Of a stretch of DNA of 64,000 bases, positions 1-64,000 are shown piece by piece. The DNA is from an uncultured Rhodopila sp. (GTDB lineage: Bacteria; Pseudomonadota; Alphaproteobacteria; Acetobacterales; Acetobacteraceae), in assembly GCF_903944925.1 (NCBI RefSeq), contig NZ_CAJATU010000141.1:62001-126000 (forward strand). Direction: 5' to 3'. Positions within the stretch are counted from its first letter, which is position 1. Every line of letters starts with the position of its first letter. Both the position numbers and the translations under genes were made by a program. The notes beneath the pieces were generated by a model. The model was not told where the DNA came from. It saw only the letters and a list, made by a program, of their open reading frames with translations, and searched no databases.

Positions 1-343
1 CGACCGGCAGCACCACGAGCTTGGTGTCGTATCGCCCGGCGCGCAGCGACAACTGGGCGTCGCCGCCGGGATGGTCCAGTTCGACCTCCGCCCCGTCCGG
101 CAGCTTGCGCACGATCTCATACAAGGTCGCGGCCGGCGCGGTGCAGGCGCCGTTGCGGACCGAGGTGGCGGCGACGTCCTCGACGATGGCGATTTCCATG
201 TCGGTCGCCGTCAATGTCAGGGCGCCGTCCCGCACGGCAATCATGACATTGGCCAGGATGGGGATGGTGTTGCGCCGTTCCACCACGCTCTGGACATGGG
301 CCAGCGCCTTGATCAACGTGGCGCGGTCGGCCTTTAGCTTCAT
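1..343 (-). CDS. dnaN: DNA polymerase III beta clamp, N-terminal part (cut by window edge)
   Basis: This minus-strand frame is absent from the ORF track because its 3' end lies outside the window. It starts at the ATG at 343-341, with AGGAA about 7 bases upstream, and gives 114 residues. The segment HVQSVVERRNTIPILANV followed by LTLTATDMEIAIVE is characteristic of the first domain of the DnaN sliding clamp. Full-length clamps have about 370 residues, so roughly 250 are missing. The clamp rings DNA and gives the replicative polymerase its processivity. The next minus-strand gene lies more than 140 bases upstream, so this gene probably has its own promoter. Identification is confident; nothing can be said about the C-terminal domains. 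Confidence 0.95.
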   Translation of the reverse strand, partial: MKLKADRATLIKALAHVQSVVERRNTIPILANVMIAVRDGALTLTATDMEIAIVEDVAATSVRNGACTAPAATLYEIVRKLPDGAEVELDHPGGDAQLSLRAGRYDTKLVVLPV

Positions 344-490
344 GGTCAGGTTCCTACCAGGTCCGGCCGCTGCTTTTGCACCCCGCCCGGCGGGAAAGCG
401 AGCGATTCGCGGCGGTCAGTGTAGCAATTCGGGAGGAGTTCCGCCAAGGACCGTCATAAGGTTGCAGGCAATCTCCGGTCGCGGGTTCGG

Positions 491-742
491 TCAGTGCACC
501 GGCAGGTACCGGATAACCGCCAGCAGGACCCCGACCGATACCACCAGCATCCCGCCGAGCCGGATCGTCAGACCCTGTTCCAGCGCGACGAACCTGTCGT
601 CCAGGTAAGGTTTAGTCACGAGGTCGGCGGCGTTGGCGGCATCCGCCAATGAAGACGCAAAGGTCCGGGCCTGTTCGGCGGTAAAGCCACCGGCCTGAAG
701 ACGATCCGCAAGCTTCAGGGTGTCGAACGGGACGGCGTTCAC
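491..742 (-). CDS. Small coiled-coil membrane protein, DUF1640/CCDC90-like
   Basis: The 216-residue track ORF is mostly shadow; the real gene is its last 83 residues. A GTG at 742-740 is preceded by AGGAG with 7 bases spacing, a strong reason for this start. The product opens with FDTLKLADRLQAGGFTAEQA, continues with a helical region rich in Ala, Asp and Glu, and ends in one membrane span (GMLVVSVGVLLAVIRYLPVH). This matches small bacterial DUF1640 proteins, which have an N-terminal helical part, a coiled coil and a C-terminal anchor, and are related to the mitochondrial CCDC90/MCUR1 family. Molecular function in bacteria is unknown. A decayed copy of its 3' end lies about 350 bases upstream. 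Family assignment is probable rather than certain. Confidence 0.75.
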   Translation of the reverse strand: MNAVPFDTLKLADRLQAGGFTAEQARTFASSLADAANAADLVTKPYLDDRFVALEQGLTIRLGGMLVVSVGVLLAVIRYLPVH

Positions 743-818
743 CGCAAAACTCCTGGGACCGATAATGGGAAATGCCGGCGAGTTTTGCAACGGATTCGCC
801 CCGGAAGGTGCAGCGGGC

Positions 819-905
819 CAATCTCCGGCCGCGGCGGTCGTCAATGCATCGGCAGATACCGGATAGCCGCGAGCAGGATTCGTCTCCCCATCACCGCTGA
901 TCCCG
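819..905 (-). pseudogene. Decayed 3' end of a paralogue of the DUF1640-like gene
   Basis: Read on the minus strand, this stretch ends LLAAIRYLPMH followed by TGA. The intact neighbour ends LLAVIRYLPVH followed by TGA. DNA similarity continues past the stop into GGCCGGAGATTG versus GACCGGAGATTG, so the two segments are direct repeats about 350 bases apart. No start codon, ribosome binding site or full reading frame remains upstream. I read it as what is left of a tandem duplication of the small membrane-protein gene. The exact limits are approximate. Confidence 0.6.
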
Positions 906-927
906 AACCGTGGCGACAGACCGGCAG

Positions 928-1584
928 CTACCGTGCCGCCAGCATCGGCGCCAGCACGTCCTCCACCCCCCTGATCAGGATCTGCACCCCGATGCACAGC
1001 AGCAGAAACGCCGCGATCCGCGAGATCGTCCGCGACCCGCTCGGCCCCGTCATCTCCGCCAGCCGATCGGCGTAGTGGTAGAAGATCCAGATGACCGCGG
1101 CCATCACCAACGCCGCGCCGGTCATGCCGAGGAAGTACCACCCCAGCCCGTCGGACAGCTTCGGATGCCCGGCCCCCAGCGCCACCGCAACCGCAATCGT
1201 CCCCGGACCGGTGGTGAACGGGATCGTCAGCGGGAACAGCGCGACATCCTCCCCGCCCTCGGCCGAGGCGGCCTCTTCCTGCTTCCGCTCCTCATGCCGC
1301 TCCGGCGTGTTCAGCATATGCCAGCCACTGAGCGCGACCGCGATCCCGCCGGCGACCCGCAGCGCCGCTACCGTGATGCCGAAGAACGCCAGGATGTAGG
1401 ACCCCGCCCACAACGCCCCCATCATCACCACGAACGAGTTCAACGCCACCTTCCGCGCGATCACCCCCCTTTCCCGCGCCGATCGGCTGGCGGTGACGCC
1501 CCGAAAGATGAACGCCCCGCTGATCGGGTTGACAATCGAGAACAGCGCCGGGAAGCCCAGCAGGAAGACGCGGACCGCCTCCAT
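928..1584 (-). CDS. MarC/UPF0056 family inner-membrane protein
   Basis: The product has 218 residues and about six hydrophobic segments. It begins FLLGFPALFSIVNPISGAFI, the Asn-Pro-containing first helix typical of MarC/UPF0056, and carries LFPLTIPFTTGPGTIAVAVA in the middle. Family members were once linked to multiple antibiotic resistance in E. coli but have no proven transport role. The track start at 1740 is too far upstream and would overlap the amidase heavily. ATG at 1584 leaves a 10-base gap after the amidase stop; an in-frame TTG at about 1601 would overlap that stop and is also possible. It is the last gene of the SDR-amidase-MarC set. A charged Glu/Lys-rich loop (RHEERKQEEAASAEGGED) sits between the two halves. 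Confidence 0.85.
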   Translation of the reverse strand: MEAVRVFLLGFPALFSIVNPISGAFIFRGVTASRSARERGVIARKVALNSFVVMMGALWAGSYILAFFGITVAALRVAGGIAVALSGWHMLNTPERHEERKQEEAASAEGGEDVALFPLTIPFTTGPGTIAVAVALGAGHPKLSDGLGWYFLGMTGAALVMAAVIWIFYHYADRLAEMTGPSGSRTISRIAAFLLLCIGVQILIRGVEDVLAPMLAAR

Positions 1585-1594
1585 GAACGGCAGG

Positions 1595-3004
1595 TCATCC
1601 AAGCGCGGGACGCTCCTTCGCCCGGGGCTGGATACGTTCGAACGCGGCGGCGGCCTGCAGCACGCCGAGGTCGTCGAACCGCTTGCCGACAATCTGCAGG
1701 CCGACGGGCAGGCCGTCTGCGGTGAAGCCGCACGGCACACTGGCGGCGGGGTTCCAGGACATGTTGAACGGATAGGAGAACTCCGCCCAACTCACCCAGT
1801 CCCAATCGTGGTGCGGCCAGTGAATAGGCATCAGCTTCTCGGCCGGGAAGGCGGCGACCGAGACGGCGGGAGTCAGCAGGAAATCCCAGTCCTCGAACCA
1901 GCGGTGAATGGCGGCGACATAAGGCATCTTGCGCTCCCGCCCGGCCTGGTAATCGGCGATCGAGACGGTGTCCGACGCCTTGATGCAGGCCACCAGGCCG
2001 GGGTCCATCTGTGCTTCCCACCGTTCCAGCAACGGCTTCAGCCGGGTCATGTGAGCAGACCAGAAGAAGCGGATGAGGTCGGGGCCGGCGGCGGCCCAGG
2101 GGGTGGGGACTTCCTCGACCGTCGCGCCCAATTCGCTGAACCGGCTCACCGCGGCCTTCACCAGCGCCGCAACATCCGGATCGACCCGGGCGTGGCCGAG
2201 GTCCGGGCTGTACGCGATGCGCTTGCCTTTCACCCCGTCATGCAGCCGGGCGAGATATGCCGCCGGGCCGGCTTCCAGGCTGGAGTAGTCCAGCGGATGC
2301 GGCCCGGCCGCCACCTCCAGGAACAGCGCGCTGTCAGCGACGGTGCGCGTCAGCGGACCCAGATGGGTGGTCATGTCCGCGGTCGAGACCGGATAGGCCG
2401 GCACCCGCCCGAAGCTCGGCTTCAACCCGAACACGCCGCAGAAATGCGCCGGCATGCGGATCGAGCCGGCGCCGTCGCTGCCCTGGTGCAGCGGCCCGAA
2501 CCCGGCCGCCGCCGCGGCACCCGCCCCCGCCGACGACGCACCCGCGTTCAGGCCGAAACGCCACGGGTTATGGGTGATCCCGGTCAGCGGCGAGCGCGAG
2601 ACGCCGGTCCAGCCGAATTCCGACGTCGTAGTTTTGCCGAGGATGATCGCGCCCTCGTCCCGCAGCCGCGGCACCAGCGGCGTATCCTCGGCGGGCTGGT
2701 TGCCCTTCATGCTCATGCTGCCGAACTGCGTCGGCATGTCCCTGGTGATGGCAAGGTCCTTGATAGTCACCGGCACGCCATGCAGCCGCCCGATGCGCTC
2801 GCCGGACATCAGCTTCGCCTCGGCCGCGCGGGCGGCGTCCATCGCCTGGTCCGCGGCCAGGTAGGCGAAGGCGTTGACTTTGGGCTCCAGCGCCGCGATC
2901 CGCGCCAGCAGCGCCTGCATGTACTCGACGGGAGAGAGCTTCCTGGTGCGGATCAGCTCCGCCAGTTCGGTGGCGGCCAGGAAGCCAAGGTCTTCGGAGT
3001 CCAT
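1595..3004 (-). CDS. Amidase signature family hydrolase
   Basis: The 469-residue protein belongs to the amidase signature family, Ser-cisSer-Lys hydrolases of carboxamides. Lys82 in VTIKDL, a Ser pair near 157-158 (GASSAGAG) and Ser181 in GSDGAGSIRMP fit the catalytic triad. The Gly/Ser stretch is less canonical than the usual GGSSGG. AGAAGG lies 8 bases before the ATG at 3004. The gene follows the SDR by 18 bases and precedes MarC by 10 bases, so the three are probably cotranscribed. Substrate cannot be read from sequence. It lacks the context of gatB/gatC, so a GatA role in tRNA amidation is unlikely. A second, only distantly similar amidase lies at 41671-43164. Confidence 0.9.
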   Translation of the reverse strand: MDSEDLGFLAATELAELIRTRKLSPVEYMQALLARIAALEPKVNAFAYLAADQAMDAARAAEAKLMSGERIGRLHGVPVTIKDLAITRDMPTQFGSMSMKGNQPAEDTPLVPRLRDEGAIILGKTTTSEFGWTGVSRSPLTGITHNPWRFGLNAGASSAGAGAAAAAGFGPLHQGSDGAGSIRMPAHFCGVFGLKPSFGRVPAYPVSTADMTTHLGPLTRTVADSALFLEVAAGPHPLDYSSLEAGPAAYLARLHDGVKGKRIAYSPDLGHARVDPDVAALVKAAVSRFSELGATVEEVPTPWAAAGPDLIRFFWSAHMTRLKPLLERWEAQMDPGLVACIKASDTVSIADYQAGRERKMPYVAAIHRWFEDWDFLLTPAVSVAAFPAEKLMPIHWPHHDWDWVSWAEFSYPFNMSWNPAASVPCGFTADGLPVGLQIVGKRFDDLGVLQAAAAFERIQPRAKERPALG

Positions 3005-3022
3005 CGTGTGCCTTCTTTCGGA

Positions 3023-3751
3023 TCAGTACGTCGCGCGGCCGCCGGAGACGTCGAATACCGCACCGGTGGAAAAGCTGCACGCCTCGCTGGCCAGCCACAG
3101 GATCAGCGACGCGACCTCATCGATCTCGCCAAACCGGCCGATGGGGATCTTCGACAGCATCCAGTCGATCTGCTGCGGGGTCATCTGTTCGAATATCGGC
3201 GTCTTCACCGCCGCGGGGGTGACGCAATTGACCCGGATCTCGCTGGCCGCCAGTTCCTTGCCCAGCGACTTGGTCAGGCCGATGACGCCGGCTTTCGAGG
3301 CGGAATAGGCGGAGGCGTTCGGGTTGCCCTCCTTGCCGGCGATCGAGGCGATGTTGACGATCCGGCCGTAGCCGTTGGCCTGCATGAACGGGATGACGGC
3401 GCGGCAGCAGTAGAAGACGCCTTTCAGGTTGATGTCGATCACCTTGTCCCAGGCGGCAATCGGATACTCCCAGGCCGGGTGGTTCGGTCCGGTGATGCCC
3501 GCGGAGGTCACCAGGATGTCGATTTTGCCCAGCGCCGAAGCGGTGGATTCGGCGGCGCGGTGGACCGCTTCGGCATCGGTGACGTCGAGCGCTATGGTAT
3601 GGGCCGCGCCGGAGGCCGCCAGTCCGGACTCATCCAGGTCCCACACGCTGACCGTGGCACCTTCGGCGGCGAGTCGGCTGGCGACCCCGGCGCCAATGCC
3701 GGATGCGCCGCCGGTGACGATGCATGTGCGTCCTGCGAAAAGCTGCGTCAT
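3023..3751 (-). CDS. SDR family NAD(P)-dependent oxidoreductase
   Basis: This is a classical short-chain dehydrogenase/reductase of 242 residues. The cofactor loop TGGASGIGAG lies near the N-terminus, an acidic residue ends the second strand (VWDLDE, favouring NAD), and an active-site Ser plus YSASK tetrad motif follow. The C-terminus FDVSGGRATY is typical of the FabG-like group. The track ORF begins at 3934, but the ATG at 3751 has GGAGG 5 bases upstream and matches the family N-terminus, so I use it. It is the first gene of a run with the amidase and MarC. Substrate is unknown. Confidence 0.9.
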   Translation of the reverse strand: MTQLFAGRTCIVTGGASGIGAGVASRLAAEGATVSVWDLDESGLAASGAAHTIALDVTDAEAVHRAAESTASALGKIDILVTSAGITGPNHPAWEYPIAAWDKVIDINLKGVFYCCRAVIPFMQANGYGRIVNIASIAGKEGNPNASAYSASKAGVIGLTKSLGKELAASEIRVNCVTPAAVKTPIFEQMTPQQIDWMLSKIPIGRFGEIDEVASLILWLASEACSFSTGAVFDVSGGRATY

Positions 3752-3971
3752 GGGTGCCTCCGTCGTGCCCGTGAGAGTGAAGGCTGGAAGCGCTGTTCCC
3801 GGCAAGATGGTCCGCCGGCGCGGCGCGGCGCATCGGGTCACATCCGCCATCGGCGCGGGAAATTGATCCACCGGGCGTTCGTCGCGCAAGGGTATAGTGC
3901 TAGAAGGGAAATACCTTGATAGCGCACTAATCAATGCGGAGCGACCTCGCAGAAAAAGGTATCATTTCGCC

Positions 3972-4772
3972 ATGTGGTTCCCCGCGTCCCTGCGGACCTG
4001 GCTGCGCAATCGGACGCCGTCGTCCGTGCGCCTTTTTTCGCGCGAAATACGAGCCACCCTCGGCAACAGGCGTAACCGCCGCCTCCCGGCGCGGGAGGTC
4101 TTCACCCGGGTTTATGCGGAACAGATGTGGGGTTCCGGACCGGGGGGTTTCTATTCCGGACCCGGATCCGATCGCGAAGCCGCACAGCCTTACGCCGATT
4201 TCGTGCTGGATTTTATCACCCGGAACGGAATTCGGAGCGTCGTCGATCTCGGATGCGGCGACTTCCGCGTCGGCCGCATGATCGCCCGTGATAGCATCAC
4301 ATACATCGGCGTAGACGTCGTTGAACCATTGATCGAGGATAACATTCGCCAATACGGTAGCGACACGATACACTTTGCGTGTCTCGATATCTCCGCCGAT
4401 CGGCTGCCGGACGGCGATTTGTGTTTGGTCCGCGAGGTCTTCCAGCATGTGTCGAATGCCGAGATCAGTGCGACCCTGGCAAAGCTGCGGCAATACCGCT
4501 ACGTGCTGTTCACCGATGTGCAGCCTGACATGGCCGATGGCTACAAGATCAACAAAGACAAGGTCCATGGAGCGAGCTCGAGGATTTTGCATAAGTCTTT
4601 CCTGCGGCTCGACGCACCGCCTTTCAATGTCAAGAATATCGAAATGGTTTTCGAGACGAGTCCGCCCGGCTTCCGTTCCATCCCGCCCTATGACTATGGA
4701 TTCAAGCTGCGGACATTCCTGATCAAACGATTGCCGTCCGAACCGGGCCTGGCGGAATCGTTCAACGCCTGA
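3972..4772 (+). CDS. Class I SAM-dependent methyltransferase
   Basis: The product has about 266 residues. The motif VVDLGCGDFRVGRM is the AdoMet-binding loop of class I methyltransferases; YIGVDVVEPLIE is the following acidic strand and LCLVREVFQHV a motif-IV-like strand. The C-terminal part (PPFNVKNIEMVFETSPPGFRSIPPYDYGFK) is not one I can assign to a substrate class. The track start at 3897 adds a poor N-terminus; ATG at 3972 is better, although its AAAAGG lies rather far upstream. The gene stands alone, divergent from the SDR operon and convergent with the STAS gene. Codon use is less GC-biased than in its neighbours, and the 200 bases before it are AT-richer, which would fit acquisition by transfer. 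Confidence 0.8.
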   Translation: MWFPASLRTWLRNRTPSSVRLFSREIRATLGNRRNRRLPAREVFTRVYAEQMWGSGPGGFYSGPGSDREAAQPYADFVLDFITRNGIRSVVDLGCGDFRVGRMIARDSITYIGVDVVEPLIEDNIRQYGSDTIHFACLDISADRLPDGDLCLVREVFQHVSNAEISATLAKLRQYRYVLFTDVQPDMADGYKINKDKVHGASSRILHKSFLRLDAPPFNVKNIEMVFETSPPGFRSIPPYDYGFKLRTFLIKRLPSEPGLAESFNA

Positions 4773-4773
4773 T

Positions 4774-4802
4774 CGGACCGTCACATCCACTGTTACGGTC
4801 CG
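4774..4802. terminator. Hairpin between convergent methyltransferase and STAS genes
   Basis: A perfect 8-bp stem, CGGACCGT paired with ACGGTCCG, with a 13-base loop begins 2 bases after the methyltransferase stop. No U-tract follows on either side. A bidirectional terminator is the natural reading from its position, but factor-independent action is uncertain. Confidence 0.5.
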
Positions 4803-4832
4803 CGTCAAGGCTGCGGCAAGAACCCGCGGCAG

Positions 4833-5171
4833 CTATGGCGCAAACGCGGCGAAAGCTGCCTTTTCGCTATCGTATATTTTTAGCAGGCTGTCGAAGCCGG
4901 CGGTGGCCAGAACGGTCTTGACGCCCTCGGTCGGGCTGCAGAGCTTCAATTCACCCCGATTGCCCTGTAGCAGCTTGGCGGTCCGCAAGATGATTCGCAG
5001 GCCTGCGCTGCTCAGGTAGTCGAGCTTTGCGATATTCAGCACTACATGCTTGTCGGGTCCCTGCGCAATCGTCACCATGCGATCGGCGATATCTCCCGAT
5101 GTCCGGCCGTCGAGACGGCCCTCGATGTCGATCACCAAAACGTCGTAGACTTTCCGTGTTTCGATCTGCAT
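4833..5171 (-). CDS. STAS-domain anti-anti-sigma factor-like protein
   Basis: The 112-residue protein is a single STAS domain. LDYLSSAGLRIILRTAKLL is the conserved helix region in which the first or second Ser is the site phosphorylated by an anti-sigma kinase in SpoIIAA/RsbV-like proteins. Such proteins act by partner switching: unphosphorylated, they bind an anti-sigma factor or HPK-type kinase. No anti-sigma kinase, PP2C phosphatase or sigma factor gene is adjacent, so its partner is elsewhere. The 186 bases before the next upstream gene probably carry its own promoter. Confidence 0.88.
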   Translation of the reverse strand: MQIETRKVYDVLVIDIEGRLDGRTSGDIADRMVTIAQGPDKHVVLNIAKLDYLSSAGLRIILRTAKLLQGNRGELKLCSPTEGVKTVLATAGFDSLLKIYDSEKAAFAAFAP

Positions 5172-5357
5172 CCCCCGCTCCCGCCGTTTCGGTTAATCAT
5201 GCGGAAGCGAAACCCGATTGGCAACCTTGGCCTTGCCCGGGCGGGGTGCGCTTTAGACGCCACGCCGCCATTCTACAACTCTGTGGCCCTCATTCTTCCT
5301 CTGTGCTAAATGCGGAGATCAATCCACCGGCGTTGCCATGACAGCACCCCTGATCCT

Positions 5358-5717
5358 CTAATCCGCCTCCGGCAGAATCTCCGTCTTCACCGCCAGCACC
5401 TCCCCCATCCATACCGCATTGATCGTATGATCGTCGCGCGGACGCCCGGACTCCGGGTGCAGCAGCACCGTCAGCCCCTGCCGGTTCAGCATCACGAACG
5501 GCACCACTTCGGCAAACAACTCCGCCGGGAAGCTGAACAGATACATCGCGCGGACATGCGGCCCCACCGGCTCATCCCGCCAGCGACCCATCTTCACCGA
5601 AAACCGAGCCTCCACCCAGTCCCGCAGTATCGCGGCCCGGTCCCGGCTGTCCGGGTCATAGTAAACATGGATATGGTAATCGGTGATCCGCCCGGGATCG
5701 ATCGGCTCCACCGGCAT
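5358..5717 (-). CDS. DOPA 4,5-dioxygenase family protein
   Basis: The protein has 119 residues. DYHIHVYYDP near the N-terminus, GPHVRAMYLFSF in the middle and LTVLLHPESG with a later His (DDHTINAVWMG) match the small DOPA 4,5-dioxygenase family. In that family the histidines of HIHVYYD and of the following strand form the metal or active site, and plant/fungal members cleave DOPA in betalamic acid or muscaflavin formation. The true bacterial substrate is unknown. The ATG at 5717 overlaps the stop of the upstream acyl-CoA ligase as TGATG, so the two are translationally coupled. The longer track frame (start 5816) lies inside the ligase and is not real. Confidence 0.85.
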   Translation of the reverse strand: MPVEPIDPGRITDYHIHVYYDPDSRDRAAILRDWVEARFSVKMGRWRDEPVGPHVRAMYLFSFPAELFAEVVPFVMLNRQGLTVLLHPESGRPRDDHTINAVWMGEVLAVKTEILPEAD

Positions 5718-7252
5718 CACGCATCCTCCTGCAACATTCGTCTCAACTCGCGCTTCGTGACTTTGCCGTAACCGGATTTCGGCAGCTCCGGCCAGACCGC
5801 GAACCGCACCGGCCATTTATACTTCGCCACCCTGCTCTCCAGATGCGCCAGCAGGTCTGCCGCTGTCGCCGTCGCGCCGGGCTCCAGCACCAGGACCGCG
5901 ACACCCGCCTCACCCCATTTCTCGTGCGGCATGCCGACGACGCAGGCTTCCACCACGGCGGGATGCAGCAGCAGCGCCTCCTCGATCTCCCGCGGATAGA
6001 CGTTCGAGCCGCCGGAGATATACATGTCCGACGCCCGGCCGGTGATGTAGACGAATCCGCGCTCATCCACATGCCCCAGGTCGCCGGTATGGAACCAGCC
6101 GAACAGGGTGGCCTTCGCGGTCGCCTCCGGATTGTCGTGGTAGCCGGCGAAAACCCCCGGCCCGCGCACGCAGATTTCGCCGGTCACGCCCGCGGCGAGA
6201 TGCTGACCGGCATCGTCCAGGATCGCGATCTCCATGCCGACGCGGGGAAATCCGCAGCTCCCGACGGCCATGTCCGCGTCGTCCTCGCTGTGCAGCGCAG
6301 CCGGCAGGACAGTGATGTTGCCGGTTACTTCGCCCATGCCGAAATACTGCACCAGCACCTTGCCCAGCTTTTGCAGCGCATGCACCTGATCCGCCCGGTA
6401 CATCGGCGCACCGGCATAGATCACATGCCGCAGGGAACTGTGGTCGTAACGGTCCACGGATTCATGCCGGGTCAGCATCGTCAGGATCGTAGGCACGGTA
6501 AACATGTTGGTCACGCGGTGCTTTTCCACCAGACGCCACGCCTCGTCGCAATCCAGCTTCTCGCCGGACAGCAGGATCGTCGGCGCGCCGCGCGCGACCT
6601 GCGGCAGCGCATGCACCCCGGCGCCGTGCGACAACGGCGCAACGACCAGCGAGGCATCCTCCTCCGTCGTGGCCGGCATCAGGTCGCACAGATGGTTGCA
6701 GACGACATAATCCATCTGCCCGTGGGTCAGCACGCCCGCCTTCGGCCGCCCGGTCGTTCCCGATGTGTAAAAGAACCACGCCGGATGATCCCGGTCCACA
6801 TCCGCCGGACGCAGCAGCCGTTCGCCGCCCGTGGCGAATGCCTCCCAGCCCTCGCCGATGGAAATCTCCAGCCGGCAGGCCGGGTTTTCCGCTTTCGCCG
6901 CCGCCGCGTGCTCCGGAAAAGTCGCCTCGAAGATATGCACCGCCGCGCCGGAGGACGCCGCCAGATAGGCAACCTCCGGCGGTGTCAGGCGGAAATTCGT
7001 CGGCACCCAGACACCGCCGATCATCCAGGTAGCGAACATTGTTTCGAGGACGCAGTTGGAGTTGCGGGCGTGCAGCAGCACCCGGTCGCCGTGCCGCACG
7101 CCGCGCGCCGCCAACGCCCCCGCCGCGGACTGCACCCGGTCGCGAAACGACGCCCAGGTCCAGGTGGTGTCGCGCCAGACGATCGCCCGGCGGTCGGGAA
7201 ACCGCCGCGCGGTCTGCAGCAGCAGCGACGCCAGGTTGCTGGTCGGGATCAG
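5717..7252 (-). CDS. AMP-dependent acyl-CoA ligase (non-canonical start)
   Basis: This is an adenylate-forming acyl-CoA synthetase. FFYTSGTTGRPKAGVLTHGQ is the P-loop motif, YFGMGEVTGNIT replaces the usual YGxTE, FHTGDLGHVDERGFVYITGR is the hinge region, and the C-terminal PKSGYGKVTKRELR supplies the catalytic Lys. The track starts at an internal GTG (7135), which would remove a well-formed N-terminus (SNLASLLLQTARRFPDRRAI). That N-terminus is open only back to the end of the thiolase, with no ATG, GTG or TTG in frame. CTG at 7252-7250 overlaps the thiolase stop and has GGAG 8 bases upstream, so I place the start there; the neighbouring ATC is the alternative. It lies between thiolase and DOPA-dioxygenase-like genes, suggesting activation and breakdown of an aromatic or acyl compound. 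Confidence 0.85.
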   Translation of the reverse strand: MIPTSNLASLLLQTARRFPDRRAIVWRDTTWTWASFRDRVQSAAGALAARGVRHGDRVLLHARNSNCVLETMFATWMIGGVWVPTNFRLTPPEVAYLAASSGAAVHIFEATFPEHAAAAKAENPACRLEISIGEGWEAFATGGERLLRPADVDRDHPAWFFYTSGTTGRPKAGVLTHGQMDYVVCNHLCDLMPATTEEDASLVVAPLSHGAGVHALPQVARGAPTILLSGEKLDCDEAWRLVEKHRVTNMFTVPTILTMLTRHESVDRYDHSSLRHVIYAGAPMYRADQVHALQKLGKVLVQYFGMGEVTGNITVLPAALHSEDDADMAVGSCGFPRVGMEIAILDDAGQHLAAGVTGEICVRGPGVFAGYHDNPEATAKATLFGWFHTGDLGHVDERGFVYITGRASDMYISGGSNVYPREIEEALLLHPAVVEACVVGMPHEKWGEAGVAVLVLEPGATATAADLLAHLESRVAKYKWPVRFAVWPELPKSGYGKVTKRELRRMLQEDA

Positions 7253-8421
7253 TGCAGCGGCTCCAGGATCGAGACGTAATTGGCCACCGCCGCGCCGCCC
7301 ATATTGAACACCCCGCCGCTATCCGCTTTCGGCAACTGCATCCCGGGCGGCGCCTGGCCGGTCAACTGCATCGCCGCCAGCACATGCATCGATACGCCCG
7401 TCGCGCCGATGGGATGGCCCTTCGCTTTCAACCCGCCGGAGGGATTTATCGGCAGGCGCCCGTCCTTCGCCGTCCAGCCCTCCAGCACCGCGCGCGCCCC
7501 CTGCCCCGGCGCGGTCAGCCCCATGGCTTCGTATTCCAGCAACTCCGCTATGGTGAAGCAGTCGTGCGATTCGACAAAGGACAGATCTGTTAGCGGAACA
7601 TCCGCCGCTTCCAGCGCCCGCCCCCACGCCACCGCCGCGCCCTCGAACCGCGTGATGTCCCGCTTGCTGATGGGCAGGAAATCATTGACCTGGACCGCGG
7701 CCTTGAAGCGCACCGCTTTGCCCGTCGCGCGCGCCGTGTCCTCGTCGGTCATGATCAGCGCCACCGCGCCGTCCGACACCAAAGAACAGTCGGTTCGTTT
7801 CAATGGCGCCGCGACATACGGGTTCTTCTCGCTGACGGTGCGGCAGAAATCGAACCCCAGGTCCTTGCGCATCTGCGCGAACGGATTGTCCACGCCGTTC
7901 CTATGGTTTTTCGCCGCAATCGCCGCCAATGCGTCCGACTGGTTGCCGTAGCGCTGGAAATAGGTGTCCGCGATGCGCCCGAACACGCCGGCGAAACCGG
8001 GCGGAATGCCGGCTTCCTCCTTGCGGTAGCTGGCCTTGAGCAGGATGTCGCCGATTTCGGCGCCCGGAGTGGCGGTCATCTTCTCCACACCGATGACCAA
8101 AGCGACCCGGCCGCGCCCGGACAGCAGGAAGTCCCGTGCGCCATACACCGCCGCGGACCCCGAGGCGCACGCGTTCTCGAACCGGGTGATCGGCTTGAAG
8201 CGCAGCTCCGGCACATGCTGCAGCACCAGCGACGCCGGGAAGTCCTGCGCGGAAAAACCACCGTTGAACAGGCTGACGAAAGTGGCGTCGACCTCATGGG
8301 CCTCGATCCCCGCATCCGCAATAGCGGCGCCGGCGACGCGCCCGATCAGCGCTTCGATGTCCGGGTCGTCCAGCTTGCCGAACGGCGAGTGGGACCAGCC
8401 AACGATGCAAGCCTCGGTCAT
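7249..8421 (-). CDS. Thiolase-like acetyl-CoA acetyltransferase (SCP2-type)
   Basis: The 390-residue protein has the nucleophilic Cys in ENACASGSAAVYG, the motif NPSGGLKAKGHPIGATG with the catalytic His, and a late NMGGAAVANYVSILE. The second thiolase Cys (CxG motif) is absent, as in many SCP2-type thiolases, so it may be degradative in an unusual way or a non-decarboxylating condensing enzyme. The start used is ATG 8421, which has AGGAGG 5 bases upstream; the track start at 8508 has none. It is the first gene of the thiolase / ligase / DOPA-dioxygenase-like operon, and its stop overlaps the probable CTG start of the ligase. Confidence 0.9.
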   Translation of the reverse strand: MTEACIVGWSHSPFGKLDDPDIEALIGRVAGAAIADAGIEAHEVDATFVSLFNGGFSAQDFPASLVLQHVPELRFKPITRFENACASGSAAVYGARDFLLSGRGRVALVIGVEKMTATPGAEIGDILLKASYRKEEAGIPPGFAGVFGRIADTYFQRYGNQSDALAAIAAKNHRNGVDNPFAQMRKDLGFDFCRTVSEKNPYVAAPLKRTDCSLVSDGAVALIMTDEDTARATGKAVRFKAAVQVNDFLPISKRDITRFEGAAVAWGRALEAADVPLTDLSFVESHDCFTIAELLEYEAMGLTAPGQGARAVLEGWTAKDGRLPINPSGGLKAKGHPIGATGVSMHVLAAMQLTGQAPPGMQLPKADSGGVFNMGGAAVANYVSILEPLH

Positions 8422-8519
8422 GCGGTTCCTCCTGCGACCAATATTTTCCTGAACTGTAGCGGATTGAGGCCCGCAAGGCGATGGGGCAGGATGACGCTTC
8501 CGCCGCACGAGGACGTTTC

Positions 8520-8999
8520 ATGCCACGGCTGGTGATGGTCTTGCTTCTGTTTGCCGCCGGTTCCGCCAGGGCCGCCGATGAGGGACTTGCGGCTCAATGC
8601 GCCCGGCTGCGCGACGATGACACAATCCACGGCTACGAGCCGTCGCTGAACGCCGGGTTGCTCTACGCCTTCGAAAGGCTGTTTCCGTCAGCCCCGGCGC
8701 CGCCGGACCAGCGCGCGGTAGAAGCCGGTGCGCATATCCGCTGCATGGACGGGCGGCTGCTCGCCTGCTTCACCGGCGCCAACCTGCCCTGCGAAAAAAT
8801 GGTCCAAACCCGCGATAACCCGGGCGCGGCCGCGTTCTGCCGCGACAATCCGGACGCGGGCGGTGTCCCGGCTTACGCCGCCGGTCACGATACGATCTAC
8901 AGCTACCGCTGCGTCGCCGGTCGTCCTGAAGCCGACGGCACGCTGTTTACCCTCGACCGGCGCGGCTTCGCGGCTGAACTCTGGACGCCGCTGAACTGA
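8520..8999 (+). CDS. Secreted Cys-rich hypothetical protein
   Basis: The 159-residue product begins with a signal peptide (MPRLVMVLLLFAAGSARAADEG, cleavage after ARA). The mature part has six cysteines, which suggests periplasmic disulphides. GAGGA lies 6 bases before ATG 8520, so this start is preferred to the 8481 start of the track. It is transcribed away from the thiolase operon, with about 100 bases between the two starts. I do not recognise a family; no catalytic motif is visible. Confidence 0.75.
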   Translation: MPRLVMVLLLFAAGSARAADEGLAAQCARLRDDDTIHGYEPSLNAGLLYAFERLFPSAPAPPDQRAVEAGAHIRCMDGRLLACFTGANLPCEKMVQTRDNPGAAAFCRDNPDAGGVPAYAAGHDTIYSYRCVAGRPEADGTLFTLDRRGFAAELWTPLN

Positions 9000-9008
9000 C
9001 AGACGGAC

Positions 9009-9893
9009 TCAGCCGCGGACCCGCCGCCGGCTGAGTAGCGCCAGGCCAAGCAAACCCGTGCCGAGCAGAGCGGCCGAGGCAGGCTCGGGGACCGCGAGCA
9101 CCGACGTTCCGACGGAGTGAATCGGGTTCACGTAGGCGACCGCATCATTCGACGATTCGAAGCCGGTGGGGCCGGAATCGGAAAAGACCACGCTGGTGAT
9201 GAACCCGGTCAGGTCGAAGACGTTCACGTAAGCGAACAGCTCCTGCCAGTCCTGGCCGAGGAATTGGGGCGTAGGATTGCCGCAATATTGATTGCCCGAG
9301 CCCCATGAACACGCCCCCAGATCGGCGACCAGGTTGGCCGAGTTGAATTCCGCGACCACCGTGTTGCCATTATAGAGCGTAAGGTTGTTGTAGGGGTCGA
9401 GCGCACTGATCCAGATACCGAAATAATTGACTCCAGGCACGCCGGTCGCGGACAGGTTCAAGGTATAGTTTGACACGTTGGTGCCGCCCACCGCGGCGCC
9501 CCCGTACAGCTCCGGGTAGGTTTGACCGGATACGCCGCCGTATTGGTTCTGCGCAACGCTGACCCATTCTCCGCCGGTCCCGGTGGTCGTGCCCGCACCT
9601 GCGGTATAGACCCCGGTGAACGACACGCCCGCCGGTAGCAAGTAGGTTCCTGCTCCCGCGTCCGTGTAACTCGACGTGAACGGGCTGGTGCCGGTCCAAC
9701 CGGTGAAATTTTCCGTCCCGAAGTCGCAGACAACCGTGTTCGCGCAAATCGAGGCGTAATCCGGTGCGGTTTGCCCGGCGGCCGAGTAGGTGACGTCAAC
9801 CGTGTCGGCGAACGCGGGCGCGGACACAACCAGCATCGCCGCCATCACGAGCGGGCCGTTTAGTCTTGCGACACGATATCCGAGCCTTGCCAT
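9009..9893 (-). CDS. PEP-CTERM sorting-domain exported protein
   Basis: The 294-residue protein has a signal peptide (PLVMAAMLVVSAPAFADT), a long Gly/Thr/Asn/Ser-rich middle of low charge, and a C-terminal sorting signal: VPEPASAALLGTGLLGLALL followed by the basic tail SRRRVRG. That is the PEP-CTERM tripartite signal processed by exosortase (EpsH/XrtA) in bacteria that make extracellular polysaccharide. Four cysteines in the mature part may pair. Start at ATG 9893, with GAGGGG 8 bases upstream; the track uses a TTG two codons earlier. An exosortase gene is not in this window. A second PEP-CTERM protein lies at 54612-55361. Confidence 0.88.
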   Translation of the reverse strand: MARLGYRVARLNGPLVMAAMLVVSAPAFADTVDVTYSAAGQTAPDYASICANTVVCDFGTENFTGWTGTSPFTSSYTDAGAGTYLLPAGVSFTGVYTAGAGTTTGTGGEWVSVAQNQYGGVSGQTYPELYGGAAVGGTNVSNYTLNLSATGVPGVNYFGIWISALDPYNNLTLYNGNTVVAEFNSANLVADLGACSWGSGNQYCGNPTPQFLGQDWQELFAYVNVFDLTGFITSVVFSDSGPTGFESSNDAVAYVNPIHSVGTSVLAVPEPASAALLGTGLLGLALLSRRRVRG

Positions 9894-9976
9894 TCCCAAA
9901 CACCCCTCGGCGAGCGAATAATTGCCCCGCAGTATGCAAAGCCGTTTAGCACACTGGTAATCGAGAAAGAATACTG

Positions 9977-10006
9977 AAATAGCGAAATATCGTCTAAAAT
10001 GTGCAA
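9977..10006 (-). promoter_or_regulatory. Candidate sigma-70-like promoter for the PEP-CTERM gene
   Basis: In the AT-rich stretch upstream of the 9893 start, the minus strand reads TTGCAC, 18 bases, CTATTT. This resembles a -35/-10 pair about 80 bases before the start codon. The whole 9900-10030 interval is far more AT-rich than its surroundings. Weak evidence; no factor-specific site is claimed. Confidence 0.3.
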
Positions 10007-10125
10007 AAATGTCTCTTTAATCTAACTTTGGCGAGCGCACATAGACGCGTCCGGATATCGTCGCTCGCACCGGCCCCCTCATCGTCACGCGCAACGCCGT
10101 GACAACGGAAGCGCAAGCCGCTGCC

Positions 10126-11079
10126 TCAACGAACCGGAGCGGGCGGCTTGCCGCTGGCGCCATAGTCGTGCGTCGGCAACCCGGCCACCGCCTTCTGGAT
10201 CGCCGCGGGGGCGCTGGCCCGCATCACCTGCTGCGCCAAGCGATCGCGCACCGACTCGAAACTCGGTGTCCCCTGCTGCCGCCTGGCCTCGACCTTGACA
10301 ATGAACCAGGCGTTGGGCGCCACCCGGACCGGGAACGCGGAGGTCTGACCGGGAGACAAGGCAAACAGCACCGCGCCGATGCCAGGCGAGACCGCGTCGA
10401 GGCGGACAAAGCCGAGCTCGCCGCCGGCCTTGGCCGAGGCATCCCGGCTCATGCTGCGTGCCAGCGCCGCGAAGTCGCCACCCTTTGAAAGCGACGACAG
10501 GACATCCAGGGCTTCCTGCTGCGTATTGGTCATGATCACGCGGGCCTGCACCTCCTCGGGCCCGGGCTTGCCGGCAATCTCCCGTTCGTAGGCAGCGCGC
10601 AGCATCTGCTCGGTCACCGCCGGCCCGACGGTCCGTCTCAGGTATTCGTTCGCCAGGATTGTGTCGCTGGACGCGGCGATCCGCCGCCGCACCGCCGGGT
10701 CCTTGTCGATCCCCATCTCCTTGGCCCGAATCACCATCGCCTGCTGTGCCATGAGGCCCTGCACCGTCGTATGGTAGACGACGTCCAGGGTTACACCGCC
10801 ATCGGTTGCCGGCACGTTGCGCAGCGCATCGCCGACATCGCCGCGCGTAATGGCCGTGTTGCCGATTTCAGCGACGACGGTGGCGGGGTCCTTGGAAAAC
10901 TCTTCGCTGAGCTTGCGGACCGATGCCAGCACATCGGCTGCCGACTCCGCCTGCGTCGGCGCAGCCGGTTCCACGGCATGAACGCCGATGGGCGCAGCGC
11001 CTGCCAGCGCCGCCGCGATCGCCAGGCGCCGGACGACACCGCACCGTCTCGCCGATGAAGAAAAGACCTCGTTCCGCAT
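10126..11079 (-). CDS. Parvulin-type peptidyl-prolyl isomerase (SurA/PrsA-like)
   Basis: The 317-residue protein has a signal peptide (LAIAAALAGAAPIGVHA), then an N-terminal helical region with VVAEIGNTAITRGDVGDAL, the N-domain start of SurA/PpiD-like chaperones. A PpiC/rotamase domain follows at about 175-270 (EVQARVIMTNTQQEA, GGDFAALARSMSRDASAKAGGELGFVRLDAV). Such proteins fold outer-membrane and periplasmic proteins. The C-terminal tail is Pro-rich. GAAGGG lies upstream of ATG 11079. It is a single gene; the closest partner is the PEP-CTERM gene 230 bases downstream on the same strand. Confidence 0.9.
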   Translation of the reverse strand: MRNEVFSSSARRCGVVRRLAIAAALAGAAPIGVHAVEPAAPTQAESAADVLASVRKLSEEFSKDPATVVAEIGNTAITRGDVGDALRNVPATDGGVTLDVVYHTTVQGLMAQQAMVIRAKEMGIDKDPAVRRRIAASSDTILANEYLRRTVGPAVTEQMLRAAYEREIAGKPGPEEVQARVIMTNTQQEALDVLSSLSKGGDFAALARSMSRDASAKAGGELGFVRLDAVSPGIGAVLFALSPGQTSAFPVRVAPNAWFIVKVEARRQQGTPSFESVRDRLAQQVMRASAPAAIQKAVAGLPTHDYGASGKPPAPVR

Positions 11080-11251
11080 GCTATCGGCCCTTCAAGTCTC
11101 GCAAGTTGGTTGCGCCGCAGGTATGACGCCAAGCGCGAACTCCCGCAATCGCGATCACGTCCTCGGCGCATGACCGGGGCATGCGTCACGCCATGGACAC
11201 GGACGCGCCGGACCGGTATCGGGCAGCGCCTGACTGCCTGGAGAAGACCCG

Positions 11252-11527
11252 ATGTCCGACGTGCCGCCCGACCGCCTGTCCAATAACCCCGCTAGCCCGT
11301 TCTACGACGAGGCCGTGCTGCGCCGTGGCGTCGGGATCCGTTTCAAGGGCGTCGAAAAAACCAATGTCGAGGAATATTGCGTCAGCGAGGGTTGGGTGCG
11401 CATGGCTGTCGGCAAGACGCTCGACCGCCGCGGCAATCCGCTGACCCTGAAAGCGCAGGGTATAGTGGAGCCGTATTTCCGCGACGCCCCCGCGGACGCG
11501 GAGGCGAAATCAGACGGCGATGATTGA
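11252..11527 (+). CDS. DUF3297 family protein
   Basis: The 91-residue protein carries the DUF3297 hallmark sequence: SDVPPDRLSNNPASPFYDEA at the start, then GVGIRFKGVEKTNVEEYCVSEGWVRM, and LTLKAQGIVEPYF near the end. The family is widespread in proteobacteria, is conserved almost end to end, and has no known function; it appears in databases chiefly as a small soluble protein. GGAG lies upstream of ATG 11252. Its last six codons overlap the 3' end of the convergent VapC-like gene, an uncommon 18-base tail-to-tail coding overlap. Confidence 0.9.
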   Translation: MSDVPPDRLSNNPASPFYDEAVLRRGVGIRFKGVEKTNVEEYCVSEGWVRMAVGKTLDRRGNPLTLKAQGIVEPYFRDAPADAEAKSDGDD

Positions 11528-11905
11528 ATCGCTGTAGGCGGCGACCCGCTGATCATGCGTCAACAGCCGCAGCGGGGTCGTCATCGCCTGCGCCACCAGG
11601 ATGCGGTCGAACGGGTGCGCATGCAGCGGCGCCAGCGCCTCGATCGCCACGGTGTGGGCCGGTGATATGCTGAGCAGTTCAAAACCCGCGTCCTTGAAAT
11701 AGCCCAGCGCTTCCTGCCCTGAGATCGGCATGTCGTTCGGGCCGCCGCGGGCAAGCGCGTGCTTGATGGCGATCTCCCACACCGTGGCGGCGCTGACGAC
11801 AATCTGATTGTCGGGATCGTCGATCAGCGCGCGCGCCGTGGCGGACAGACGATCGTCATCCGCGATGGCCCATAGGGCGATATGCGTGTCGAGCAGCAGC
11901 CTCAC
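11510..11905 (-). CDS. PIN-domain toxin, VapC-like
   Basis: The 131-residue protein is a PIN-domain ribonuclease. LLLDTHIALWAIADDDRLS gives the first acidic residue, VSAATVWEIAIKHALA the conserved Glu, and HAHPFDRILVAQA the third acidic cluster; LLTHDQRVAAY ends the domain. VapC toxins cut RNA (often initiator tRNA or rRNA) when free of antitoxin. The ATG at 11905 overlaps the antitoxin stop by 4 bases (ATGA), the standard antitoxin-first arrangement. The pair looks intact. Confidence 0.9.
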   Translation of the reverse strand: MRLLLDTHIALWAIADDDRLSATARALIDDPDNQIVVSAATVWEIAIKHALARGGPNDMPISGQEALGYFKDAGFELLSISPAHTVAIEALAPLHAHPFDRILVAQAMTTPLRLLTHDQRVAAYSDSIIAV

Positions 11906-12147
11906 GCAGCCGAACCGGCAAACAGCGCGGCGATGGCCGCGTCGTCGGCGTCGATGCTGTCGGGCACCTTGAACTTGCCCTTGGCCACGCCGATGCGCTT
12001 GCCGGTTGGCGATGCCGCCAGCGCGACGAGGCGGGCGGCCGGGCGGCCATTGCGGGCAATAATGATTTCCGCCTCGGCGCCGGATTCGACCGCTTCGACA
12101 AGGCGTGAGAGGCTGGATTTGGCGTCCAGCATGTTGATGGCATTCAT
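11902..12147 (-). CDS. Phd/YefM-type antitoxin of the VapC-like toxin
   Basis: The 81-residue protein starts MNAINMLDAKSSLSRLVEAV, a typical Phd/YefM N-terminal DNA-binding fold, followed by EIIIARNGRPAARLVAL, the conserved strand region of prevent-host-death antitoxins. The C-terminal third (DSIDADDAAIAALFAGSAA) would be the toxin-binding arm. AAGGA lies upstream of ATG 12147. It is first in the operon, expected to repress its own promoter as family members do. An internal Met (MLDAK) could serve as start. Confidence 0.88.
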   Translation of the reverse strand: MNAINMLDAKSSLSRLVEAVESGAEAEIIIARNGRPAARLVALAASPTGKRIGVAKGKFKVPDSIDADDAAIAALFAGSAA

Positions 12148-12252
12148 GCTCGGGGTCCTTGGCTAGACCAGACCAACCTAGTCGCGGTATCTCTGGAAAT
12201 CAAGCGTGGCCGCATCAAATCCCAAACTGCAATCGCATCACAGGAAACCTTC

Positions 12253-13476
12253 ATGTCGGCAACCGCTTCCCCCGGCTTTGACCTGCGCGATCCGGCGTTC
12301 CTGGCCGATCCGTATCCAGTGTTCGAACGGTTGCGGGCAATGGCGCCGGTTTGGAAGGCGCCGTTCGGCCGCTGGCTGCTCACTCGCTACGACGGCTGCA
12401 ACCTGCTGCTGCGGGACCGCCGCTTCGGCAAGGACTACACCGACCCCGAGGCGCTGAAGCGCCGTTTCGGCCCGACCGCCCTGGAGGAACCGGCGGTCGT
12501 CGAGCTGTCCCATATGATGCTGATGCGCGACCCGCCGGACCACACGCGGTTGCGCGGCCTCGTCAGCAAAGCCTTCACCGCCCGCCGCATCGAAGCGCTC
12601 CGCCCCCGCGTGCGGGAGATGGCCGAGCGGCTGATCGACGCGGTGATGCCGGCGGGACGCATGGATGCGATCCGCGACCTGGCGTTCCCGCTGCCGGTGA
12701 TGGTGATCTGCGAATTGCTGGGGATTCCGAATGCCGATCGGGATCGCTTCGTCAAAGGCTCGGTCAGCGGCGGGCGGCTGGTGGACCCGACGCCGCCGAC
12801 GCGGACGGAACTGGATGCCTCGAACGCCAACGTCCTGGCCACCGGGGCCTATTTCGAAGCGCTGTTCGAGCAGCGCCGGCGCGCGCCCGCGGACGACCTG
12901 ATCACGCAACTGGTGCAGGCCGAGGAAGCCGGCGATCGTCTGACGACGGCCGAACTGCGCGCCAACGTCAACCTGCTGTTCGCCGCCGGCCACGAAACCA
13001 CCGTCAACCTGATCGGCAACGGGCTGCTCTCGCTGTTGCGGCGGCCGGACCAGTGGCACATGCTGCGCGAGGATACGTCGCTGATCCCGAATGCGATCGA
13101 GGAAATCCTGCGCTTCGAAAGCCCGGTTCAGGCGGTCTCCCGCGTGGTGGCCGAAGCGGTGGATATTGGCGGCGTCACGATCGAGCGGGGGGAACTGGTG
13201 GTCGCCGTACTCGGCGCCGGCAACCGCGACCCGGCGGTATTCGACAACGCGCATCGGCTGGACGTGACGCGGAAAAACCCGAATCCGCTGTCATTCGGCG
13301 GCGGCATTCATTTCTGCCTGGGCGCGCAACTGGCGCGGATCGAGGCGGCGGAAGTATTCGGCACGGTGCTGCGCCGCCTCCCCGGTCTGCGGCTGGCGGA
13401 ACCGGATCGCCCGCAATGGCGATCCAGGTTTGCGCTGCGGGGCCTGACGGAGCTGCCGGTGGTTTGGGATACGTGA
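12253..13476 (+). CDS. Cytochrome P450
   Basis: The 407-residue bacterial class I P450 is complete. The I-helix motif FAAGHETTVN, the K-helix EILRF (ExxR), and the haem loop FGGGIHFCLGAQLAR with the axial Cys are all present. Size and absence of a membrane anchor fit a soluble P450 that takes electrons from a ferredoxin. No ferredoxin or ferredoxin reductase gene is adjacent, so redox partners come from elsewhere. Substrate is not inferable. It is divergent from the toxin-antitoxin pair and convergent with the SDR pair; the 157 bases after it hold a REP-like palindrome. Long shadow ORFs overlap it on both strands because of the high GC. Confidence 0.93.
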   Translation: MSATASPGFDLRDPAFLADPYPVFERLRAMAPVWKAPFGRWLLTRYDGCNLLLRDRRFGKDYTDPEALKRRFGPTALEEPAVVELSHMMLMRDPPDHTRLRGLVSKAFTARRIEALRPRVREMAERLIDAVMPAGRMDAIRDLAFPLPVMVICELLGIPNADRDRFVKGSVSGGRLVDPTPPTRTELDASNANVLATGAYFEALFEQRRRAPADDLITQLVQAEEAGDRLTTAELRANVNLLFAAGHETTVNLIGNGLLSLLRRPDQWHMLREDTSLIPNAIEEILRFESPVQAVSRVVAEAVDIGGVTIERGELVVAVLGAGNRDPAVFDNAHRLDVTRKNPNPLSFGGGIHFCLGAQLARIEAAEVFGTVLRRLPGLRLAEPDRPQWRSRFALRGLTELPVVWDT

Positions 13477-13530
13477 CCAAAACTGCCTTGGCCACGGGCA
13501 GCGCCGGCCGCCGCACGATATCGCATCGTC

Positions 13531-13568
13531 ATGGTGGCCGCAGGGCCACCATCCACGCCTTGCGGTGC
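13531..13568. repeat. REP-like palindrome plus conserved flank
   Basis: ATGGTGGCC, loop GCAG, GGCCACCAT is a perfect 9-bp hairpin. It is followed by CCACGCCTTGCGGTGC. Nearly the same flank (CCACGACTTGCGGTGC) follows a different GGCCGGA hairpin at 49861-49897. Both lie between genes, which fits a dispersed REP-like element. Confidence 0.5.
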
Positions 13569-13633
13569 GAAACGCAACATCGGCGCGGGTACCGGCACCG
13601 TGATTCGCCTGGGCATTTGATTGAACTTCGGTT

Positions 13634-14326
13634 TCAGAACTTCTCCACCCAAGGCCGCAGCTCCACCTCCCACGTCCAGGCGCTGCGCGGCTGGTTCGCC
13701 ACCTGCCAATAGGTCTCCGCAATCGCATCCGGATCCAGCGTGCTATCCGCACTCCCGTCCGAATCCGCCCGGCCGGCGCCGCGGATCGCGCCGTCGATGA
13801 CGAAATGCGCCACGTGCACGCCCTTCGGCGACAATTCCCGTGCCAGGCTCGACGCCAGGCCGCGTAGCGCGAACTTGCCCATCGCGAAGGCGGACGAGTT
13901 CGGATACCCTTTCACGCTGGCCGAAGCGCCGGTCAGCAGAATCGCTCCCGACCCGCGCGCCACCATGTGCCGCGCCGCCTGCTGCGCCACCAGGAACCCG
14001 CCATACGCGCTGACCGCGAGCGACCGCGCCACATCCTCCGGGATCAGTTCCGTCACCGGCCCGCGCGCCCTGGCGCTGGCGTTGTAGACGACGATATCCG
14101 GCGCCCCCTGGGTCGCCACCACCACTTCGAACAGCGCCGCGACCTCCTCCGGTTCGGTCGCCTCGCAGGCGAAGGTGACGCCGGCTGTTTCCTCCGCCAG
14201 CTTCGCCAGCTTGTCCGGTTCGCGGGAGGCCATCGCCACCTGCAGCCCGTTTCGCGCGAACAGCCGCGCCAGCGAGGCGCTCAGTCCCGGGCCAACGCCA
14301 ACAATCAATGCGGTCTTGAAATCCAT
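13634..14326 (-). CDS. SDR family oxidoreductase
   Basis: The 230-residue protein is a short-chain dehydrogenase-like protein with a non-canonical cofactor loop (VGVGPGLSASLARLF in place of TGxxxGxG). In the active-site region it has LLTGASASVKGYPNSSAFAMGKFAL, where the usual Tyr of YxxxK is Phe (FAMGK). Loss of that Tyr is seen in a subgroup of atypical SDRs and may mean altered or absent reductase chemistry. GGAGGG lies 7 bases before ATG 14326. Its start follows the stop of the upstream SDR by a single base, so the two are coupled. Confidence 0.85.
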   Translation of the reverse strand: MDFKTALIVGVGPGLSASLARLFARNGLQVAMASREPDKLAKLAEETAGVTFACEATEPEEVAALFEVVVATQGAPDIVVYNASARARGPVTELIPEDVARSLAVSAYGGFLVAQQAARHMVARGSGAILLTGASASVKGYPNSSAFAMGKFALRGLASSLARELSPKGVHVAHFVIDGAIRGAGRADSDGSADSTLDPDAIAETYWQVANQPRSAWTWEVELRPWVEKF

Positions 14327-14327
14327 A

Positions 14328-15074
14328 TCAACGCCCTCCGGAGATCGGCACGATCGCACCGGTAACATAGGACGCTTCGGGCGACAGCAGCCAGAGCACG
14401 CCATCGGCGACCTCCTCCGCGCTGCCGGCACGCCCCATCGGCACGCTGCCCGCCAGCCGGGTCACACGGTCGGGCAACCCCGCCCGGGCATGCAGATCGG
14501 TTTCGATCAGGCCGGGGCTGACGGCGTTGACGCGGATTCCGCGCGGCGCCAGCTCTTTCGCCGCGCCGACGGTCAGGCTGTCCAGCGCGCCTTTGGTGGC
14601 GGCATAGTGAATCCACTCCCCGGCGCCCCCGAGTTCGGCCGCCCGCGAGGACACATTGACGATGGCGCCCCCTTCCCCGCCGCGATCGGTTGCCATGCGG
14701 GCCACCGCCTCGCGGATCATCAGGAACGGAGCACGCACGTTCACCGCCAGCACGGTATCGAGGATCTCCGATGTTACTTTGTCGATCGTCCGCATCGGCC
14801 CCGGCGTGCCGGCATTGTTGACCAGCGCGGTCAGCGGACCCAGCGTTGCATCGACAGTACGATACAATGCCAGGATCGACGCCTCGTCCGCCATCTCGGC
14901 CCGGACTGCAACGGCGGTTCCGCCAGCGGCGGCGATCTCCGCGACGACCGCATCGGCCAGCGCCTGGTTCGATTGCCAGGTCAGCGCCACCGCATAGCCG
15001 CGCGCCGCCGCCAGACGCGCCACGGCGCGGCCGATGCCCTGGCTGCCGCCGGTGACGATCATGATTTTCCGCAT
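14328..15074 (-). CDS. SDR family oxidoreductase, FabG-like
   Basis: The 248-residue protein is a classical SDR: VTGGSQGIGRAVARL cofactor loop, NNAGTPGP, catalytic Ser region VSSRAAELGG, YAATKGAL with the Tyr and Lys, and a C-terminal ITGAIVPISGGR-like end. The strand-2 end (TWQSNQ) has no Asp, so NADP is plausible. GGGGAGA lies upstream of ATG 15074; the track start at 15167 has no such site. It is the first gene of a two-SDR operon and is divergent from the acyl-CoA ligase gene. Confidence 0.92.
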   Translation of the reverse strand: MRKIMIVTGGSQGIGRAVARLAAARGYAVALTWQSNQALADAVVAEIAAAGGTAVAVRAEMADEASILALYRTVDATLGPLTALVNNAGTPGPMRTIDKVTSEILDTVLAVNVRAPFLMIREAVARMATDRGGEGGAIVNVSSRAAELGGAGEWIHYAATKGALDSLTVGAAKELAPRGIRVNAVSPGLIETDLHARAGLPDRVTRLAGSVPMGRAGSAEEVADGVLWLLSPEASYVTGAIVPISGGR

Positions 15075-15229
15075 TCCGGTTGTCTCCCCGTTTGGACCAA
15101 TGGACCGTATCCGGCGCGCGGGTTGTTTGCGACTCGGGGGGCGGCCGTCCGGGCCGGCCCGTATCATCCGCCGCCGGATTGGAATAAACCTTGCGGCAGG
15201 GAACGAACAACGAAGCGGAGGCGACGACC

Positions 15230-16867
15230 GTGCTTGGACTGATGCAATCGCAAGGGCTGATGATTTCCTCGATACTGACCCACGCCGCCCGGCATCACGG
15301 CGCCGCCGAGGTCGTGTCGCGGACGCATGAGAACACCACCCACCGCTATACCTGGGCGGATGTCGAACGCCGCGCCCGCCGGCTGGTGAAGGTGCTGCAG
15401 GCGCGCGGCGTCGGGCGGCAGGACCGCGTCGGCACCCTGGCCTGGAACGGCTACCGCCATGTTGAAGTGTATTACGCCAGCTCCGGAATGGAAGCGATCG
15501 TCCACACCATCAATCCCCGCCTGCATCCCGACGACATCGCCTACATCATCAACCACGCGGCTGACACGATCCTGTTCGTGGATCTCAGCTTCGCGCCGCT
15601 GATCAGCCTGATCGCGTCCAAGATCGCCGATACCGTCAAGACGGTCGTGATGCTGACCGATGCCGCCAACATGCCGGAGGTGACGTTGGCGCCGGGCATG
15701 ACGCTGGCCTGCTACGAACAGTTGATGGACGCGGCGGATGACGACTACGTCTGGCCAAGCTTCGATGAGAATACCGCTGCCTCGCTGTGCTATACCTCCG
15801 GCACCACCGGGCGGCCGAAAGGCGTGCTGTACAGCCACCGCTCGACCTGGCTGCATGCCTATGCGGTTTCGATGCCCGACGTGCTGGATATCCGCGCCAC
15901 CAGCCGCATCCTGCCGGTGGTGCCGATGTTCCATGTCAATGCCTGGGGCACGCCCTATGCCACCGCGCTGGCCGGCGCGGCGCTGATCCTGCCGGGGCGG
16001 CATCTCGACGGCGCCAACATGGCCGATCTGCTGAACGCGGAGCGGGTGACCTTCACCTCCGGGGTGCCGACGGTCTGGCTCGGCCTGCTGCAGCATCTGC
16101 GCTCCAGCGGGCAGCGGCTGGAGACGGTCACCCGCATCATGACCGGCGGTTCCGCGGCGCCGCCGCTGCTGATCCAGGCGTTCCGCGACGAGTATGGCAT
16201 CCGGTTCGAGCAGGGCTGGGGCATGACCGAACTCAGCCCCGTCGGCACCTTCAACGCGCCCAAGCCGGCACAGGCCGGGCTGACCCGTGATGAGGCCGCG
16301 CACCACATGCTGAAGCAGGGTCGCATCCTGCCCGGCCTCGACATGAAGATCGTCGACGGCGACGGCAAGGAACTGCCCTGGGACGGCGTCGCGTTCGGCG
16401 ACCTGAAGGTGCGCGGGCCGTGGGTCGCCAGCGCCTATTTCGGCGAGGAAGCCGGCGCCGCGTTGGACCGGGACGGCTGGTTCGCCACCGGCGACGTGGC
16501 GACGATCGATCCGGACGGCTTCATGGAGATCACGGATCGCTCGAAGGACGTGATCAAGTCCGGCGGCGAATGGATCAGCTCGATCACGCTGGAGAACCTG
16601 GCCGTTTCCCACCCCGACGTGGCGGAGGCCGCGGTGATCGCCGCGGTCCACCCGAAATGGGATGAGCGTCCGCTGCTGCTGGTGGTGCCGCGGCCGGGGC
16701 GCACGGTGGATCCGGCGTCGGTGCTGGCGCTGCTGGAGGGCAAGGTCGCGAAGTGGTGGCTGCCGGACGAGGTGGTGGTGGTCGCCGAGCTGCCGCACAC
16801 CGCTACCGGCAAGCTGCTTAAGACCAGCCTGCGGGCACGGTTCAAGGACCATTACCTGAAGGCTTAG
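15230..16867 (+). CDS. Long-chain fatty acid--CoA ligase family protein
   Basis: The 545-residue protein is an adenylate-forming acyl-CoA ligase. CYTSGTTGRPKGVLYSHRS is the P-loop, QGWGMTELSPVG the A5 motif, WFATGDVATIDPDGFMEITDRSKDVIKSGGEWIS the hinge, and TATGKLLKTSLR the catalytic Lys region. GTG at 15230 has GGAGG 8 bases upstream and yields the family's typical opening LGLMQSQGLMISSILTHAAR; the track TTG at 15191 is too early. It is divergent from the SDR pair and followed after 2 bases by a ThiE-like gene. Activation of medium or long fatty acids is the general role; exact chain length is unknown. Confidence 0.93.
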   Translation: MLGLMQSQGLMISSILTHAARHHGAAEVVSRTHENTTHRYTWADVERRARRLVKVLQARGVGRQDRVGTLAWNGYRHVEVYYASSGMEAIVHTINPRLHPDDIAYIINHAADTILFVDLSFAPLISLIASKIADTVKTVVMLTDAANMPEVTLAPGMTLACYEQLMDAADDDYVWPSFDENTAASLCYTSGTTGRPKGVLYSHRSTWLHAYAVSMPDVLDIRATSRILPVVPMFHVNAWGTPYATALAGAALILPGRHLDGANMADLLNAERVTFTSGVPTVWLGLLQHLRSSGQRLETVTRIMTGGSAAPPLLIQAFRDEYGIRFEQGWGMTELSPVGTFNAPKPAQAGLTRDEAAHHMLKQGRILPGLDMKIVDGDGKELPWDGVAFGDLKVRGPWVASAYFGEEAGAALDRDGWFATGDVATIDPDGFMEITDRSKDVIKSGGEWISSITLENLAVSHPDVAEAAVIAAVHPKWDERPLLLVVPRPGRTVDPASVLALLEGKVAKWWLPDEVVVVAELPHTATGKLLKTSLRARFKDHYLKA

Positions 16868-16869
16868 CC

Positions 16870-17463
16870 TTGGACCGGACGCTGCTGGCGTGGGGGCTTC
16901 GCCGTACGCGGCGAGCGGGGCAAGGGCTACTGCCCCCCCGCCTCTGGCTCTTCACCGACCCCCACCGTCTGCCCGACCCCCGCGCCGCCGCAGCCGCCCT
17001 GCCGCGCGGGAGGGCGGGCGTCGTCCTGCGCCACGACGACGATCCCCAACGCGCGGCGCTCGGCCGGGACCTCGCGCGGATCTGCCGGGAGCGGCGTCTG
17101 GTTCTCGTGGTCGCGGGCAATGCGCGGCTGGCGGCGGGGCTGCGGGCGGGGGCGCATCTGCGTGGCGGGCGCTGGGCCGGCTTTCCCCGGCGGGCCGGCA
17201 TCGTCACCAGTTCGGCCCACTCGGTCCCCGACCTGCGGCGCGCCGCCCGGGCCGGCGCGGATCTGGTCTTCCTGTCGCCGGCCTTTCCGACCGCCAGCCA
17301 TCCCGGCGCCCCCGGACTCGGACCGCTGCGCTGGGGCGCGATGGTCCGTCGCGTGCCGGGGATACGCGTCGGCGCGCTCGGCGGCGTGGACGGAACCTGC
17401 CTCCGCCGCCTGCCCGGCGACGCCTGCCAGGCCGCGGGGGCGATCGGCGCGCTGGCACCTTGA
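16870..17463 (+). CDS. ThiE/TenI-like thiamine phosphate synthase family protein
   Basis: The 197-residue protein starts at TTG 16870, with AAGG 7 bases upstream, just after the ligase stop. VTSSAHSVPDLRRAARAGADLVFLSPAFPT corresponds to the conserved half-barrel of thiamine phosphate synthase, and IRVGALGGVD to its phosphate-binding end. The N-terminal region, where ThiE binds HMP-pyrophosphate, is shorter and very Arg/Ala-rich. It could therefore be a ThiE, a TenI-like protein, or a divergent paralogue. No other thi gene or TPP riboswitch is visible nearby. The 275 bases after it hold no recognisable gene. Confidence 0.75.
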   Translation: MDRTLLAWGLRRTRRAGQGLLPPRLWLFTDPHRLPDPRAAAAALPRGRAGVVLRHDDDPQRAALGRDLARICRERRLVLVVAGNARLAAGLRAGAHLRGGRWAGFPRRAGIVTSSAHSVPDLRRAARAGADLVFLSPAFPTASHPGAPGLGPLRWGAMVRRVPGIRVGALGGVDGTCLRRLPGDACQAAGAIGALAP

Positions 17464-17738
17464 CGCGATGTTGTTCATTGCCCGCACGAATTCGCGCTGG
17501 CCTCCACGCAGCGGTGTTGCTGATTTGGCGGTATTCCATCCCAAGCGCGCGGTTTTGTGTCCTTGTCGCCACAGTGTTTCGGAAATGCCATGCCGCCCCC
17601 CCAAAGCGGGTTGCGGCGATATGAACGGGCGGTCATTAGTTTGCGTGAGGTCTGGCTGCTCCCCGCCGGTTCGCGGGAATCGACGGGCGGGGCCTGAGGA
17701 AATTCGCCGGCTTAACCGGCGCAGTAAGGAGGGTCTTC

Positions 17739-19358
17739 ATGCGTAAACTTCTATTGGCCACCGCGGCCATCATGGGAGCGTCAGGCGGTCTGGCTTATGC
17801 CCAGACGGTGCCGGCCAACCCCTCGCAAGGCCAGTTGGTTGCGCCGTATGGCGCCGGCCCGGCCAAGGACAACAACAACAACGCCTGGGGTATCGCCAAC
17901 ACTCCGACCGGCAGCGCCGCCGCCGGCCCGCTCAGCACCATCTACGCGCCGAACGTCAACGCGGTCCCGGCGCCCGGCACCATCGTGATCCGCCTGAACG
18001 GCCGTGTGGAAGTTGAAGTCGCCGGCTCCTTCTCCAGCCTGAACACCGGATATGGTACGCCTGCCGCCGCCAACGGCAACGGCGCGGGCTACAAGCTGAA
18101 CCCGGTTGGCGTCGGCAGCTACTTCCGGTTGTATCCGGGCTTCGACGGCCTCGCCGCGAACGGCGTGCGCTACGGCGCTTCGGTCGAAATCCGCGAGAAC
18201 TTCTATGCCGGCACCAACGGCACCAGCAACGCCACCACTACCCTGGCCGTCACCAGAAATGCCGCCGGCCAGGTCACCGGCGTGACCGCCGGCCAGCCGA
18301 CAGGCACCGGCACCGCGTCCAGCCCGGGCGGCAACATCTCCGGCCAGACTCTGTTTGTCCGCCAGGCGTTCACCTATTTGGCCACCGATCAGGCCGGTAT
18401 TATCCGCCTCGGTCAGGGCAGCGGCGTACTCAGCCTGTTCGACAACTGCATATTCACCAGCCAGTGCTGGGACGCCGGTCTCGGCAACCTGAACGGCGCC
18501 GGTCTGGCGGACGTCGCCCCGAGCGGCGCGCAGCCGCCGTTCGTCTGGCTCAACCAGGCTGCGGCAGACGTCGCCAACAACAAGATCGTCTACCTCTCGC
18601 CGCAGTTCTTCGGCTTCGACTTCGGCGTGCAGTACGCGCCGAGCGCGGGCAACGCCTTCTCGAACGGCTCGTCGGGCAGCACGATCCAGTCCACGACCTG
18701 CAACCAGGCCGGCCAGAACTGCATCAGCGTCTCCTCCGGCAACGACTCGACACGCTGGTTCAACCAGGTCGGCGGCGGTCTGCGCTATCAGCAGAACTTC
18801 GGCGCGGTGGACTTCAAGGTCTACGGCTTCGGCGAAACCGCCCAGAAGGAAAACCTGACGGTCGGCGCTTACTCGACGCCGGCACAGGTCCGCGCCGGAG
18901 TCGCCGGTGCCACGGTGAACAACCTCCGCTACCAGAACCTCGGGTTCTATAAGGCCGGCACCGCCGTCACCTTCTCCAACTTCACCCTCGCCCTCGACTA
19001 TATCGGCGGCGCGGTGAACGGCCAGTTGGGGATGACGACGGAAGGCGGCGCGAACATGAACGCGCTGCTGCCGGGCATCACCTACGCCAACGGTCCGGTG
19101 ATCGCCGGTGCCATGTTCGGCGACATCTGGAGCCAGGGCGCGGCGCAGTTGACCAGCGCCACGCAACGCCACGAGTATGAATTCGCTCTCGGCGGCGCCT
19201 ACAAGCTGGCCCCGGGCGTCCAGCTCGTCGGCGAATACCAGTACGCCTATCGCCACCAGAGCGGATGGAACTTCTCCACCAACTCTCTGGGCGCCGAAGG
19301 CAGCACCAAGGACGCGCAATCGCAGCAGGTCCTGTTTGCGACTGTCCTTACCTGGTAA
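17739..19358 (+). CDS. Porin (outer-membrane beta-barrel)
   Basis: The 539-residue protein has a signal peptide (MRKLLLATAAIMGASGGLAYA) and a Gly/Asn/Thr-rich mature part with repeated aromatic-ended strands. RLNGRVEVEVAGSF, YFRLYPGFDG, GVRYGASVEIRENF, and RQAFTYLATDQAGIIRLGQGSG are typical of the alphaproteobacterial general porins. The C-terminus EYQYAYRHQ...QQVLFATVLTW ends in an aromatic residue, the outer-membrane assembly signal. AAGGAGGG lies 6 bases before ATG 17739. A clear intrinsic terminator follows, so it is monocistronic. Low codon variety and many Asn/Gly codons suggest high expression. A general diffusion channel is the likely role. Confidence 0.92.
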   Translation: MRKLLLATAAIMGASGGLAYAQTVPANPSQGQLVAPYGAGPAKDNNNNAWGIANTPTGSAAAGPLSTIYAPNVNAVPAPGTIVIRLNGRVEVEVAGSFSSLNTGYGTPAAANGNGAGYKLNPVGVGSYFRLYPGFDGLAANGVRYGASVEIRENFYAGTNGTSNATTTLAVTRNAAGQVTGVTAGQPTGTGTASSPGGNISGQTLFVRQAFTYLATDQAGIIRLGQGSGVLSLFDNCIFTSQCWDAGLGNLNGAGLADVAPSGAQPPFVWLNQAAADVANNKIVYLSPQFFGFDFGVQYAPSAGNAFSNGSSGSTIQSTTCNQAGQNCISVSSGNDSTRWFNQVGGGLRYQQNFGAVDFKVYGFGETAQKENLTVGAYSTPAQVRAGVAGATVNNLRYQNLGFYKAGTAVTFSNFTLALDYIGGAVNGQLGMTTEGGANMNALLPGITYANGPVIAGAMFGDIWSQGAAQLTSATQRHEYEFALGGAYKLAPGVQLVGEYQYAYRHQSGWNFSTNSLGAEGSTKDAQSQQVLFATVLTW

Positions 19359-19385
19359 TTATCGGGTCAAGACGAACAACGGAAG

Positions 19386-19411
19386 CGGCGGGGCATCACC
19401 CCGCCGTTTTT
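19386..19411 (+). terminator. Intrinsic terminator of the porin gene
   Basis: CGGCGGGG, loop CATCA, CCCCGCCG is a perfect 8-bp stem followed at once by TTTTT. It lies 27 bases after the porin stop codon. Confidence 0.9.
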
Positions 19412-19461
19412 CGTTTGGCGGTTCAGCGGCGTGAGGATTTGGCAAGACACGCTTTATCCCC

Positions 19462-19504
19462 CGTCATAGCCCTGGCCGGACCTGATCCGGGGAGGGCCAT
19501 GACG
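19462..19504. repeat. Imperfect 43-bp palindrome (REP-like)
   Basis: CGTCATAGCCCTGGCCGGA, loop, TCCGGGGAGGGCCATGACG: 16 of 19 arm positions pair. It lies between the porin terminator and the DUF3576 gene. CCGGA/TCCGG-centred palindromes also occur at 20171 and 49861. Confidence 0.5.
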
Positions 19505-19592
19505 ATGGCGGAGAATGCCGATTGCTGGCGCGACGGCGCGGGGCTAAGACGGCGCGCTACGACTTACAGTCAACACAAGGCTAACCATCGCG

Positions 19593-20147
19593 ATGCGACT
19601 GACCTCGATTTCCGCCCGTCTCCTCCCCACGGCCCTGTTCGCCGGGCTGGCGGTTGCCGGCTGCTCCTCCGACAAGCCGAATCCGACGGCGCCGGGTTAT
19701 GAGGGTCTGGGCAGCGGCTCCGCCGGCGATGTCTCGACCACACGCATGGGCGGTGAGGACAGCGGGGTGATCTTCGGCGTCGGTAAGGGCAGCAAGGACC
19801 AGGGCGGCAGTGCAGGGTCGGGAATCGGCGTGAACGCCTTCCTGTGGCGCGGCGCGCTGGATACGATTTCGTTCATGCCGCTGGCCTCGGCCGATCCCTT
19901 CGGCGGGGTGATCATCACGGATTGGTACACGCCCCCGGGCACGAGCGGGGAGCGCTTCAAGGCGACGATCTATATCCTCAGCCGCGACCTGCGCAGCGAC
20001 GGGGTACGGGTCAATATCTTCCGCCAGGTGCTGCAAAACGGCCAGTGGGTCGATGCAACGGTGTCGGAAACGACGGTGGGCGATATCGAGAACAAGGTTC
20101 TCGCCCGTGCCCGCCGCATGCGTGAGCAGATGCAGGCCAGCAGCTAG
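19593..20147 (+). CDS. DUF3576 family lipoprotein
   Basis: The 184-residue protein has a lipoprotein signal with lipobox VAGC (Cys 23), followed by a short Pro/Gly/Ser linker. The domain has NAFLWRGALDTISFMPLASADPFGGVIITDWY and FKATIYILSRDLRSDGVRVNIFRQV, which are hallmarks of DUF3576. Members are small envelope lipoproteins of alphaproteobacteria, of unproven function. The start is ATG 19593. The gene stands alone between the porin and a convergent hydrolase. Confidence 0.9.
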   Translation: MRLTSISARLLPTALFAGLAVAGCSSDKPNPTAPGYEGLGSGSAGDVSTTRMGGEDSGVIFGVGKGSKDQGGSAGSGIGVNAFLWRGALDTISFMPLASADPFGGVIITDWYTPPGTSGERFKATIYILSRDLRSDGVRVNIFRQVLQNGQWVDATVSETTVGDIENKVLARARRMREQMQASS

Positions 20148-20170
20148 GCCAGGGCGTTTTTGCCCTCACC

Positions 20171-20199
20171 GGCATCGCCGGACTAAATCCGGCCATGCC
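20171..20199. repeat. CCGGA/TCCGG palindrome (REP-like)
   Basis: GGCATCGCCGGA, loop CTAAA, TCCGGCCATGCC: 11 of 12 arm positions pair. It lies between the convergent DUF3576 and N-formylglutamate amidohydrolase genes and could also serve as terminator for either, though no U-tract is present. Confidence 0.45.
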
Positions 20200-20247
20200 A
20201 CGGGGGCGGCGTCCGTGCCGCCAGGCACCGCAAACGCAGACCGCCGA

Positions 20248-21129
20248 TCACCCGATCAGGCCGGCAGCGTCACGCGTCAGCAAGGCAATCAGGCCGGTGA
20301 TGGTGCTCTCGATCGATGCGAAGCCCGGCGACCGCTCGATCAGCTTCTCATCCATGTAGAGCCTGCGCGCGATCTCGATCTGCAATACGTGCACATCGTG
20401 CGCCGGCCGCCCGTAATGCTTGGTGATGTAGCCCCCCGCATACGGGTCGTTGCGGCGCACCCAGAAGCCCCGCCCGCACAGGAATGTCTCAACCGACCGT
20501 GTCACCCGCGGACTGCACGCCGCGCCGTGCAAATCGCCCAGCACGAAATCGGCCGAACGGCCGTTGACGCGCGTGCCTTGGGCGTTCGACGGCATGGAGT
20601 GGCAATCGATCAGCAGGCAGTAGCCCCAGCACGCCTTGATCTCTTCAACCGCCAGCCGCAGCGCGTCATGGAACGGGTGCCAATACGCCGCGATCCGCCG
20701 CTCCGCCTCCAAAAACGACAGCTTCCCCCCGTAGATCGGCTCTCCGGAGGCAACCACCTTGGCGATCGTGCCCAATCCGGCGGTGACGCGCGGGCTGGTG
20801 GTGTTGACCCAGTCGGGAAGCTGGTCATCGAACATGCCGGGATCGAGTTCCCAAGGCTCCCGGTTGGCATCGCAAAAGGCGCGCGGAAAGTTCGCCGCCA
20901 CAAGGGTCGCGCCATGCGCCGGGGCGGCGGCGAACAGCTCATCGACGAAGCAGTCCTCGCTGCGGCGAAGACTAAGCGAGCCGAGCCGCACGCCCGACAG
21001 AAGCTCGGGCGTATAGGCGCGGCCGGAGTGGGCGGAGGCGAAGACGACCGGCGCAAAATTGCGTTCGGGCAAAATGACGCGGTAAGGTCCGGGGTCGCTG
21101 ACCCCCGGTTGCGCTTCAAATCCATCCAT
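20248..21129 (-). CDS. N-formylglutamate amidohydrolase
   Basis: The protein has 293 residues from ATG 21129, and matches the N-formylglutamate amidohydrolase (FGase/HutG-like) family. VVFASAHSGRAYTPELL, RRSEDCFVDELF, LLIDCHSMPS with the metal-binding His, and ITKHYGRPAHDVHVLQIEIARRLYMDE are the conserved blocks. The enzyme deformylates N-formylglutamate, the last step of one histidine-degradation route. No other hut gene is nearby, so it may act on other N-formyl amino acids. The track start is a TTG at 21183 with GGAAAG upstream and remains possible; ATG 21129 has only a weak site. Confidence 0.88.
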   Translation of the reverse strand: MDGFEAQPGVSDPGPYRVILPERNFAPVVFASAHSGRAYTPELLSGVRLGSLSLRRSEDCFVDELFAAAPAHGATLVAANFPRAFCDANREPWELDPGMFDDQLPDWVNTTSPRVTAGLGTIAKVVASGEPIYGGKLSFLEAERRIAAYWHPFHDALRLAVEEIKACWGYCLLIDCHSMPSNAQGTRVNGRSADFVLGDLHGAACSPRVTRSVETFLCGRGFWVRRNDPYAGGYITKHYGRPAHDVHVLQIEIARRLYMDEKLIERSPGFASIESTITGLIALLTRDAAGLIG

Positions 21130-21213
21130 CGTCCCATCAAAGGCGGAGCGGCCCGAAAAGTCACTACCTATGATTACGGCCAACTCAACAAATCTTTCCG
21201 CCTGCCGCCGCCG

Positions 21214-21666
21214 CTAAGGGCTATCGTCCAGACCCCAGTCCTTAACCAGCCTGTCCCGCCTGGCTGCCAGGGCGGCACGGCGGGCGCGCACCCGGTAATC
21301 CGACAGCAGCTTCAGGCCGATGGGCAGCGCCTGGGTCAGCAACCAGGCTAAAGCCGCCATCAACCAAACGGTTAATACGGCGCGCGGGCGCACCACCGTA
21401 TCCATGCAGGACTCCATCCCCTCGCAGCGGGACCATGCGTCGGACAACGGCTGGAAGCTGGCTGCCGCCTGGAACAGCAGCATTGCCCGCGCCACGGCGC
21501 GGCCCGGCGTCGGATCGAACATGAACGCAACGAGGCCGGGTGCCAGCAGCACGGCGGCCGGCACGGCGATGTCCGGCGCTACGGCGATCAGCCCGCCGGC
21601 GGCCAATCCGACCAGCAGCAGCATCATCCCGCCCGCCGCACCGCCGAGCTTCGCGCCGATGCTCAC
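21214..21666 (-). CDS. Membrane protein coupled to the pseudokinase
   Basis: The 150-residue product has two or three hydrophobic segments at the N-terminus (GGMMLLLVGLAAGGLIAVAPDIAVPAAVLLAPGLVAFMF) and one near residue 105 (AVLTVWLMAALAWLLTQALPIGL), then a basic cytoplasmic tail (YRVRARRAALAARRDRLVKDW). Two Cys lie in the segment CEGMESC between membrane spans, probably on the periplasmic side. It starts with a GTG that overlaps the pseudokinase stop by 4 bases (GTGA), so the two are translationally coupled and probably act together. I know no named family. Confidence 0.75.
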   Translation of the reverse strand: MSIGAKLGGAAGGMMLLLVGLAAGGLIAVAPDIAVPAAVLLAPGLVAFMFDPTPGRAVARAMLLFQAAASFQPLSDAWSRCEGMESCMDTVVRPRAVLTVWLMAALAWLLTQALPIGLKLLSDYRVRARRAALAARRDRLVKDWGLDDSP

Positions 21667-23633
21667 AGCAGTACTACCGCCAACGCCGCGACGATCAGCG
21701 CCGACAGGCCGATGGCCCCGGTTACCGCCTGGCCGAAGCGCTCAGCCTCCTGCACCCGCGGCGCATCGCCGGAGTCGATCGCCGCCAGCTCCGCCTCGAT
21801 CGCCATCCGCTCCTGCGCCGCCTGCTCGGCACCGCAGCGATCCGCAACCCGGCCCGCGTTATCTTCCACAATAGCGAGCAAGCGCAGCAGGAAGCCGTCG
21901 CGCGACACGGCGTCGAGCTGAGCCGCCAAAGCCTCGCGCCGGGGCTTGTAGCGCCATTGCTCGAGTGTCGGCTGCAGCCGGGCCACGGTCCATTTCGCCA
22001 GGCGCGGCATCGGTTCGGGGTGGTAGCGGAGCTGGAGATCCTTCAGCAGCGTCAGCTCCGCGCCCCGCGCATGCTCGCCCGTCAGCCGGGCGATCAGGCC
22101 GTTGATCTGCATTTCGATCCGCCGCTCGGCCCGCGCCGCGACGAAGGTCGCGATTTCCAGCGTCAGCAGGCTGCCGGTGCCGGCCTCCGCGGTGCGCTCA
22201 AAGAACCGCATCAGGTCCCCGTTGGAGGCCACCCAATCCGTGGCCATCCCCGGCGCGCGGCAGGGCAGCAGCGGGTTCAGCGTATAGAACATCCGCAGCA
22301 GGCCGCCCGCGCCGCCGGCCTGGAGGTATTGCCGCGACGCCGAGACTTCCAGACTGGCCAGGAGGCTGTCCGACGGACGGGAGCGGTCCGCCGCGAGGAT
22401 CCAGTCGGGAATGATGTCGTGGACCAGCATCTCCTCGACGACCGCCATCAGGTTGTTCTGGGTGACGACCGCGTCTCCGACCAGCGCGGCGATGCCGTCC
22501 GGAAACATCGCCACGCCGCGCCAGCACAGCGGCATCTGGGAATTGATTGTCCCGATGGTGTGCATCACCAGCAGCGCCTCGGTCCGCGCGCCGTATTTCG
22601 GATCCGCCAGCCGGGTGCGGACGACCTCCTCGATCGCCGAGGCCAGCGTGGCATCGCCCATGCCGCGGCGCAGCCATTGCGTCACGGTGCCGGCCCGCAG
22701 CGCCTGGACCGCCTTCTTTTCGTCCTTCAGCAAGGCGAACCCGAGGGTGCGCGCATCGAACACGGCGATGTCGCCCAGCATCAGCGGACGCTGGCTGCGG
22801 CGCGCCGGCCGGGCGGCGACGCGCCGGGCGCGGGCATTGGCGGGATCGAGCAACAGACCGGGGGACGGCCGGTGGTCCGGGTCCTCGGCCAGCATGCCGC
22901 GCACCAGATCCGCGGTGAAGCCGGACATCGAGGTGTCGCGCGACAACGCGGCGAAACTGCCGAGATCGAGCTTCCAGCGGATCAGCGCGGTGTCGTCCAG
23001 ATTGGCCAGCGGCACCCGACCGCCGGCGAGCACCAGCAGCAGTACGCCGAGGGCATAGACGTCCTCGGCGATCGTGCCGTCGCCGCGCCCGGCGGGATGG
23101 CACATTGCGGAATAGGGCGACTCGAACAGCGCCGGCTGGTGCATGGCGGCGGGGGCCGCCCAGGCTGCGCCGAGCGTCACCGGCTGTCCCGCCACCGCCT
23201 GGAACACGTTGTTCAGGCGGATCGCGCGGTGGGTCAGCCCGCGGGATTGCAGAACGTCCAGCACCCGTGCCACCGGCCGCAACACGAGGTCGAGCAGCGC
23301 GGTTTCGTTCCACGGGGTCAGCGACGCCGACAGCGGCGGCCCGGGCGGCGCGGTGCTGATGACGTAATAGGCCTCGCCCTGGCCACCGGAGGCCGGTGCC
23401 GCGCCGTGACCGAGCGGCACCATCAGGTTGTCGATCGGATCGCCCAGCGCCAACAGCGCCTTCATGCGCGGGGACGCGTCCCGCGACACCTCGAGCGCCA
23501 CCCGCCGCGCGTTCGGCGCCAGCCGATCGGCTGCGGTATAGGCGGGAAGGCCGCCGCCGGAGTCCGGGAGCTTAAGGGCGGTATCGACCGTGAAGCGGCC
23601 GTCGATCAGCCTGGGCGTGGTGTCATGAGGCAT
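21663..23633 (-). CDS. Protein kinase-like pseudokinase with C-terminal membrane anchor
   Basis: The 656-residue protein has a protein-kinase-like first half. GDPIDNLMVPLGHG and YYVISTAPPGPPLSASL resemble the N-lobe/hinge, RGLTHRAIRLNNVFQ the catalytic loop, GTIAEDVYALGVLLLVLAGGRVP the F-helix and GFTADLVRGMLAEDPDHRPSP the region before the H-helix. Key residues are gone: HRD reads HRA, and where DFG should be there is LGAAW. Phosphotransfer is therefore unlikely. The second half is helical and unfamiliar. The C-terminus is one membrane span (AVTGAIGLSALIVAALAVVLL), so the kinase-like part is probably cytoplasmic. It is coupled to the small membrane protein downstream. A scaffold or ligand-sensing role is inferred only. 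Confidence 0.8.
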   Translation of the reverse strand: MPHDTTPRLIDGRFTVDTALKLPDSGGGLPAYTAADRLAPNARRVALEVSRDASPRMKALLALGDPIDNLMVPLGHGAAPASGGQGEAYYVISTAPPGPPLSASLTPWNETALLDLVLRPVARVLDVLQSRGLTHRAIRLNNVFQAVAGQPVTLGAAWAAPAAMHQPALFESPYSAMCHPAGRGDGTIAEDVYALGVLLLVLAGGRVPLANLDDTALIRWKLDLGSFAALSRDTSMSGFTADLVRGMLAEDPDHRPSPGLLLDPANARARRVAARPARRSQRPLMLGDIAVFDARTLGFALLKDEKKAVQALRAGTVTQWLRRGMGDATLASAIEEVVRTRLADPKYGARTEALLVMHTIGTINSQMPLCWRGVAMFPDGIAALVGDAVVTQNNLMAVVEEMLVHDIIPDWILAADRSRPSDSLLASLEVSASRQYLQAGGAGGLLRMFYTLNPLLPCRAPGMATDWVASNGDLMRFFERTAEAGTGSLLTLEIATFVAARAERRIEMQINGLIARLTGEHARGAELTLLKDLQLRYHPEPMPRLAKWTVARLQPTLEQWRYKPRREALAAQLDAVSRDGFLLRLLAIVEDNAGRVADRCGAEQAAQERMAIEAELAAIDSGDAPRVQEAERFGQAVTGAIGLSALIVAALAVVLL

Positions 23634-23708
23634 GTGGAGCGAACCGTTTTGGCCGGACCGCCCCAGTTTACCCGCAGAAAGGTTGACCGAAGGTTAACGC
23701 GGACGGCG

Positions 23709-23966
23709 TCAGTATGCGCGGCGGCCGGAAAACTTGTGGTACAGCCAGAGTACCACGACGGAGCCGATAACGGCGACCAGCAGGCTCCAGATATTCAGGC
23801 CGGTCACGCCGGAGGCGCCGATGAAGCTGAACAGAGTGCCGCCGACGATGGCGCCGACGATGCCGAGGACGATGTCCAGGATCATGCCCTGTCCGGTCTT
23901 ATTGACGATCTTGCTGCCGATGAAGCCGGCGATCAGGCCGAGGATGATCCAGCCGAGTACGGACAT
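23709..23966 (-). CDS. GlsB/YeaQ/YmgE family stress-response membrane protein
   Basis: The 85-residue protein matches the small transglycosylase-associated GlsB/YeaQ/YmgE family. It has three hydrophobic segments: SVLGWIILGLIAGFIGSKIV, ILDIVLGIVGAIVGGTLF and IWSLLVAVIGSVVVLWLYH. Members are induced by general stress in several bacteria; molecular role unknown. ATG 23966 has AAGGAT about 9 bases upstream; the track's TTG three codons earlier is less likely. It is transcribed away from yidB, so the 150 bases between the two starts hold both promoters. Confidence 0.9.
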   Translation of the reverse strand: MSVLGWIILGLIAGFIGSKIVNKTGQGMILDIVLGIVGAIVGGTLFSFIGASGVTGLNIWSLLVAVIGSVVVLWLYHKFSGRRAY

Positions 23967-24115
23967 GATTTTCAATCCTTTTGAAGAACGAACCTCCAGC
24001 GCACCGTAGCAGCGAAGCGGACACTATAGTTGCGGGCAGACTTCATTTTACGGTGATGATGTTTCTATCCGGAACCCGAAAGTCTATGGAAATCCGCATA
24101 AACAAGGAGGACGCA

Positions 24116-24565
24116 ATGGGTATGTTTGATGACGCCGTTCCGGGGGGCAATATTACCAAACCGCTGATGGTCGCATTGGGTGCCTTGCTGGTGGGCAAGA
24201 TGCTGAGCGGCAGCAGTGCGCCTGCCGAGGCCCAGGCTCCTTTGCCGCAGCCCGGTGCAGCGCCGCAGGGCGGCGGCCTGATGGGCGGGCTTGGCGGGCT
24301 GTTGGACAAGTTGACCAATGCCGGCCACGGCTCGACCGTGAGTTCATGGCTCGGCTCCGGGCAGAATGAGCCGATACAGCCGACGCAGCTTCAGTCGGCG
24401 CTCGGGCAGACGACGATTGCGGATCTGGCGCGGCATGCCGGGATCAGCGAGCAGGAATTGCTGGCGCAGTTGTCGCAGACCCTGCCTGGGGTGGTGGACA
24501 AGCTGACTCCGAACGGCCGGGTGCCGCCGCCGAACGAGATCCAGTCGGTGTGGAACCGCGCATAG
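24116..24565 (+). CDS. yidB: YidB/DUF937 family protein
   Basis: The 149-residue protein has a Gly/Pro/Ala-rich N-terminal half (GGGLMGGLGGLLDKLTNAGHG) and the YidB/DUF937 domain: VSSWLGSGQNEPIQPTQLQSALG, IADLARHAGISEQELLAQLSQTLPGVVDKLTPNG. AAGGAGG lies 5 bases before ATG 24116, which decides this start over the track's 23981. The family is widespread, with no clear biochemical role. A 9-bp GC hairpin 10 bases after the stop probably ends transcription. Confidence 0.9.
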   Translation: MGMFDDAVPGGNITKPLMVALGALLVGKMLSGSSAPAEAQAPLPQPGAAPQGGGLMGGLGGLLDKLTNAGHGSTVSSWLGSGQNEPIQPTQLQSALGQTTIADLARHAGISEQELLAQLSQTLPGVVDKLTPNGRVPPPNEIQSVWNRA

Positions 24566-24575
24566 CACGAGGTCC

Positions 24576-24596
24576 GGCCGGGTCTTTGACCCGGCC
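24576..24596. terminator. GC hairpin between convergent yidB and hydrolase genes
   Basis: GGCCGGGTC, loop TTT, GACCCGGCC: a perfect 9-bp stem in the 51 bases between two convergent genes. No U-tract is present, so bidirectional termination is likely but unproven. Confidence 0.6.
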
Positions 24597-24616
24597 ACGG
24601 CTCTGTTTGAGCATGC

Positions 24617-25582
24617 CTATTGTGTAACCGACCGCAGGAACGCCTCCGACCGGGCCGCCGCCTCGTCCGCCAGGCGGTTCGGGAACAGCGTGAAGCCATG
24701 CGCGCCGCCGGGGTAGACCGCCAGTTCGGCCTCGTTCCCCGCCGCGATCCAGCGGGCCTGCATGAACAGTGAATCATCCACCAGCGCATCCTGTGTGCCG
24801 ATGCTGAACAGCGCCGGGCACAGTCCCTTCAGGTCCGCGTACAGCGGCGAAATGTCCGGCACCCGCCGATCGGCGGTGGTCGGCAGAAACGCGTTGGCGA
24901 ATTGCAGGATGTCGATCGTCCGCAGCACCAGCCGCCGATCGCCGAAGGCGCGCTGGCTGGGGGTCAGGGCAAGATCGAATGCGCCGTAGACGAAGTTGGC
25001 GCCGCGGAAGCGGGTATAGCCGTGGCGGTCGCGCATCCGCAGCACCGTTACCGCGGACAGATGTCCGCCGGCGGATTCGCCACCGATGGTCAGCACGTCG
25101 GAGCCGAACTCGGCCTTCGCATGCTGCACCAGCCAGGCGGCGGCGGCTTCGCAATCATCCGGCCCGGCGGGATAGGGATGCTCCGGCGCCAGCCGATACT
25201 CGACGCTGACGACCGCGAGGCCGGTGCTATCGGCAATGTGTTCCAGCATCGGGTCCTGCGAATCCGCTGAACCGAGCGTCCAGCCGCCGCCGTGGATGTG
25301 CAGATAGACGCCGCGCGGCGGCACCTGCGGCGCGATCACCCGCAGCGGGATTTCGTTGCCGCCGGGTCCTGCGATCGTAATGGTGCGGGCACGCGGCGAC
25401 TTTACCGGTGCGGGAAACGGGCCGCGGCCCTGGCGGCGGGCTTCGCGGACCGCCTCGGCGCCTATGATCCACCAGTCCGGCAGGCCGGTCATCAGCTCGA
25501 CGATCGCGTCGTTCACTTTGGCGGTGTCGGCGGCGATCGCGTCCGGGCGAAACAGGGCCGGGCGGAGGGGGTTGTCGCTCAT
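24617..25582 (-). CDS. Alpha/beta hydrolase, hormone-sensitive-lipase (HSL) type
   Basis: The 321-residue esterase has the HSL oxyanion motif [13 protein letters not shown], the nucleophile elbow [10 protein letters not shown], a late DALVDDS segment supplying the acid, and HGFTLFPN with the catalytic His. AAGGAGAG lies 5 bases before ATG 25582. HSL-type enzymes hydrolyse short-chain esters and related substrates. It is a single gene, convergent with yidB and divergent from the TAXI-type binding protein. Confidence 0.92.
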
Positions 25583-25665
25583 GTGCTCTCCTTGAACTGA
25601 ACAGACCGATCCGTTCGGGGGCGTATACTGAATCTGCCGAAAACCAAAAGCAACGGGGTATTGTT

Positions 25666-26823
25666 TTGTATGTGCAGCGGAGGCGAGCGGCGATCGGCTT
25701 AGTCGATCGTTTCAATCGGATGACGGTAGCGGCAGCGGGCCTGATCTCCGCCCTGCTGCTATATCCGGCACCGCAGGCCTTGGGCCAGACCGCCGCACGC
25801 GACCCCGCCCGCATCGCCCAGGCACCCAACATCACCGTAGGGCTGATCTCCGGCGACACCGGCAGCACCGACTCACGCATCGCCGCCGACATCGCCACCG
25901 TCCTTGACGACGCCGATCGGCTGCGGGTCTTGCCGATGCTGGGGAATGGCTCGGTGCAGAATATTGCTGATCTTGTCTATCTGAAGGGGGTGGATGTCGC
26001 GATCGTGCATGCGGATGCGCTGGCGCAGACCATGCAGGACAATGCGATCCCGAAGGAGGGATCGGTGCAATACATCGCCAAGCTGTATCAGGAGGAAATC
26101 CACGTCCTGGCTGGCAAGGGCATCGCCTCCCTGAACGAGTTGAACGGCCAGCCGATCAATGCCGGCCGCCCCGGCAGCGGCACCGAATTGACCGCTTCAA
26201 CCTTGTTCGGTGCGCTGCATATCGGGGTATCATTCCGTCACGAAACCGATACCCGTGCGTTGGAGCTGCTGCGCCGGGACGAAATCGCCGCCATGGTGGT
26301 CATCGGCGGCAAGCCGGTGCCGCTGCTGCAGACCGTGCCGCCGGGGACCGGGCTGCACTTCCTGCCGATTGGCCTGAACGAGCAGCTTGTTGACACCTAC
26401 CTGCCAACCAGCCTGGACTATCAGCAGTACCCAAGCCTGGTGACGATGGGCCATTCGGTTGACACCGTCGCCGTCGGCGCGGTCCTGATCACCCTCACGA
26501 CCGCGGCCGACAGCCTGCGCGCCAAGCGGATCAATCGTTTCGTCGATATGCTGTTCCAGCGTTTCGACCAGTTCAGCGAACCCGGTTTTCATCCGAAATG
26601 GTCCGAGGTGAGCCTGTTCGCGCAGGTGCCCGGCTGGACGCGCTATCCGGAGGCGCAAACCCTGGTGAACAAGCAGGATCAGAGCCGGGAGGCCAATCTG
26701 CGCAGCGCTTTCGGCACCTATCTCAGCCAGACCGGCCAATCGATCGAGGGGCTCGATCCCGCCCGGCAGCAGGCATTGTTCCAGGATTTCCTGCGCTGGC
26801 GCGATAGGCGGGCAGGTCCCTGA
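25666..26823 (+). CDS. TAXI-family TRAP transporter solute-binding protein
   Basis: The product of up to 385 residues has an N-terminal hydrophobic signal ([21 protein letters not shown]). The body matches TAXI-type TRAP binding proteins: [71 protein letters not shown] proteins feed C4-like or other small solutes to fused DctQM permeases. No permease gene is adjacent, so it is an orphan in this window. Start is uncertain: TTG 25666, GTG 25672 and ATG 25720 all fit; the earlier ones give the basic n-region [11 protein letters not shown]. The C-terminal 80 residues extend beyond typical members. Confidence 0.82.
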
Positions 26824-26908
26824 ATCGTCTCCCCGGCATCGCCCTGCATTGGATAGCGCCCAATAGAGCGCCGCACTCCGCTGATCCGGTCGCCGATGAT
26901 AACCCGGC

Positions 26909-28175
26909 CTATGGCGATCCCTGCCGCCCGCGCTCCTCAAAGATCCGGTTCAGCCCGGCTTTAAACCTGGTGTGCCACACCGTTACGGTCCGGTGGGAAT
27001 ACACTTTGAGCCGCCTCGCCGCGGCCTTCGTTTCGGCAAAAAGCCGACCCTTCACGGAAAGCGGATAGATTCCTTCGTAGAGAAAGCCGGGCTGCACGCC
27101 GAACTGGCGCTTGTACGGTTCGTTGCCGATGGTGAAGTCGAAATGCGACAACCCGCTGTCTATTGCGGACGTGATCATTTCGTCGATTGCAACGATGCCC
27201 GGCGACAGCCGCTCCAAAGGCAGTTCGAACGAATGGATCAGCAGAAGATAGGTCCCGTTGTGCACGAGACCGAACAGTGTCGCCATGCACGCGTCGCGCG
27301 TCCGCAGCGTGGAGAGCGCGCCGATGCGGCCGGGGTTTTCCAGGGCGACCGCTTCATAGAATCGCAAGAACATCGGGTCCGCCAGGATATCGCGGCGCCG
27401 GCAATCCTTGAACCGGGCCAGGCGTTGCCTGACCAATGCCTGGAAGACCTCTTGCCTGTCACCATCGGATGTGGCGACCGATAGCGCCACCTCGCCCGCG
27501 ATATCGGCGAGATGCCGCCGTTTACGCCGTAGCTCCTTGCGATCCTTGTTCTTCAAGGTTGTCTTGTCATACTCTTCCCGGCTGCCCGGCAGCGACACCG
27601 TCCAAGACCGCAGTTCCATCCGCTGCAGCCAGTCAAGTTGCACCAGCGGAACGGGAGATCCTGAGAGCAGTTCCGGCATCTTGGTGATCAGCACGGCATC
27701 AGCCGGTGGCAGCGCGCGGCAGATCTGCTGCCATAGAGCCTGCATCTCCCCGGCGCCCAGCGACAGATCCGGCGCCACGATCGGGATGTTGTAGTCACTC
27801 ACCCCATGATCAGGGAATTCGATGATGGCGAGGCCAGCCTTCCGCCGCATGCACAGCGGAAAGAACATCAGCGGGCGGCCGGTTAGCCGATCTGCGACAG
27901 TAACGAAGAGCGGGGAGGCGTTGATGTGCGGGGCGATGACGCGATACCAGGGCAGCAGCCAGGCCCGCGTCTGGAACACCGTTCCGGCCGGCTCAAGCTG
28001 CGCCCATCGTGACGCCACCACAGAGGGATCGTCTTGCACATCGACAACGAAGCGGTCGTCGGGCGCCGTGCGGACGTCAGCGGTCTTGGCTCGCCGCAGG
28101 CGGGATTGGCGCCAATCGATCGTGATGCCGGGGCGGAAATTCTGGCTACGGAAATTTTGACTGCGTATTATCATC
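26909..28175 (-). CDS. GNAT/FemAB-like acetyltransferase, CelD-type (Acetyltransf_6)
   Basis: The 422-residue protein resembles the CelD/BioF2-like group of GNAT fold proteins. It has RWAQLEPAGTVFQTRAWLLPWYR at the start of the domain, LKNKDRKELRRKRRHL in the middle, then VHNGTYLLLIHSFELPLERLSPGIVAIDEMITSAIDSGLSHFDFTIGNEPYKRQFG. This block is typical of proteins found with exopolysaccharide or cellulose genes. AGGAGGG lies just before ATG 28175, which I use in place of the track's 28261. The start carries a short in-frame repeat (RSQNFRSQNF). Acyl donor and acceptor are unknown. It is divergent from the amino-acid-binding protein. Confidence 0.82.
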
Positions 28176-28630
28176 GCCCCTCCTGAGCGCGGGGATGTGG
28201 ACGGTCTGGCCGCCGTCGCGTCTACAGTGTGAAGATTGGCTGCCATCCGACCGGGCCGCATGGGGTCGTTGACTGAATGTTGTGCCGCGTTTAGCGCCAG
28301 CCTGTGTGTTCGCGTTCGGTAGGCGATGAACCTCGCTGTGACCTGCCGGCTGGGCGACGACCGCGCGAATCGTCCGATCTTCCCGGCTTGCGCAATTGTC
28401 TTACAGCGAGATCAGTTCGGTTACACAGCACATCCGTGTGATCCCGTCCTCCGCCACGATCACAATACGACACTGACGGTAAATGATGCCAACCGGTGAT
28501 ATCTTCTCGTTAAAACAGTTTCTTCGACGCCGCCTGATCGGCTAGAAGCAAGAGCGAAGCAAGCCCGATGTCACTTGGGTAATGGAACAAAAAAGGAACG
28601 TATGATTAACTATCGCCGCCGGACAGTTGC
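28176..28630. other. Intergenic region between divergent genes
   Basis: About 455 bases without a gene I can support. The right half (28470-28620) is AT-richer and probably holds the promoter of the amino-acid-binding protein. The 60-residue minus-strand ORF in the track here (28291-28473) is rich in Arg/Gly, lacks a ribosome binding site, and looks like chance. Confidence 0.6.
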
Positions 28631-29518
28631 ATGACGCGTCTGCTCCTCGTGATTGGCCTGCTGACGGCCTGGACGCCGGCGGCCGACGCGCAGGACTCCA
28701 CCCGCCTGACCGGCACGCTGGCGAAGATCCAAACCACCGGAACCATCACGCTGGGCGTGCGGGATTCCGCGCTGCCGTTCTCCTACAAGCTGCCGGACGG
28801 ATCGCCCGCCGGCTACGCCGTGGACCTCTGCAAGGCACTGACCGAGGACGTAGCCGCCGCCCTGAACCATCAGCCCATCGGCCTGGTCTACAAGACCGTG
28901 ACGGCCGAGGACCGTATCGATAAAGTCGCGTCCGGTGATGTGGATATCGAATGCGGCTCGACCACCCGCAACAAGCAGCGGCTGGAACGGGTCGCCTTCT
29001 CCCCGGTGTTCTTTATCGCCGGCACCAAGCTGATGGTGTCCCGCGAGTCAACGATACGCAGCTACAAGGACCTGCCGGGCAAAACCGTTGTCGTGACCTC
29101 CGGCACCACCAATGAGAAAGCGATGCGCGTCCTGGTCGAGCGGCTGGTGGTGCATACCACGATCGTCACCGCGGCGAACCATACGGAGTCCTTCGCAATG
29201 TTGCGCGCGGGCGACGCCGACGCTTTCGCCACCGATGATGTCCTGCTGGCGGGCCTCGCCGCGACCTATGACGGTCAGGATTACCACGTCGTCGGCGATT
29301 TCCTGTCCTACGAGCCGTATGGATTGATGTATCGCAAAAACGATCCGGCCTTCGCCGCAATCGTCGAGCACGGTTTCAGGCGATTGGCGGAAACCGGCCG
29401 TTTGGCCGATATGTACAACCGCTGGCTGGTCAGGCGGCTGCCGACAGGGGAAAAGCTGAACATGCCCATGAGCGCGGAGCTGGCCGAATTGTTTCGCGAA
29501 TTGGGACAGCCGGATTAG
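28631..29518 (+). CDS. Amino-acid ABC transporter periplasmic binding protein (GltI-like)
   Basis: The 295-residue protein has a signal peptide (MTRLLLVIGLLTAWTPAADAQ) and a type II periplasmic binding domain of the SBP_bac_3 family. GTITLGVRDSALPFSYKL and GYAVDLCKALTEDVA come early, VDIECGSTTRNKQRLERVAFSPVFF in the middle, and LPGKTVVVTSGTTNEKAMR at the second lobe. CGSTTRN is typical of the glutamate/aspartate-binding group. No ABC permease or ATPase gene is next to it. Its last codon and stop overlap the convergent DUF6134-like gene by 4 bases. Confidence 0.9.
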   Translation: MTRLLLVIGLLTAWTPAADAQDSTRLTGTLAKIQTTGTITLGVRDSALPFSYKLPDGSPAGYAVDLCKALTEDVAAALNHQPIGLVYKTVTAEDRIDKVASGDVDIECGSTTRNKQRLERVAFSPVFFIAGTKLMVSRESTIRSYKDLPGKTVVVTSGTTNEKAMRVLVERLVVHTTIVTAANHTESFAMLRAGDADAFATDDVLLAGLAATYDGQDYHVVGDFLSYEPYGLMYRKNDPAFAAIVEHGFRRLAETGRLADMYNRWLVRRLPTGEKLNMPMSAELAELFRELGQPD

Positions 29519-30396
29519 CGCAGGCTGGACCCCGGATCCGGCTTGACCGGAGCGCCCTGGCAGCCCTCTTGCTGAACCGTGCCATGCGCGGACTCGCCCG
29601 GTTCATGCACGTCGAACGCCAGTTGCAGCAAATGCCCGTCGGCGGACGTCACCGCGGTGGCGATCGAGGCCGGCGTCTTGCTCAAAGCCGGATACTGCAA
29701 CGATGCCCGACGAACGCCCGAGGACTCCGCGGTTACCGGCACATGGACAAGCTTGTCGGCCTTGAACCCGGGCAGGAACACCGGCACCTGCCCGGTGCCG
29801 CGCGGCAGCCAGCGGACCCAGTAGAATGCCATGGCCAGCGGCGAACTCAACCCCTCCGGCAGCGGCAACACCTTCAGATCCAAATCGGCCCGGCGCTCCG
29901 GCGAGGCCGCCTGATAGTCCTGCAGCCAGGGCGAGCCGAAGGTCGCGGGGTCCCAATGCTGCACGAACCCCGGATGGCGGCGGCGGAAATCGGCCAGGGT
30001 CTTGGCCTGCACCCGGCGCGCCTGCAAACCGTCGGGGCCGCGCTCGAACGCGTCCCATTGCTGGCGGACGATCCGATTGTCGTAGAGGTAGCGGGTGTTC
30101 ACCGCCAGGCTTTGCATCCGGTTGGCGCGCCAGGTGCTGATCTCCTCCACCAGGTAGCGGAAGCGGAAGAACCACAGCCAGGTGGCATCGAACGCCATGG
30201 TGACGTCGACCTTGGTGATGCCGTCCTTTGCCTCCACATCGGTGGTGACCGCGACATGCCCGTCATGGCTGGTGGTGCCGGCGAAGCGGCAGACCTCGGC
30301 GAGAACGGGAGCGGAGCAGAACTGCGCGGCGATCAGCAGGGCGGCGAGCCCCGGCATTTTGCAAATGAGCCGAAATAAACTGGAACTTTGCGCCAT
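29515..30396 (-). CDS. Exported DUF6134-like protein
   Basis: The 293-residue protein carries a signal peptide (MPGLAALLIAAQFCSAPVLAEV, with a cleavage site after VLA). The mature protein has CRFAGTTSHDGHVAVTTDVEAKDG at the start, and NRMQSLAVNTRYLYDNR, WDPATFGSPWLQDYQ further on. The pattern fits DUF6134 proteins, small exported beta-rich proteins of unknown function; the assignment is from memory of the family and only moderately sure. Start ATG 30396 gives a longer n-region; ATG 30357 would also give a complete signal peptide. It is divergent from the Nudix gene. Confidence 0.65.
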   Translation of the reverse strand: MAQSSSLFRLICKMPGLAALLIAAQFCSAPVLAEVCRFAGTTSHDGHVAVTTDVEAKDGITKVDVTMAFDATWLWFFRFRYLVEEISTWRANRMQSLAVNTRYLYDNRIVRQQWDAFERGPDGLQARRVQAKTLADFRRRHPGFVQHWDPATFGSPWLQDYQAASPERRADLDLKVLPLPEGLSSPLAMAFYWVRWLPRGTGQVPVFLPGFKADKLVHVPVTAESSGVRRASLQYPALSKTPASIATAVTSADGHLLQLAFDVHEPGESAHGTVQQEGCQGAPVKPDPGSSLR

Positions 30397-30500
30397 CCTT
30401 CGCCGTAAACCCGGCGGCGGCGGCTGACCATTCAGAAGCTGTTGATGTCCTCGGCGGGATTCCGCTGCTTTCGCCGGCAAACACCGGTAGAGGTGATCGC

Positions 30501-31055
30501 ATGGCTAACTTGCAGCAAACGTTTTCGCTTCCCGATCTGGCCTGGCGAACGGCGTACCGGGTGGGGTTTCCGCTGGCCCGCATCTGGTGGCGATTGCGGC
30601 GTCAGCGGCATGAGGGCGCGCTGGTGGCGGTGCATGTCGGCGACGCGGTGCTGCTGCTGCGCTCGTCTTATCGGACCGCATGGAACTTCCCCGGCGGCAG
30701 TGTCCGGCCCGGCGAGACCCCCGAAGCCGCCGCCCGCCGCGAACTGGCCGAGGAGATCGGATTGCGGGCGCCGGCGCTGCGTCCGGCTGGCGTGGTCAGC
30801 GGCGTCTATGACGGGCGGCGCGACCGGGTGCATCTGTTCGAACTGCGGCTGGAGCGGCTGCCGGCGCTGACCTTCGACAATCGCGAGATCGTCGGTGGAA
30901 GGCTGGTATCGGCCGCCGAGCTGCCGGGCATGGCGCTGACCGGTCCGGTTGCGGCATACCTGCGCGGGACGTTTGCGTCCCTCGACGAGGCACCCGGCCA
31001 GTTTGACCAGCCGATCGGCAGTGCGGCGATTCCGGGCCTTGCGCGCGGGAAATAG
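30501..31055 (+). CDS. Nudix hydrolase
   Basis: The 184-residue protein contains a perfect Nudix box, GGSVRPGETPEAAARRELAEEIGL, at about residues 70-93. The 40 residues before the domain are basic and aromatic (WRTAYRVGFPLARIWWRLRRQRH), as in NUDIX proteins that lie against a membrane. Members hydrolyse nucleoside diphosphates linked to other groups; substrate is unknown. The start is ATG 30501. It is followed by a metal transporter gene on the same strand, 168 bases away. Confidence 0.92.
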   Translation: MANLQQTFSLPDLAWRTAYRVGFPLARIWWRLRRQRHEGALVAVHVGDAVLLLRSSYRTAWNFPGGSVRPGETPEAAARRELAEEIGLRAPALRPAGVVSGVYDGRRDRVHLFELRLERLPALTFDNREIVGGRLVSAAELPGMALTGPVAAYLRGTFASLDEAPGQFDQPIGSAAIPGLARGK

Positions 31056-31165
31056 CGGGTCGGGCGGGTTTTGGCCTCCGCCCCGCCTTCATGCAGGCGG
31101 CTGGAGTCTCGGCCTGCGCTTTGCCGGGAAAGCCGACCGGTGTCCAGCGCCCGGGTGAGATATCG

Positions 31166-31205
31166 TTGACAGACCAGGGGTGCCGCGATAGGCACGGACA
31201 CCCCT
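31166..31205 (+). promoter_or_regulatory. Promoter with overlapping palindrome upstream of the Nramp-like gene
   Basis: A consensus -35 (TTGACA, 31166-31171) is followed by candidate -10 hexamers GATAGG (15 bases on) or TAGGCA (17 bases on). The palindrome AGGGGTG (31176-31182) ... CACCCCT (31199-31205) brackets the -10. This looks like an operator or a leader hairpin placed to control the transporter 19 bases downstream. Confidence 0.45.
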
Positions 31206-31223
31206 ATTGAGAACCATTCGCAG

Positions 31224-32486
31224 ATGACGGGTGCAACTTTGACTCCTGAGGCCACGCTGCGCGCGAGCACCCGCCTGACCCGGTTTGTTGCGGTTTTCGG
31301 TCCCGGACTTGTGGTGATGCTTGCCGATACGGATGTCGGCAGCGTCATCACCGCGGGGCAGAGCGGCGTGCAATGGGGCTACAGCCTGCTGCTGCTGCAA
31401 CTGATCCTGGTGCCGGTCCTGTTCATGACTCAGGAGCTGACGGTGCGGCTGGCGATCTTCACCGGGCGCGGCCACGGCGAGTTGATTCGCGCAACATTCG
31501 GCCCCGCCTGGGCCTGGCTGTCCGCGATCGGCCTTGGCATCGCCACCACCGGGGCGCTGCTGACGGAGTTTTCCGGCGTCGCCGGTGTCGGCGAGATGTA
31601 TGGCCTGCCGCGGCTGGTTTCGCTGCCCATCGCCGCCGCCGCGTTGCTGGCGGTGGTGATCACCGGGTCGTATCGCCGGGTGGAGCGGGTTGCCATCGCT
31701 GTCGGCCTGTTCGAGCTGGCATTCTTCTTCGTCGCCTGGGCGGCACACCCGGACATAGGCGAACTGCTCGCCGGGGCGGTCAGCATTCCCTATGCCAATC
31801 CGGATTACCTCTACCTCTCGGCGGCGAATATCGGCGCTGTGATCATGCCGTGGATGATCTTCTACCAGCAGTCGGCCGTGGCGGATAAGGGCCTCAAGCC
31901 GGAGCATCTGGGCGCGGCGCGCTGGGACACGGCGATCGGGGCGTTGCTGACCCAGTTGATCATGGTGGCGGTGCTGATCGCCTGCGCGGCGACCATCGGC
32001 CGCGGCGACCCGGGCGCGGCGTTGACCTCTGTCGGCGAGATGGCGCAGGCGCTGACACCGTTCCTTGGAACGGTGACGGGGAATCTGGTGTTCGGCCTGG
32101 GCGTGCTCGGCGCCGGCATGGTGGCGGCGATCGTGGTGTCGCTGGCGTTCGCCTGGGGGCTGGGCGAGGTCACGGGATACCGGCGGTCGCTGGAATGCAA
32201 GCCGCTTCAGGCGCGCTGGTTCTACGGCGTGTATTCCGCGTGCGTTGTCACCGGCGCCGGGACGGTGGCGTTCTGGCCCAACCTGGTATCGCTGAACGTG
32301 GCCGTGCAGGTGATGAACGCGCTGATGCTGCCGTTAGTCCTCGGGTTCCTGATCGCTCTGTCGGTGCGATCATTGCCGCGGGCGCACCGGCTGCAGGGGT
32401 GGTATTTGTGGGTGGTTGTAGCGGTCGCGGGGCTGACCTGTGCCCTTGGGGTATTCGGGGGACTGTCCGGGGCGGGTTTGGTTTAG
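31224..32486 (+). CDS. Nramp-family metal transporter with non-canonical ion-site motifs
   Basis: The 420-residue protein has about eleven hydrophobic segments in the LeuT-fold order of Nramp. In helix 1 the canonical DPGN is DVGS (LADTDVGSVITAGQSG); in helix 6 MPHN is MPWM (GAVIMPWMIFYQQSA). In classical MntH the Asp, Asn, and Met of these motifs bind Mn2+/Fe2+; here the Asp and Met remain but Asn becomes Ser and His becomes Trp. Nramp-related Mg2+ transporters and some other branches also lack the canonical pair, so substrate may not be Mn2+/Fe2+. Start ATG 31224 has a weak GAGAA site. A promoter with a palindrome lies just upstream. Confidence 0.85.
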   Translation: MTGATLTPEATLRASTRLTRFVAVFGPGLVVMLADTDVGSVITAGQSGVQWGYSLLLLQLILVPVLFMTQELTVRLAIFTGRGHGELIRATFGPAWAWLSAIGLGIATTGALLTEFSGVAGVGEMYGLPRLVSLPIAAAALLAVVITGSYRRVERVAIAVGLFELAFFFVAWAAHPDIGELLAGAVSIPYANPDYLYLSAANIGAVIMPWMIFYQQSAVADKGLKPEHLGAARWDTAIGALLTQLIMVAVLIACAATIGRGDPGAALTSVGEMAQALTPFLGTVTGNLVFGLGVLGAGMVAAIVVSLAFAWGLGEVTGYRRSLECKPLQARWFYGVYSACVVTGAGTVAFWPNLVSLNVAVQVMNALMLPLVLGFLIALSVRSLPRAHRLQGWYLWVVVAVAGLTCALGVFGGLSGAGLV

Positions 32487-32612
32487 CAGCCTGCCGGACG
32501 GAGATTGACGGCAAGGCACCACATCCACGGCCCGCTTGCCCGGCCCGGCAGGGACGCCGGACTGGAAGCTGGAATCAGGGCGAGGCTTCTCATCGATCGG
32601 GCGGTAGCGTGC

Positions 32613-32900
32613 ATGACTCGGAAGCGATTAGACAATTCGGCGACCGAAGCGAGGCAGGATTTGAATGCGATGCCCGATGGCTATCAAAGCGAGCCTGTTG
32701 TCATTCGGCACGGGAACCGCGACGTCGCCGTCGTTGTATCGCCACTGGAGTACGAACGGCTTCGGGCGATCGATATCGGAGAGTTCGAACGCTTCTGCGA
32801 CCGGATCGGCGAGCGGGCGGCGGAGGCTGGACTGACCGAGGCGAGGGTCGCCGAATCCCTGTCTGAACCAGCACCCGGCTGCGCGACGCTGCCGGAATGA
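32613..32900 (+). CDS. Orphan Phd/YefM-like antitoxin
   Basis: From ATG 32613 the product has 95 residues. EARQDLNAMPDGYQSEPVVIRHGNRDVAVVVSPLEYERLR is the Phd/YefM fold with the conserved strand region. The C-terminal part is the helical arm that normally binds the toxin. A toxin gene should follow with an ATGA overlap; an ATG does overlap the stop, but the frame closes after 31 residues. So the toxin seems to have been lost. The track start at 32505 is unsupported. Confidence 0.75.
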   Translation: MTRKRLDNSATEARQDLNAMPDGYQSEPVVIRHGNRDVAVVVSPLEYERLRAIDIGEFERFCDRIGERAAEAGLTEARVAESLSEPAPGCATLPE

Positions 32901-32992
32901 ACGTCATGAACAGTGTTCGCCTGTTTCGGTTTCCTCCCGCGCCGGTTTCCGCCGACAGGGCCGCGCGCCTTTCATGCATGCGGCTGGAGTGA
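32897..32992 (+). pseudogene. Possible 5' remnant of a VapC-type toxin gene
   Basis: ATG 32897 overlaps the antitoxin stop as ATGA, as toxin starts do. The frame reads MNVMNSVRLFRF and ends after 31 residues. MNV followed by a hydrophobic run is how many VapC toxins begin, but no PIN-domain acidic residue is present. It overlaps the 3' end of the convergent TOPRIM gene. The call rests on position and the first few residues only. Confidence 0.3.
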
Positions 32993-33565
32993 TGCCCCAT
33001 CTCTGACGGCCTCGGCTTCACCGGCGGCCGGGATCCGCCTGGTTTCGGTCGCTGAAGACAATCTGTTCAGCGAACCCTCTATGCGTTGCACGATCGGGGA
33101 ACTTGCGAGGTAGGCCCGCATTTCCTCCGAGTGAAACACCGGAGACGCGATCGGCTTCTGTAGCACGGCGTCCAATACACTGCGCGGGTCCTGCTGTAGT
33201 GTGTCAATTTGTTCCGGGGTCAGTTGGACGCCTGGGATGGAGGCGGAACGCCCCGGCCCGGTGAACAGGGCGCAGACCAGGTCCGGGACGGCAAAAATGA
33301 GATCGAATTCAGTCCCGTTCGACCACGATTGCAGCAGATAGTTGTATTCCGCTTCTTGCCGCCGGACGTCCTCGGGGTCGGTCGCGTCAGCGTCAAGCAC
33401 AACGATCACGGGCTGACGCCGCTTCATCATGATCGAAGCCGCCAAAGATACGGCCGAGGATTCCCCGCCCGCCGATACCACCTGGTGCTCGGGGAGTGAC
33501 GGCGGCGCCAACACCAGTTCCATGAGCGCCTTGTCGTTCGGGCCTTCGACGATCAGATAAATCAT
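32972..33565 (-). CDS. TOPRIM-like domain protein
   Basis: The 197-residue protein starts MIYLIVEGPNDKALMELVL, with the TOPRIM Glu in the first strand, and has PVIVVLDADATDPEDV, the DxD of the second motif. TOPRIM domains with this E...DxD pattern occur in topoisomerases, primases, OLD nucleases and small stand-alone proteins linked to anti-phage systems. No ATPase domain is fused here. The ATG at 33565 overlaps the upstream small ORF by 4 bases, so the two form a unit. The C-terminal 30 residues, rich in Arg/Ala, may be a readthrough extension. Catalysis and role are unknown. Confidence 0.65.
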   Translation of the reverse strand: MIYLIVEGPNDKALMELVLAPPSLPEHQVVSAGGESSAVSLAASIMMKRRQPVIVVLDADATDPEDVRRQEAEYNYLLQSWSNGTEFDLIFAVPDLVCALFTGPGRSASIPGVQLTPEQIDTLQQDPRSVLDAVLQKPIASPVFHSEEMRAYLASSPIVQRIEGSLNRLSSATETRRIPAAGEAEAVRDGASLQPHA

Positions 33566-33795
33566 GCCAAAGCCGCCTCCAGAACGTTGAAGAATGGCAA
33601 GCCCATTTCGACGTTGGTCCGGTATTTCAGCAACAAAGGCCGGACGAAATCGCGGGTTGCAAGGGCATACTCGATTTCCGGCTTATCCCATAGCAGATCG
33701 GCCTGGGGGGCAAGGAAGTGCGCCATCGTCAGCGCTGGCGGCGTGTATCCGGTGCGGCTGAATAGAGGGCCAATGACGCTTGCATGCCGCCTCAT
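33562..33795 (-). CDS. Small hypothetical protein coupled to the TOPRIM gene
   Basis: The 77-residue product (ATG 33795) reads RRHASVIGPLFSRTGYTPPALTMAHFLAPQADLLWDKPEIEYALATRDFVRPLL. It has no membrane span and no motif I recognise. No ribosome binding site is visible at ATG 33795, and the same frame stays open about 85 bases further upstream without a start codon, which suggests it may be the C-terminal piece of a longer lost gene. It is coupled to the TOPRIM gene by a 4-base overlap. Confidence 0.5.
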   Translation of the reverse strand: MRRHASVIGPLFSRTGYTPPALTMAHFLAPQADLLWDKPEIEYALATRDFVRPLLLKYRTNVEMGLPFFNVLEAALA

Positions 33796-33902
33796 CAACT
33801 GGTTTCGGAGCTTCGCGTCGGCTCCGCCGTGACGCGAGCTTTGTCGCCACCCATCCGGCCGACTCCAAGGTCCTTGGCCTCAAGTGAGCCGCCGGGTGCG
33901 CG

Positions 33903-34082
33903 GTGTTCTTTGAGCGTAATCGAGGGCAGCCCGTGTTCGCCCGGCTTTGGTCCCGACAAGGTCTATACGGCGCGACTTCAGAACAAATAGTGCATGCGCG
34001 CAACGCGACGATAGTGGAATTCGCGGAGATGCCGTTGCAACGGAAGTTTACCGCGCGGTTGGTGGCGATCGAGCGGCACTGA
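33903..34082 (+). other. Unrecognised 59-residue ORF or gene fragment in a gene-poor stretch
   Basis: Between 33796 and 34269 only one open stretch looks protein-like. It is a GTG-started frame too short for the track: FFERNRGQPVFARLWSRQGLYGATSEQIV, ending TARLVAIERH. There is no ribosome binding site and no family I know. It may be a remnant. The remainder of this 474-base gap holds nothing else I can support. Confidence 0.25.
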
Positions 34083-34269
34083 CTTAGTCTGGAACCTCGG
34101 ACAGCTAGCCGGTTGCGCCGGCATCCGATCGGTCGACGTCTGATCGACGGTCGGGATCTTGTGCCTCGGGCGTTCCGACTGAAACGATGGCATTTTCCGG
34201 AGAGCCACCTTGTCAAGGCTTATTGTTGGTGTAACATCATTATTGTTGTGGGACTCAAGGAGGGTCAAT

Positions 34270-34821
34270 ATGGCGACGACGAGAGTTGGGCAATCTGCCA
34301 AGGCGCAACCGGCTGAGCCGGAGACCGTCGATGCGCGGTCCGCAGAGGAACGTGACCGGCTAAAATCGAAGGAGCAGTGGCTGCGTGAGGAACTTAGGGC
34401 GTCAAGGACGCAACTCTCAAACCAGATGCAATGGGGAATAACGGTTTTGGCTGCGGTTTCGATTAATTTATACTATATCAGAAAAGACGTTCATACTCAT
34501 CTTGTACAACAGCATAGAATAGACCCAAGCGAAATGCTGCCATTTCAAAGGTGGATTATAGGAACCATACTTTTAATTTTCCTCGCTTGGATATTTACGT
34601 CTCTTACACGTAGATATTCTATTCATCACGGCGTTTACAGAGATCAACTCATGGAGATGAACGGCGGATTTTCGGGGATAGAAGAAAAAGTTCCCAGAGC
34701 TAGGTTTCTACACAACGCGCCATCTTTTCTTTACTTCAGTATACCTGCCTTGGACATAATGGCTTGGACTATGTTCTACGCTGGTGAAAAGTTACAATTC
34801 AATTTCTTGGTACCTTGGTGA
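34270..34821 (+). CDS. AT-rich membrane protein of unknown function
   Basis: The 183-residue protein starts at ATG 34270, with AAGGAGG 6 bases upstream; the track start at 34210 is earlier and less likely. A charged N-terminal helix (RSAEERDRLKSKEQWLREELRASRTQL, probably coiled coil) is followed by three hydrophobic segments: GITVLAAVSINLYYI, WIIGTILLIFLAWIFTSLT and FLYFSIPALDIMAWTMFY. From about 34430 base composition is strikingly AT-rich relative to everything around it, with ATA and TTA codons otherwise rare here. That strongly suggests recent transfer. I know no family. Confidence 0.8.
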   Translation: MATTRVGQSAKAQPAEPETVDARSAEERDRLKSKEQWLREELRASRTQLSNQMQWGITVLAAVSINLYYIRKDVHTHLVQQHRIDPSEMLPFQRWIIGTILLIFLAWIFTSLTRRYSIHHGVYRDQLMEMNGGFSGIEEKVPRARFLHNAPSFLYFSIPALDIMAWTMFYAGEKLQFNFLVPW

Positions 34822-34975
34822 CGGGGATTCGATGGATAATGTCGCGAGATCAAGCGCCCCAAAATGGGGGAAGGCACCGCTCCCATGCCCACCTTTTGAG
34901 CACTTGATATCCATCGAAAGTAAGGTATCAGGCAGGCCAAACTCTCGACTAATATCTCTCTATTAAAGGAGACCC

Positions 34976-36601
34976 CTACCCCGCCGCCGCCACAGCCTTC
35001 CCGCCCGACAGCCTGAAGATCCGGTCCAGCCGCTCCACCCCGGTCAGCCGGTGGGTAATCAGCACCACCGTCCGCCCCGCCGCCGATTCATTCAGCGTCT
35101 CCAGAAACGACCGCTCCGTCTCCGCATCCAGCCCGGCGCACGGCTCGTCCAATATCAATATCGGTGCCGGAGACAACAAAGCCCGCGCCAAAGCCAGCCG
35201 CCGCCCCTGCCCGCCGGAGAACCGCGTGCCGCCCTCGCCCACCCACGTCTCCAACTGATCCGGCAACCCCCGCACCAGATCGCCGATCCGGGCCGCATCC
35301 AGCGCCGCCCAAAGCGACACCTCATCCGCCTCCGGCCGAGCCAGCAGCAAATTCGCCCGGATCGTGTCATCGAACAGATGCGTCGTCTGCCCCAGCCAGC
35401 CAATCCGCGCCCGCACCAACGCCGCCGGCAGGAACGCGATATCCGTCCCGCCCAGCAGGATCTGCCCCGACCGCGGCGCCACCACCTTCAGCGCCAGCGC
35501 CGCCAAGGTGGACTTTCCCGCCCCCGACGGACCCAGCAACGCCACCCGCGCCCCCTCCGGCACCTCCAACGTCAACCCGTCAAACACCGGCGGCCGATCG
35601 GCTGACCAGCGGAACTGCACGGCCTCGAAGCGCAGCCCGCAACCCAGCGGCATCGCCGCCGGATCAGCCGGGTCGGGCACCGGCACCGGCGCATCCGCCG
35701 CCTCCAGCACCCGCCGCGCCGCCGCCGACGCATGTCCCGCCAGCGCCCCCGCCCGAGGCAGCCCGCTGATCGCCTCGAACGCCGCCAGCACCAGGAACGC
35801 CGCCGCCACCGCCGCCGCCGGATGCGCCCCGGAATCAATCAGCACCGCCAGCACCGCAATCTGAGCGCACAGGAACGCTCCCGCCGCCGCCAAAGCCGTC
35901 CGTCCCGACATCGCCTGCTGCGCGGCGAACAGCCCCGCCTCTTTCGCCTGCACATTGGCCAGCATGCGGCCCTCGGCGGCGAACGCCCGCACCTCCCGCA
36001 GCCCGGTCAGCGCATCCAGTGCGGCGACGCGTAGCGCCCCGGCCTCCGCAGCCAGGCCGGAGCCGGTGCGCACCGAGGCGCGCATCGCGACCCACGGCAG
36101 CACGAACGCCGCGATCGCGAACAGCACGCCGATTTCTGTCGCCAGCGCGGCGGAGCGGTGCGCGATCAGCAGCACCAGCCCCGGCAGCAGCATGACTGCC
36201 CCGGCCAGCGGCAGCACCATGCGCAGATAGATCCCGTCCAGCGCCTCGACATCGCCGACAAGCCGCGACAAAACGTCGCCGGCCTGGCGGAAGCCCAACC
36301 CGCCCGCGCCGGTCCGTGCCAGGGACTTGAAGAACCAAACCCGCACATCGGCCAGCGCGCGGAACGTCGCGGTATGCGTCGTCACCCGCTCCAGATAGCG
36401 CAGCACCACGCGGCTGACGCCAAACACCCGCAGCACCAGCGGCAGGGTCAGCACGCCGGCCACCGCCGCGCCAATTGCGTAGCCCGACATCGCCATCAGC
36501 GCGACGCCGGCCTCCAGCGCTGCCAGCGACAGGACCACGCCCGCCGCCAGCCACAGGAACTGCGGCGTCCAGAGCAACAGTATCCGGCTCAACGGCCCCA
36601 T
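34976..36601 (-). CDS. cydC: Thiol reductant ABC exporter, CydC subunit
   Basis: The 541-residue protein has an N-terminal membrane domain of six hydrophobic helices and a C-terminal ABC domain: GPSGAGKSTLAALALK (Walker A), FSGGQGRRLALARALL (signature), ILILDEPCAG (Walker B), and ITHRL (switch His). With CydD it forms the heterodimer that exports cysteine/glutathione and is needed for cytochrome bd assembly. ATG 36601 overlaps the cydD stop (TGATG), with AAGGGG 8 bases upstream; a GTG one codon earlier is also possible. Cytochrome bd genes are not adjacent; downstream lies the AT-rich islet. Confidence 0.93.
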   Translation of the reverse strand: MGPLSRILLLWTPQFLWLAAGVVLSLAALEAGVALMAMSGYAIGAAVAGVLTLPLVLRVFGVSRVVLRYLERVTTHTATFRALADVRVWFFKSLARTGAGGLGFRQAGDVLSRLVGDVEALDGIYLRMVLPLAGAVMLLPGLVLLIAHRSAALATEIGVLFAIAAFVLPWVAMRASVRTGSGLAAEAGALRVAALDALTGLREVRAFAAEGRMLANVQAKEAGLFAAQQAMSGRTALAAAGAFLCAQIAVLAVLIDSGAHPAAAVAAAFLVLAAFEAISGLPRAGALAGHASAAARRVLEAADAPVPVPDPADPAAMPLGCGLRFEAVQFRWSADRPPVFDGLTLEVPEGARVALLGPSGAGKSTLAALALKVVAPRSGQILLGGTDIAFLPAALVRARIGWLGQTTHLFDDTIRANLLLARPEADEVSLWAALDAARIGDLVRGLPDQLETWVGEGGTRFSGGQGRRLALARALLSPAPILILDEPCAGLDAETERSFLETLNESAAGRTVVLITHRLTGVERLDRIFRLSGGKAVAAAG

Positions 36602-38328
36602 CACGCGGCCCCCTTCGCCGCGTCGCGCGCGGTCACTGCCTTGCCGTCCCGCATATCCAGCCGCCGCCCGCCGAAGCCATGCGCGGCGGAGGAGTGGCTC
36701 GCCAGGATCACCGTCCGCCCGATCGCCAGACGGCCAAGGCTCTCCAGCACCTCCTTCTCGGTGGCAGGGTCCAAATGCGCCGTCGGTTCATCCAGCAGCA
36801 GCAGCGGCGCGTTTTTCAAATACGCCCGGGCGATGGCGACGCGCTGCGCCTGGCCGCCGGACAGGCCGTAGCCGCTCTCGCCAATCGGCGTATCGAGGCC
36901 CTGCGGCAGCCCGGCGGTGAACTGGTCCAGCCGCGCGGAGTGGGCGGCGGCGGCGACTTCCTCCGCGGTGGCTTCCGGCCGGGCGAACAGGATGTTGTCG
37001 CGGATCGAACCGGCGAACAGCACCGGACGCTGGCCGATCCAGGCGGTCAGGCGGGACAGGGCTTGCGGGACGAGGTCGGTGATGTCGGCACCGTTGATCG
37101 TCACCTTGCCGCCGGTCGGCCGCACGAACCCGAGCAGGATTTCGATCACCGACGACTTGCCCGCGCCGGACGGACCGGCCAGCACCAGCGTCTCACCGGC
37201 GGCGGCCTTGAACGACAGCCCGTCCAGAGCCGGTCCGCGCGTCGGGTCCCAGGTCAGGTTTACGCCGTCGAACAGCACCGTGACCCCGCGGGCGGCAACG
37301 GTGCGGATCTCCGCGGCCGGCACCACCGGCTGCGGCAGCGGCGGCAAGTCGACCAAACATTCCGCGGCACCCGTGGCGTGCAGCTTGTCCTGGTAGGCCG
37401 CCGAATAGGTCCGCAGCGGCGCGAAGAACTCCGGCGCCAGCAGCAGCACCGCCAGGGCCGGCCAAAGCTGCGCCGAGAATGCGGCATCGCTGGCGACCCG
37501 CAGGTCGGAGAAATAGTGGATCGCCAGGACGACCATCGCCAGCGCGGCGGCGATATCGAGCACGGCGGAGGACAGGAATGCCACCCGCAGCACCCGCATG
37601 GTGCGGACGCGCAGATCCTTGGCGGCGCGGGCCATGCCGCGCGCCTCGTCCTGCGCCCGGCCATACAGGACGATGGTGGCAATGCCGCGCACCCGGTCGA
37701 GGAAGCGCGCCTGCAGCCGCGCCAGCGCCAGGAACTGCCGGCGCGAGGCCGCGGCCGCACCGATACCGGCGACCGCCATGCCCACCGGCACCACCATCCC
37801 GCACCCCAGCAACAGCAGCGCCGCCCAGGGATCTGCATATAGCACGGCCAGCAGCACGACGACGGGACCGGCGACCGCATAGGCCGCGGCCGGCACGTAG
37901 TGCGAGAACAGGCCCTCCAGCGCCTCGATCCGATCCACGACGATGGTCGCCAGGTCGCCGGAGTGGTGAGTGCGCAGCAGCGACGGGCCGGCATGCAGCA
38001 GGCGGGTCATAGCGTCGCTGCGCAACCGCCGCCGTGCCGCGGCCCCGGCTGCGAAAGCGGCCTGCTCCGTCAGATAGGTCAACGCCGCGCGGACCAGCGC
38101 CAGCCCGCCGAACACCGCGAGACCGGTTATCGGCAGCGACGCACCCTCGAACGCCGCGGCCAAAACCGTGGCGGCGGCGAAGGCCTGCCCGATCGCCAGG
38201 ACCGTCCCGAGGACGTGCAAAAGCAGCACCGGCTTTGCCGCACGCCGCCCCGCCCGCTGCTCTTGCCGCAACCACGATCTCGCGGCCGCCTTTTTGGAGT
38301 CTGCCGGCTTGGGAAGTGTCTGTGCCAT
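36601..38328 (-). CDS. cydD: Thiol reductant ABC exporter, CydD subunit
   Basis: The 575-residue protein is the CydD half: membrane domain first, then an ABC domain with GPSGAGKSSVIEILLG, LSGGQAQRVAIARAYL, LLLLDEPTAHLD and ASHSS. The N-terminus is longer than usual, with a basic stretch (SWLRQEQRAGRRAAKP) before the first helix. It begins the cydDC operon. The 240 bases before it, shared with the divergent histidine kinase, are AT-rich. No cydA/cydB is in the window. Confidence 0.93.
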   Translation of the reverse strand: MAQTLPKPADSKKAAARSWLRQEQRAGRRAAKPVLLLHVLGTVLAIGQAFAAATVLAAAFEGASLPITGLAVFGGLALVRAALTYLTEQAAFAAGAAARRRLRSDAMTRLLHAGPSLLRTHHSGDLATIVVDRIEALEGLFSHYVPAAAYAVAGPVVVLLAVLYADPWAALLLLGCGMVVPVGMAVAGIGAAAASRRQFLALARLQARFLDRVRGIATIVLYGRAQDEARGMARAAKDLRVRTMRVLRVAFLSSAVLDIAAALAMVVLAIHYFSDLRVASDAAFSAQLWPALAVLLLAPEFFAPLRTYSAAYQDKLHATGAAECLVDLPPLPQPVVPAAEIRTVAARGVTVLFDGVNLTWDPTRGPALDGLSFKAAAGETLVLAGPSGAGKSSVIEILLGFVRPTGGKVTINGADITDLVPQALSRLTAWIGQRPVLFAGSIRDNILFARPEATAEEVAAAAHSARLDQFTAGLPQGLDTPIGESGYGLSGGQAQRVAIARAYLKNAPLLLLDEPTAHLDPATEKEVLESLGRLAIGRTVILASHSSAAHGFGGRRLDMRDGKAVTARDAAKGAA

Positions 38329-38570
38329 GCCGGGCGCCTTAGCCCAAGCCCGCGGCGCTGCACAGCCTGACGGTGCGCCGATGGCGGTTAAAATTTCCCC
38401 ATTGGTCCGAATGCCGCGCTACCGGCCGGGCGCGCAAAATCACTTTCATGACAAACCAATCACTATACTGGGTTGATACGAAGATAAGTCATGCTAGCGC
38501 TATCACACGCTATTGAGGCCAGCATGGATACAGATCGATTACTATATTGTCTCATGATTGTTATAAAACC

Positions 38571-39896
38571 ATGGCCCATACAATAGCACCCGGGGCGCCC
38601 GCCTCCAGCAGCAATCCGGCCGGCGACTCCCTGCCGCGGCAGAACCACGACCAGCAGACGATCGAGGCGCTGCGCCAGCAAAACGCGGCGCTGGAGGCCC
38701 GGTTGGCGGCGATGACGACCGAGTGCGAGCAATGCCGGGCCGCCCGCGCCGCGGCGCAGCGGCTGGAAACGCTGGGCCACCTTGCCGGCGGCATGGCGCA
38801 TGATTTCAGCAACGTGCTGCAGGCGGTGCTGGCCGTCGCCTCGCTGCTGAAGCGCAATCCGCATGAGCCGGAGCGCGTGCTGCGCCAGGTCGAAATGCTT
38901 GAAAAAGCCAGCGCCCGCGGCTCCGCCGTCACCGGCCGGCTGCTCGCCTACGGCCGCGCCCGGGAAGCCGGGATCGAAACGGTCAAGCCGCATGTCCTGT
39001 TGACCCATCTGCACGAATCCCTCCAGCCGACGATGCCCGGCGTGACCATAACGGTTCACGTCGCGCCCGGCGTTCCGCACCTGACGACGGATCGCAATCA
39101 GTTGGAAATGACGCTGATCAATCTGGCCAACAACGCCCGCGACGCGATGTTCGGCCGCACCGCGCTGCTGACCCTGTCGGCGGAATGGACTCCGGGCGTG
39201 CCGGGACAAGCCGATATCCGGTCCGCGGCCGGTTTCGTCTGCCTGGCGGTGCGCGACACCGGCTGCGGCATGGATGCGGCGACCGTGGATCGCGCATCCG
39301 AGCCGTTTTTCACCACCAAGCCGCCGGGCAAGGGCACCGGGCTGGGCCTCGCCCTGGCCTATCGCTTCTGCAACCAGTCCGGCGGCATGCTGACGATCGA
39401 TAGCACCCCTGGCATCGGCACGACGGTTCGGATGTACCTGCCCGCCGGCGATACGGCGGCTCTGGCCGCCCCGAACCCCGCCGTCTCGCGCTTCGCCATC
39501 CCCGGTCCGGTGGCAATTCTGGTGCAGCATGAACCCGTGGTGCGGGACGGACTGCGCACCGGTCTGCTCGCCCGCGGCTTTCGCGTAATCGATGCGGCCC
39601 GTGCGGATGCCGAGGCCGATCCGAAGCCGGATTTGCTGGTTGTGGATGTGTCGGAGGATCAACCGGGTGCGGCGGAGGTGCTCACGGCGTGGCGGCAGCT
39701 TATCCCCGGTCTGCCGGCGGTGGTCCTGCTGGACCGCGCCGCAAAGCCCGACTCCGCCCTGACGGACGGGGCGGTGACGGACGGGGCGGTGACGCTGATC
39801 AAACCGGTCGCGCCGGCCGATTTGGCGGACGCGGCGGTGCGCCTGATGGCCGAGGCCGATCGGCCTGTCGCTGCGCCGCCGCCGGATGGCGTATAG
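38571..39896 (+). CDS. Hybrid sensor histidine kinase with C-terminal receiver-like domain
   Basis: The 441-residue protein has no membrane span. An N-terminal helical stretch with two Cys (CEQC) leads into [19 protein letters not shown], the H-box with phospho-accepting His. The HATPase domain has [10 protein letters not shown] (N box), VRDTGCGM (G1), [12 protein letters not shown] (G2). The C-terminal 110 residues resemble a receiver ([10 protein letters not shown] with the Asp, [10 protein letters not shown] with the Lys), but the usual acidic pair near its start is replaced by QHEP, so phosphotransfer may be impaired. It has a short exact repeat (TDGAV twice). Input is probably cytoplasmic. 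No response regulator gene is next to it. Start ATG 38571; no good ribosome binding site at this or the track's TTG. Confidence 0.88.
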
Positions 39897-39973
39897 ATGT
39901 GCGGTTCCGCAATGGCAGCTTTTTTTACCGCGCCCGGTTGCCCGCCGCTCCGGTCTGAACCAAGGTCCGCCAC

Positions 39974-40810
39974 ATGTTGATCGCCCGCACCCTCCCCGAC
40001 CTGCGCACCGCCTGCACGCGCTTGCGCCGCCACGCCGATGCCCTGGCCCTCGTCCCGACGATGGGGGCGCTGCACGCCGGCCATCGCAGCCTAGTACGCC
40101 AGGCCGTTGCCTCCGGCGCGGCGACAGTGGCTTCCATCTTCGTCAACCCGTTGCAGTTCGGCCCGAACGAGGATCTGTCGCGCTACCCCCGGGATGAACC
40201 GGGCGACCTGGCGGCGCTGGAGGCGGAAGGCTGCGCCCTGGCCTGGCTGCCGGACGTCGCCACGATGTATCCCCTCGGTGAGGCGACCGCGGTCATGGTC
40301 CGCGGTCCGGCGGAACGCTGGGAGGGCGAGGTGCGTCCCGGCCATTTCCTCGGCGTCGCCACCGTGTGCGCCAAGTTGTTCGGCCAGGTCCGGCCGGACC
40401 GCGCCTATTTCGGCGAGAAAGACTGGCAGCAATTGCAGGTGGTCAAGCGGATGGTCGCGGACCTGCTGCTGCCGCTGGAGATCGTGGGCGTCGAGACCGT
40501 GCGGGAGGCCGATGGTTTGGCCTTGTCGTCGCGCAACCGCTTCCTCTCGGCCGGCGAACGTGCGGTGGCCCCCGCCTTGGTACGCGCGTTGCGCGGCGTG
40601 GCGGCGCGCGTCGGCTATGGCGAACCCGCCGGGGCGCCGCTGGCGGAGGCCCGGGCCGAGCTGGCCGCAAACGGCTTCGGCGTGGATTACGTCGCGCTGG
40701 TCGATGGCCCGACTCTCGTGCCGCTCGAACGCGACGCCCCGGATGCGCGGTTGATTGTCGCGGCGAAGCTGGGAAGCGTTCGGTTGATCGACAATATCGG
40801 CATCGGCTGA
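39974..40810 (+). CDS. panC: Pantoate--beta-alanine ligase
   Basis: The 278-residue protein has the PanC motifs PTMGALHAGHRSL (nucleotide-binding HIGH-like), SIFVNPLQFGPNEDL, VRPGHFLGVATVCAKLF, FGEKDWQQLQV, and LALSSRNRFL. It joins pantoate and beta-alanine with ATP to make pantothenate, on the route to coenzyme A. Length is that of typical PanC. The start is ATG 39974. No other pan gene is adjacent. Confidence 0.96.
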   Translation: MLIARTLPDLRTACTRLRRHADALALVPTMGALHAGHRSLVRQAVASGAATVASIFVNPLQFGPNEDLSRYPRDEPGDLAALEAEGCALAWLPDVATMYPLGEATAVMVRGPAERWEGEVRPGHFLGVATVCAKLFGQVRPDRAYFGEKDWQQLQVVKRMVADLLLPLEIVGVETVREADGLALSSRNRFLSAGERAVAPALVRALRGVAARVGYGEPAGAPLAEARAELAANGFGVDYVALVDGPTLVPLERDAPDARLIVAAKLGSVRLIDNIGIG

Positions 40811-40840
40811 GTCCAGTCGGTTGGTGCAAAGGATGCGCTG

Positions 40841-41239
40841 ATGACTTACCCTCTTGTGACGTCGGGCTATGCGGCGCTGCTGGCCTTGATATTCTTGGCG
40901 CTGTCGGCCTGGGTTGTCGCCGGCCGGTTCGGCTTCAAGGTCAACCATGGCGACGGCGGCGATGTTCGCCTGAACCGCCGCATCCGGGCGCACGCCAATT
41001 TCGCCGAGTATGTTCCGTTTATTCTTTTCCTTGTGGCTTTGCTTGAAGCCCGGGCCACCAGCCGGTTCACCGTCCATGCGCTGCTGCTGCCGTTGCTGAT
41101 CGCGCGGGTCGCGCATCCGTTCGGCATGCTCGCCCCGGAGAACGCCTTCCGGCAATTCGCCTTCCGCGGCGCCAGCGTGGTTGTCACGTTGACCGTGCTG
41201 GCCGCCGCGGCGGTGCTGCTGTTGCTGGATCTGGCGTAG
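40841..41239 (+). CDS. MAPEG family membrane protein
   Basis: The 132-residue protein has four hydrophobic segments. The motif NRRIRAHANFAEYVPFILFLVALLEA is typical of MAPEG family proteins (glutathione S-transferase-like/eicosanoid-related, bacterial YecN group). ATG 40841 follows panC by 30 bases, so the two may be cotranscribed. Substrate is unknown. Confidence 0.9.
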   Translation: MTYPLVTSGYAALLALIFLALSAWVVAGRFGFKVNHGDGGDVRLNRRIRAHANFAEYVPFILFLVALLEARATSRFTVHALLLPLLIARVAHPFGMLAPENAFRQFAFRGASVVVTLTVLAAAAVLLLLDLA

Positions 41240-41251
41240 CCGCCGCTACGC
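41234..41251. terminator. Palindrome spanning two convergent stop codons
   Basis: GCGTAGC, loop CGCC, GCTACGC: a perfect 7-bp stem that contains the TAG of the MAPEG gene and, on the other strand, the TAG of the VOC gene. No U-tract follows on the plus strand; CTT on one side is weak. It may help termination in both directions. Confidence 0.45.
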
Positions 41252-41653
41252 TTCGACCATCACCATCCACATCAGGCCGAACCGGTCCGTCAACATACCA
41301 AACTGCGGCGAGAAGAACGTCTTCGTCAGCGGCATGAACGGCTGCCCGCCCTCGGCTAGCGCCGCAAACGCGCGCTGCGCCTCGGCTTCATCCGCGACAG
41401 CCAAAGCCAGCGACACGCCGTTGAACGCCGGCTTGCCGGAGCATTGCCCGTCCGACATCATCACCGTCGATCCGCCGATTTTCACCGTCGCATGCATGAT
41501 CTTCTCGGGATCGGCGTGCAGCGGAGCGGAGTCTTTCTCGGGCGAGTCCTTGTAGCGCATCTGCATCTGCACCTCCGCGCCGACGGCGCCGCGGTAGAAT
41601 GCGATTGCCTCCTCACACTGTCCTTCGAAAAACAGATAAGGTTGGACGTTCAT
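41246..41653 (-). CDS. VOC family protein (PhnB/glyoxalase-like)
   Basis: The 135-residue protein is of the PhnB-like VOC type: VQPYLFFEGQCEEAIAFYRG, IMHATVKIGGSTVMMSDG, and FGMLTDRFGLMWMVMV are its conserved blocks. Members often act as 3-demethylubiquinone methyltransferase-like or unknown enzymes; function here is open. GGGAGGA lies just upstream of ATG 41653, which I use in place of the track's 41674. It follows the amidase by 17 bases on the same strand and is probably the last gene of the GGT-amidase-VOC set. Confidence 0.9.
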   Translation of the reverse strand: MNVQPYLFFEGQCEEAIAFYRGAVGAEVQMQMRYKDSPEKDSAPLHADPEKIMHATVKIGGSTVMMSDGQCSGKPAFNGVSLALAVADEAEAQRAFAALAEGGQPFMPLTKTFFSPQFGMLTDRFGLMWMVMVEA

Positions 41654-41670
41654 TGTGCTTCCTCCCTGGT

Positions 41671-43164
41671 TCAATCGAAGCCGAGAAATCCCTCCATCGA
41701 ACTGATCGCCGGGGCCGCCCGCAACGCCGCAATATCCGGCACCGGACGGGCGGTCCTCGCATCAACTCCCAGCAATGTCTCCAGTTCCGCGGCCACCCGC
41801 AACACCAGCGCATCGCCGCCCCGCGGGCCGACAATCTGCAGCCCGAACGGCATGCCGTTGCGGTCGAGACCAACCGGCAGCGAAACGGCCGGATGGCCGA
41901 CGATAGTAACCGCGTAGGCCAACGCCAGCCAGTGAAAGTAGGAACGGGTCGGCACACCGTCAATCTGCTCCGGATAGAGTTCCCGCCACGACCGCGGGCT
42001 GATCGTGATGGACGGGGTCAGGATGACGTCGTAGCGCTCAAAGAATGTCTGCCAGCGGCGGTAGATTGCGGTCTGTTCGGTCATCGCCCGCGCGACATCG
42101 GCGGCGGAGTAGCTCAGCCCCTCGGCCACGTTCGCCCTTACATTAGGGCCGACGAGCTCCGGTGTGTCCCGCACCTTTTGCGCATGCTTGCCGACGAAAA
42201 TCACCGCGCGCAGGATCGCGAAAACCTCGTCAACACCGGAACAATCCGGCGACGCAGCCTCGGCGCGAGCGAAAACATCCCTGAACAGGTCAAGTTTCTC
42301 GGCAAACGTCTCGCGCACCATGCGTTCGGTCGGGGCAAACCCGAAATCCGCCGTAACCGCCACGCGCAGTCGCGACAGATCCAAGGCGGCGGGCGGATAG
42401 ACGTCCGACGCACGGCGCACCGCCCGGCCATGCAGCGTCGTCGCCAGCGGATCGTAGCCGTCGTCCGAGGCCATCGCCCCCAGCAACAAGCAGGTATCGG
42501 CCACGGTTCGCGCCATCGGCCCGAGCACCGGCAACCCACTCCAGCCGATATCCCGGGCCGCGGCAGGCACCATGCCGGGTGTCGGACGGAACCCGACGAT
42601 GCCGCAGAACGCCGCCGGATTGCGCAATGAGCCGCCCATGTCCGATCCCTCGCACAGCGGCGCCATCCCCGTCGCCAGCGCCACCGCCGCGCCGCCGGAT
42701 GATCCGGCGCAGGATTTCCTCGGATCGAACGGATTGCCGGTGGCGCCGTATACCGCGTTGCGGGTGTTCGCCCCGGCCCCGAATTCCGGCGTATTGGTCT
42801 TGCCGATGATGTTGCCGCCCGCCCGGCGCAGCCTGGCCGCCAACGGGTCATCCGCGGCTGGCACATGATCGCGAAACAACGCGCTGCCATAGGTCGTGCG
42901 CAGCCCCCCGGTTGCCAGCAGATCCTTGATCCCTATCGGCAGTCCGTGCAGCGGCGGCAGTTCATCGCCGTGCGCCAGCGCGTCGTCGGCCGCACGCGCG
43001 GTCGCTCGGGCCCGCTCGAAATCCCGCGCCACCATGGCATTGACGGCATGGTCCACCGCTTCGATCCTGCTGATGCAGCTTTCCAGCAACTCCGTTGGAG
43101 CCAGCCGCTTCGCGCCAATCAGCCGCCGGGCTTCGACCGCGCTCAGGTCGCAGGGTTCGGTCAT
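41671..43164 (-). CDS. Amidase signature family hydrolase
   Basis: The 497-residue protein has Lys80 in PIGIKDL, the Gly/Ser stretch SCAGSSGGAAVALATG with Ser155/156, and Ser179 in GSDMGGSLRNPAAFCG: the complete Ser-cisSer-Lys triad in canonical form. The start is ATG 43164, 2 bases after the gamma-glutamyltransferase stop. Its neighbour suggests it may act on gamma-glutamyl or amide products, but this is inference. Not the same as the amidase at 1595-3004, with which it shares only family motifs. Confidence 0.93.
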   Translation of the reverse strand: MTEPCDLSAVEARRLIGAKRLAPTELLESCISRIEAVDHAVNAMVARDFERARATARAADDALAHGDELPPLHGLPIGIKDLLATGGLRTTYGSALFRDHVPAADDPLAARLRRAGGNIIGKTNTPEFGAGANTRNAVYGATGNPFDPRKSCAGSSGGAAVALATGMAPLCEGSDMGGSLRNPAAFCGIVGFRPTPGMVPAAARDIGWSGLPVLGPMARTVADTCLLLGAMASDDGYDPLATTLHGRAVRRASDVYPPAALDLSRLRVAVTADFGFAPTERMVRETFAEKLDLFRDVFARAEAASPDCSGVDEVFAILRAVIFVGKHAQKVRDTPELVGPNVRANVAEGLSYSAADVARAMTEQTAIYRRWQTFFERYDVILTPSITISPRSWRELYPEQIDGVPTRSYFHWLALAYAVTIVGHPAVSLPVGLDRNGMPFGLQIVGPRGGDALVLRVAAELETLLGVDARTARPVPDIAALRAAPAISSMEGFLGFD

Positions 43165-43166
43165 CG

Positions 43167-44765
43167 TCAGTACCCCAGCGCCAGGCCGTCTTTGCGCGGC
43201 TCCGATCCGCCGATCAGGCAGCCGCGCTGGTGGTCGATCCAGATCGCCTGGCCGCCGCCATGCGGCAGTTCGGTGACCTCCGGCACATGCCCCATCGCCG
43301 CCAGCCTGCGCACGACGTCATCGGGCACGGTCCGTTCCACTTCCACCTTGCCGGCGTACGGAAACACCCGGAACAGATCGATCGATTCCTGGATATCCAG
43401 GCCGTATTCGAGGAAATTGGTCAGGAACCAGGATTGTCCCACCGGCTGGTAATGCCCGCCCATGACCCCGAACGGCAGCACCGCGCGGCCGTCCTCCATC
43501 ACCATGCCCGGAATGATCGTGTGCATCGGCCGCTTGCATGGGGCGATGCAGTTGGGATGCCCGCGCTCCAGCCGGAAGCCGAAGCCGCGGTTCTGCAGCA
43601 TCACCCCGGACCGAGGCGCCAGGATGCCGCTGCCGAACGACTGGAACAGCGAGTTGATGAAACTGCACGCATTGCCGTCCTGGTCGACGACGCACAGGTA
43701 CACCGTATCCTTGTGGCGCGGCAGTAATGACTCCCCCGCCGCCGGCAGATCCTGCAACGCTGAAACGTCGCTGATCAGCGCCCGCTGCGACGCCAGGTAC
43801 GCCTCGCTCTCCAGCTTCCCCACCGGCACATCCACCGCCCCCGGATCGGCCAGGAACGCATCGCGGTCGCGATACACCAGCCGCGCCGCCTCGATATGCC
43901 GGTGCGCCCGGATCGCGCCCGCCACGCCATCGGGCGCGGACGGCATCCCGCCCAGAATCCCCAGCATCATAAGCACCAAAAGCCCCTGCCCGTTCGGCGG
44001 ACATTGATAGACGTCGTAGCCTTTCCAGTTCAGCGTGACGGGATCGACGAAATCCGCGCCGTCAACGGCCGCGGCAAAATCCTCCTCGGTATGCAGGCCG
44101 CCGCGTTCCCGCAACGTCGCCACCATGTCCGCCGCGACGGAACCCTCGTAGAACGCCCTCGCGCCATGCCGGGCGATCGAGCGCAACGTTTCGGCCAGCG
44201 GCGGGTTGGCGAAGCGGTCGCCGGCAGCGGGCGCTTTCCCGTTCGGAAGGAAGGCCAGCGATCCGCCCGCACGCAATTTCGCCTCGTTGCGCGCCCAATC
44301 GAACGCGACCCGCGGCGACACCGGCCAGCCCTCGGCGGCGAACCGGATCGCCGGCTGCAGCAACTCGTCCAGCCCCTTGCGGCCATGCGCCTTCACCAGC
44401 GTCTCCCACGCGCTGATCGCCCCCGGCACGGTCACCGCATGGGCGGAGGTGTTCTCCAGCGCGTTGATCTGCCGGCTCTCATACCAATCGATCGACGCGG
44501 CGGCGGGCGCGCGCCCGGAGCCGTTCAGGGCCACCACCTTCCCGGTCCCGGCCGGCGCATACAGGCAGAAGCAGTCGCCGCCGATGCCGGTCGATTGCGG
44601 CTCGATCACGCACAGCACCGCCACCGCCGCCACGGCGGCATCCAGCGCATTGCCGCCGGCGCGCAACACATCCAGCGCCGTGAGCGTCGCGGCCGGCATG
44701 GACGTTGCCGCCATCCCGTGAGTGGCATAGACCGGACTGCGGCCGGGAAGCTGGAAATCGCGCAT
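43167..44765 (-). CDS. Gamma-glutamyltransferase family protein
   Basis: The 532-residue protein is a gamma-glutamyltransferase-like Ntn hydrolase. Thr354 in RHKDTVYLCVVDQDGNACSF is the autoprocessing and nucleophilic residue; GSGILAPRSGVMLQNRGFGF and RPMHTIIPGMV with VMGGHYQPVGQSW are the conserved later blocks. There is no signal peptide, so it is probably cytoplasmic, unlike E. coli GGT. Members without export often act as cephalosporin-acylase-like or oxamate-type hydrolases. It is first in a run with the amidase and VOC genes. Confidence 0.92.
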   Translation of the reverse strand: MRDFQLPGRSPVYATHGMAATSMPAATLTALDVLRAGGNALDAAVAAVAVLCVIEPQSTGIGGDCFCLYAPAGTGKVVALNGSGRAPAAASIDWYESRQINALENTSAHAVTVPGAISAWETLVKAHGRKGLDELLQPAIRFAAEGWPVSPRVAFDWARNEAKLRAGGSLAFLPNGKAPAAGDRFANPPLAETLRSIARHGARAFYEGSVAADMVATLRERGGLHTEEDFAAAVDGADFVDPVTLNWKGYDVYQCPPNGQGLLVLMMLGILGGMPSAPDGVAGAIRAHRHIEAARLVYRDRDAFLADPGAVDVPVGKLESEAYLASQRALISDVSALQDLPAAGESLLPRHKDTVYLCVVDQDGNACSFINSLFQSFGSGILAPRSGVMLQNRGFGFRLERGHPNCIAPCKRPMHTIIPGMVMEDGRAVLPFGVMGGHYQPVGQSWFLTNFLEYGLDIQESIDLFRVFPYAGKVEVERTVPDDVVRRLAAMGHVPEVTELPHGGGQAIWIDHQRGCLIGGSEPRKDGLALGY

Positions 44766-44839
44766 CGGGACTCCGGAGGTCTCTGGAAGCCCCCACGCTA
44801 TCGCAGCAGGATGCCTTGGCCAAACGCGGGGAGGCTCAC

Positions 44840-45181
44840 ATGGCAGATCAGATCGTCTACGCGGACTTCGAAGCGGTCGATATCCGCGTCGGCACCATCA
44901 AAACCGCGCAACCGTTCCCGGAGGCGCAGAAGCCCGCCATCAAGCTGACGATCGATTTCGGCCCTGAGATCGGCGTCAAGAAATCCAGCGCGCAGTTGAC
45001 GGTGCACTACAAGCCGGACCAGCTCATCGGCCGCCAGGTCTGCGCCGTGGTGAATTTTCCCCCGCGCCAGATCGGCCCCTTCATCAGCGAGGTGCTGACT
45101 TTGGGCATGCCGGACGAGGACGGCGCGGTGGTGCTGGTGCGGCCGGATCTGCGGGTGCCGAACGGGGGGAAGTTGTTTTAG
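44840..45181 (+). CDS. csaA: CsaA-like tRNA-binding domain protein
   Basis: The 113-residue protein is a single tRNA-binding OB-fold. YADFEAVDIRVGTIKTAQPFPEA opens it, and IGRQVCAVVNFPPRQIGPFISEVLTLGM is the hallmark CsaA segment. CsaA of Bacillus has chaperone and export-related activity; the molecular role in this group is unsettled. GGGGAGG lies 5 bases before ATG 44840, deciding this start over 44705. It is divergent from the gamma-glutamyltransferase gene. Confidence 0.93.
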   Translation: MADQIVYADFEAVDIRVGTIKTAQPFPEAQKPAIKLTIDFGPEIGVKKSSAQLTVHYKPDQLIGRQVCAVVNFPPRQIGPFISEVLTLGMPDEDGAVVLVRPDLRVPNGGKLF

Positions 45182-45286
45182 TTAGACAACCGGGTCGATC
45201 GCGTCCAGCAAGCCGTGCGCTCAATCGCCAGCGCTTTACGGGCCGGCGGTGACCGTTGCAACTGTGTCCTGGCCGGCCCACCTTCC

Positions 45287-45553
45287 CTAAACCAAATGAA
45301 ACCCCAATTCCTCCGGCGGATCCGCCATTTCTTCGTCGATACTGCTGACCTCCGCCAGGCGCGGGCCGCGGCGGCAGGCGCGGGACATTTCCTCGACCGC
45401 GGCCATGTCGCCGGCAATCAATGCCTCCACCTTGCCGTCGGCGCGGTTGCGCACCCAGCCGGACAGGCCGAGCGCCGTCGCCTTCTGCATCATCCACACG
45501 CGGTAGCCGACACCCTGCACACGTCCGGCGATCAGCAGCAGCTTGGCATTCAC
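45287..45553 (-). CDS. Acylphosphatase
   Basis: The 88-residue protein has the acylphosphatase signature [36 protein letters not shown]: the catalytic Arg in GVGYR and the Asn in WVRN are in place. It hydrolyses acyl phosphates such as carbamoyl phosphate. It is the last gene of a run of four whose starts overlap the previous stop by 4 bases (ATGA). Confidence 0.94.
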
Positions 45554-46263
45554 CCGTCTCTCCGTGTCAGCACGATGTATCGCTCCGCCAGCAGAATATC
45601 AGATCGTATCCCCGCACGCCGATGCACGGCTTCGTCATCCTCGCCCCATTGCTCGGCCTGGAACAGCTCGTCGAGCGCGCCGAGCGTAAACGCAGTCTCG
45701 CCGTCCATCTCACCGGCGGCAAGCGCCAACCCCAGCACGAGGCTGCCAAGCGCCGGCACCGCGATGCCCAGGGCAGCCAGGACGTCAGGCGTTTGCGACG
45801 CCACCGCCCGGCGCAAGCCGGCGATGCTGTCATGGTGCTGCTTCACATACGCAATCCCGGTCGTCACCCGCAACGGCGCATCCAGGGTCACCGCCGCCCA
45901 GTCGAGCCATGGCGCCCACAGCAGATGCTGCCGCCGCACCAGCGACTCGGGCGTCTCGGCGCGATAGCACAGCAGGTCGGTTTCGCCATACCGGGCGATG
46001 GCGTCGATGATGGGCGCCGGGTGCGGAGCGACCCGCTCGATCGCGGTGCCGGCAAGCCGGGTCAGCGGCGTGTCGACAAAGGTCATATCGCCGCCCTTGG
46101 CGCCCCCCGCCGCCTGCCATTCCTCGGCGATCGCCATGGCCAGGCGCGGGACGGTGACGACCAGTCTGGCGCCGCTCGGCAGCCGCATCGGCTTGCCATC
46201 GAGCAGGATTTCGTAACCGGATGCGGTCGCGTGGACCGTCGCGGAGTCCCAGAAACGTATCAT
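45550..46263 (-). CDS. ATP12 family F1-ATPase assembly chaperone
   Basis: The 237-residue protein matches ATP12 family proteins: [56 protein letters not shown], and [11 protein letters not shown] (a hallmark) with [13 protein letters not shown]12 aids assembly of the F1 alpha subunit in mitochondria and alphaproteobacteria. Start ATG 46263 (MIRFWD) overlaps the AsmA stop; the track's 46719 is wrong. It is translationally coupled on both sides. Confidence 0.92.
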
Positions 46264-48779
46264 TTGAACAAACTCTTCAACAGCGCACCGGGATCGGCAA
46301 GGTTCGACGGTTTGGCGGGCGCTTCGGCGGCCGGTGCCGCTTGCCCGCGCGCCATCGTCAGCGCGGCGGGACAGACATCGGCCGCACCAGCCGTCAGCTT
46401 GTTGCCGCCGATAAGCCCACCGAGAACGCCCAAAGGCGTGGCGCTGCCGAGCACCGCGCTGGCGACCGTGCCGGCGTTGGATTCCGCGGCGCCGAGCGTG
46501 TTCATGCCGATGCGGGGGTTGCGGATCGCGCCGGTGACGCTGACCGGGACCACCACCTCCGTGCCGCCCAGGCGGGCCTGAGGCCGCAGCTCCATGGCGA
46601 GGGTTTCGCCGCCGAGATTGACCACTCCGCTGCCGGTCATCGTCAGCAGCGACGAACTCAGCGCCAACGGCTGGATGGTGCCGACACCATGCCGGGCCTG
46701 CATCAGCGCGGCAAAGCATTTCAGCTCGCTCGATCCGCCCTTGCCGACGAGGTTCAGGGCGTTCATCGAGTCCATGACCTTGCCGAGCAGGCTGCCCAGC
46801 AGGCGGTTGTCGATGACGCCCCCGGCCATGGCCAGCCCGATCGTCCCGTCCAGCGATGCCGCGATGTCGTGCGGGCTGTCGCCAGCCCCGCTGACATCGG
46901 CGCGCACCTCGATACTACCGGAGGCGACGGATGGCACGTGCAACAGCGCCAGCAGCGACTTCAACGCCAGGCCGGGCGCGTTCAGCAGCAGGTGGACCGG
47001 TGGCACCGGCTGGCTGGCGTCAACCGCGAACGTGCCGCTCAGCCGACCGCCCGGGGTGGCGGCGGAGAAGGGGTTGAGCGCGAGCTTGCCGTTCGCCAGC
47101 ACCGCGTGGCCGTCGATCGCCTGGTAGTCGGCGCCGCCGGAGCGGAGCGAGCCGATATCCAGCCTGACGTCGGCATCGGCCGTGCGCAGCAGGCCGATGG
47201 GCAGCTTGCGATCGGAGAACAAGCGCTCGGACCGCTTGGGTGGCGGGGGTTGGTTCGGCGGTTGAGCACCCTGCGCGGCCGGTGCGGCAGCCTGCGGGGC
47301 GGCGTCGAAGGCGGTCTGGATCGCGTCCAGGTCGATCCGGTTGGATTTGAGCACGGCAACCAGCGATCGGCGCGCACCGAGGCCGACGGAGATATTGCCC
47401 GTGACGTCGCCATCCGGGCTGGTCAGCGTCAGGCCATGCAGGGCGGCGCCATTGGCGGCGTCGCTCAGCGTCCCCTGCAAGGCGACCGTCTTCAGCGCCG
47501 GCAGCGGCCGTCGCGCCAGCGGCGACAGCGCGGCGAGGTCGGGAATTTGCGCCGCGAGGGCCAGATTGGCTCCCGTCAGCGCACCGGCATCGGCCAGGGT
47601 GCCCTTGGCGGAGAGTGTCGCGCCCGCGGCCTGCAAGGTCACGTTCAGCGGGAACGCAGCCGGTGCGGCGCCCGGCAATAGCGATGCGAGCGGACCGGTG
47701 TTCGCGGCGAAGGTCAGCGGCGCACCGCCGAAGCTGCCGGCGGCATCGATCTTCGCCGGCCCGGTCGCAGCGGTGGCGGCAATATCCAGTTTGTCCAGTG
47801 TCAGGCCCGGCGCCGTCGCGCTCAGGTCGGACGGGCCGGCGTGAAGCGCGAGGCTGGAGACATCCGGCCATGCGCCCCCCTTATCCGCAACCTTGGCGAC
47901 GAAGCTGACATCATGCAGCGCCGGGGGAACAAAACCCTGGAGCAGCGGGGTCAGTGCCGACAGGTCCGGAACGGTGCCGTTGACCGCCAGGTCGTAACCC
48001 TTGCCGAGCAGAGGCTGCGTCACCCCACCCTCGGCCGCCAGCTTTGCGCCGGCCACGCTCAGCCCCAGCTTTACCGGCCAGGGTGAGGTCGCAGCGGCAT
48101 CTTGCAGCCGGGCCAGCGGGCCGGTATCGGCGATCAGTGTGAAAGCCGTGGCGTTGAAGCTGGCAGCGGCATCGACATGCAGCGGCGCATCCGGCGAGGC
48201 GGCATTGGCCTCCAGATCCGCCAGGCCGAGCGTGGTCAGCTTGCCGGTGCGGCCGTCGCGGTAGGCCAGAATGCCGTCCTGGATGGAGACGGTGTCGATG
48301 CTGACCACCGCCTTGGTCTTTTGACCGGTCACGGCCTGCGCCTGCGATCCGGCCGGGGCGGCGGGTTGCACCTCCGGCGTGATGCGCCAGTTCGGCTGCC
48401 CGGTGCCGTCGGTCTCCAGCAGAATGTCGGGGTGAATCAGCGCCAGCCGGTTGATCTCGTAGCGGCCGGACAGCAGGGGCAACAGACCGAGTTGCAGCTC
48501 CAGCGCCTGAACGGTCGCCATTTGCGGGCGGGAAAAGCCCGGCGGGTTGGCGAAGGCGACGTCCGCTACCTGGATCGTCGGCGACAGCGACAACTTCAAT
48601 CCGATCTTGCCGTTGAGCGCCAGGTCGCGACCGGTGGCGCGCCTGACAGCCTCTTCGATGCGCGGCTTCAGGCTATCGGGGTCGAAGCGGGCAATCGCGA
48701 TCGCCCCGGCTCCCGCCGCGATCACCACGACAACCCCCAGGCCAATCAGGCCGAAGCGCAAGGGCCGAGGCAAAGTCAT
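46260..48779 (-). CDS. AsmA family protein
   Basis: The 839-residue protein has one N-terminal membrane span (FGLIGLGVVVVIAAGAGAIAIA), followed by the AsmA start RFDPDSLKPRIEEAVRRATGRDLALNGKIGL. The long middle is repetitive beta-rich Ala/Leu/Pro sequence. The C-terminus has GTIGLAMAGGVIDNRLLGSL and a final AsmA_2-type block MTGSGVVNLGGETLAMELRP. Such proteins are long, groove-like periplasmic proteins thought to carry phospholipids between membranes. It overlaps the Rlu stop and the ATP12 start by 4 bases each. Confidence 0.92.
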   Translation of the reverse strand: MTLPRPLRFGLIGLGVVVVIAAGAGAIAIARFDPDSLKPRIEEAVRRATGRDLALNGKIGLKLSLSPTIQVADVAFANPPGFSRPQMATVQALELQLGLLPLLSGRYEINRLALIHPDILLETDGTGQPNWRITPEVQPAAPAGSQAQAVTGQKTKAVVSIDTVSIQDGILAYRDGRTGKLTTLGLADLEANAASPDAPLHVDAAASFNATAFTLIADTGPLARLQDAAATSPWPVKLGLSVAGAKLAAEGGVTQPLLGKGYDLAVNGTVPDLSALTPLLQGFVPPALHDVSFVAKVADKGGAWPDVSSLALHAGPSDLSATAPGLTLDKLDIAATAATGPAKIDAAGSFGGAPLTFAANTGPLASLLPGAAPAAFPLNVTLQAAGATLSAKGTLADAGALTGANLALAAQIPDLAALSPLARRPLPALKTVALQGTLSDAANGAALHGLTLTSPDGDVTGNISVGLGARRSLVAVLKSNRIDLDAIQTAFDAAPQAAAPAAQGAQPPNQPPPPKRSERLFSDRKLPIGLLRTADADVRLDIGSLRSGGADYQAIDGHAVLANGKLALNPFSAATPGGRLSGTFAVDASQPVPPVHLLLNAPGLALKSLLALLHVPSVASGSIEVRADVSGAGDSPHDIAASLDGTIGLAMAGGVIDNRLLGSLLGKVMDSMNALNLVGKGGSSELKCFAALMQARHGVGTIQPLALSSSLLTMTGSGVVNLGGETLAMELRPQARLGGTEVVVPVSVTGAIRNPRIGMNTLGAAESNAGTVASAVLGSATPLGVLGGLIGGNKLTAGAADVCPAALTMARGQAAPAAEAPAKPSNLADPGALLKSLFK

Positions 48780-49765
48780 CGATGTCTCTCCGGCTGTCTC
48801 GGGGCGGCGGCGTGAAAGCCCAGCGTCTTGAATGTCTCTTTCATATGGGGCGGCAATTCGGCTTCCACAGTCAGCGTGCCGCCCGCCGGATGCGGCAGCA
48901 CCAGCCGCCTTGCGTGCAGGTGAAGATCGCTCGACAGTCCCTCGATCAGCGCCGCGAAGGCCCGGTTCTGGTCGGGCTCCTCATACTTTTCATCGCCCAA
49001 TATCGGCGCGCGGATGGCCACGCAGTGCACGCGAAGCTGATGGGTCCGCCCGGTGAGAGGCTTCAGTTCCAGCCAGGCCAGCTTTTGCGCGGCGTTGTCC
49101 AGCGTCTGGTAGTCGGTGACCGCCCGCGCGCCGGCCGGATCGTCGCGGTCCGCCGGCGCGGTGCGCTCGCCGCGGGCGCCGCCGACACGCTTGAGCGGCA
49201 TGTCGATACGGCCCTCGACCGGGACCGGACGTCCGGCCACCACGGCCCAGTAGGTCTTCTCCATGTCGCGTCCGCGGAAGGCGGCGGCGAGCTTGCCGGC
49301 GGTGCCGGGGGTGCGCGCCAGCAGCAGCACGCCGGTGGTGTCGCGGTCGAGGCGGTGCACCAGCCGCGGCCGGTGCTCCGAGCCGAAGCGCAGCGCATCG
49401 AGCATGCCGTCGAGGTGGCGGGTGATCCCCGGACCGCCCTGCACCGGCAGGCCATAGGGCTTGTTCAGCACCAGCACGAGATCGTCCTGGTAGATCACCG
49501 CCCGCTGTAGCTCTTTCGCGTCGTTGGGATCGATGCGGCTGACCGGTTTCGGTTCCGCCGGGGCGTCCATCGGCGGGACTCGGATGGCCTGGCCGGGGGC
49601 GAGGCGGGTGTTGGTCTCCACCCGCGCGCCATCGACGCGGATCTGGCCGGTGCGGCAGAATTTCTGGATCAGGCTTTGCTGCATCCCCGGGAAATGGCGG
49701 CGGAACCAGCGATCCAGGCGGATGTCGGCCTCATCCTCCGAGACGATCTGCGATTGGGTGTTCAT
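48776..49765 (-). CDS. RluA-family pseudouridine synthase (RluC/RluD-like)
   Basis: The 329-residue protein has an N-terminal S4 domain (RLDRWFRRHFPGMQQSLIQKFCRTGQIRVDG) and the RluA-family catalytic domain with RLVHRLDRDTTGVLLLAR, whose Asp is the nucleophile, and LTGRTHQLRVHC further on. It makes pseudouridine in large-subunit rRNA; which sites cannot be told. Start at ATG 49765 (MNTQSQI) is preferred; the track's 50167 runs into the ABC exporter gene. It is first in the Rlu-AsmA-ATP12-acylphosphatase run. Confidence 0.93.
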   Translation of the reverse strand: MNTQSQIVSEDEADIRLDRWFRRHFPGMQQSLIQKFCRTGQIRVDGARVETNTRLAPGQAIRVPPMDAPAEPKPVSRIDPNDAKELQRAVIYQDDLVLVLNKPYGLPVQGGPGITRHLDGMLDALRFGSEHRPRLVHRLDRDTTGVLLLARTPGTAGKLAAAFRGRDMEKTYWAVVAGRPVPVEGRIDMPLKRVGGARGERTAPADRDDPAGARAVTDYQTLDNAAQKLAWLELKPLTGRTHQLRVHCVAIRAPILGDEKYEEPDQNRAFAALIEGLSSDLHLHARRLVLPHPAGGTLTVEAELPPHMKETFKTLGFHAAAPRQPERHR

Positions 49766-49860
49766 GCGCGCGGTTTGGAGTGGGGCGGGGTGCGGGTCAA
49801 GGCGCATAGGCGCTGACTTATTAGCTGGCACCACGGGTATGGGTATTGCCCCTGTGTCAA

Positions 49861-49897
49861 GGCCGGATTTATTCCGGCCATCCACGACTTGCGGTGC
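49861..49897. repeat. REP-like palindrome plus conserved flank
   Basis: GGCCGGA, 5-base loop, TCCGGCC followed by ATCCACGACTTGCGGTGC. The same 18-base flank with one change follows a hairpin at 13531-13552, 36 kb away. It lies in the 179-base gap between the Rlu gene and the ABC exporter. Confidence 0.5.
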
Positions 49898-49944
49898 TGG
49901 TTTGAGGTAAAATCGGGAATGGCCGGGACAAGCCCGACCTTCGC

Positions 49945-50709
<765 letters not shown>

Positions 50710-50712
50710 GTT

Positions 50713-51564
50713 TCAGATCCAAAAGGTGATGCGGCCGCGGGCGCGGACAAAGAACGCCCAGGACACCCCGCACAGCGCGACACTGAACACAATCGCCCCC
50801 AGCCAGGCCGTGCCGGTCAAGGCGCCGCCACCGAGCAGCGGACCGCGGACGATCTCCAGCAGGTCGAACAGCGGATTGAGCGGCAGCTTCGACATGCTCG
50901 ACCCCAACTGCTCCGGTTTCCAGATCACCGGCGTGATGAAGAACATGATCTGCATCACGCTGTTCACAATCGGCTGGATATCGCGGAAGCGGGCGCAGAA
51001 CGCGCCGAGGAACAGCGTCAGCACGAGGGCATCGATGATCCAGACCAGCAGCCCGGGGATCGCCATCAGCGCTTCCCAACCCGGCAATTTGGAGAAGATC
51101 GCGAACGTCACGACGATGACGATGATGTTATGGCCCAGCACGATGATGTTGCGGACCAGCGCACGCACCGCGAAGACGAAAAACGGCATGCGGACCGAGC
51201 GGATCACGCTCTCGGCGTCGGTAAAGCTGGTGCAGCCCTCCGACACCAGCGCCGCCAGGAAGCCCCATAATACCTGCGAGAGCGCCAGAAACGGCAAGTA
51301 TTCCTTGACGTCCATCTTGAACAGCGTCGAGTACAGCATGCCAAGCGCGGCAACCATGACGCCGGTCGAGATCGTGAGCCAGAATGGCCCGAGCATCGAT
51401 CCGCGGTAGCGCAGGCGGATATCCAGCCAGCCGAGCGCCAGCGCCAGCCGCCACAGACGGGCGCCGCCAATAAGGTCGTTGACCGCCAGACGCTGGCGGG
51501 AATTGACCGACATGTCCGCGTTCAGGTCCAGGGAGGCCGTGGCGGCGATGGTCGTTGTGCTCAT
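50713..51564 (-). CDS. ABC-2 type permease of polysaccharide exporter (KpsM/Wzm-like)
   Basis: The 283-residue protein has six hydrophobic helices after a cytoplasmic N-terminus, with WLDIRLRYRGSMLGPFWLTISTGVMVAALGMLY, the diagnostic block of TagG/KpsM/Wzm permeases. MFFITPVIWKPEQL and LNPLFDLLEIVRGPLLG are the later conserved blocks. ATG 51564 is the probable start; the track's 51660 adds a weak extension. With the ATPase it forms a complete exporter. No glycan-synthesis gene is nearby, so the substrate is unknown. Confidence 0.92.
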   Translation of the reverse strand: MSTTTIAATASLDLNADMSVNSRQRLAVNDLIGGARLWRLALALGWLDIRLRYRGSMLGPFWLTISTGVMVAALGMLYSTLFKMDVKEYLPFLALSQVLWGFLAALVSEGCTSFTDAESVIRSVRMPFFVFAVRALVRNIIVLGHNIIVIVVTFAIFSKLPGWEALMAIPGLLVWIIDALVLTLFLGAFCARFRDIQPIVNSVMQIMFFITPVIWKPEQLGSSMSKLPLNPLFDLLEIVRGPLLGGGALTGTAWLGAIVFSVALCGVSWAFFVRARGRITFWI

Positions 51565-51874
51565 GACGCGGCGCGGATACCCCATTAGAGCGCTGAACAC
51601 AACAAACGGTTGCCCCGCCGCCGGCGTCGCCTGTCCTGACGGAGTTGTGCGATTCGCCAAGATTACCCGGCGCGTTGTGAGGACGTTCGGCCGCCAGCGA
51701 AGCGGCCTTATTTCAGCCCGGATTGCCGTGATATCGCGTCATGCGAGATGACTTGCGTGAAAGATGGATGTCGTTTAAGGACTTAGCCCAGGTTCCTGAG
51801 TGCCTGCATAAACGGCGACGGTTCGTCCGCCGTACCTGTTTGTTTTTGCCGAGCCGACACGGAGACGCATTCGT
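51565..51874. other. Intergenic region with a GGCCGC/GCGGCC hairpin
   Basis: This 310-base gap separates two divergent genes. It holds GGCCGC-CAGCGAA-GCGGCC at 51689-51707 followed by TTATTT, which resembles a weak terminator on the plus strand, and GTCATGCGAGATGAC at about 51738. Nothing in it looks like a gene. Promoters for both flanking genes must lie here. Confidence 0.5.
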
Positions 51875-53032
51875 ATGACCGCATGGGATCGCCCGGCCAC
51901 AGGCCGCCGTCTTCGGGCCGTAAGCACCCTTGCGTTGCTGGCCGCGCTCGGCGCCTGCAGCAACGGAACCCACCAGAGCGCGATCGACGAATCGGCCCGC
52001 TACGCCGCACACGCCCGCGGCGACTACCGGCCGCCCGGACCGCCGGATGACCCGTGGGGACCCTATATCCGCGAGGCCTCCGCCAAGTATGACATTCCGG
52101 AGACTTGGATTCGCTCTCTCATGCGGGTCGAGTCCGGCGGCAAAGAATACGTGAACGGAAGCCTGGTCACCTCCGGCGCCGGCGCAATGGGCCTGATGCA
52201 GGTCATGCCCGGCACCTATGACGGGTTGCGGGACCGCTACAACCTGGGTGACGACCCGTATGAGCCGCATGACAACATCATGGCCGGCGTCGCCTATATG
52301 CGTGAAATGTATGAGCTTTACGGGAGTCCGGGCTTCCTGGCGGCGTATAATGCCGGACCGGCCCGGCTGGACGACTACCTGGCGAACATTCGCCCCTTGC
52401 CCGACGAAACCCGCCATTACGTCGCGATGATCGGCCCCAACCTGCGGGGCATCTACCCGAACAACCGCTCTGCCGCGGATGAGATGGCGATGAACGAGTT
52501 GCCGGTGAACATCCCGCCCGGCCGGCGCTACGGCCGCCCGAGCCATCCGGTGATGCTGGCCGGCGCCCGTCCGGGCGGCGGCGGCCGGGTGCCGCGGCGC
52601 GCCCCGGTGGAGGTCGCCCAGCTTCCGGAACCGCCGGCGTATCGCGCTTCAGGCGGACAACAGGTGGCGTTGATCACGCCGCCCGTTGCGCCCCCGCCGC
52701 CCTCCGGCGGGTTCCGCATGATTGCGTCGGCCAACGCCGCCGATGCCGCACCTGCCCGCCACGGTGCCGCGGCCTCCGGCCAATGGGCCATCCAGGTCGG
52801 CGCCTTCGCCAACCAGGGCCAGGCGCACAGCGCGCTGAACGCGGCCACGGGCCATGCTCATGTCGAACTGGCGGTTGCGCATCCGTACGTGGCCAGCGTC
52901 CACCAGGGCCGCACTGTGATGTGGCGCGCCCGGATGACCGGGATGTCGCGTGAGACGGCGATCCAGGCGTGCGAGAAGATTACACATGGGCGGTCGAGCT
53001 GCATCGTGCTGTCGCCGGACGCCCAGTCGTAG
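51875..53032 (+). CDS. Lytic transglycosylase lipoprotein with SPOR domain
   Basis: The 385-residue protein has a lipoprotein signal (LLAALGACSN, Cys 28). The SLT domain has VESGGKEYVNG with the catalytic Glu in RVESGG, GAMGLMQVMPGTYDGL and YMREMYELYGSPGFLAAYNAGPARLDDY. A Pro-rich linker (LITPPVAPPPPSGG) leads to a C-terminal SPOR domain (WAIQVGAFANQGQAHSALNAA), which binds denuded peptidoglycan at the division site. It cleaves peptidoglycan glycan strands. ATG 51875 has GGAG upstream. Transcribed away from the exporter. Confidence 0.94.
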   Translation: MTAWDRPATGRRLRAVSTLALLAALGACSNGTHQSAIDESARYAAHARGDYRPPGPPDDPWGPYIREASAKYDIPETWIRSLMRVESGGKEYVNGSLVTSGAGAMGLMQVMPGTYDGLRDRYNLGDDPYEPHDNIMAGVAYMREMYELYGSPGFLAAYNAGPARLDDYLANIRPLPDETRHYVAMIGPNLRGIYPNNRSAADEMAMNELPVNIPPGRRYGRPSHPVMLAGARPGGGGRVPRRAPVEVAQLPEPPAYRASGGQQVALITPPVAPPPPSGGFRMIASANAADAAPARHGAAASGQWAIQVGAFANQGQAHSALNAATGHAHVELAVAHPYVASVHQGRTVMWRARMTGMSRETAIQACEKITHGRSSCIVLSPDAQS

Positions 53033-53042
53033 CGGCTCGGGG

Positions 53043-53606
53043 TCAGAGTGGCTTCAGGGGTGGCGTTTCGCCGTCCGGCAGCGGCACCCGGGCGACGTTC
53101 AGGACCATCGACACCAGGCTGTAGTAGCCGACGGCGCCGACAAGATCGATGATGCCGCGGTCGCCGAAGCGCTCCAGCGCCGGCTGGTAGCGTTGGTCGG
53201 ACACAGCGCCCGTGGTCAGCAGTTCGGTGACGAATTCATACACCAGCGTTTCATCCGGGCTAAGGTCCCGCGGCCGGCGGCCGGCGGCGATCGAGTCCAG
53301 GATGTCCGGGTTCAAGCCGGCCTCGATGCCGAGTTGGCGGTGGGCGTAGAACTCGTACTGGGCGCCCCATTTGCGCCCGGCGAGGCAGATCGCCAGCTCG
53401 TTCAGCGGCGCCGGGATGGAGCTGCCGAAACGCACATGGGCGCCGACGCGCTGCACCAGGTCGCAAAGCTGCGGGCTGCGCAACAGCGCGTTGAACGGGC
53501 CGCGCAAGCCGGAGCCGCGCGGGCCGGACTGGATCGCATCGGCGACAGCCCGCTGCTCGTCGGTCATGGTGTCCGGGGTCAGCTCCGGAAAACGGGATGC
53601 GGACAT
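53043..53606 (-). CDS. Carboxymuconolactone decarboxylase family protein
   Basis: The 187-residue protein is of the CMD/AhpD-like fold: GPFNALLRSPQLCDLVQRVGAHVRFGSSIPAPLNELAICLAGRKWGAQYEFYAHRQLGIEAGL is the conserved helical bundle. It lacks the CxxC of AhpD, so it is unlikely to be a peroxidase-type disulphide reductase. Its reaction is unknown. It is convergent with the transglycosylase gene and follows the HAD gene by about 100 bases. Confidence 0.9.
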   Translation of the reverse strand: MSASRFPELTPDTMTDEQRAVADAIQSGPRGSGLRGPFNALLRSPQLCDLVQRVGAHVRFGSSIPAPLNELAICLAGRKWGAQYEFYAHRQLGIEAGLNPDILDSIAAGRRPRDLSPDETLVYEFVTELLTTGAVSDQRYQPALERFGDRGIIDLVGAVGYYSLVSMVLNVARVPLPDGETPPLKPL

Positions 53607-53702
53607 GGTATGGCTTCCTTCGGTCGCATGAATGAGGTCCGCCGCGCGGAGTTCGCCTGAGCCTAGCGCAACTTCCCGCGGGGCAAAATCGCCGGGGTTT
53701 CG

Positions 53703-54365
53703 CTACAGGTCGATCCACTCCTCGTAGCGGCGCAGCATGTCGGCAGGGTCCCGGTAGATCGCGAAGCAGCCGGTCCGGCGCAGATCCTGTTCGGGGAAAC
53801 CGCCGCACAGCACGCCGATGGTGCGAAGTCCGGCTTTGCCCGCCGCCTCGGCGTCATAGGGGGTGTCGCCAACGACGATCGTGTCGCGGGGTTCGATGCC
53901 GTTCAGCCGCGCCAACGCCGCATGGAAGATATCGGGATGCGGCTTGGATCTTTCGGCGTCATCCGAGGAGGTTTGCGTGTCCGTGAGCTCCGCGATTCCG
54001 GCTATGCGTTTGTAGATCTCGAGTTCTTCGTCCCTGGCCGACGATGCCAGCGCGATCGTCCTGCGGTCCTGCCGAAGCCGGAGAAACAGGTCTCGGACAC
54101 CCGGAAAGGCGATCACCAGCGGGAGATACCTTTCCTTGAACAGTGCGCTGCGATGCGCGGCGATCGCATCGCCCTGGCGGTCGAGGTTGCCCTTGGACAG
54201 GAACACCGGCATCAACTGGTCGCGGCCCTTGCCGATGTGGCCGCGGATGGCCCGGGCATCGATGTCGTGGCCGAAGTCGCGGAAGGCGTCCTGCCAGGAC
54301 CGGGCGTGCAAATCGACGGAATCCACCAGGGTTCCGTCCACGTCAAAAATGATGGCTTGCGGCAT
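53703..54365 (-). CDS. HAD superfamily phosphatase (Gph/PgmB-like)
   Basis: The 220-residue protein has FDVDGTLVDSVDLHARSW, with the nucleophile Asp and the DxD acid/base, IALASSARDEEL (motif II), KPHPDIFHAAL (motif III Lys) and IVVGDTPYDAEAAGKAG (motif IV). The cap lies between residues 20 and 90 as in phosphoglycolate phosphatase and beta-phosphoglucomutase-like enzymes. Substrate is unknown. ATG 54365 is the likely start. It is divergent from the PEP-CTERM gene. Confidence 0.92.
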   Translation of the reverse strand: MPQAIIFDVDGTLVDSVDLHARSWQDAFRDFGHDIDARAIRGHIGKGRDQLMPVFLSKGNLDRQGDAIAAHRSALFKERYLPLVIAFPGVRDLFLRLRQDRRTIALASSARDEELEIYKRIAGIAELTDTQTSSDDAERSKPHPDIFHAALARLNGIEPRDTIVVGDTPYDAEAAGKAGLRTIGVLCGGFPEQDLRRTGCFAIYRDPADMLRRYEEWIDL

Positions 54366-54554
54366 CGGGGTCTCGCATGCGGGGTCGGGACCGTGCAACG
54401 CGCCGGGCGGCATCGCAGCATGGGCGCGCCGGGTTCACGTTGCGGCGAATACCGGTACGCGCGCCGCCGGATGGAATTCGTACTAAGCGAGGGATTCCTG
54501 TGAGAGCGGAATGCTCCGTCGGAAAGCCGTCCTTTAGCGCGACGGAATTATTGA

Positions 54555-54583
54555 TTGATCAAACTTATGTGATGTGGTTATCT
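54555..54583 (+). promoter_or_regulatory. Candidate promoter of the second PEP-CTERM gene
   Basis: TTGATC, 17 bases, TTATCT reads as a sigma-70-like -35/-10 pair 28 bases before the ATG at 54612. The -35 lies in the palindrome TTGATCAA. The surrounding 60 bases are AT-rich. Confidence 0.45.
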
Positions 54584-54611
54584 GGTGCAACCGCATCATC
54601 TGGAGCCGACC

Positions 54612-55361
54612 ATGCGACACGAGCCGACCGTCCCCGACGCAACGACGTCCCCGCCTTGTGCCGCACAATGGCAACCCGGCCACGGCCGCGCCATCCTGCA
54701 GATTTCAGCCGCGACGGCAGCGCTTTTCGGCGCCCCCGGCCTGGCGATGGCGACTCCGGAGTTCACCCCCCCGGCCGGCGTGTCCGACTACCGGCTGCTG
54801 TTCGTGACCGCCGACTCAACCACGGCATCATCCGCCGATATCTCCACCTACAACGCGTTCGTCACGAACGAGGCCGCGCAAAACTCGGCGCTGCCGGCAA
54901 CGACCTGGACGGCGATCGTCAGCACGCCGACGGTCAACGCGGTGACCAACGTTGATATCGGCGCGAACGGCGATGCGAACGTGCCGATCTACCTGGTGGA
55001 CGGGGGGTTCATCTCTTCATCGGCCAACGCTTTTTTCGGCGGAAGCATCCCCGGCATGCCCGCTGTGGACCAGTTCGGCAACTCAAATCAGAATTATGTC
55101 TGGACCGGCTCAAACTCGGATGGTTCGGCTTATGCCGGTTACGAGTTAGGCGGAAGCAACGGGACAGGACAAGGCATTGACTGGATTAGCCCATCGTTTG
55201 TTCTTTCCCTCTATGGCTGGTCCGATTCCACGACGAGCAACACCTATCCTCTCTACGCCCTCAGCGGCGAGATCGACGTTCCGGAACCGGCGACCGGTTC
55301 GGCGTTGCTCGTCGGTGGGCTGATCGTCACCCGCGTCTTCCGCCGCCGCCGCTACCACTGA
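54612..55361 (+). CDS. PEP-CTERM sorting-domain exported protein
   Basis: The 249-residue protein begins with a long n-region, then a signal peptide (ILQISAATAALFGAPGLAMAT). The mature part is Ser/Thr/Asn/Gly-rich (YRLLFVTADSTTASSADISTYNAFVTNEA) and resembles PEP-CTERM proteins of unknown function. The C-terminus, VPEPATGSALLVGGLIVTRVFRRRRYH, is the sorting signal: PEP, a hydrophobic span and a basic tail. ATG 54612 has GGAG upstream; the track's 54585 is earlier and unsupported. It is divergent from the HAD gene and upstream of the adenylating-enzyme cluster. Confidence 0.85.
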   Translation: MRHEPTVPDATTSPPCAAQWQPGHGRAILQISAATAALFGAPGLAMATPEFTPPAGVSDYRLLFVTADSTTASSADISTYNAFVTNEAAQNSALPATTWTAIVSTPTVNAVTNVDIGANGDANVPIYLVDGGFISSSANAFFGGSIPGMPAVDQFGNSNQNYVWTGSNSDGSAYAGYELGGSNGTGQGIDWISPSFVLSLYGWSDSTTSNTYPLYALSGEIDVPEPATGSALLVGGLIVTRVFRRRRYH

Positions 55362-55442
55362 CGCGCCTTAACCGCGGAGCCTCCGTGTCTCGCCGGCAAC
55401 CCCGGCGGGCGCGACGACTGTCGTAACCGATGGCACCGCCGC

Positions 55443-56894
55443 ATGAACGTCACTGAACCGATACGCCGCATCGCGCGGCTGAATCCGAGCGCGACCGCCA
55501 TCATCCGCGCCGACGGCAGCAGCATCAGCTACGGCGTGCTCGACCATGCCATCGACCGCATGGCGGGCTATGCGGCCAGGCTCGGGCTTGAACCAGGAGA
55601 CGTCGCCGGCCTGAGCATTGCCGGCCCCGACGAATCCCTCGGCCTGACCCTCATGCTCGCCCTCGCCCGCATCGGCGTCGCCAGCGCGGAACCGAACGCA
55701 CCGGCGGAAGGTTTGCGCCTGCGCTTCCAGGCCGGCGCCGCGACCGCGCCCGGAAACGTCGGCTTCGACGCATGTTGGATGAGCAGCGAACCGGCGCCAG
55801 CGGATCACGTCCCGGCGCCAATCCGTAACGATCCCGCGGCGTTGTTTCGCATCTTCTCGTCGTCCGGCACCACCGGCAGGCCGAAGCACATCGCCGTCAC
55901 CCAGGCGGTGCAGCTTCGCCGGGTGTTTGCGTTCGGCCTCGCCGATGGCCTCGGACCAGCCGTCCGCGTTATCGGGATCAACCTTGGCTGCTCCTGGGGA
56001 TGCGCCACGGCGTTGCGGACGTTGTGGGCAGGCGGGACGATCGTGCTGTCCAACCCGGCGCACGCCCCGGATACCATACCGCGACACGGGGTGACGTCGA
56101 TCGTCACCTCTCCCGTCTCCCTGCGGATGATCCTGGACGCGTTGCCGCCCGGCACCGGCCCCTTTCCACGGCTTGAGCAGATCGAGGTGGGGGGAAGCGT
56201 GGTGCCGGAGACCTTGTGGCGGATGGCCGCCGAACGCCTGTGCAGGCGGATCGTCTCGATCGTCGGATCGGGCGAGGCGGGACTGACGGCCTCCGCCCCG
56301 ATCGATGCCCTGATCGCACGCCGCGGTGCCGGCGGCCTGATCGTGCCGGGCGTCGAGATCGAGGCCATGGACGAGGCGAACCACACGCTGCCGCCGGGGC
56401 ATGAGGGTGTTCTGCGCATCCGCAGCGACCGGCTTGCCTCGGGTTATCTCCAGGACCCCGAAAGTTCCACCGAGCGGTTCCGGGACGGCTGGTTCTACTC
56501 GAACGACATCGGCACAGTCTGGCCCGACGGCCTGCTGACGATCAGCGGCCGGACTTCGGACGTAATCAATGCCGGCGGGGTCAAAGTGCATCCGCAGGTC
56601 ATCGAATCGGCACTTCTGAAGCTGCCGCTGGTGGTTGACGCCGCCGCGTTCGGTGTCCCGGATGCCACGGGTGTCACCCGCATCTGGGCCGCGATCGTGG
56701 CCCGGTCGCGCATCGATGATGCGGTGCTGAACGCATTTTGCCGGCACGCGCTGCCCGGAATCTCGCCGCAGACCATCTTGCAGATGAAGGCGCTGCCGCG
56801 AAACGAAAACGGCAAGGTGCGGCGCGAGCAGTTGGTCGATATCGGACTGCACGCGAACAGGCGGCCAGCCGAAGCGATGGCGGCTCATGTGTGA
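55443..56894 (+). CDS. Adenylate-forming (ANL) enzyme, first of a tandem pair
   Basis: The 483-residue protein is a small ANL enzyme. SSSGTTGRPKHIAVTQA is the P-loop and RNENGKVRREQL the C-terminal catalytic Lys region. The A5 motif (usually YGxTE) reads GSGEAGLT, and the hinge has WFYSNDIGTVWPDGLLTISGR, where the Gly of TGD is replaced. The N-terminus MNVTEPIRRIARLNPSATAIIRADGSSISYG aligns with the next gene, so the two arose by duplication. No carrier-protein domain follows. It may load a CoA or a stand-alone carrier; substrate unknown. The next gene begins 113 bases after its stop. Confidence 0.85.
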   Translation: MNVTEPIRRIARLNPSATAIIRADGSSISYGVLDHAIDRMAGYAARLGLEPGDVAGLSIAGPDESLGLTLMLALARIGVASAEPNAPAEGLRLRFQAGAATAPGNVGFDACWMSSEPAPADHVPAPIRNDPAALFRIFSSSGTTGRPKHIAVTQAVQLRRVFAFGLADGLGPAVRVIGINLGCSWGCATALRTLWAGGTIVLSNPAHAPDTIPRHGVTSIVTSPVSLRMILDALPPGTGPFPRLEQIEVGGSVVPETLWRMAAERLCRRIVSIVGSGEAGLTASAPIDALIARRGAGGLIVPGVEIEAMDEANHTLPPGHEGVLRIRSDRLASGYLQDPESSTERFRDGWFYSNDIGTVWPDGLLTISGRTSDVINAGGVKVHPQVIESALLKLPLVVDAAAFGVPDATGVTRIWAAIVARSRIDDAVLNAFCRHALPGISPQTILQMKALPRNENGKVRREQLVDIGLHANRRPAEAMAAHV

Positions 56895-57007
56895 TCGCCC
56901 GCGTTGTCGTGGCTATCCCCCCGCCGCAGGTGGCCCGGGCAAGACCAAACGCGTCGCGCCGGACGGCGCCCTCCTGACCCCAGCACCCCATGCAGCCCGA
57001 GGCGATT

Positions 57008-58447
57008 TTGAACATCACCGCGCCCATTCGCCATACCGCCCGCCTCACGCCTGACGCTGTTGCGATCGTCCGTGCGGATGACAGTATCATCACCTATGGC
57101 ATGTTGGATCGCGCGATCGACCGGATGGCCGGCCACGCCGCCAATCTCGGGCTGCGGGCGGGCGATGTCGCGGGCGTTGCCATCCAGAATGAAACCACGC
57201 CGCTGATCCTCGCCCTCGGCCTGGCGCGGATGGGCGCGCTCAGCGCCGAGCCTTCGCTGCCAGCCGAGCAGATGAAGCTGTGCTTCCAGTTCGGACAAAG
57301 GGCGAACCCCGGACAGGTGCGCTTCGACGATTCCTGGATTGAGCCGGCGGCGGGCAGCAAAGCGGCGTCCCCGCGCACCATCCATGGCGATCCACTGGCC
57401 CTGTGCCGGATCTTTTCCTCATCCGGCACCACCGGCACGGCCAAGCACATTCCGGTCAGCCATGAGCTGATGATGCGCCGGGTCTACAGCCGCTGGCTCT
57501 GTCAGGGCGGCGGACCCCTGACCCGGATGATCGCGGTCGGCCTCGGCATCGGCTGGGGCTTCACCACGGTGCTGGTGACATTGTGGCAGGGTGGCACGCT
57601 CGTTCAGTTCAATCGGCCGGAGGCTGTGGAAGCGATGCGGCGGCACCGTGTGAACGTTCTCGTCACCTCGCCGTCAACGTTGAAAACGCTGGCGGAGATG
57701 CGGCCGCCCGGACAGGGGCCGCTGCCCGATCTCATGGCCATCGAGGCCGGCGGCAGCAACTTGCCGGACCTTGTGCGCCGGGCGGCAGCCGATCGGCTGT
57801 GCCGAAATGTCATCGTGCATGCAGGCGCTTGCGAGGCGGGTGGCACGGCCTCGGGCCCTGCGGACGCCCTGGACGGACGTCCTGACGCGGCGGGGTTCGT
57901 CTGGCCGGACGTCGAGATGCAGGCGGTGAGCGCGGATCATGTGCCGCTTCCGCCGGGAACCGAGGGCATCCTGCGGGTCCGCAGCGCCATGGTGGCGCCG
58001 GGCTATTACCGCGACGATGTCGCGACCGCCGAAAGCTTCCGGGATGGCTGGTTCTATCCCGGCGATATCGGCACCGTCTGGCCGGACGGGGTGCTGTGCC
58101 TGAACGGCCGGAATGCCGATCTGATCAATGTTGGCGGCGACAAGATCAGTCCGCAGCGGATCGAGACGGGGCTGCTGGCGATCCCGGGCGTGAGCGATGC
58201 CGCTGCGTTCGGAGTGCCCGACGGCGTGGGCCTGACCCGGGTATGGGCGGCGATCACCTCCGGCGCGCCGATTGAAGATGCGGTACTGGATGCCTTCTGC
58301 GGCACGCTGCCGTCGCACATGGCGCCGCAGATCGTCCTCCAACTCGAGGATCTGCCCCGCAACGAGAACGGCAAGATCAGGCGGGAAGCGCTGGTCGATC
58401 TGGCGCTGCAACTCAGTCAACCGGCGCGCCAGGCAGAGCCCGCATGA
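57008..58447 (+). CDS. Adenylate-forming (ANL) enzyme, second of a tandem pair
   Basis: The product has about 479 residues and is a paralogue of the preceding enzyme along its whole length. SSSGTTGTAKHIPVSHE is the P-loop (the conserved Pro before Lys is Ala), HAGACEAGGTA stands in for A5, WFYPGDIGTVWPDGVLCLNGR is the hinge and RNENGKIRREAL the catalytic Lys region. TTG 57008 aligns with the ATG of the paralogue and has GAGG 6 bases upstream; the ATG at 56990 used by the track has no ribosome binding site, but remains possible. Its stop overlaps the MFS start by 4 bases. Substrate is unknown and probably differs from that of its twin. Confidence 0.83.
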   Translation: MNITAPIRHTARLTPDAVAIVRADDSIITYGMLDRAIDRMAGHAANLGLRAGDVAGVAIQNETTPLILALGLARMGALSAEPSLPAEQMKLCFQFGQRANPGQVRFDDSWIEPAAGSKAASPRTIHGDPLALCRIFSSSGTTGTAKHIPVSHELMMRRVYSRWLCQGGGPLTRMIAVGLGIGWGFTTVLVTLWQGGTLVQFNRPEAVEAMRRHRVNVLVTSPSTLKTLAEMRPPGQGPLPDLMAIEAGGSNLPDLVRRAAADRLCRNVIVHAGACEAGGTASGPADALDGRPDAAGFVWPDVEMQAVSADHVPLPPGTEGILRVRSAMVAPGYYRDDVATAESFRDGWFYPGDIGTVWPDGVLCLNGRNADLINVGGDKISPQRIETGLLAIPGVSDAAAFGVPDGVGLTRVWAAITSGAPIEDAVLDAFCGTLPSHMAPQIVLQLEDLPRNENGKIRREALVDLALQLSQPARQAEPA

Positions 58448-59745
58448 CCAGGGCGTTCGGCAGCGCCTCGGGGCGGATCAGGCGCTGCCAACGGACCGCG
58501 CTTTGTCTGATTACCCTGGCCGGGCTGCTGAACTTCATCGACCGATCGGCCCTGGCGGTGGCCAACCCGCTGATCCGGCACGATCTCGGGCTGTCGATGG
58601 GTCAGATGGGATTGTTGCTGTCCGCCTTCCTGTGGGCCTACGCGCTATGCCAGCTTCCCTCCGGCGTGCTGGTGGACCGGTGGGGACCGCGCCGGCTCCT
58701 GGGGGGCAGTATCCTGTTGTGGTCCGGCGTGCAGGCGCTGGGCGGCCTGGCCAGTGGTCTATGGGGTTTCGCCGGAGCGCGCGTCGCGCTGGGCCTGGCC
58801 GAGGCGCCGCTGTTCCCCGGAATGGTCCGCATCGTGCGCGACTGGTTCGCTCCTCATGAGCGCGGCCTGCCGAGCGGTATCGGCTTCTCCGCCAACAAGA
58901 TCGGCCCGGCGCTCGCCCCGCTGCTGCTGACGCCGCTGATGCTGACCTGCGGCTGGCGCTGGACATTCGCATTGACCGGTGCCGCCGGGGTCGTGGTGGC
59001 GGGTGTCTGGTACCGGTTTTACCGGGATCCCGGCAGCCTGCGCCTGACCGCGGACGAAACCGCGTATCTGTCCGGCGGCTATGATGAAGCCGATAGCCGG
59101 CGGACGACCCTGGCCGACTGGTGCAGGCTGCTGCGCTACCGCACCACCTGGGGCATGGTCCTGGGCCTGTTCGGGGAGATGTATATGGGCTGGCTCTACC
59201 AGACCTGGCTGCCGGCCTATCTCGAAATCGAGCGCCACATGAGCATCCCGAAGACGGGGTGGGTCGCGGGCATCCCGTTCGTGTTCGGCGTCATAGGCAG
59301 CATCGGTTCCGGCTGGCTGACGGACTGGCTGTCGTCCCGGGGACTGTCGCGGGTGAACAGTTGCAAATTGCCTATTGTGAGCGGTCTGGTCGGGATGGCG
59401 GGGTTTACCGTGATCGCGGCGCTGACGCCGAGCACCATCGTCGCGGTGTCCGCCATTTCGGTGGCCCTGCTATTCAACGGCATGTCCGGCGCGATGGCCT
59501 GCACGTTGGCGAGTGTGGTCGCCCCACGCCGCTGCGCCGGGTCGCTGCAAGGCATTCAGACTTGCGGCGGGTTCGTGGGCGGCTCACTGGCACCGGTGGT
59601 GACCGGCTTCATCGTACAGGGTGGAGGCGGTTTCGCACCGGCGCTGTTGTTCAGCGCGTGCGTCGGTCTGGTGTCTGCGCTGGCATATGTGTTCGTGGTG
59701 CAGGACCGGCCTATGGAGGCGAGTGCGTTTGCCGGCGTGGCCTGA
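58444..59745 (+). CDS. MFS transporter (anion:cation symporter type)
   Basis: The 433-residue protein has twelve hydrophobic segments. LNFIDRSALAVANPLIRHDLGLSMGQMGLLLSAFLWAYALCQLPSGVLVDRWGPRRLL is the start of the ACS family (phthalate, glucarate, galactonate and similar organic anions). GFSANKIGPALAPLLLTPLML and the loop after helix 6 also fit. ATG 58444 overlaps the second ANL stop (ATGA), so the three genes form one operon. Import of a carboxylate for adenylation by the ANL enzymes is the obvious reading, but export of a product is equally possible. Confidence 0.92.
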   Translation: MTRAFGSASGRIRRCQRTALCLITLAGLLNFIDRSALAVANPLIRHDLGLSMGQMGLLLSAFLWAYALCQLPSGVLVDRWGPRRLLGGSILLWSGVQALGGLASGLWGFAGARVALGLAEAPLFPGMVRIVRDWFAPHERGLPSGIGFSANKIGPALAPLLLTPLMLTCGWRWTFALTGAAGVVVAGVWYRFYRDPGSLRLTADETAYLSGGYDEADSRRTTLADWCRLLRYRTTWGMVLGLFGEMYMGWLYQTWLPAYLEIERHMSIPKTGWVAGIPFVFGVIGSIGSGWLTDWLSSRGLSRVNSCKLPIVSGLVGMAGFTVIAALTPSTIVAVSAISVALLFNGMSGAMACTLASVVAPRRCAGSLQGIQTCGGFVGGSLAPVVTGFIVQGGGGFAPALLFSACVGLVSALAYVFVVQDRPMEASAFAGVA

Positions 59746-59829
59746 AGAAAATGTCGCGCAGGTATAGATTGAGCCTACGATAGTATGTAGGCGTCAACCG
59801 TTTGTTCACACTTTGCCGTCAAAATAAAA

Positions 59830-59858
59830 AAGCCGGCGGGATTTTTTCCCGCCGGCTT
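59830..59858 (+). promoter_or_regulatory. 5' leader hairpin, unit 1
   Basis: AAGCCGGCGGGA, loop TTTTT, TCCCGCCGGCTT is a perfect 12-bp stem, 6 bases before GGAGGT. It could act as a leader structure governing translation of the peptide, or as an attenuator. An upstream terminator for the MFS operon is also possible, although the U-run lies in the loop rather than after the stem. The stem recurs in unit 2 with another loop. Confidence 0.6.
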
Positions 59859-59875
59859 AACCTGGAGGTAAGAGG

Positions 59876-59956
59876 ATGCTTGAAAACCTTACCCTCCTGG
59901 CGCTGATTGTGGTGATCGTGACCATCAAAGTCAAGATTATCATCAAGAAGCGATAG
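59876..59956 (+). CDS. 26-residue hydrophobic/cationic microprotein, copy 1
   Basis: An ATG at 59876 with GGAGGT 7 bases upstream opens a 26-codon frame ended by TAG. The peptide is one short membrane span (LTLLALIVVIVTI) followed by a cationic tail (KVKIIIKKR). It lies 130 bases after the MFS stop and is too short for the ORF track. The nearest copy, 359 bases downstream, differs at 3 of 26 residues, while four codon changes are silent. That pattern, and the very strong Shine-Dalgarno sequence, argue for a real gene. Hydrophobic peptides of this size include type I toxins (Ibs, Ldr, Fst groups) and small regulators of membrane proteins. No family is recognised; no toxic activity is claimed. 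Confidence 0.7.
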   Translation: MLENLTLLALIVVIVTIKVKIIIKKR

Positions 59957-59964
59957 GGGGAGTG

Positions 59965-59989
59965 GGCCGGTCCGCAAAACGGGCCGGCC
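59965..59989. terminator. Hairpin after microprotein copy 1
   Basis: GGCCGGTCC, loop GCAAAAC, GGGCCGGCC: a 9-bp stem with one G-U pair, 8 bases after the stop codon. It lacks a U-tract. In unit 2 the same stem separates the microprotein from the convergent acnA gene, so it may stop transcription from both sides. Confidence 0.6.
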
Positions 59990-60001
59990 TGCCCCGGGTG
60001 A

Positions 60002-60070
60002 TCAGGCGGTCTTGACCAACGCCGGCAGCTCATCGCGCCGGATGCCGCCGTGCCGTATCTGCCGATCCAC
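60002..60070 (-). pseudogene. Diverged remnant of the acnA 3' end
   Basis: On the minus strand this reads VDRQIRHGGIRRDELPALVKTA followed by TGA. The end of intact AcnA reads VDEVAYYQHGGILRYVLREMAKAA followed by TAG. The stop positions are exactly 360 bases apart, the same offset as the flanking duplication. Only the last 22-24 codons are present. It has no start and cannot make aconitase. Confidence 0.6.
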
Positions 60071-60189
60071 GCTACGGCGGTGCGGGTTTGCGGCGGCGGG
60101 CGGAGAAAAATGTCGCACGAGTATAGGCCGAGTATACCGTAGTATGTGGGCGTCAACGATTTCTTCACACTTTGCCGTCAATATGAAAA

Positions 60190-60214
60190 AGCCGGCGGGA
60201 TTGTCCCGCCGGCT
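60190..60214 (+). promoter_or_regulatory. 5' leader hairpin, unit 2
   Basis: AGCCGGCGGGA, loop TTG, TCCCGCCGGCT is an 11-bp perfect stem. Compared with unit 1 the stem is kept and the loop differs in length and sequence, which fits an RNA structure under selection. Confidence 0.6.
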
Positions 60215-60234
60215 CAACACTCGGAGGTAAGCCA

Positions 60235-60315
60235 GTGCTACAACACCTTACGCTCCTGGCGCTTACTGTGGTGATCGTGACCATCAAAGTCAAGATCATC
60301 ATCAAGAAGCGATAG
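60235..60315 (+). CDS. 26-residue hydrophobic/cationic microprotein, copy 2
   Basis: A GTG at 60235 with GGAGGT 7 bases upstream starts a 26-codon frame ended by TAG, 46 bases from the acnA stop on the other strand. Relative to copy 1 three residues differ: E3Q, N4H and I11T. The span and the cationic tail KVKIIIKKR are unchanged. The use of GTG may lower expression compared with copy 1. It has the same leader and trailing hairpins. No family is recognised. Function as in copy 1 is unknown; two active copies in tandem is common for type I toxin families, but no antisense RNA promoter can be demonstrated here. Confidence 0.68.
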   Translation: MLQHLTLLALTVVIVTIKVKIIIKKR

Positions 60316-60322
60316 GGGAGTA

Positions 60323-60349
60323 GGCCGGTCCCGCGAAACCGGGCCGGCC
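60323..60349. terminator. Hairpin between microprotein copy 2 and acnA
   Basis: GGCCGGTCC, loop CGCGAAACC, GGGCCGGCC: a 9-bp stem with one G-U pair, between two convergent stop codons. It is the counterpart of the hairpin at 59965 and probably ends transcription of acnA as well as of the microprotein. Confidence 0.6.
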
Positions 60350-60361
60350 TGCCCCGGGTGA

Positions 60362-63055
<2,694 letters not shown>

Positions 63056-63194
63056 GCTGCGATTTCCGCCCCGTTCCTTGGGGCGCCTCTGTTATGCGGC
63101 GGGGGGTGGAGATCGCGCCGCGGATGAAATATTGACAACACGCGGGCTTTAACCACAGCGGCCGGGGATCGTCCACCGGCCGGTTTTGCAGGGG

Positions 63195-63794
63195 ATGGAT
63201 GTGCTGAAGGCAGACGGGGTCGCGGTGTTCCGGGGGGAGCGGCTGGTGTTTCGCGACCTGTCCCTGGCGGTGCCGGCTGGAGGCGCGCTGGTGCTGGCCG
63301 GCCCGAACGGGTCCGGCAAGTCTACCTTGCTGCGGCTGCTGGCCGGGCTGGTGCGGCCGGCGGCGGGGATGGTGCTGTGGGACGGGGAGGACGCGTTCGC
63401 CGATATCGCCGGGCACGGGCGGCGGGTTTGCTATGTCGGGCACCAGGATGCGGTGAAGCCGGGGCTGACGGTGACGGAGAACCTGCGCTTCGCCGCTGTT
63501 GTTTCCGGCCGATCCGTGAGGACGGCGCTCGCGGCGGTCGGGCTGGAGGCGCTGGCCGATCTGCCGGCGCGGATGCTGTCGGCGGGGCAGAAGAGAAGGC
63601 TGGCGCTGTCGCGGCTGGTGCTGTCGGCCGCACCCCTGTGGCTGCTGGATGAGCCGACGCTCGGGCTGGATACGGCGGCGATCGAGCGGTTCGGGGGGCT
63701 GCTGGCGGAGCATCGGGCGGCGGGCGGGATGGTGGTGGCGGCGACTCATGTGCCTCTGCCGCTGGCGGACGTGGCCGGGCTGCGGTTGGGCTGA
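63195..63794 (+). CDS. ccmA: Haem exporter ATP-binding protein CcmA
   Basis: The 199-residue protein is the ABC subunit of the cytochrome c maturation system. [23 protein letters not shown] is Walker [21 protein letters not shown] is typical of Ccm[17 protein letters not shown] the signature, and [11 protein letters not shown] Walker B. It works with CcmB and CcmC on haem-CcmE release. The start is ATG 63195 or GTG 63201; an AGGGG just upstream suits the GTG better (6-base spacing), while the track's TTG 63186 is least likely. Its stop overlaps the ccmB start as TGATG. Confidence 0.95.
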
Positions 63795-64000
63795 TGCGGG
63801 TTTTTTGGGCGGTGCTGGCGCGGGATTTGCGCCTGTCGGTGCGGCATGGCGCGGATACGCTGGCGGCGCTGCTGTTCTTCGTGGCGACGGCGTCGCTGTT
63901 TCCTTTGGCGATTGGCCCGGGGCCGGAGACTTTGGGGCGGATCGCGCCGGGGATCATCTGGGTGTGCGCGCTGCTGGCCGCTTTGTTGCCGTTGGATCGG
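63794..64000 (+). CDS. ccmB: Haem exporter permease CcmB, N-terminal part (cut by window edge)
   Basis: ATG 63794 overlaps the ccmA stop and opens a frame that runs off the window, so it is not in the ORF track. The 69 residues visible start [43 protein letters not shown] and then PETLGRIAPGIIWVCALLAALLPLDR. That is the conserved N-terminus of CcmB with its first two membrane helices. Full CcmB has about 220 residues. Confidence 0.93.
   Translation, partial: MRVFWAVLARDLRLSVRHGADTLAALLFFVATASLFPLAIGPGPETLGRIAPGIIWVCALLAALLPLDR

Follow-up and report, generated by a model that had tools for sequence, protein, structure and literature searches.

Aryl- and acyl-CoA ligases such as 4-chlorobenzoate-CoA ligase, benzoate-CoA ligase and MenE are encoded in degradation or menaquinone clusters, and metabolic acid-activating enzymes are rarely tied to surface proteins by genome context. 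One AMP-forming ligase, the exosortase A-associated acyl-CoA ligase (TIGR03098), is linked to the PEP-CTERM/exosortase system; few PEP-CTERM proteins have known functions. In the D-galactonate:H+ symporter DgoT (SLC17/ACS), net flux depends on Asp46 and Glu133 (PMC10149257). Here we present the features of a locus from an uncultured Rhodopila sp. (Acetobacteraceae), in which two stand-alone adenylate-forming enzymes of the ANL superfamily, ANL1 and ANL2, are encoded between a PEP-CTERM surface protein and an MFS transporter. The window, i.e., the whole stretch of DNA analyzed, comprises 64,000 nucleotides; the handles G, L and C denote genomes, loci and contigs.

Gene order and gene products of the locus

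Table 1. Features of the locus (positions within the window)
Feature	Position	Strand	Remarks
Exported PEP-CTERM surface protein, endostatin-like fold	54612..55361	+	Alternative GTG start 54585, likely ATG 54612
PEP-CTERM sorting signal (VPEP...RRRR)	55275..55349	+	Residues 231-255 of the 54585 ORF
ANL1, stand-alone adenylate-forming enzyme, 483 aa	55443..56894	+	PF00501 117.6 bits, PF13193 39.5 bits
ANL2, ANL1 paralogue, 485 aa	56990..58447	+	PF00501 113.5 bits; PF13193 above cut-off
Putative MFS organic-anion:H+ symporter, ACS/SLC17 (DgoT-like) type	58444..59745	+	MFS_1; TIGR00893 277.5 bits (cut-off 395)

The surface-protein gene ends 81 bp before the start of ANL1, and the stop of ANL2 and the start of the MFS gene share an ATGA (58444-58447); the four genes are probably co-transcribed as one operon. 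Promoter and terminator scans remained at chance level, the single Rfam match (CC2171) scored far under its gathering score, and no catabolic gene lies directly beside the operon. A first-pass annotation had described the last three genes as tandem adenylating enzymes coupled by an ATGA overlap to an ACS-type MFS carrier, with no carrier protein. The three reading frames and the overlap were confirmed (PF00501 and PF13193, each above cut-off, for both enzymes, MFS_1 for the third), and no carrier-protein domain was found among the Pfam-scanned neighbors (51875-59745). The adjacent upstream gene had been missed, and it is this gene that proved to be the most conserved neighbor.

The surface protein has a hydrophobic N-terminal segment and, at its C-terminus, the PEP motif, transmembrane helix and basic (Arg) tail that define PEP-CTERM proteins. 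It passed TIGR02595 (18.0 bits, cut-off 16) and missed PF07589 (16.6 bits, cut-off 20.7), whose cut-off is exceeded by its homologues at L102 and L019. An exosortase gene (PF09721, 207.8 bits) is present in the window genome at C110:73214, on a different contig from the operon. The AlphaFold model has a confident core (pLDDT mostly 83-97) and was matched by Foldseek to endostatin (1dy1, E 3.5e-8); TM-scores of 0.68-0.72 by target length against endostatin entries indicate an endostatin-like fold, of the C-type-lectin type.

ANL1 and ANL2 are 52% identical across 475 aligned residues, far beyond chance. The window genome (7.0 Mb) yielded 34 AMP-binding matches, yet the best ANL1 match outside the twin pair is only 29% identical, so the earlier observation of twin paralogues stands. 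Both enzymes belong to the ANL superfamily by their AMP-binding and AMP-binding_C domains, P-loop, A5 Glu, A7 Asp, A8 Arg and A10 Lys. Because these motif residues are invariant (S141, G142, E278, D355, R370 and K458 of ANL1 in 27 of 27 aligned relatives), adenylation activity is to be expected of both. The Thr that usually, but not universally, precedes the A5 Glu in the superfamily is replaced by Gly in ANL1 (GSGE) and by Cys in ANL2 (GACE), a site that varies among close relatives. The other motifs of ANL2 are intact, and the A7 context of ANL1 reads SND instead of the usual GD-type, as in its orthologues from G024 and G060. Regarding the motif departures reported in the first-pass annotation, the one at A5 is real, whereas the hinge variant INxGG is common to most of the clade and hence not peculiar to the twins.

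The closest fold to the ANL1 structure model (pLDDT 90.9) is 4-chlorobenzoate-CoA ligase; other near folds are benzoate-CoA ligase, MenE, MatB, CahJ and the amide synthetase McbA. These neighbors suggest that an acid, plausibly an aromatic one, is activated, although such a fold does not fix the substrate. In the tree, ANL1 and the G060 enzyme form one group (98) whose sister is ANL2 (95), which makes the duplication look older than the split from G060. Further tandem ANLs occur at L021, L022, L117, L024, L028, L049, L078, L083 and other loci; as these copies mostly cluster within their own locus, local duplication appears to recur in the family, and they look like independent duplications.

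Downstream of the operon (59746-60316), two copies of a repeat of ~210 bp are 84% identical; both contain an inverted repeat of 12 pairs and encode a very small peptide that is hydrophobic and basic (MLENLTLLALIVVIVTIKVKIIIKKR). At C192:136354, a third copy (72%) encodes MHNHLYLVKLLVVIVTVKVKINIRKR. The peptides possibly represent a small membrane-peptide or toxin-like family.

Surface-protein neighbors of related enzymes

The PEP-CTERM surface protein is the most conserved neighbor of the ANL gene, and the MFS gene is optional. A homologue lies directly upstream of ANL, on the same strand, at ten other Acetobacteraceae loci (G024, G025, G012, G019, G017, G332/L017, G063/L019, G075 and both G060 sites). 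Within the genus, the surface protein and ANL were each found in eight of 33 genomes; six genomes have both, always adjacent, and in G011 and G006 the surface protein is present with no ANL beside it. A family-wide search (E below 1e-60) gave an ANL match in 14 of 398 genomes. The seven interpretable loci newly reached have an upstream PEP-CTERM protein in four cases (G060 twice, G075, G292), an autotransporter in two (G252, G210) and neither in one (G248). The position of the PEP homologue is taken by a further PEP-CTERM protein in G292 and by an autotransporter in G015, G252 and G210.

One G060 site encodes surface protein, ANL and MFS with all junctions overlapping. About half of the pairs have no adjacent transporter (G012, G017, G019, G075, G332 and the second G060 site), and at many loci the surface protein and ANL stand alone. 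The ANL-ANL-MFS arrangement, for which the first-pass annotation had proposed a neighborhood search, does recur, but only in one sister species (G024) besides the window genome (G000). These two have the entire neighborhood in common, and the triplet was rejected as a conserved unit. A TPR-sulfotransferase gene follows ANL in G063, G025 and L061, and a TPR-GT9 gene in G252 and G210.

TPR-sulfotransferase fusions downstream of a surface protein-ANL pair were located at L133:5605-7506, L102:7404-8882 and L061:4272-6350. At L061 (Rhizomicrobium MAG, positions 1-11180), an autotransporter, ANL, TPR-sulfotransferase and 4-hydroxybenzoate hydroxylase are encoded consecutively; LigB and a second ANL follow later in the locus.

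A tree of 112 relatives was divided into clade S (58 rows, twins included) and clade C (54 rows), and the conserved surface-protein pairing is specific to the former. In clade S, an exported surface protein is adjacent at 29 of 46 loci, these being PEP-CTERM proteins, autotransporters, AIDA/Hint adhesins, OMP_b-brl (8-stranded OMP) barrels and one Porin_2. Counted by gene, surface proteins account for 29 of 91 adjacent versus 1 of 404 other genes in clade S and for 0 of 89 adjacent genes in clade C. For the contrast between the clades, Fisher p is ~1e-10, a value that is only indicative given the relatedness of the sequences and the choice of HMM seeds from these neighbors. As the seeds came from clade S neighbors, the adjacency counts, based on a simple gene caller, favor the seeded surface-protein types. 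The single per-locus count in clade C (1/46) is L136, a locus shared with a clade S enzyme.

Same-strand neighbors of more distant relatives (Pfam, n=106) included Amidohydro_2 (24), TctC (18) and acyl-CoA dehydrogenase (8). A class-wide profile search yielded no adjacent match to the surface-protein HMMs; it returned almost only sister-type enzymes and L176 and L181 were without gene calls, so it serves as a control and does not amount to a held-out test. An order-wide search returned largely the same genomes. One exception to the clade pattern came from the class-wide search: at L208:2901-3665, a PEP-CTERM-like protein is encoded divergently from an ANL gene of the sister type. A separate conserved catabolic unit is formed beside clade C enzymes by an amidohydrolase_2 of ~288 aa (AIDAVVNIWT...), which recurs at L179, L183, L189, L202 and many of L025-L095 and is frequently accompanied by an acyl-CoA dehydrogenase-like gene.

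Transport and possible functions

The best family of the window MFS is TIGR00893 (ACS) at 277.5 bits, under the cut-off of 395. Its closest solved structure is DgoT (6e9n, E 2e-60), whose D46, R47, Y79 and E133 align with identical residues (D33, R34, Y66, E120), so that the equivalents of the proton-coupling residues D46, R47 and E133 are all present. The same MFS follows ANL in G024 (87% identical) and G060 (58%), where it is ~100 residues shorter, apparently by an internal gap. Three MFS types occur in ANL gene runs, namely ACS (window, G024, G060), HpaX-like (G025) and the aromatic-acid/H+ symport type AAHS (G252 and G210, ATGA-coupled to ANL); an AAHS-like MFS also follows ANL in L056, and TctC or TctA is found near L021, L022, L036, L066 and L091. 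Because ACS, HpaX-like and AAHS transporters are organic-anion importer families, uptake is likelier than the export that the first-pass annotation had also considered. The conserved DgoT residues, together with HpaX-like or AAHS-like MFS or TctC/TctA at related loci, favor import by the window MFS.

Our preferred reading, held tentatively and at somewhat less than an even chance, is that an organic, probably aromatic, acid is taken up and adenylated while the surface protein acts outside. The MFS would import the carboxylate with protons; ANL1 and ANL2 would then use ATP to adenylate it, with CoA as the most likely acceptor, and the pair would perhaps serve two related acids. Anchored via its PEP-CTERM tail, the exported protein may act in the extracellular binding of the substrate or of its source. 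In favor of this reading are the adjacency of surface protein and ANL, the importer-type MFS genes and the retained DgoT residues, the 4-hydroxybenzoate hydroxylase and LigB genes of L061, the catabolic neighbors of distant relatives, the invariant catalytic residues and the aryl/acyl-CoA ligase folds. The gene order, the adenylation motifs, the symporter residues and the clade-specific pairing are seen in the sequences, whereas co-transcription, the substrate class, CoA as acceptor and a binding role of the surface protein are what we infer. Uptake and activation of two related carboxylates had been suggested in the first-pass annotation, and the suggestion gains from the recurrence of ANL-MFS coupling with importer families but is weakened by the narrow distribution of the twins and the optional MFS. 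Points against our preferred reading are that about half of the pairs have no transporter beside them, that no catabolic gene adjoins the window operon and that neither PEP-CTERM proteins nor autotransporters form uptake channels.

The TPR-sulfotransferase and TPR-GT9 genes fit better with the main rival, a possible but rather doubtful one, namely surface decoration: the importer would supply an acid which, once activated by ANL, is attached to the exported protein encoded alongside or to the glycan of that protein, either directly or with the help of transferases. The TPR enzymes would then be further modifying enzymes recognizing the protein. A surface protein of interchangeable fold is what would be expected of an acceptor, loci with only surface protein and ANL are many, and the nearest folds include McbA, a synthetase of amide bonds; however, at most loci no acyltransferase was found, adenylation is cytosolic whereas the partner is exported, and catabolic genes accompany the sister-clade relatives and L061. 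That a dedicated class of adenylating enzymes modifies co-encoded surface proteins (PEP-CTERM, autotransporters, OMPs) or glycans with an activated carboxylic acid is an unlikely proposition; if true, it would mean a way of modifying bacterial surface proteins that has not been described.

McbA-like folds, and the lack of a nearby CoA-dependent downstream enzyme, would also suit the second option of the first-pass annotation, a small pathway that forms an amide or ester and relies on the MFS for export. This we regard as highly improbable, since the MFS keeps the proton-coupling residues of a galactonate uptake carrier, the MFS families replacing it are importers and a second biosynthetic enzyme is absent. 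A gene block that was jointly inherited or transferred, with no functional link, would explain the patchy spread in genus and family and the common neighborhood of the window and G024, but this account is quite unlikely: non-homologous surface proteins occupy the same place across lineages, several unrelated folds beside clade S enzymes argue against a single inherited block, and the wider neighborhoods differ between loci. The pairing of one ANL clade with several unrelated surface-protein types suggests that either a nutrient strategy of capture and activation has gone unrecognized or a new type of surface modification is at work, and it gives PEP-CTERM proteins a testable enzymatic partner.

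Comparison with known systems

The ANL enzymes and the transporter are of known kinds; the surface protein-ANL pairing was not found described in the open-access literature searched. The best PDB sequence match is CahJ (5wm2), which like EntE and DhbE is a stand-alone aryl-AMP ligase; in contrast to these, no aryl carrier protein lies beside the window genes (51875-59745 scanned). The tie to the PEP-CTERM/exosortase system is shared with the TIGR03098 ligase, but the window ANL genes are distant from the exosortase gene, and membership of ANL1 and ANL2 in that family was ruled out (104.6 and 122.8 bits, cut-off 592). Relative to DgoT, the window MFS keeps the proton-coupling Asp and Glu and the substrate Arg but scores under the TIGR00893 cut-off. 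The aryl/acyl-CoA ligases are among the best structural matches and are alike in fold and adenylation motifs, whereas identity to them in the structural alignments is only 21-24%, and the window ANLs are shorter (ANL1, 483 aa), are devoid of the A5 Thr and have a surface protein, not a degradation or menaquinone cluster, as their genomic partner.
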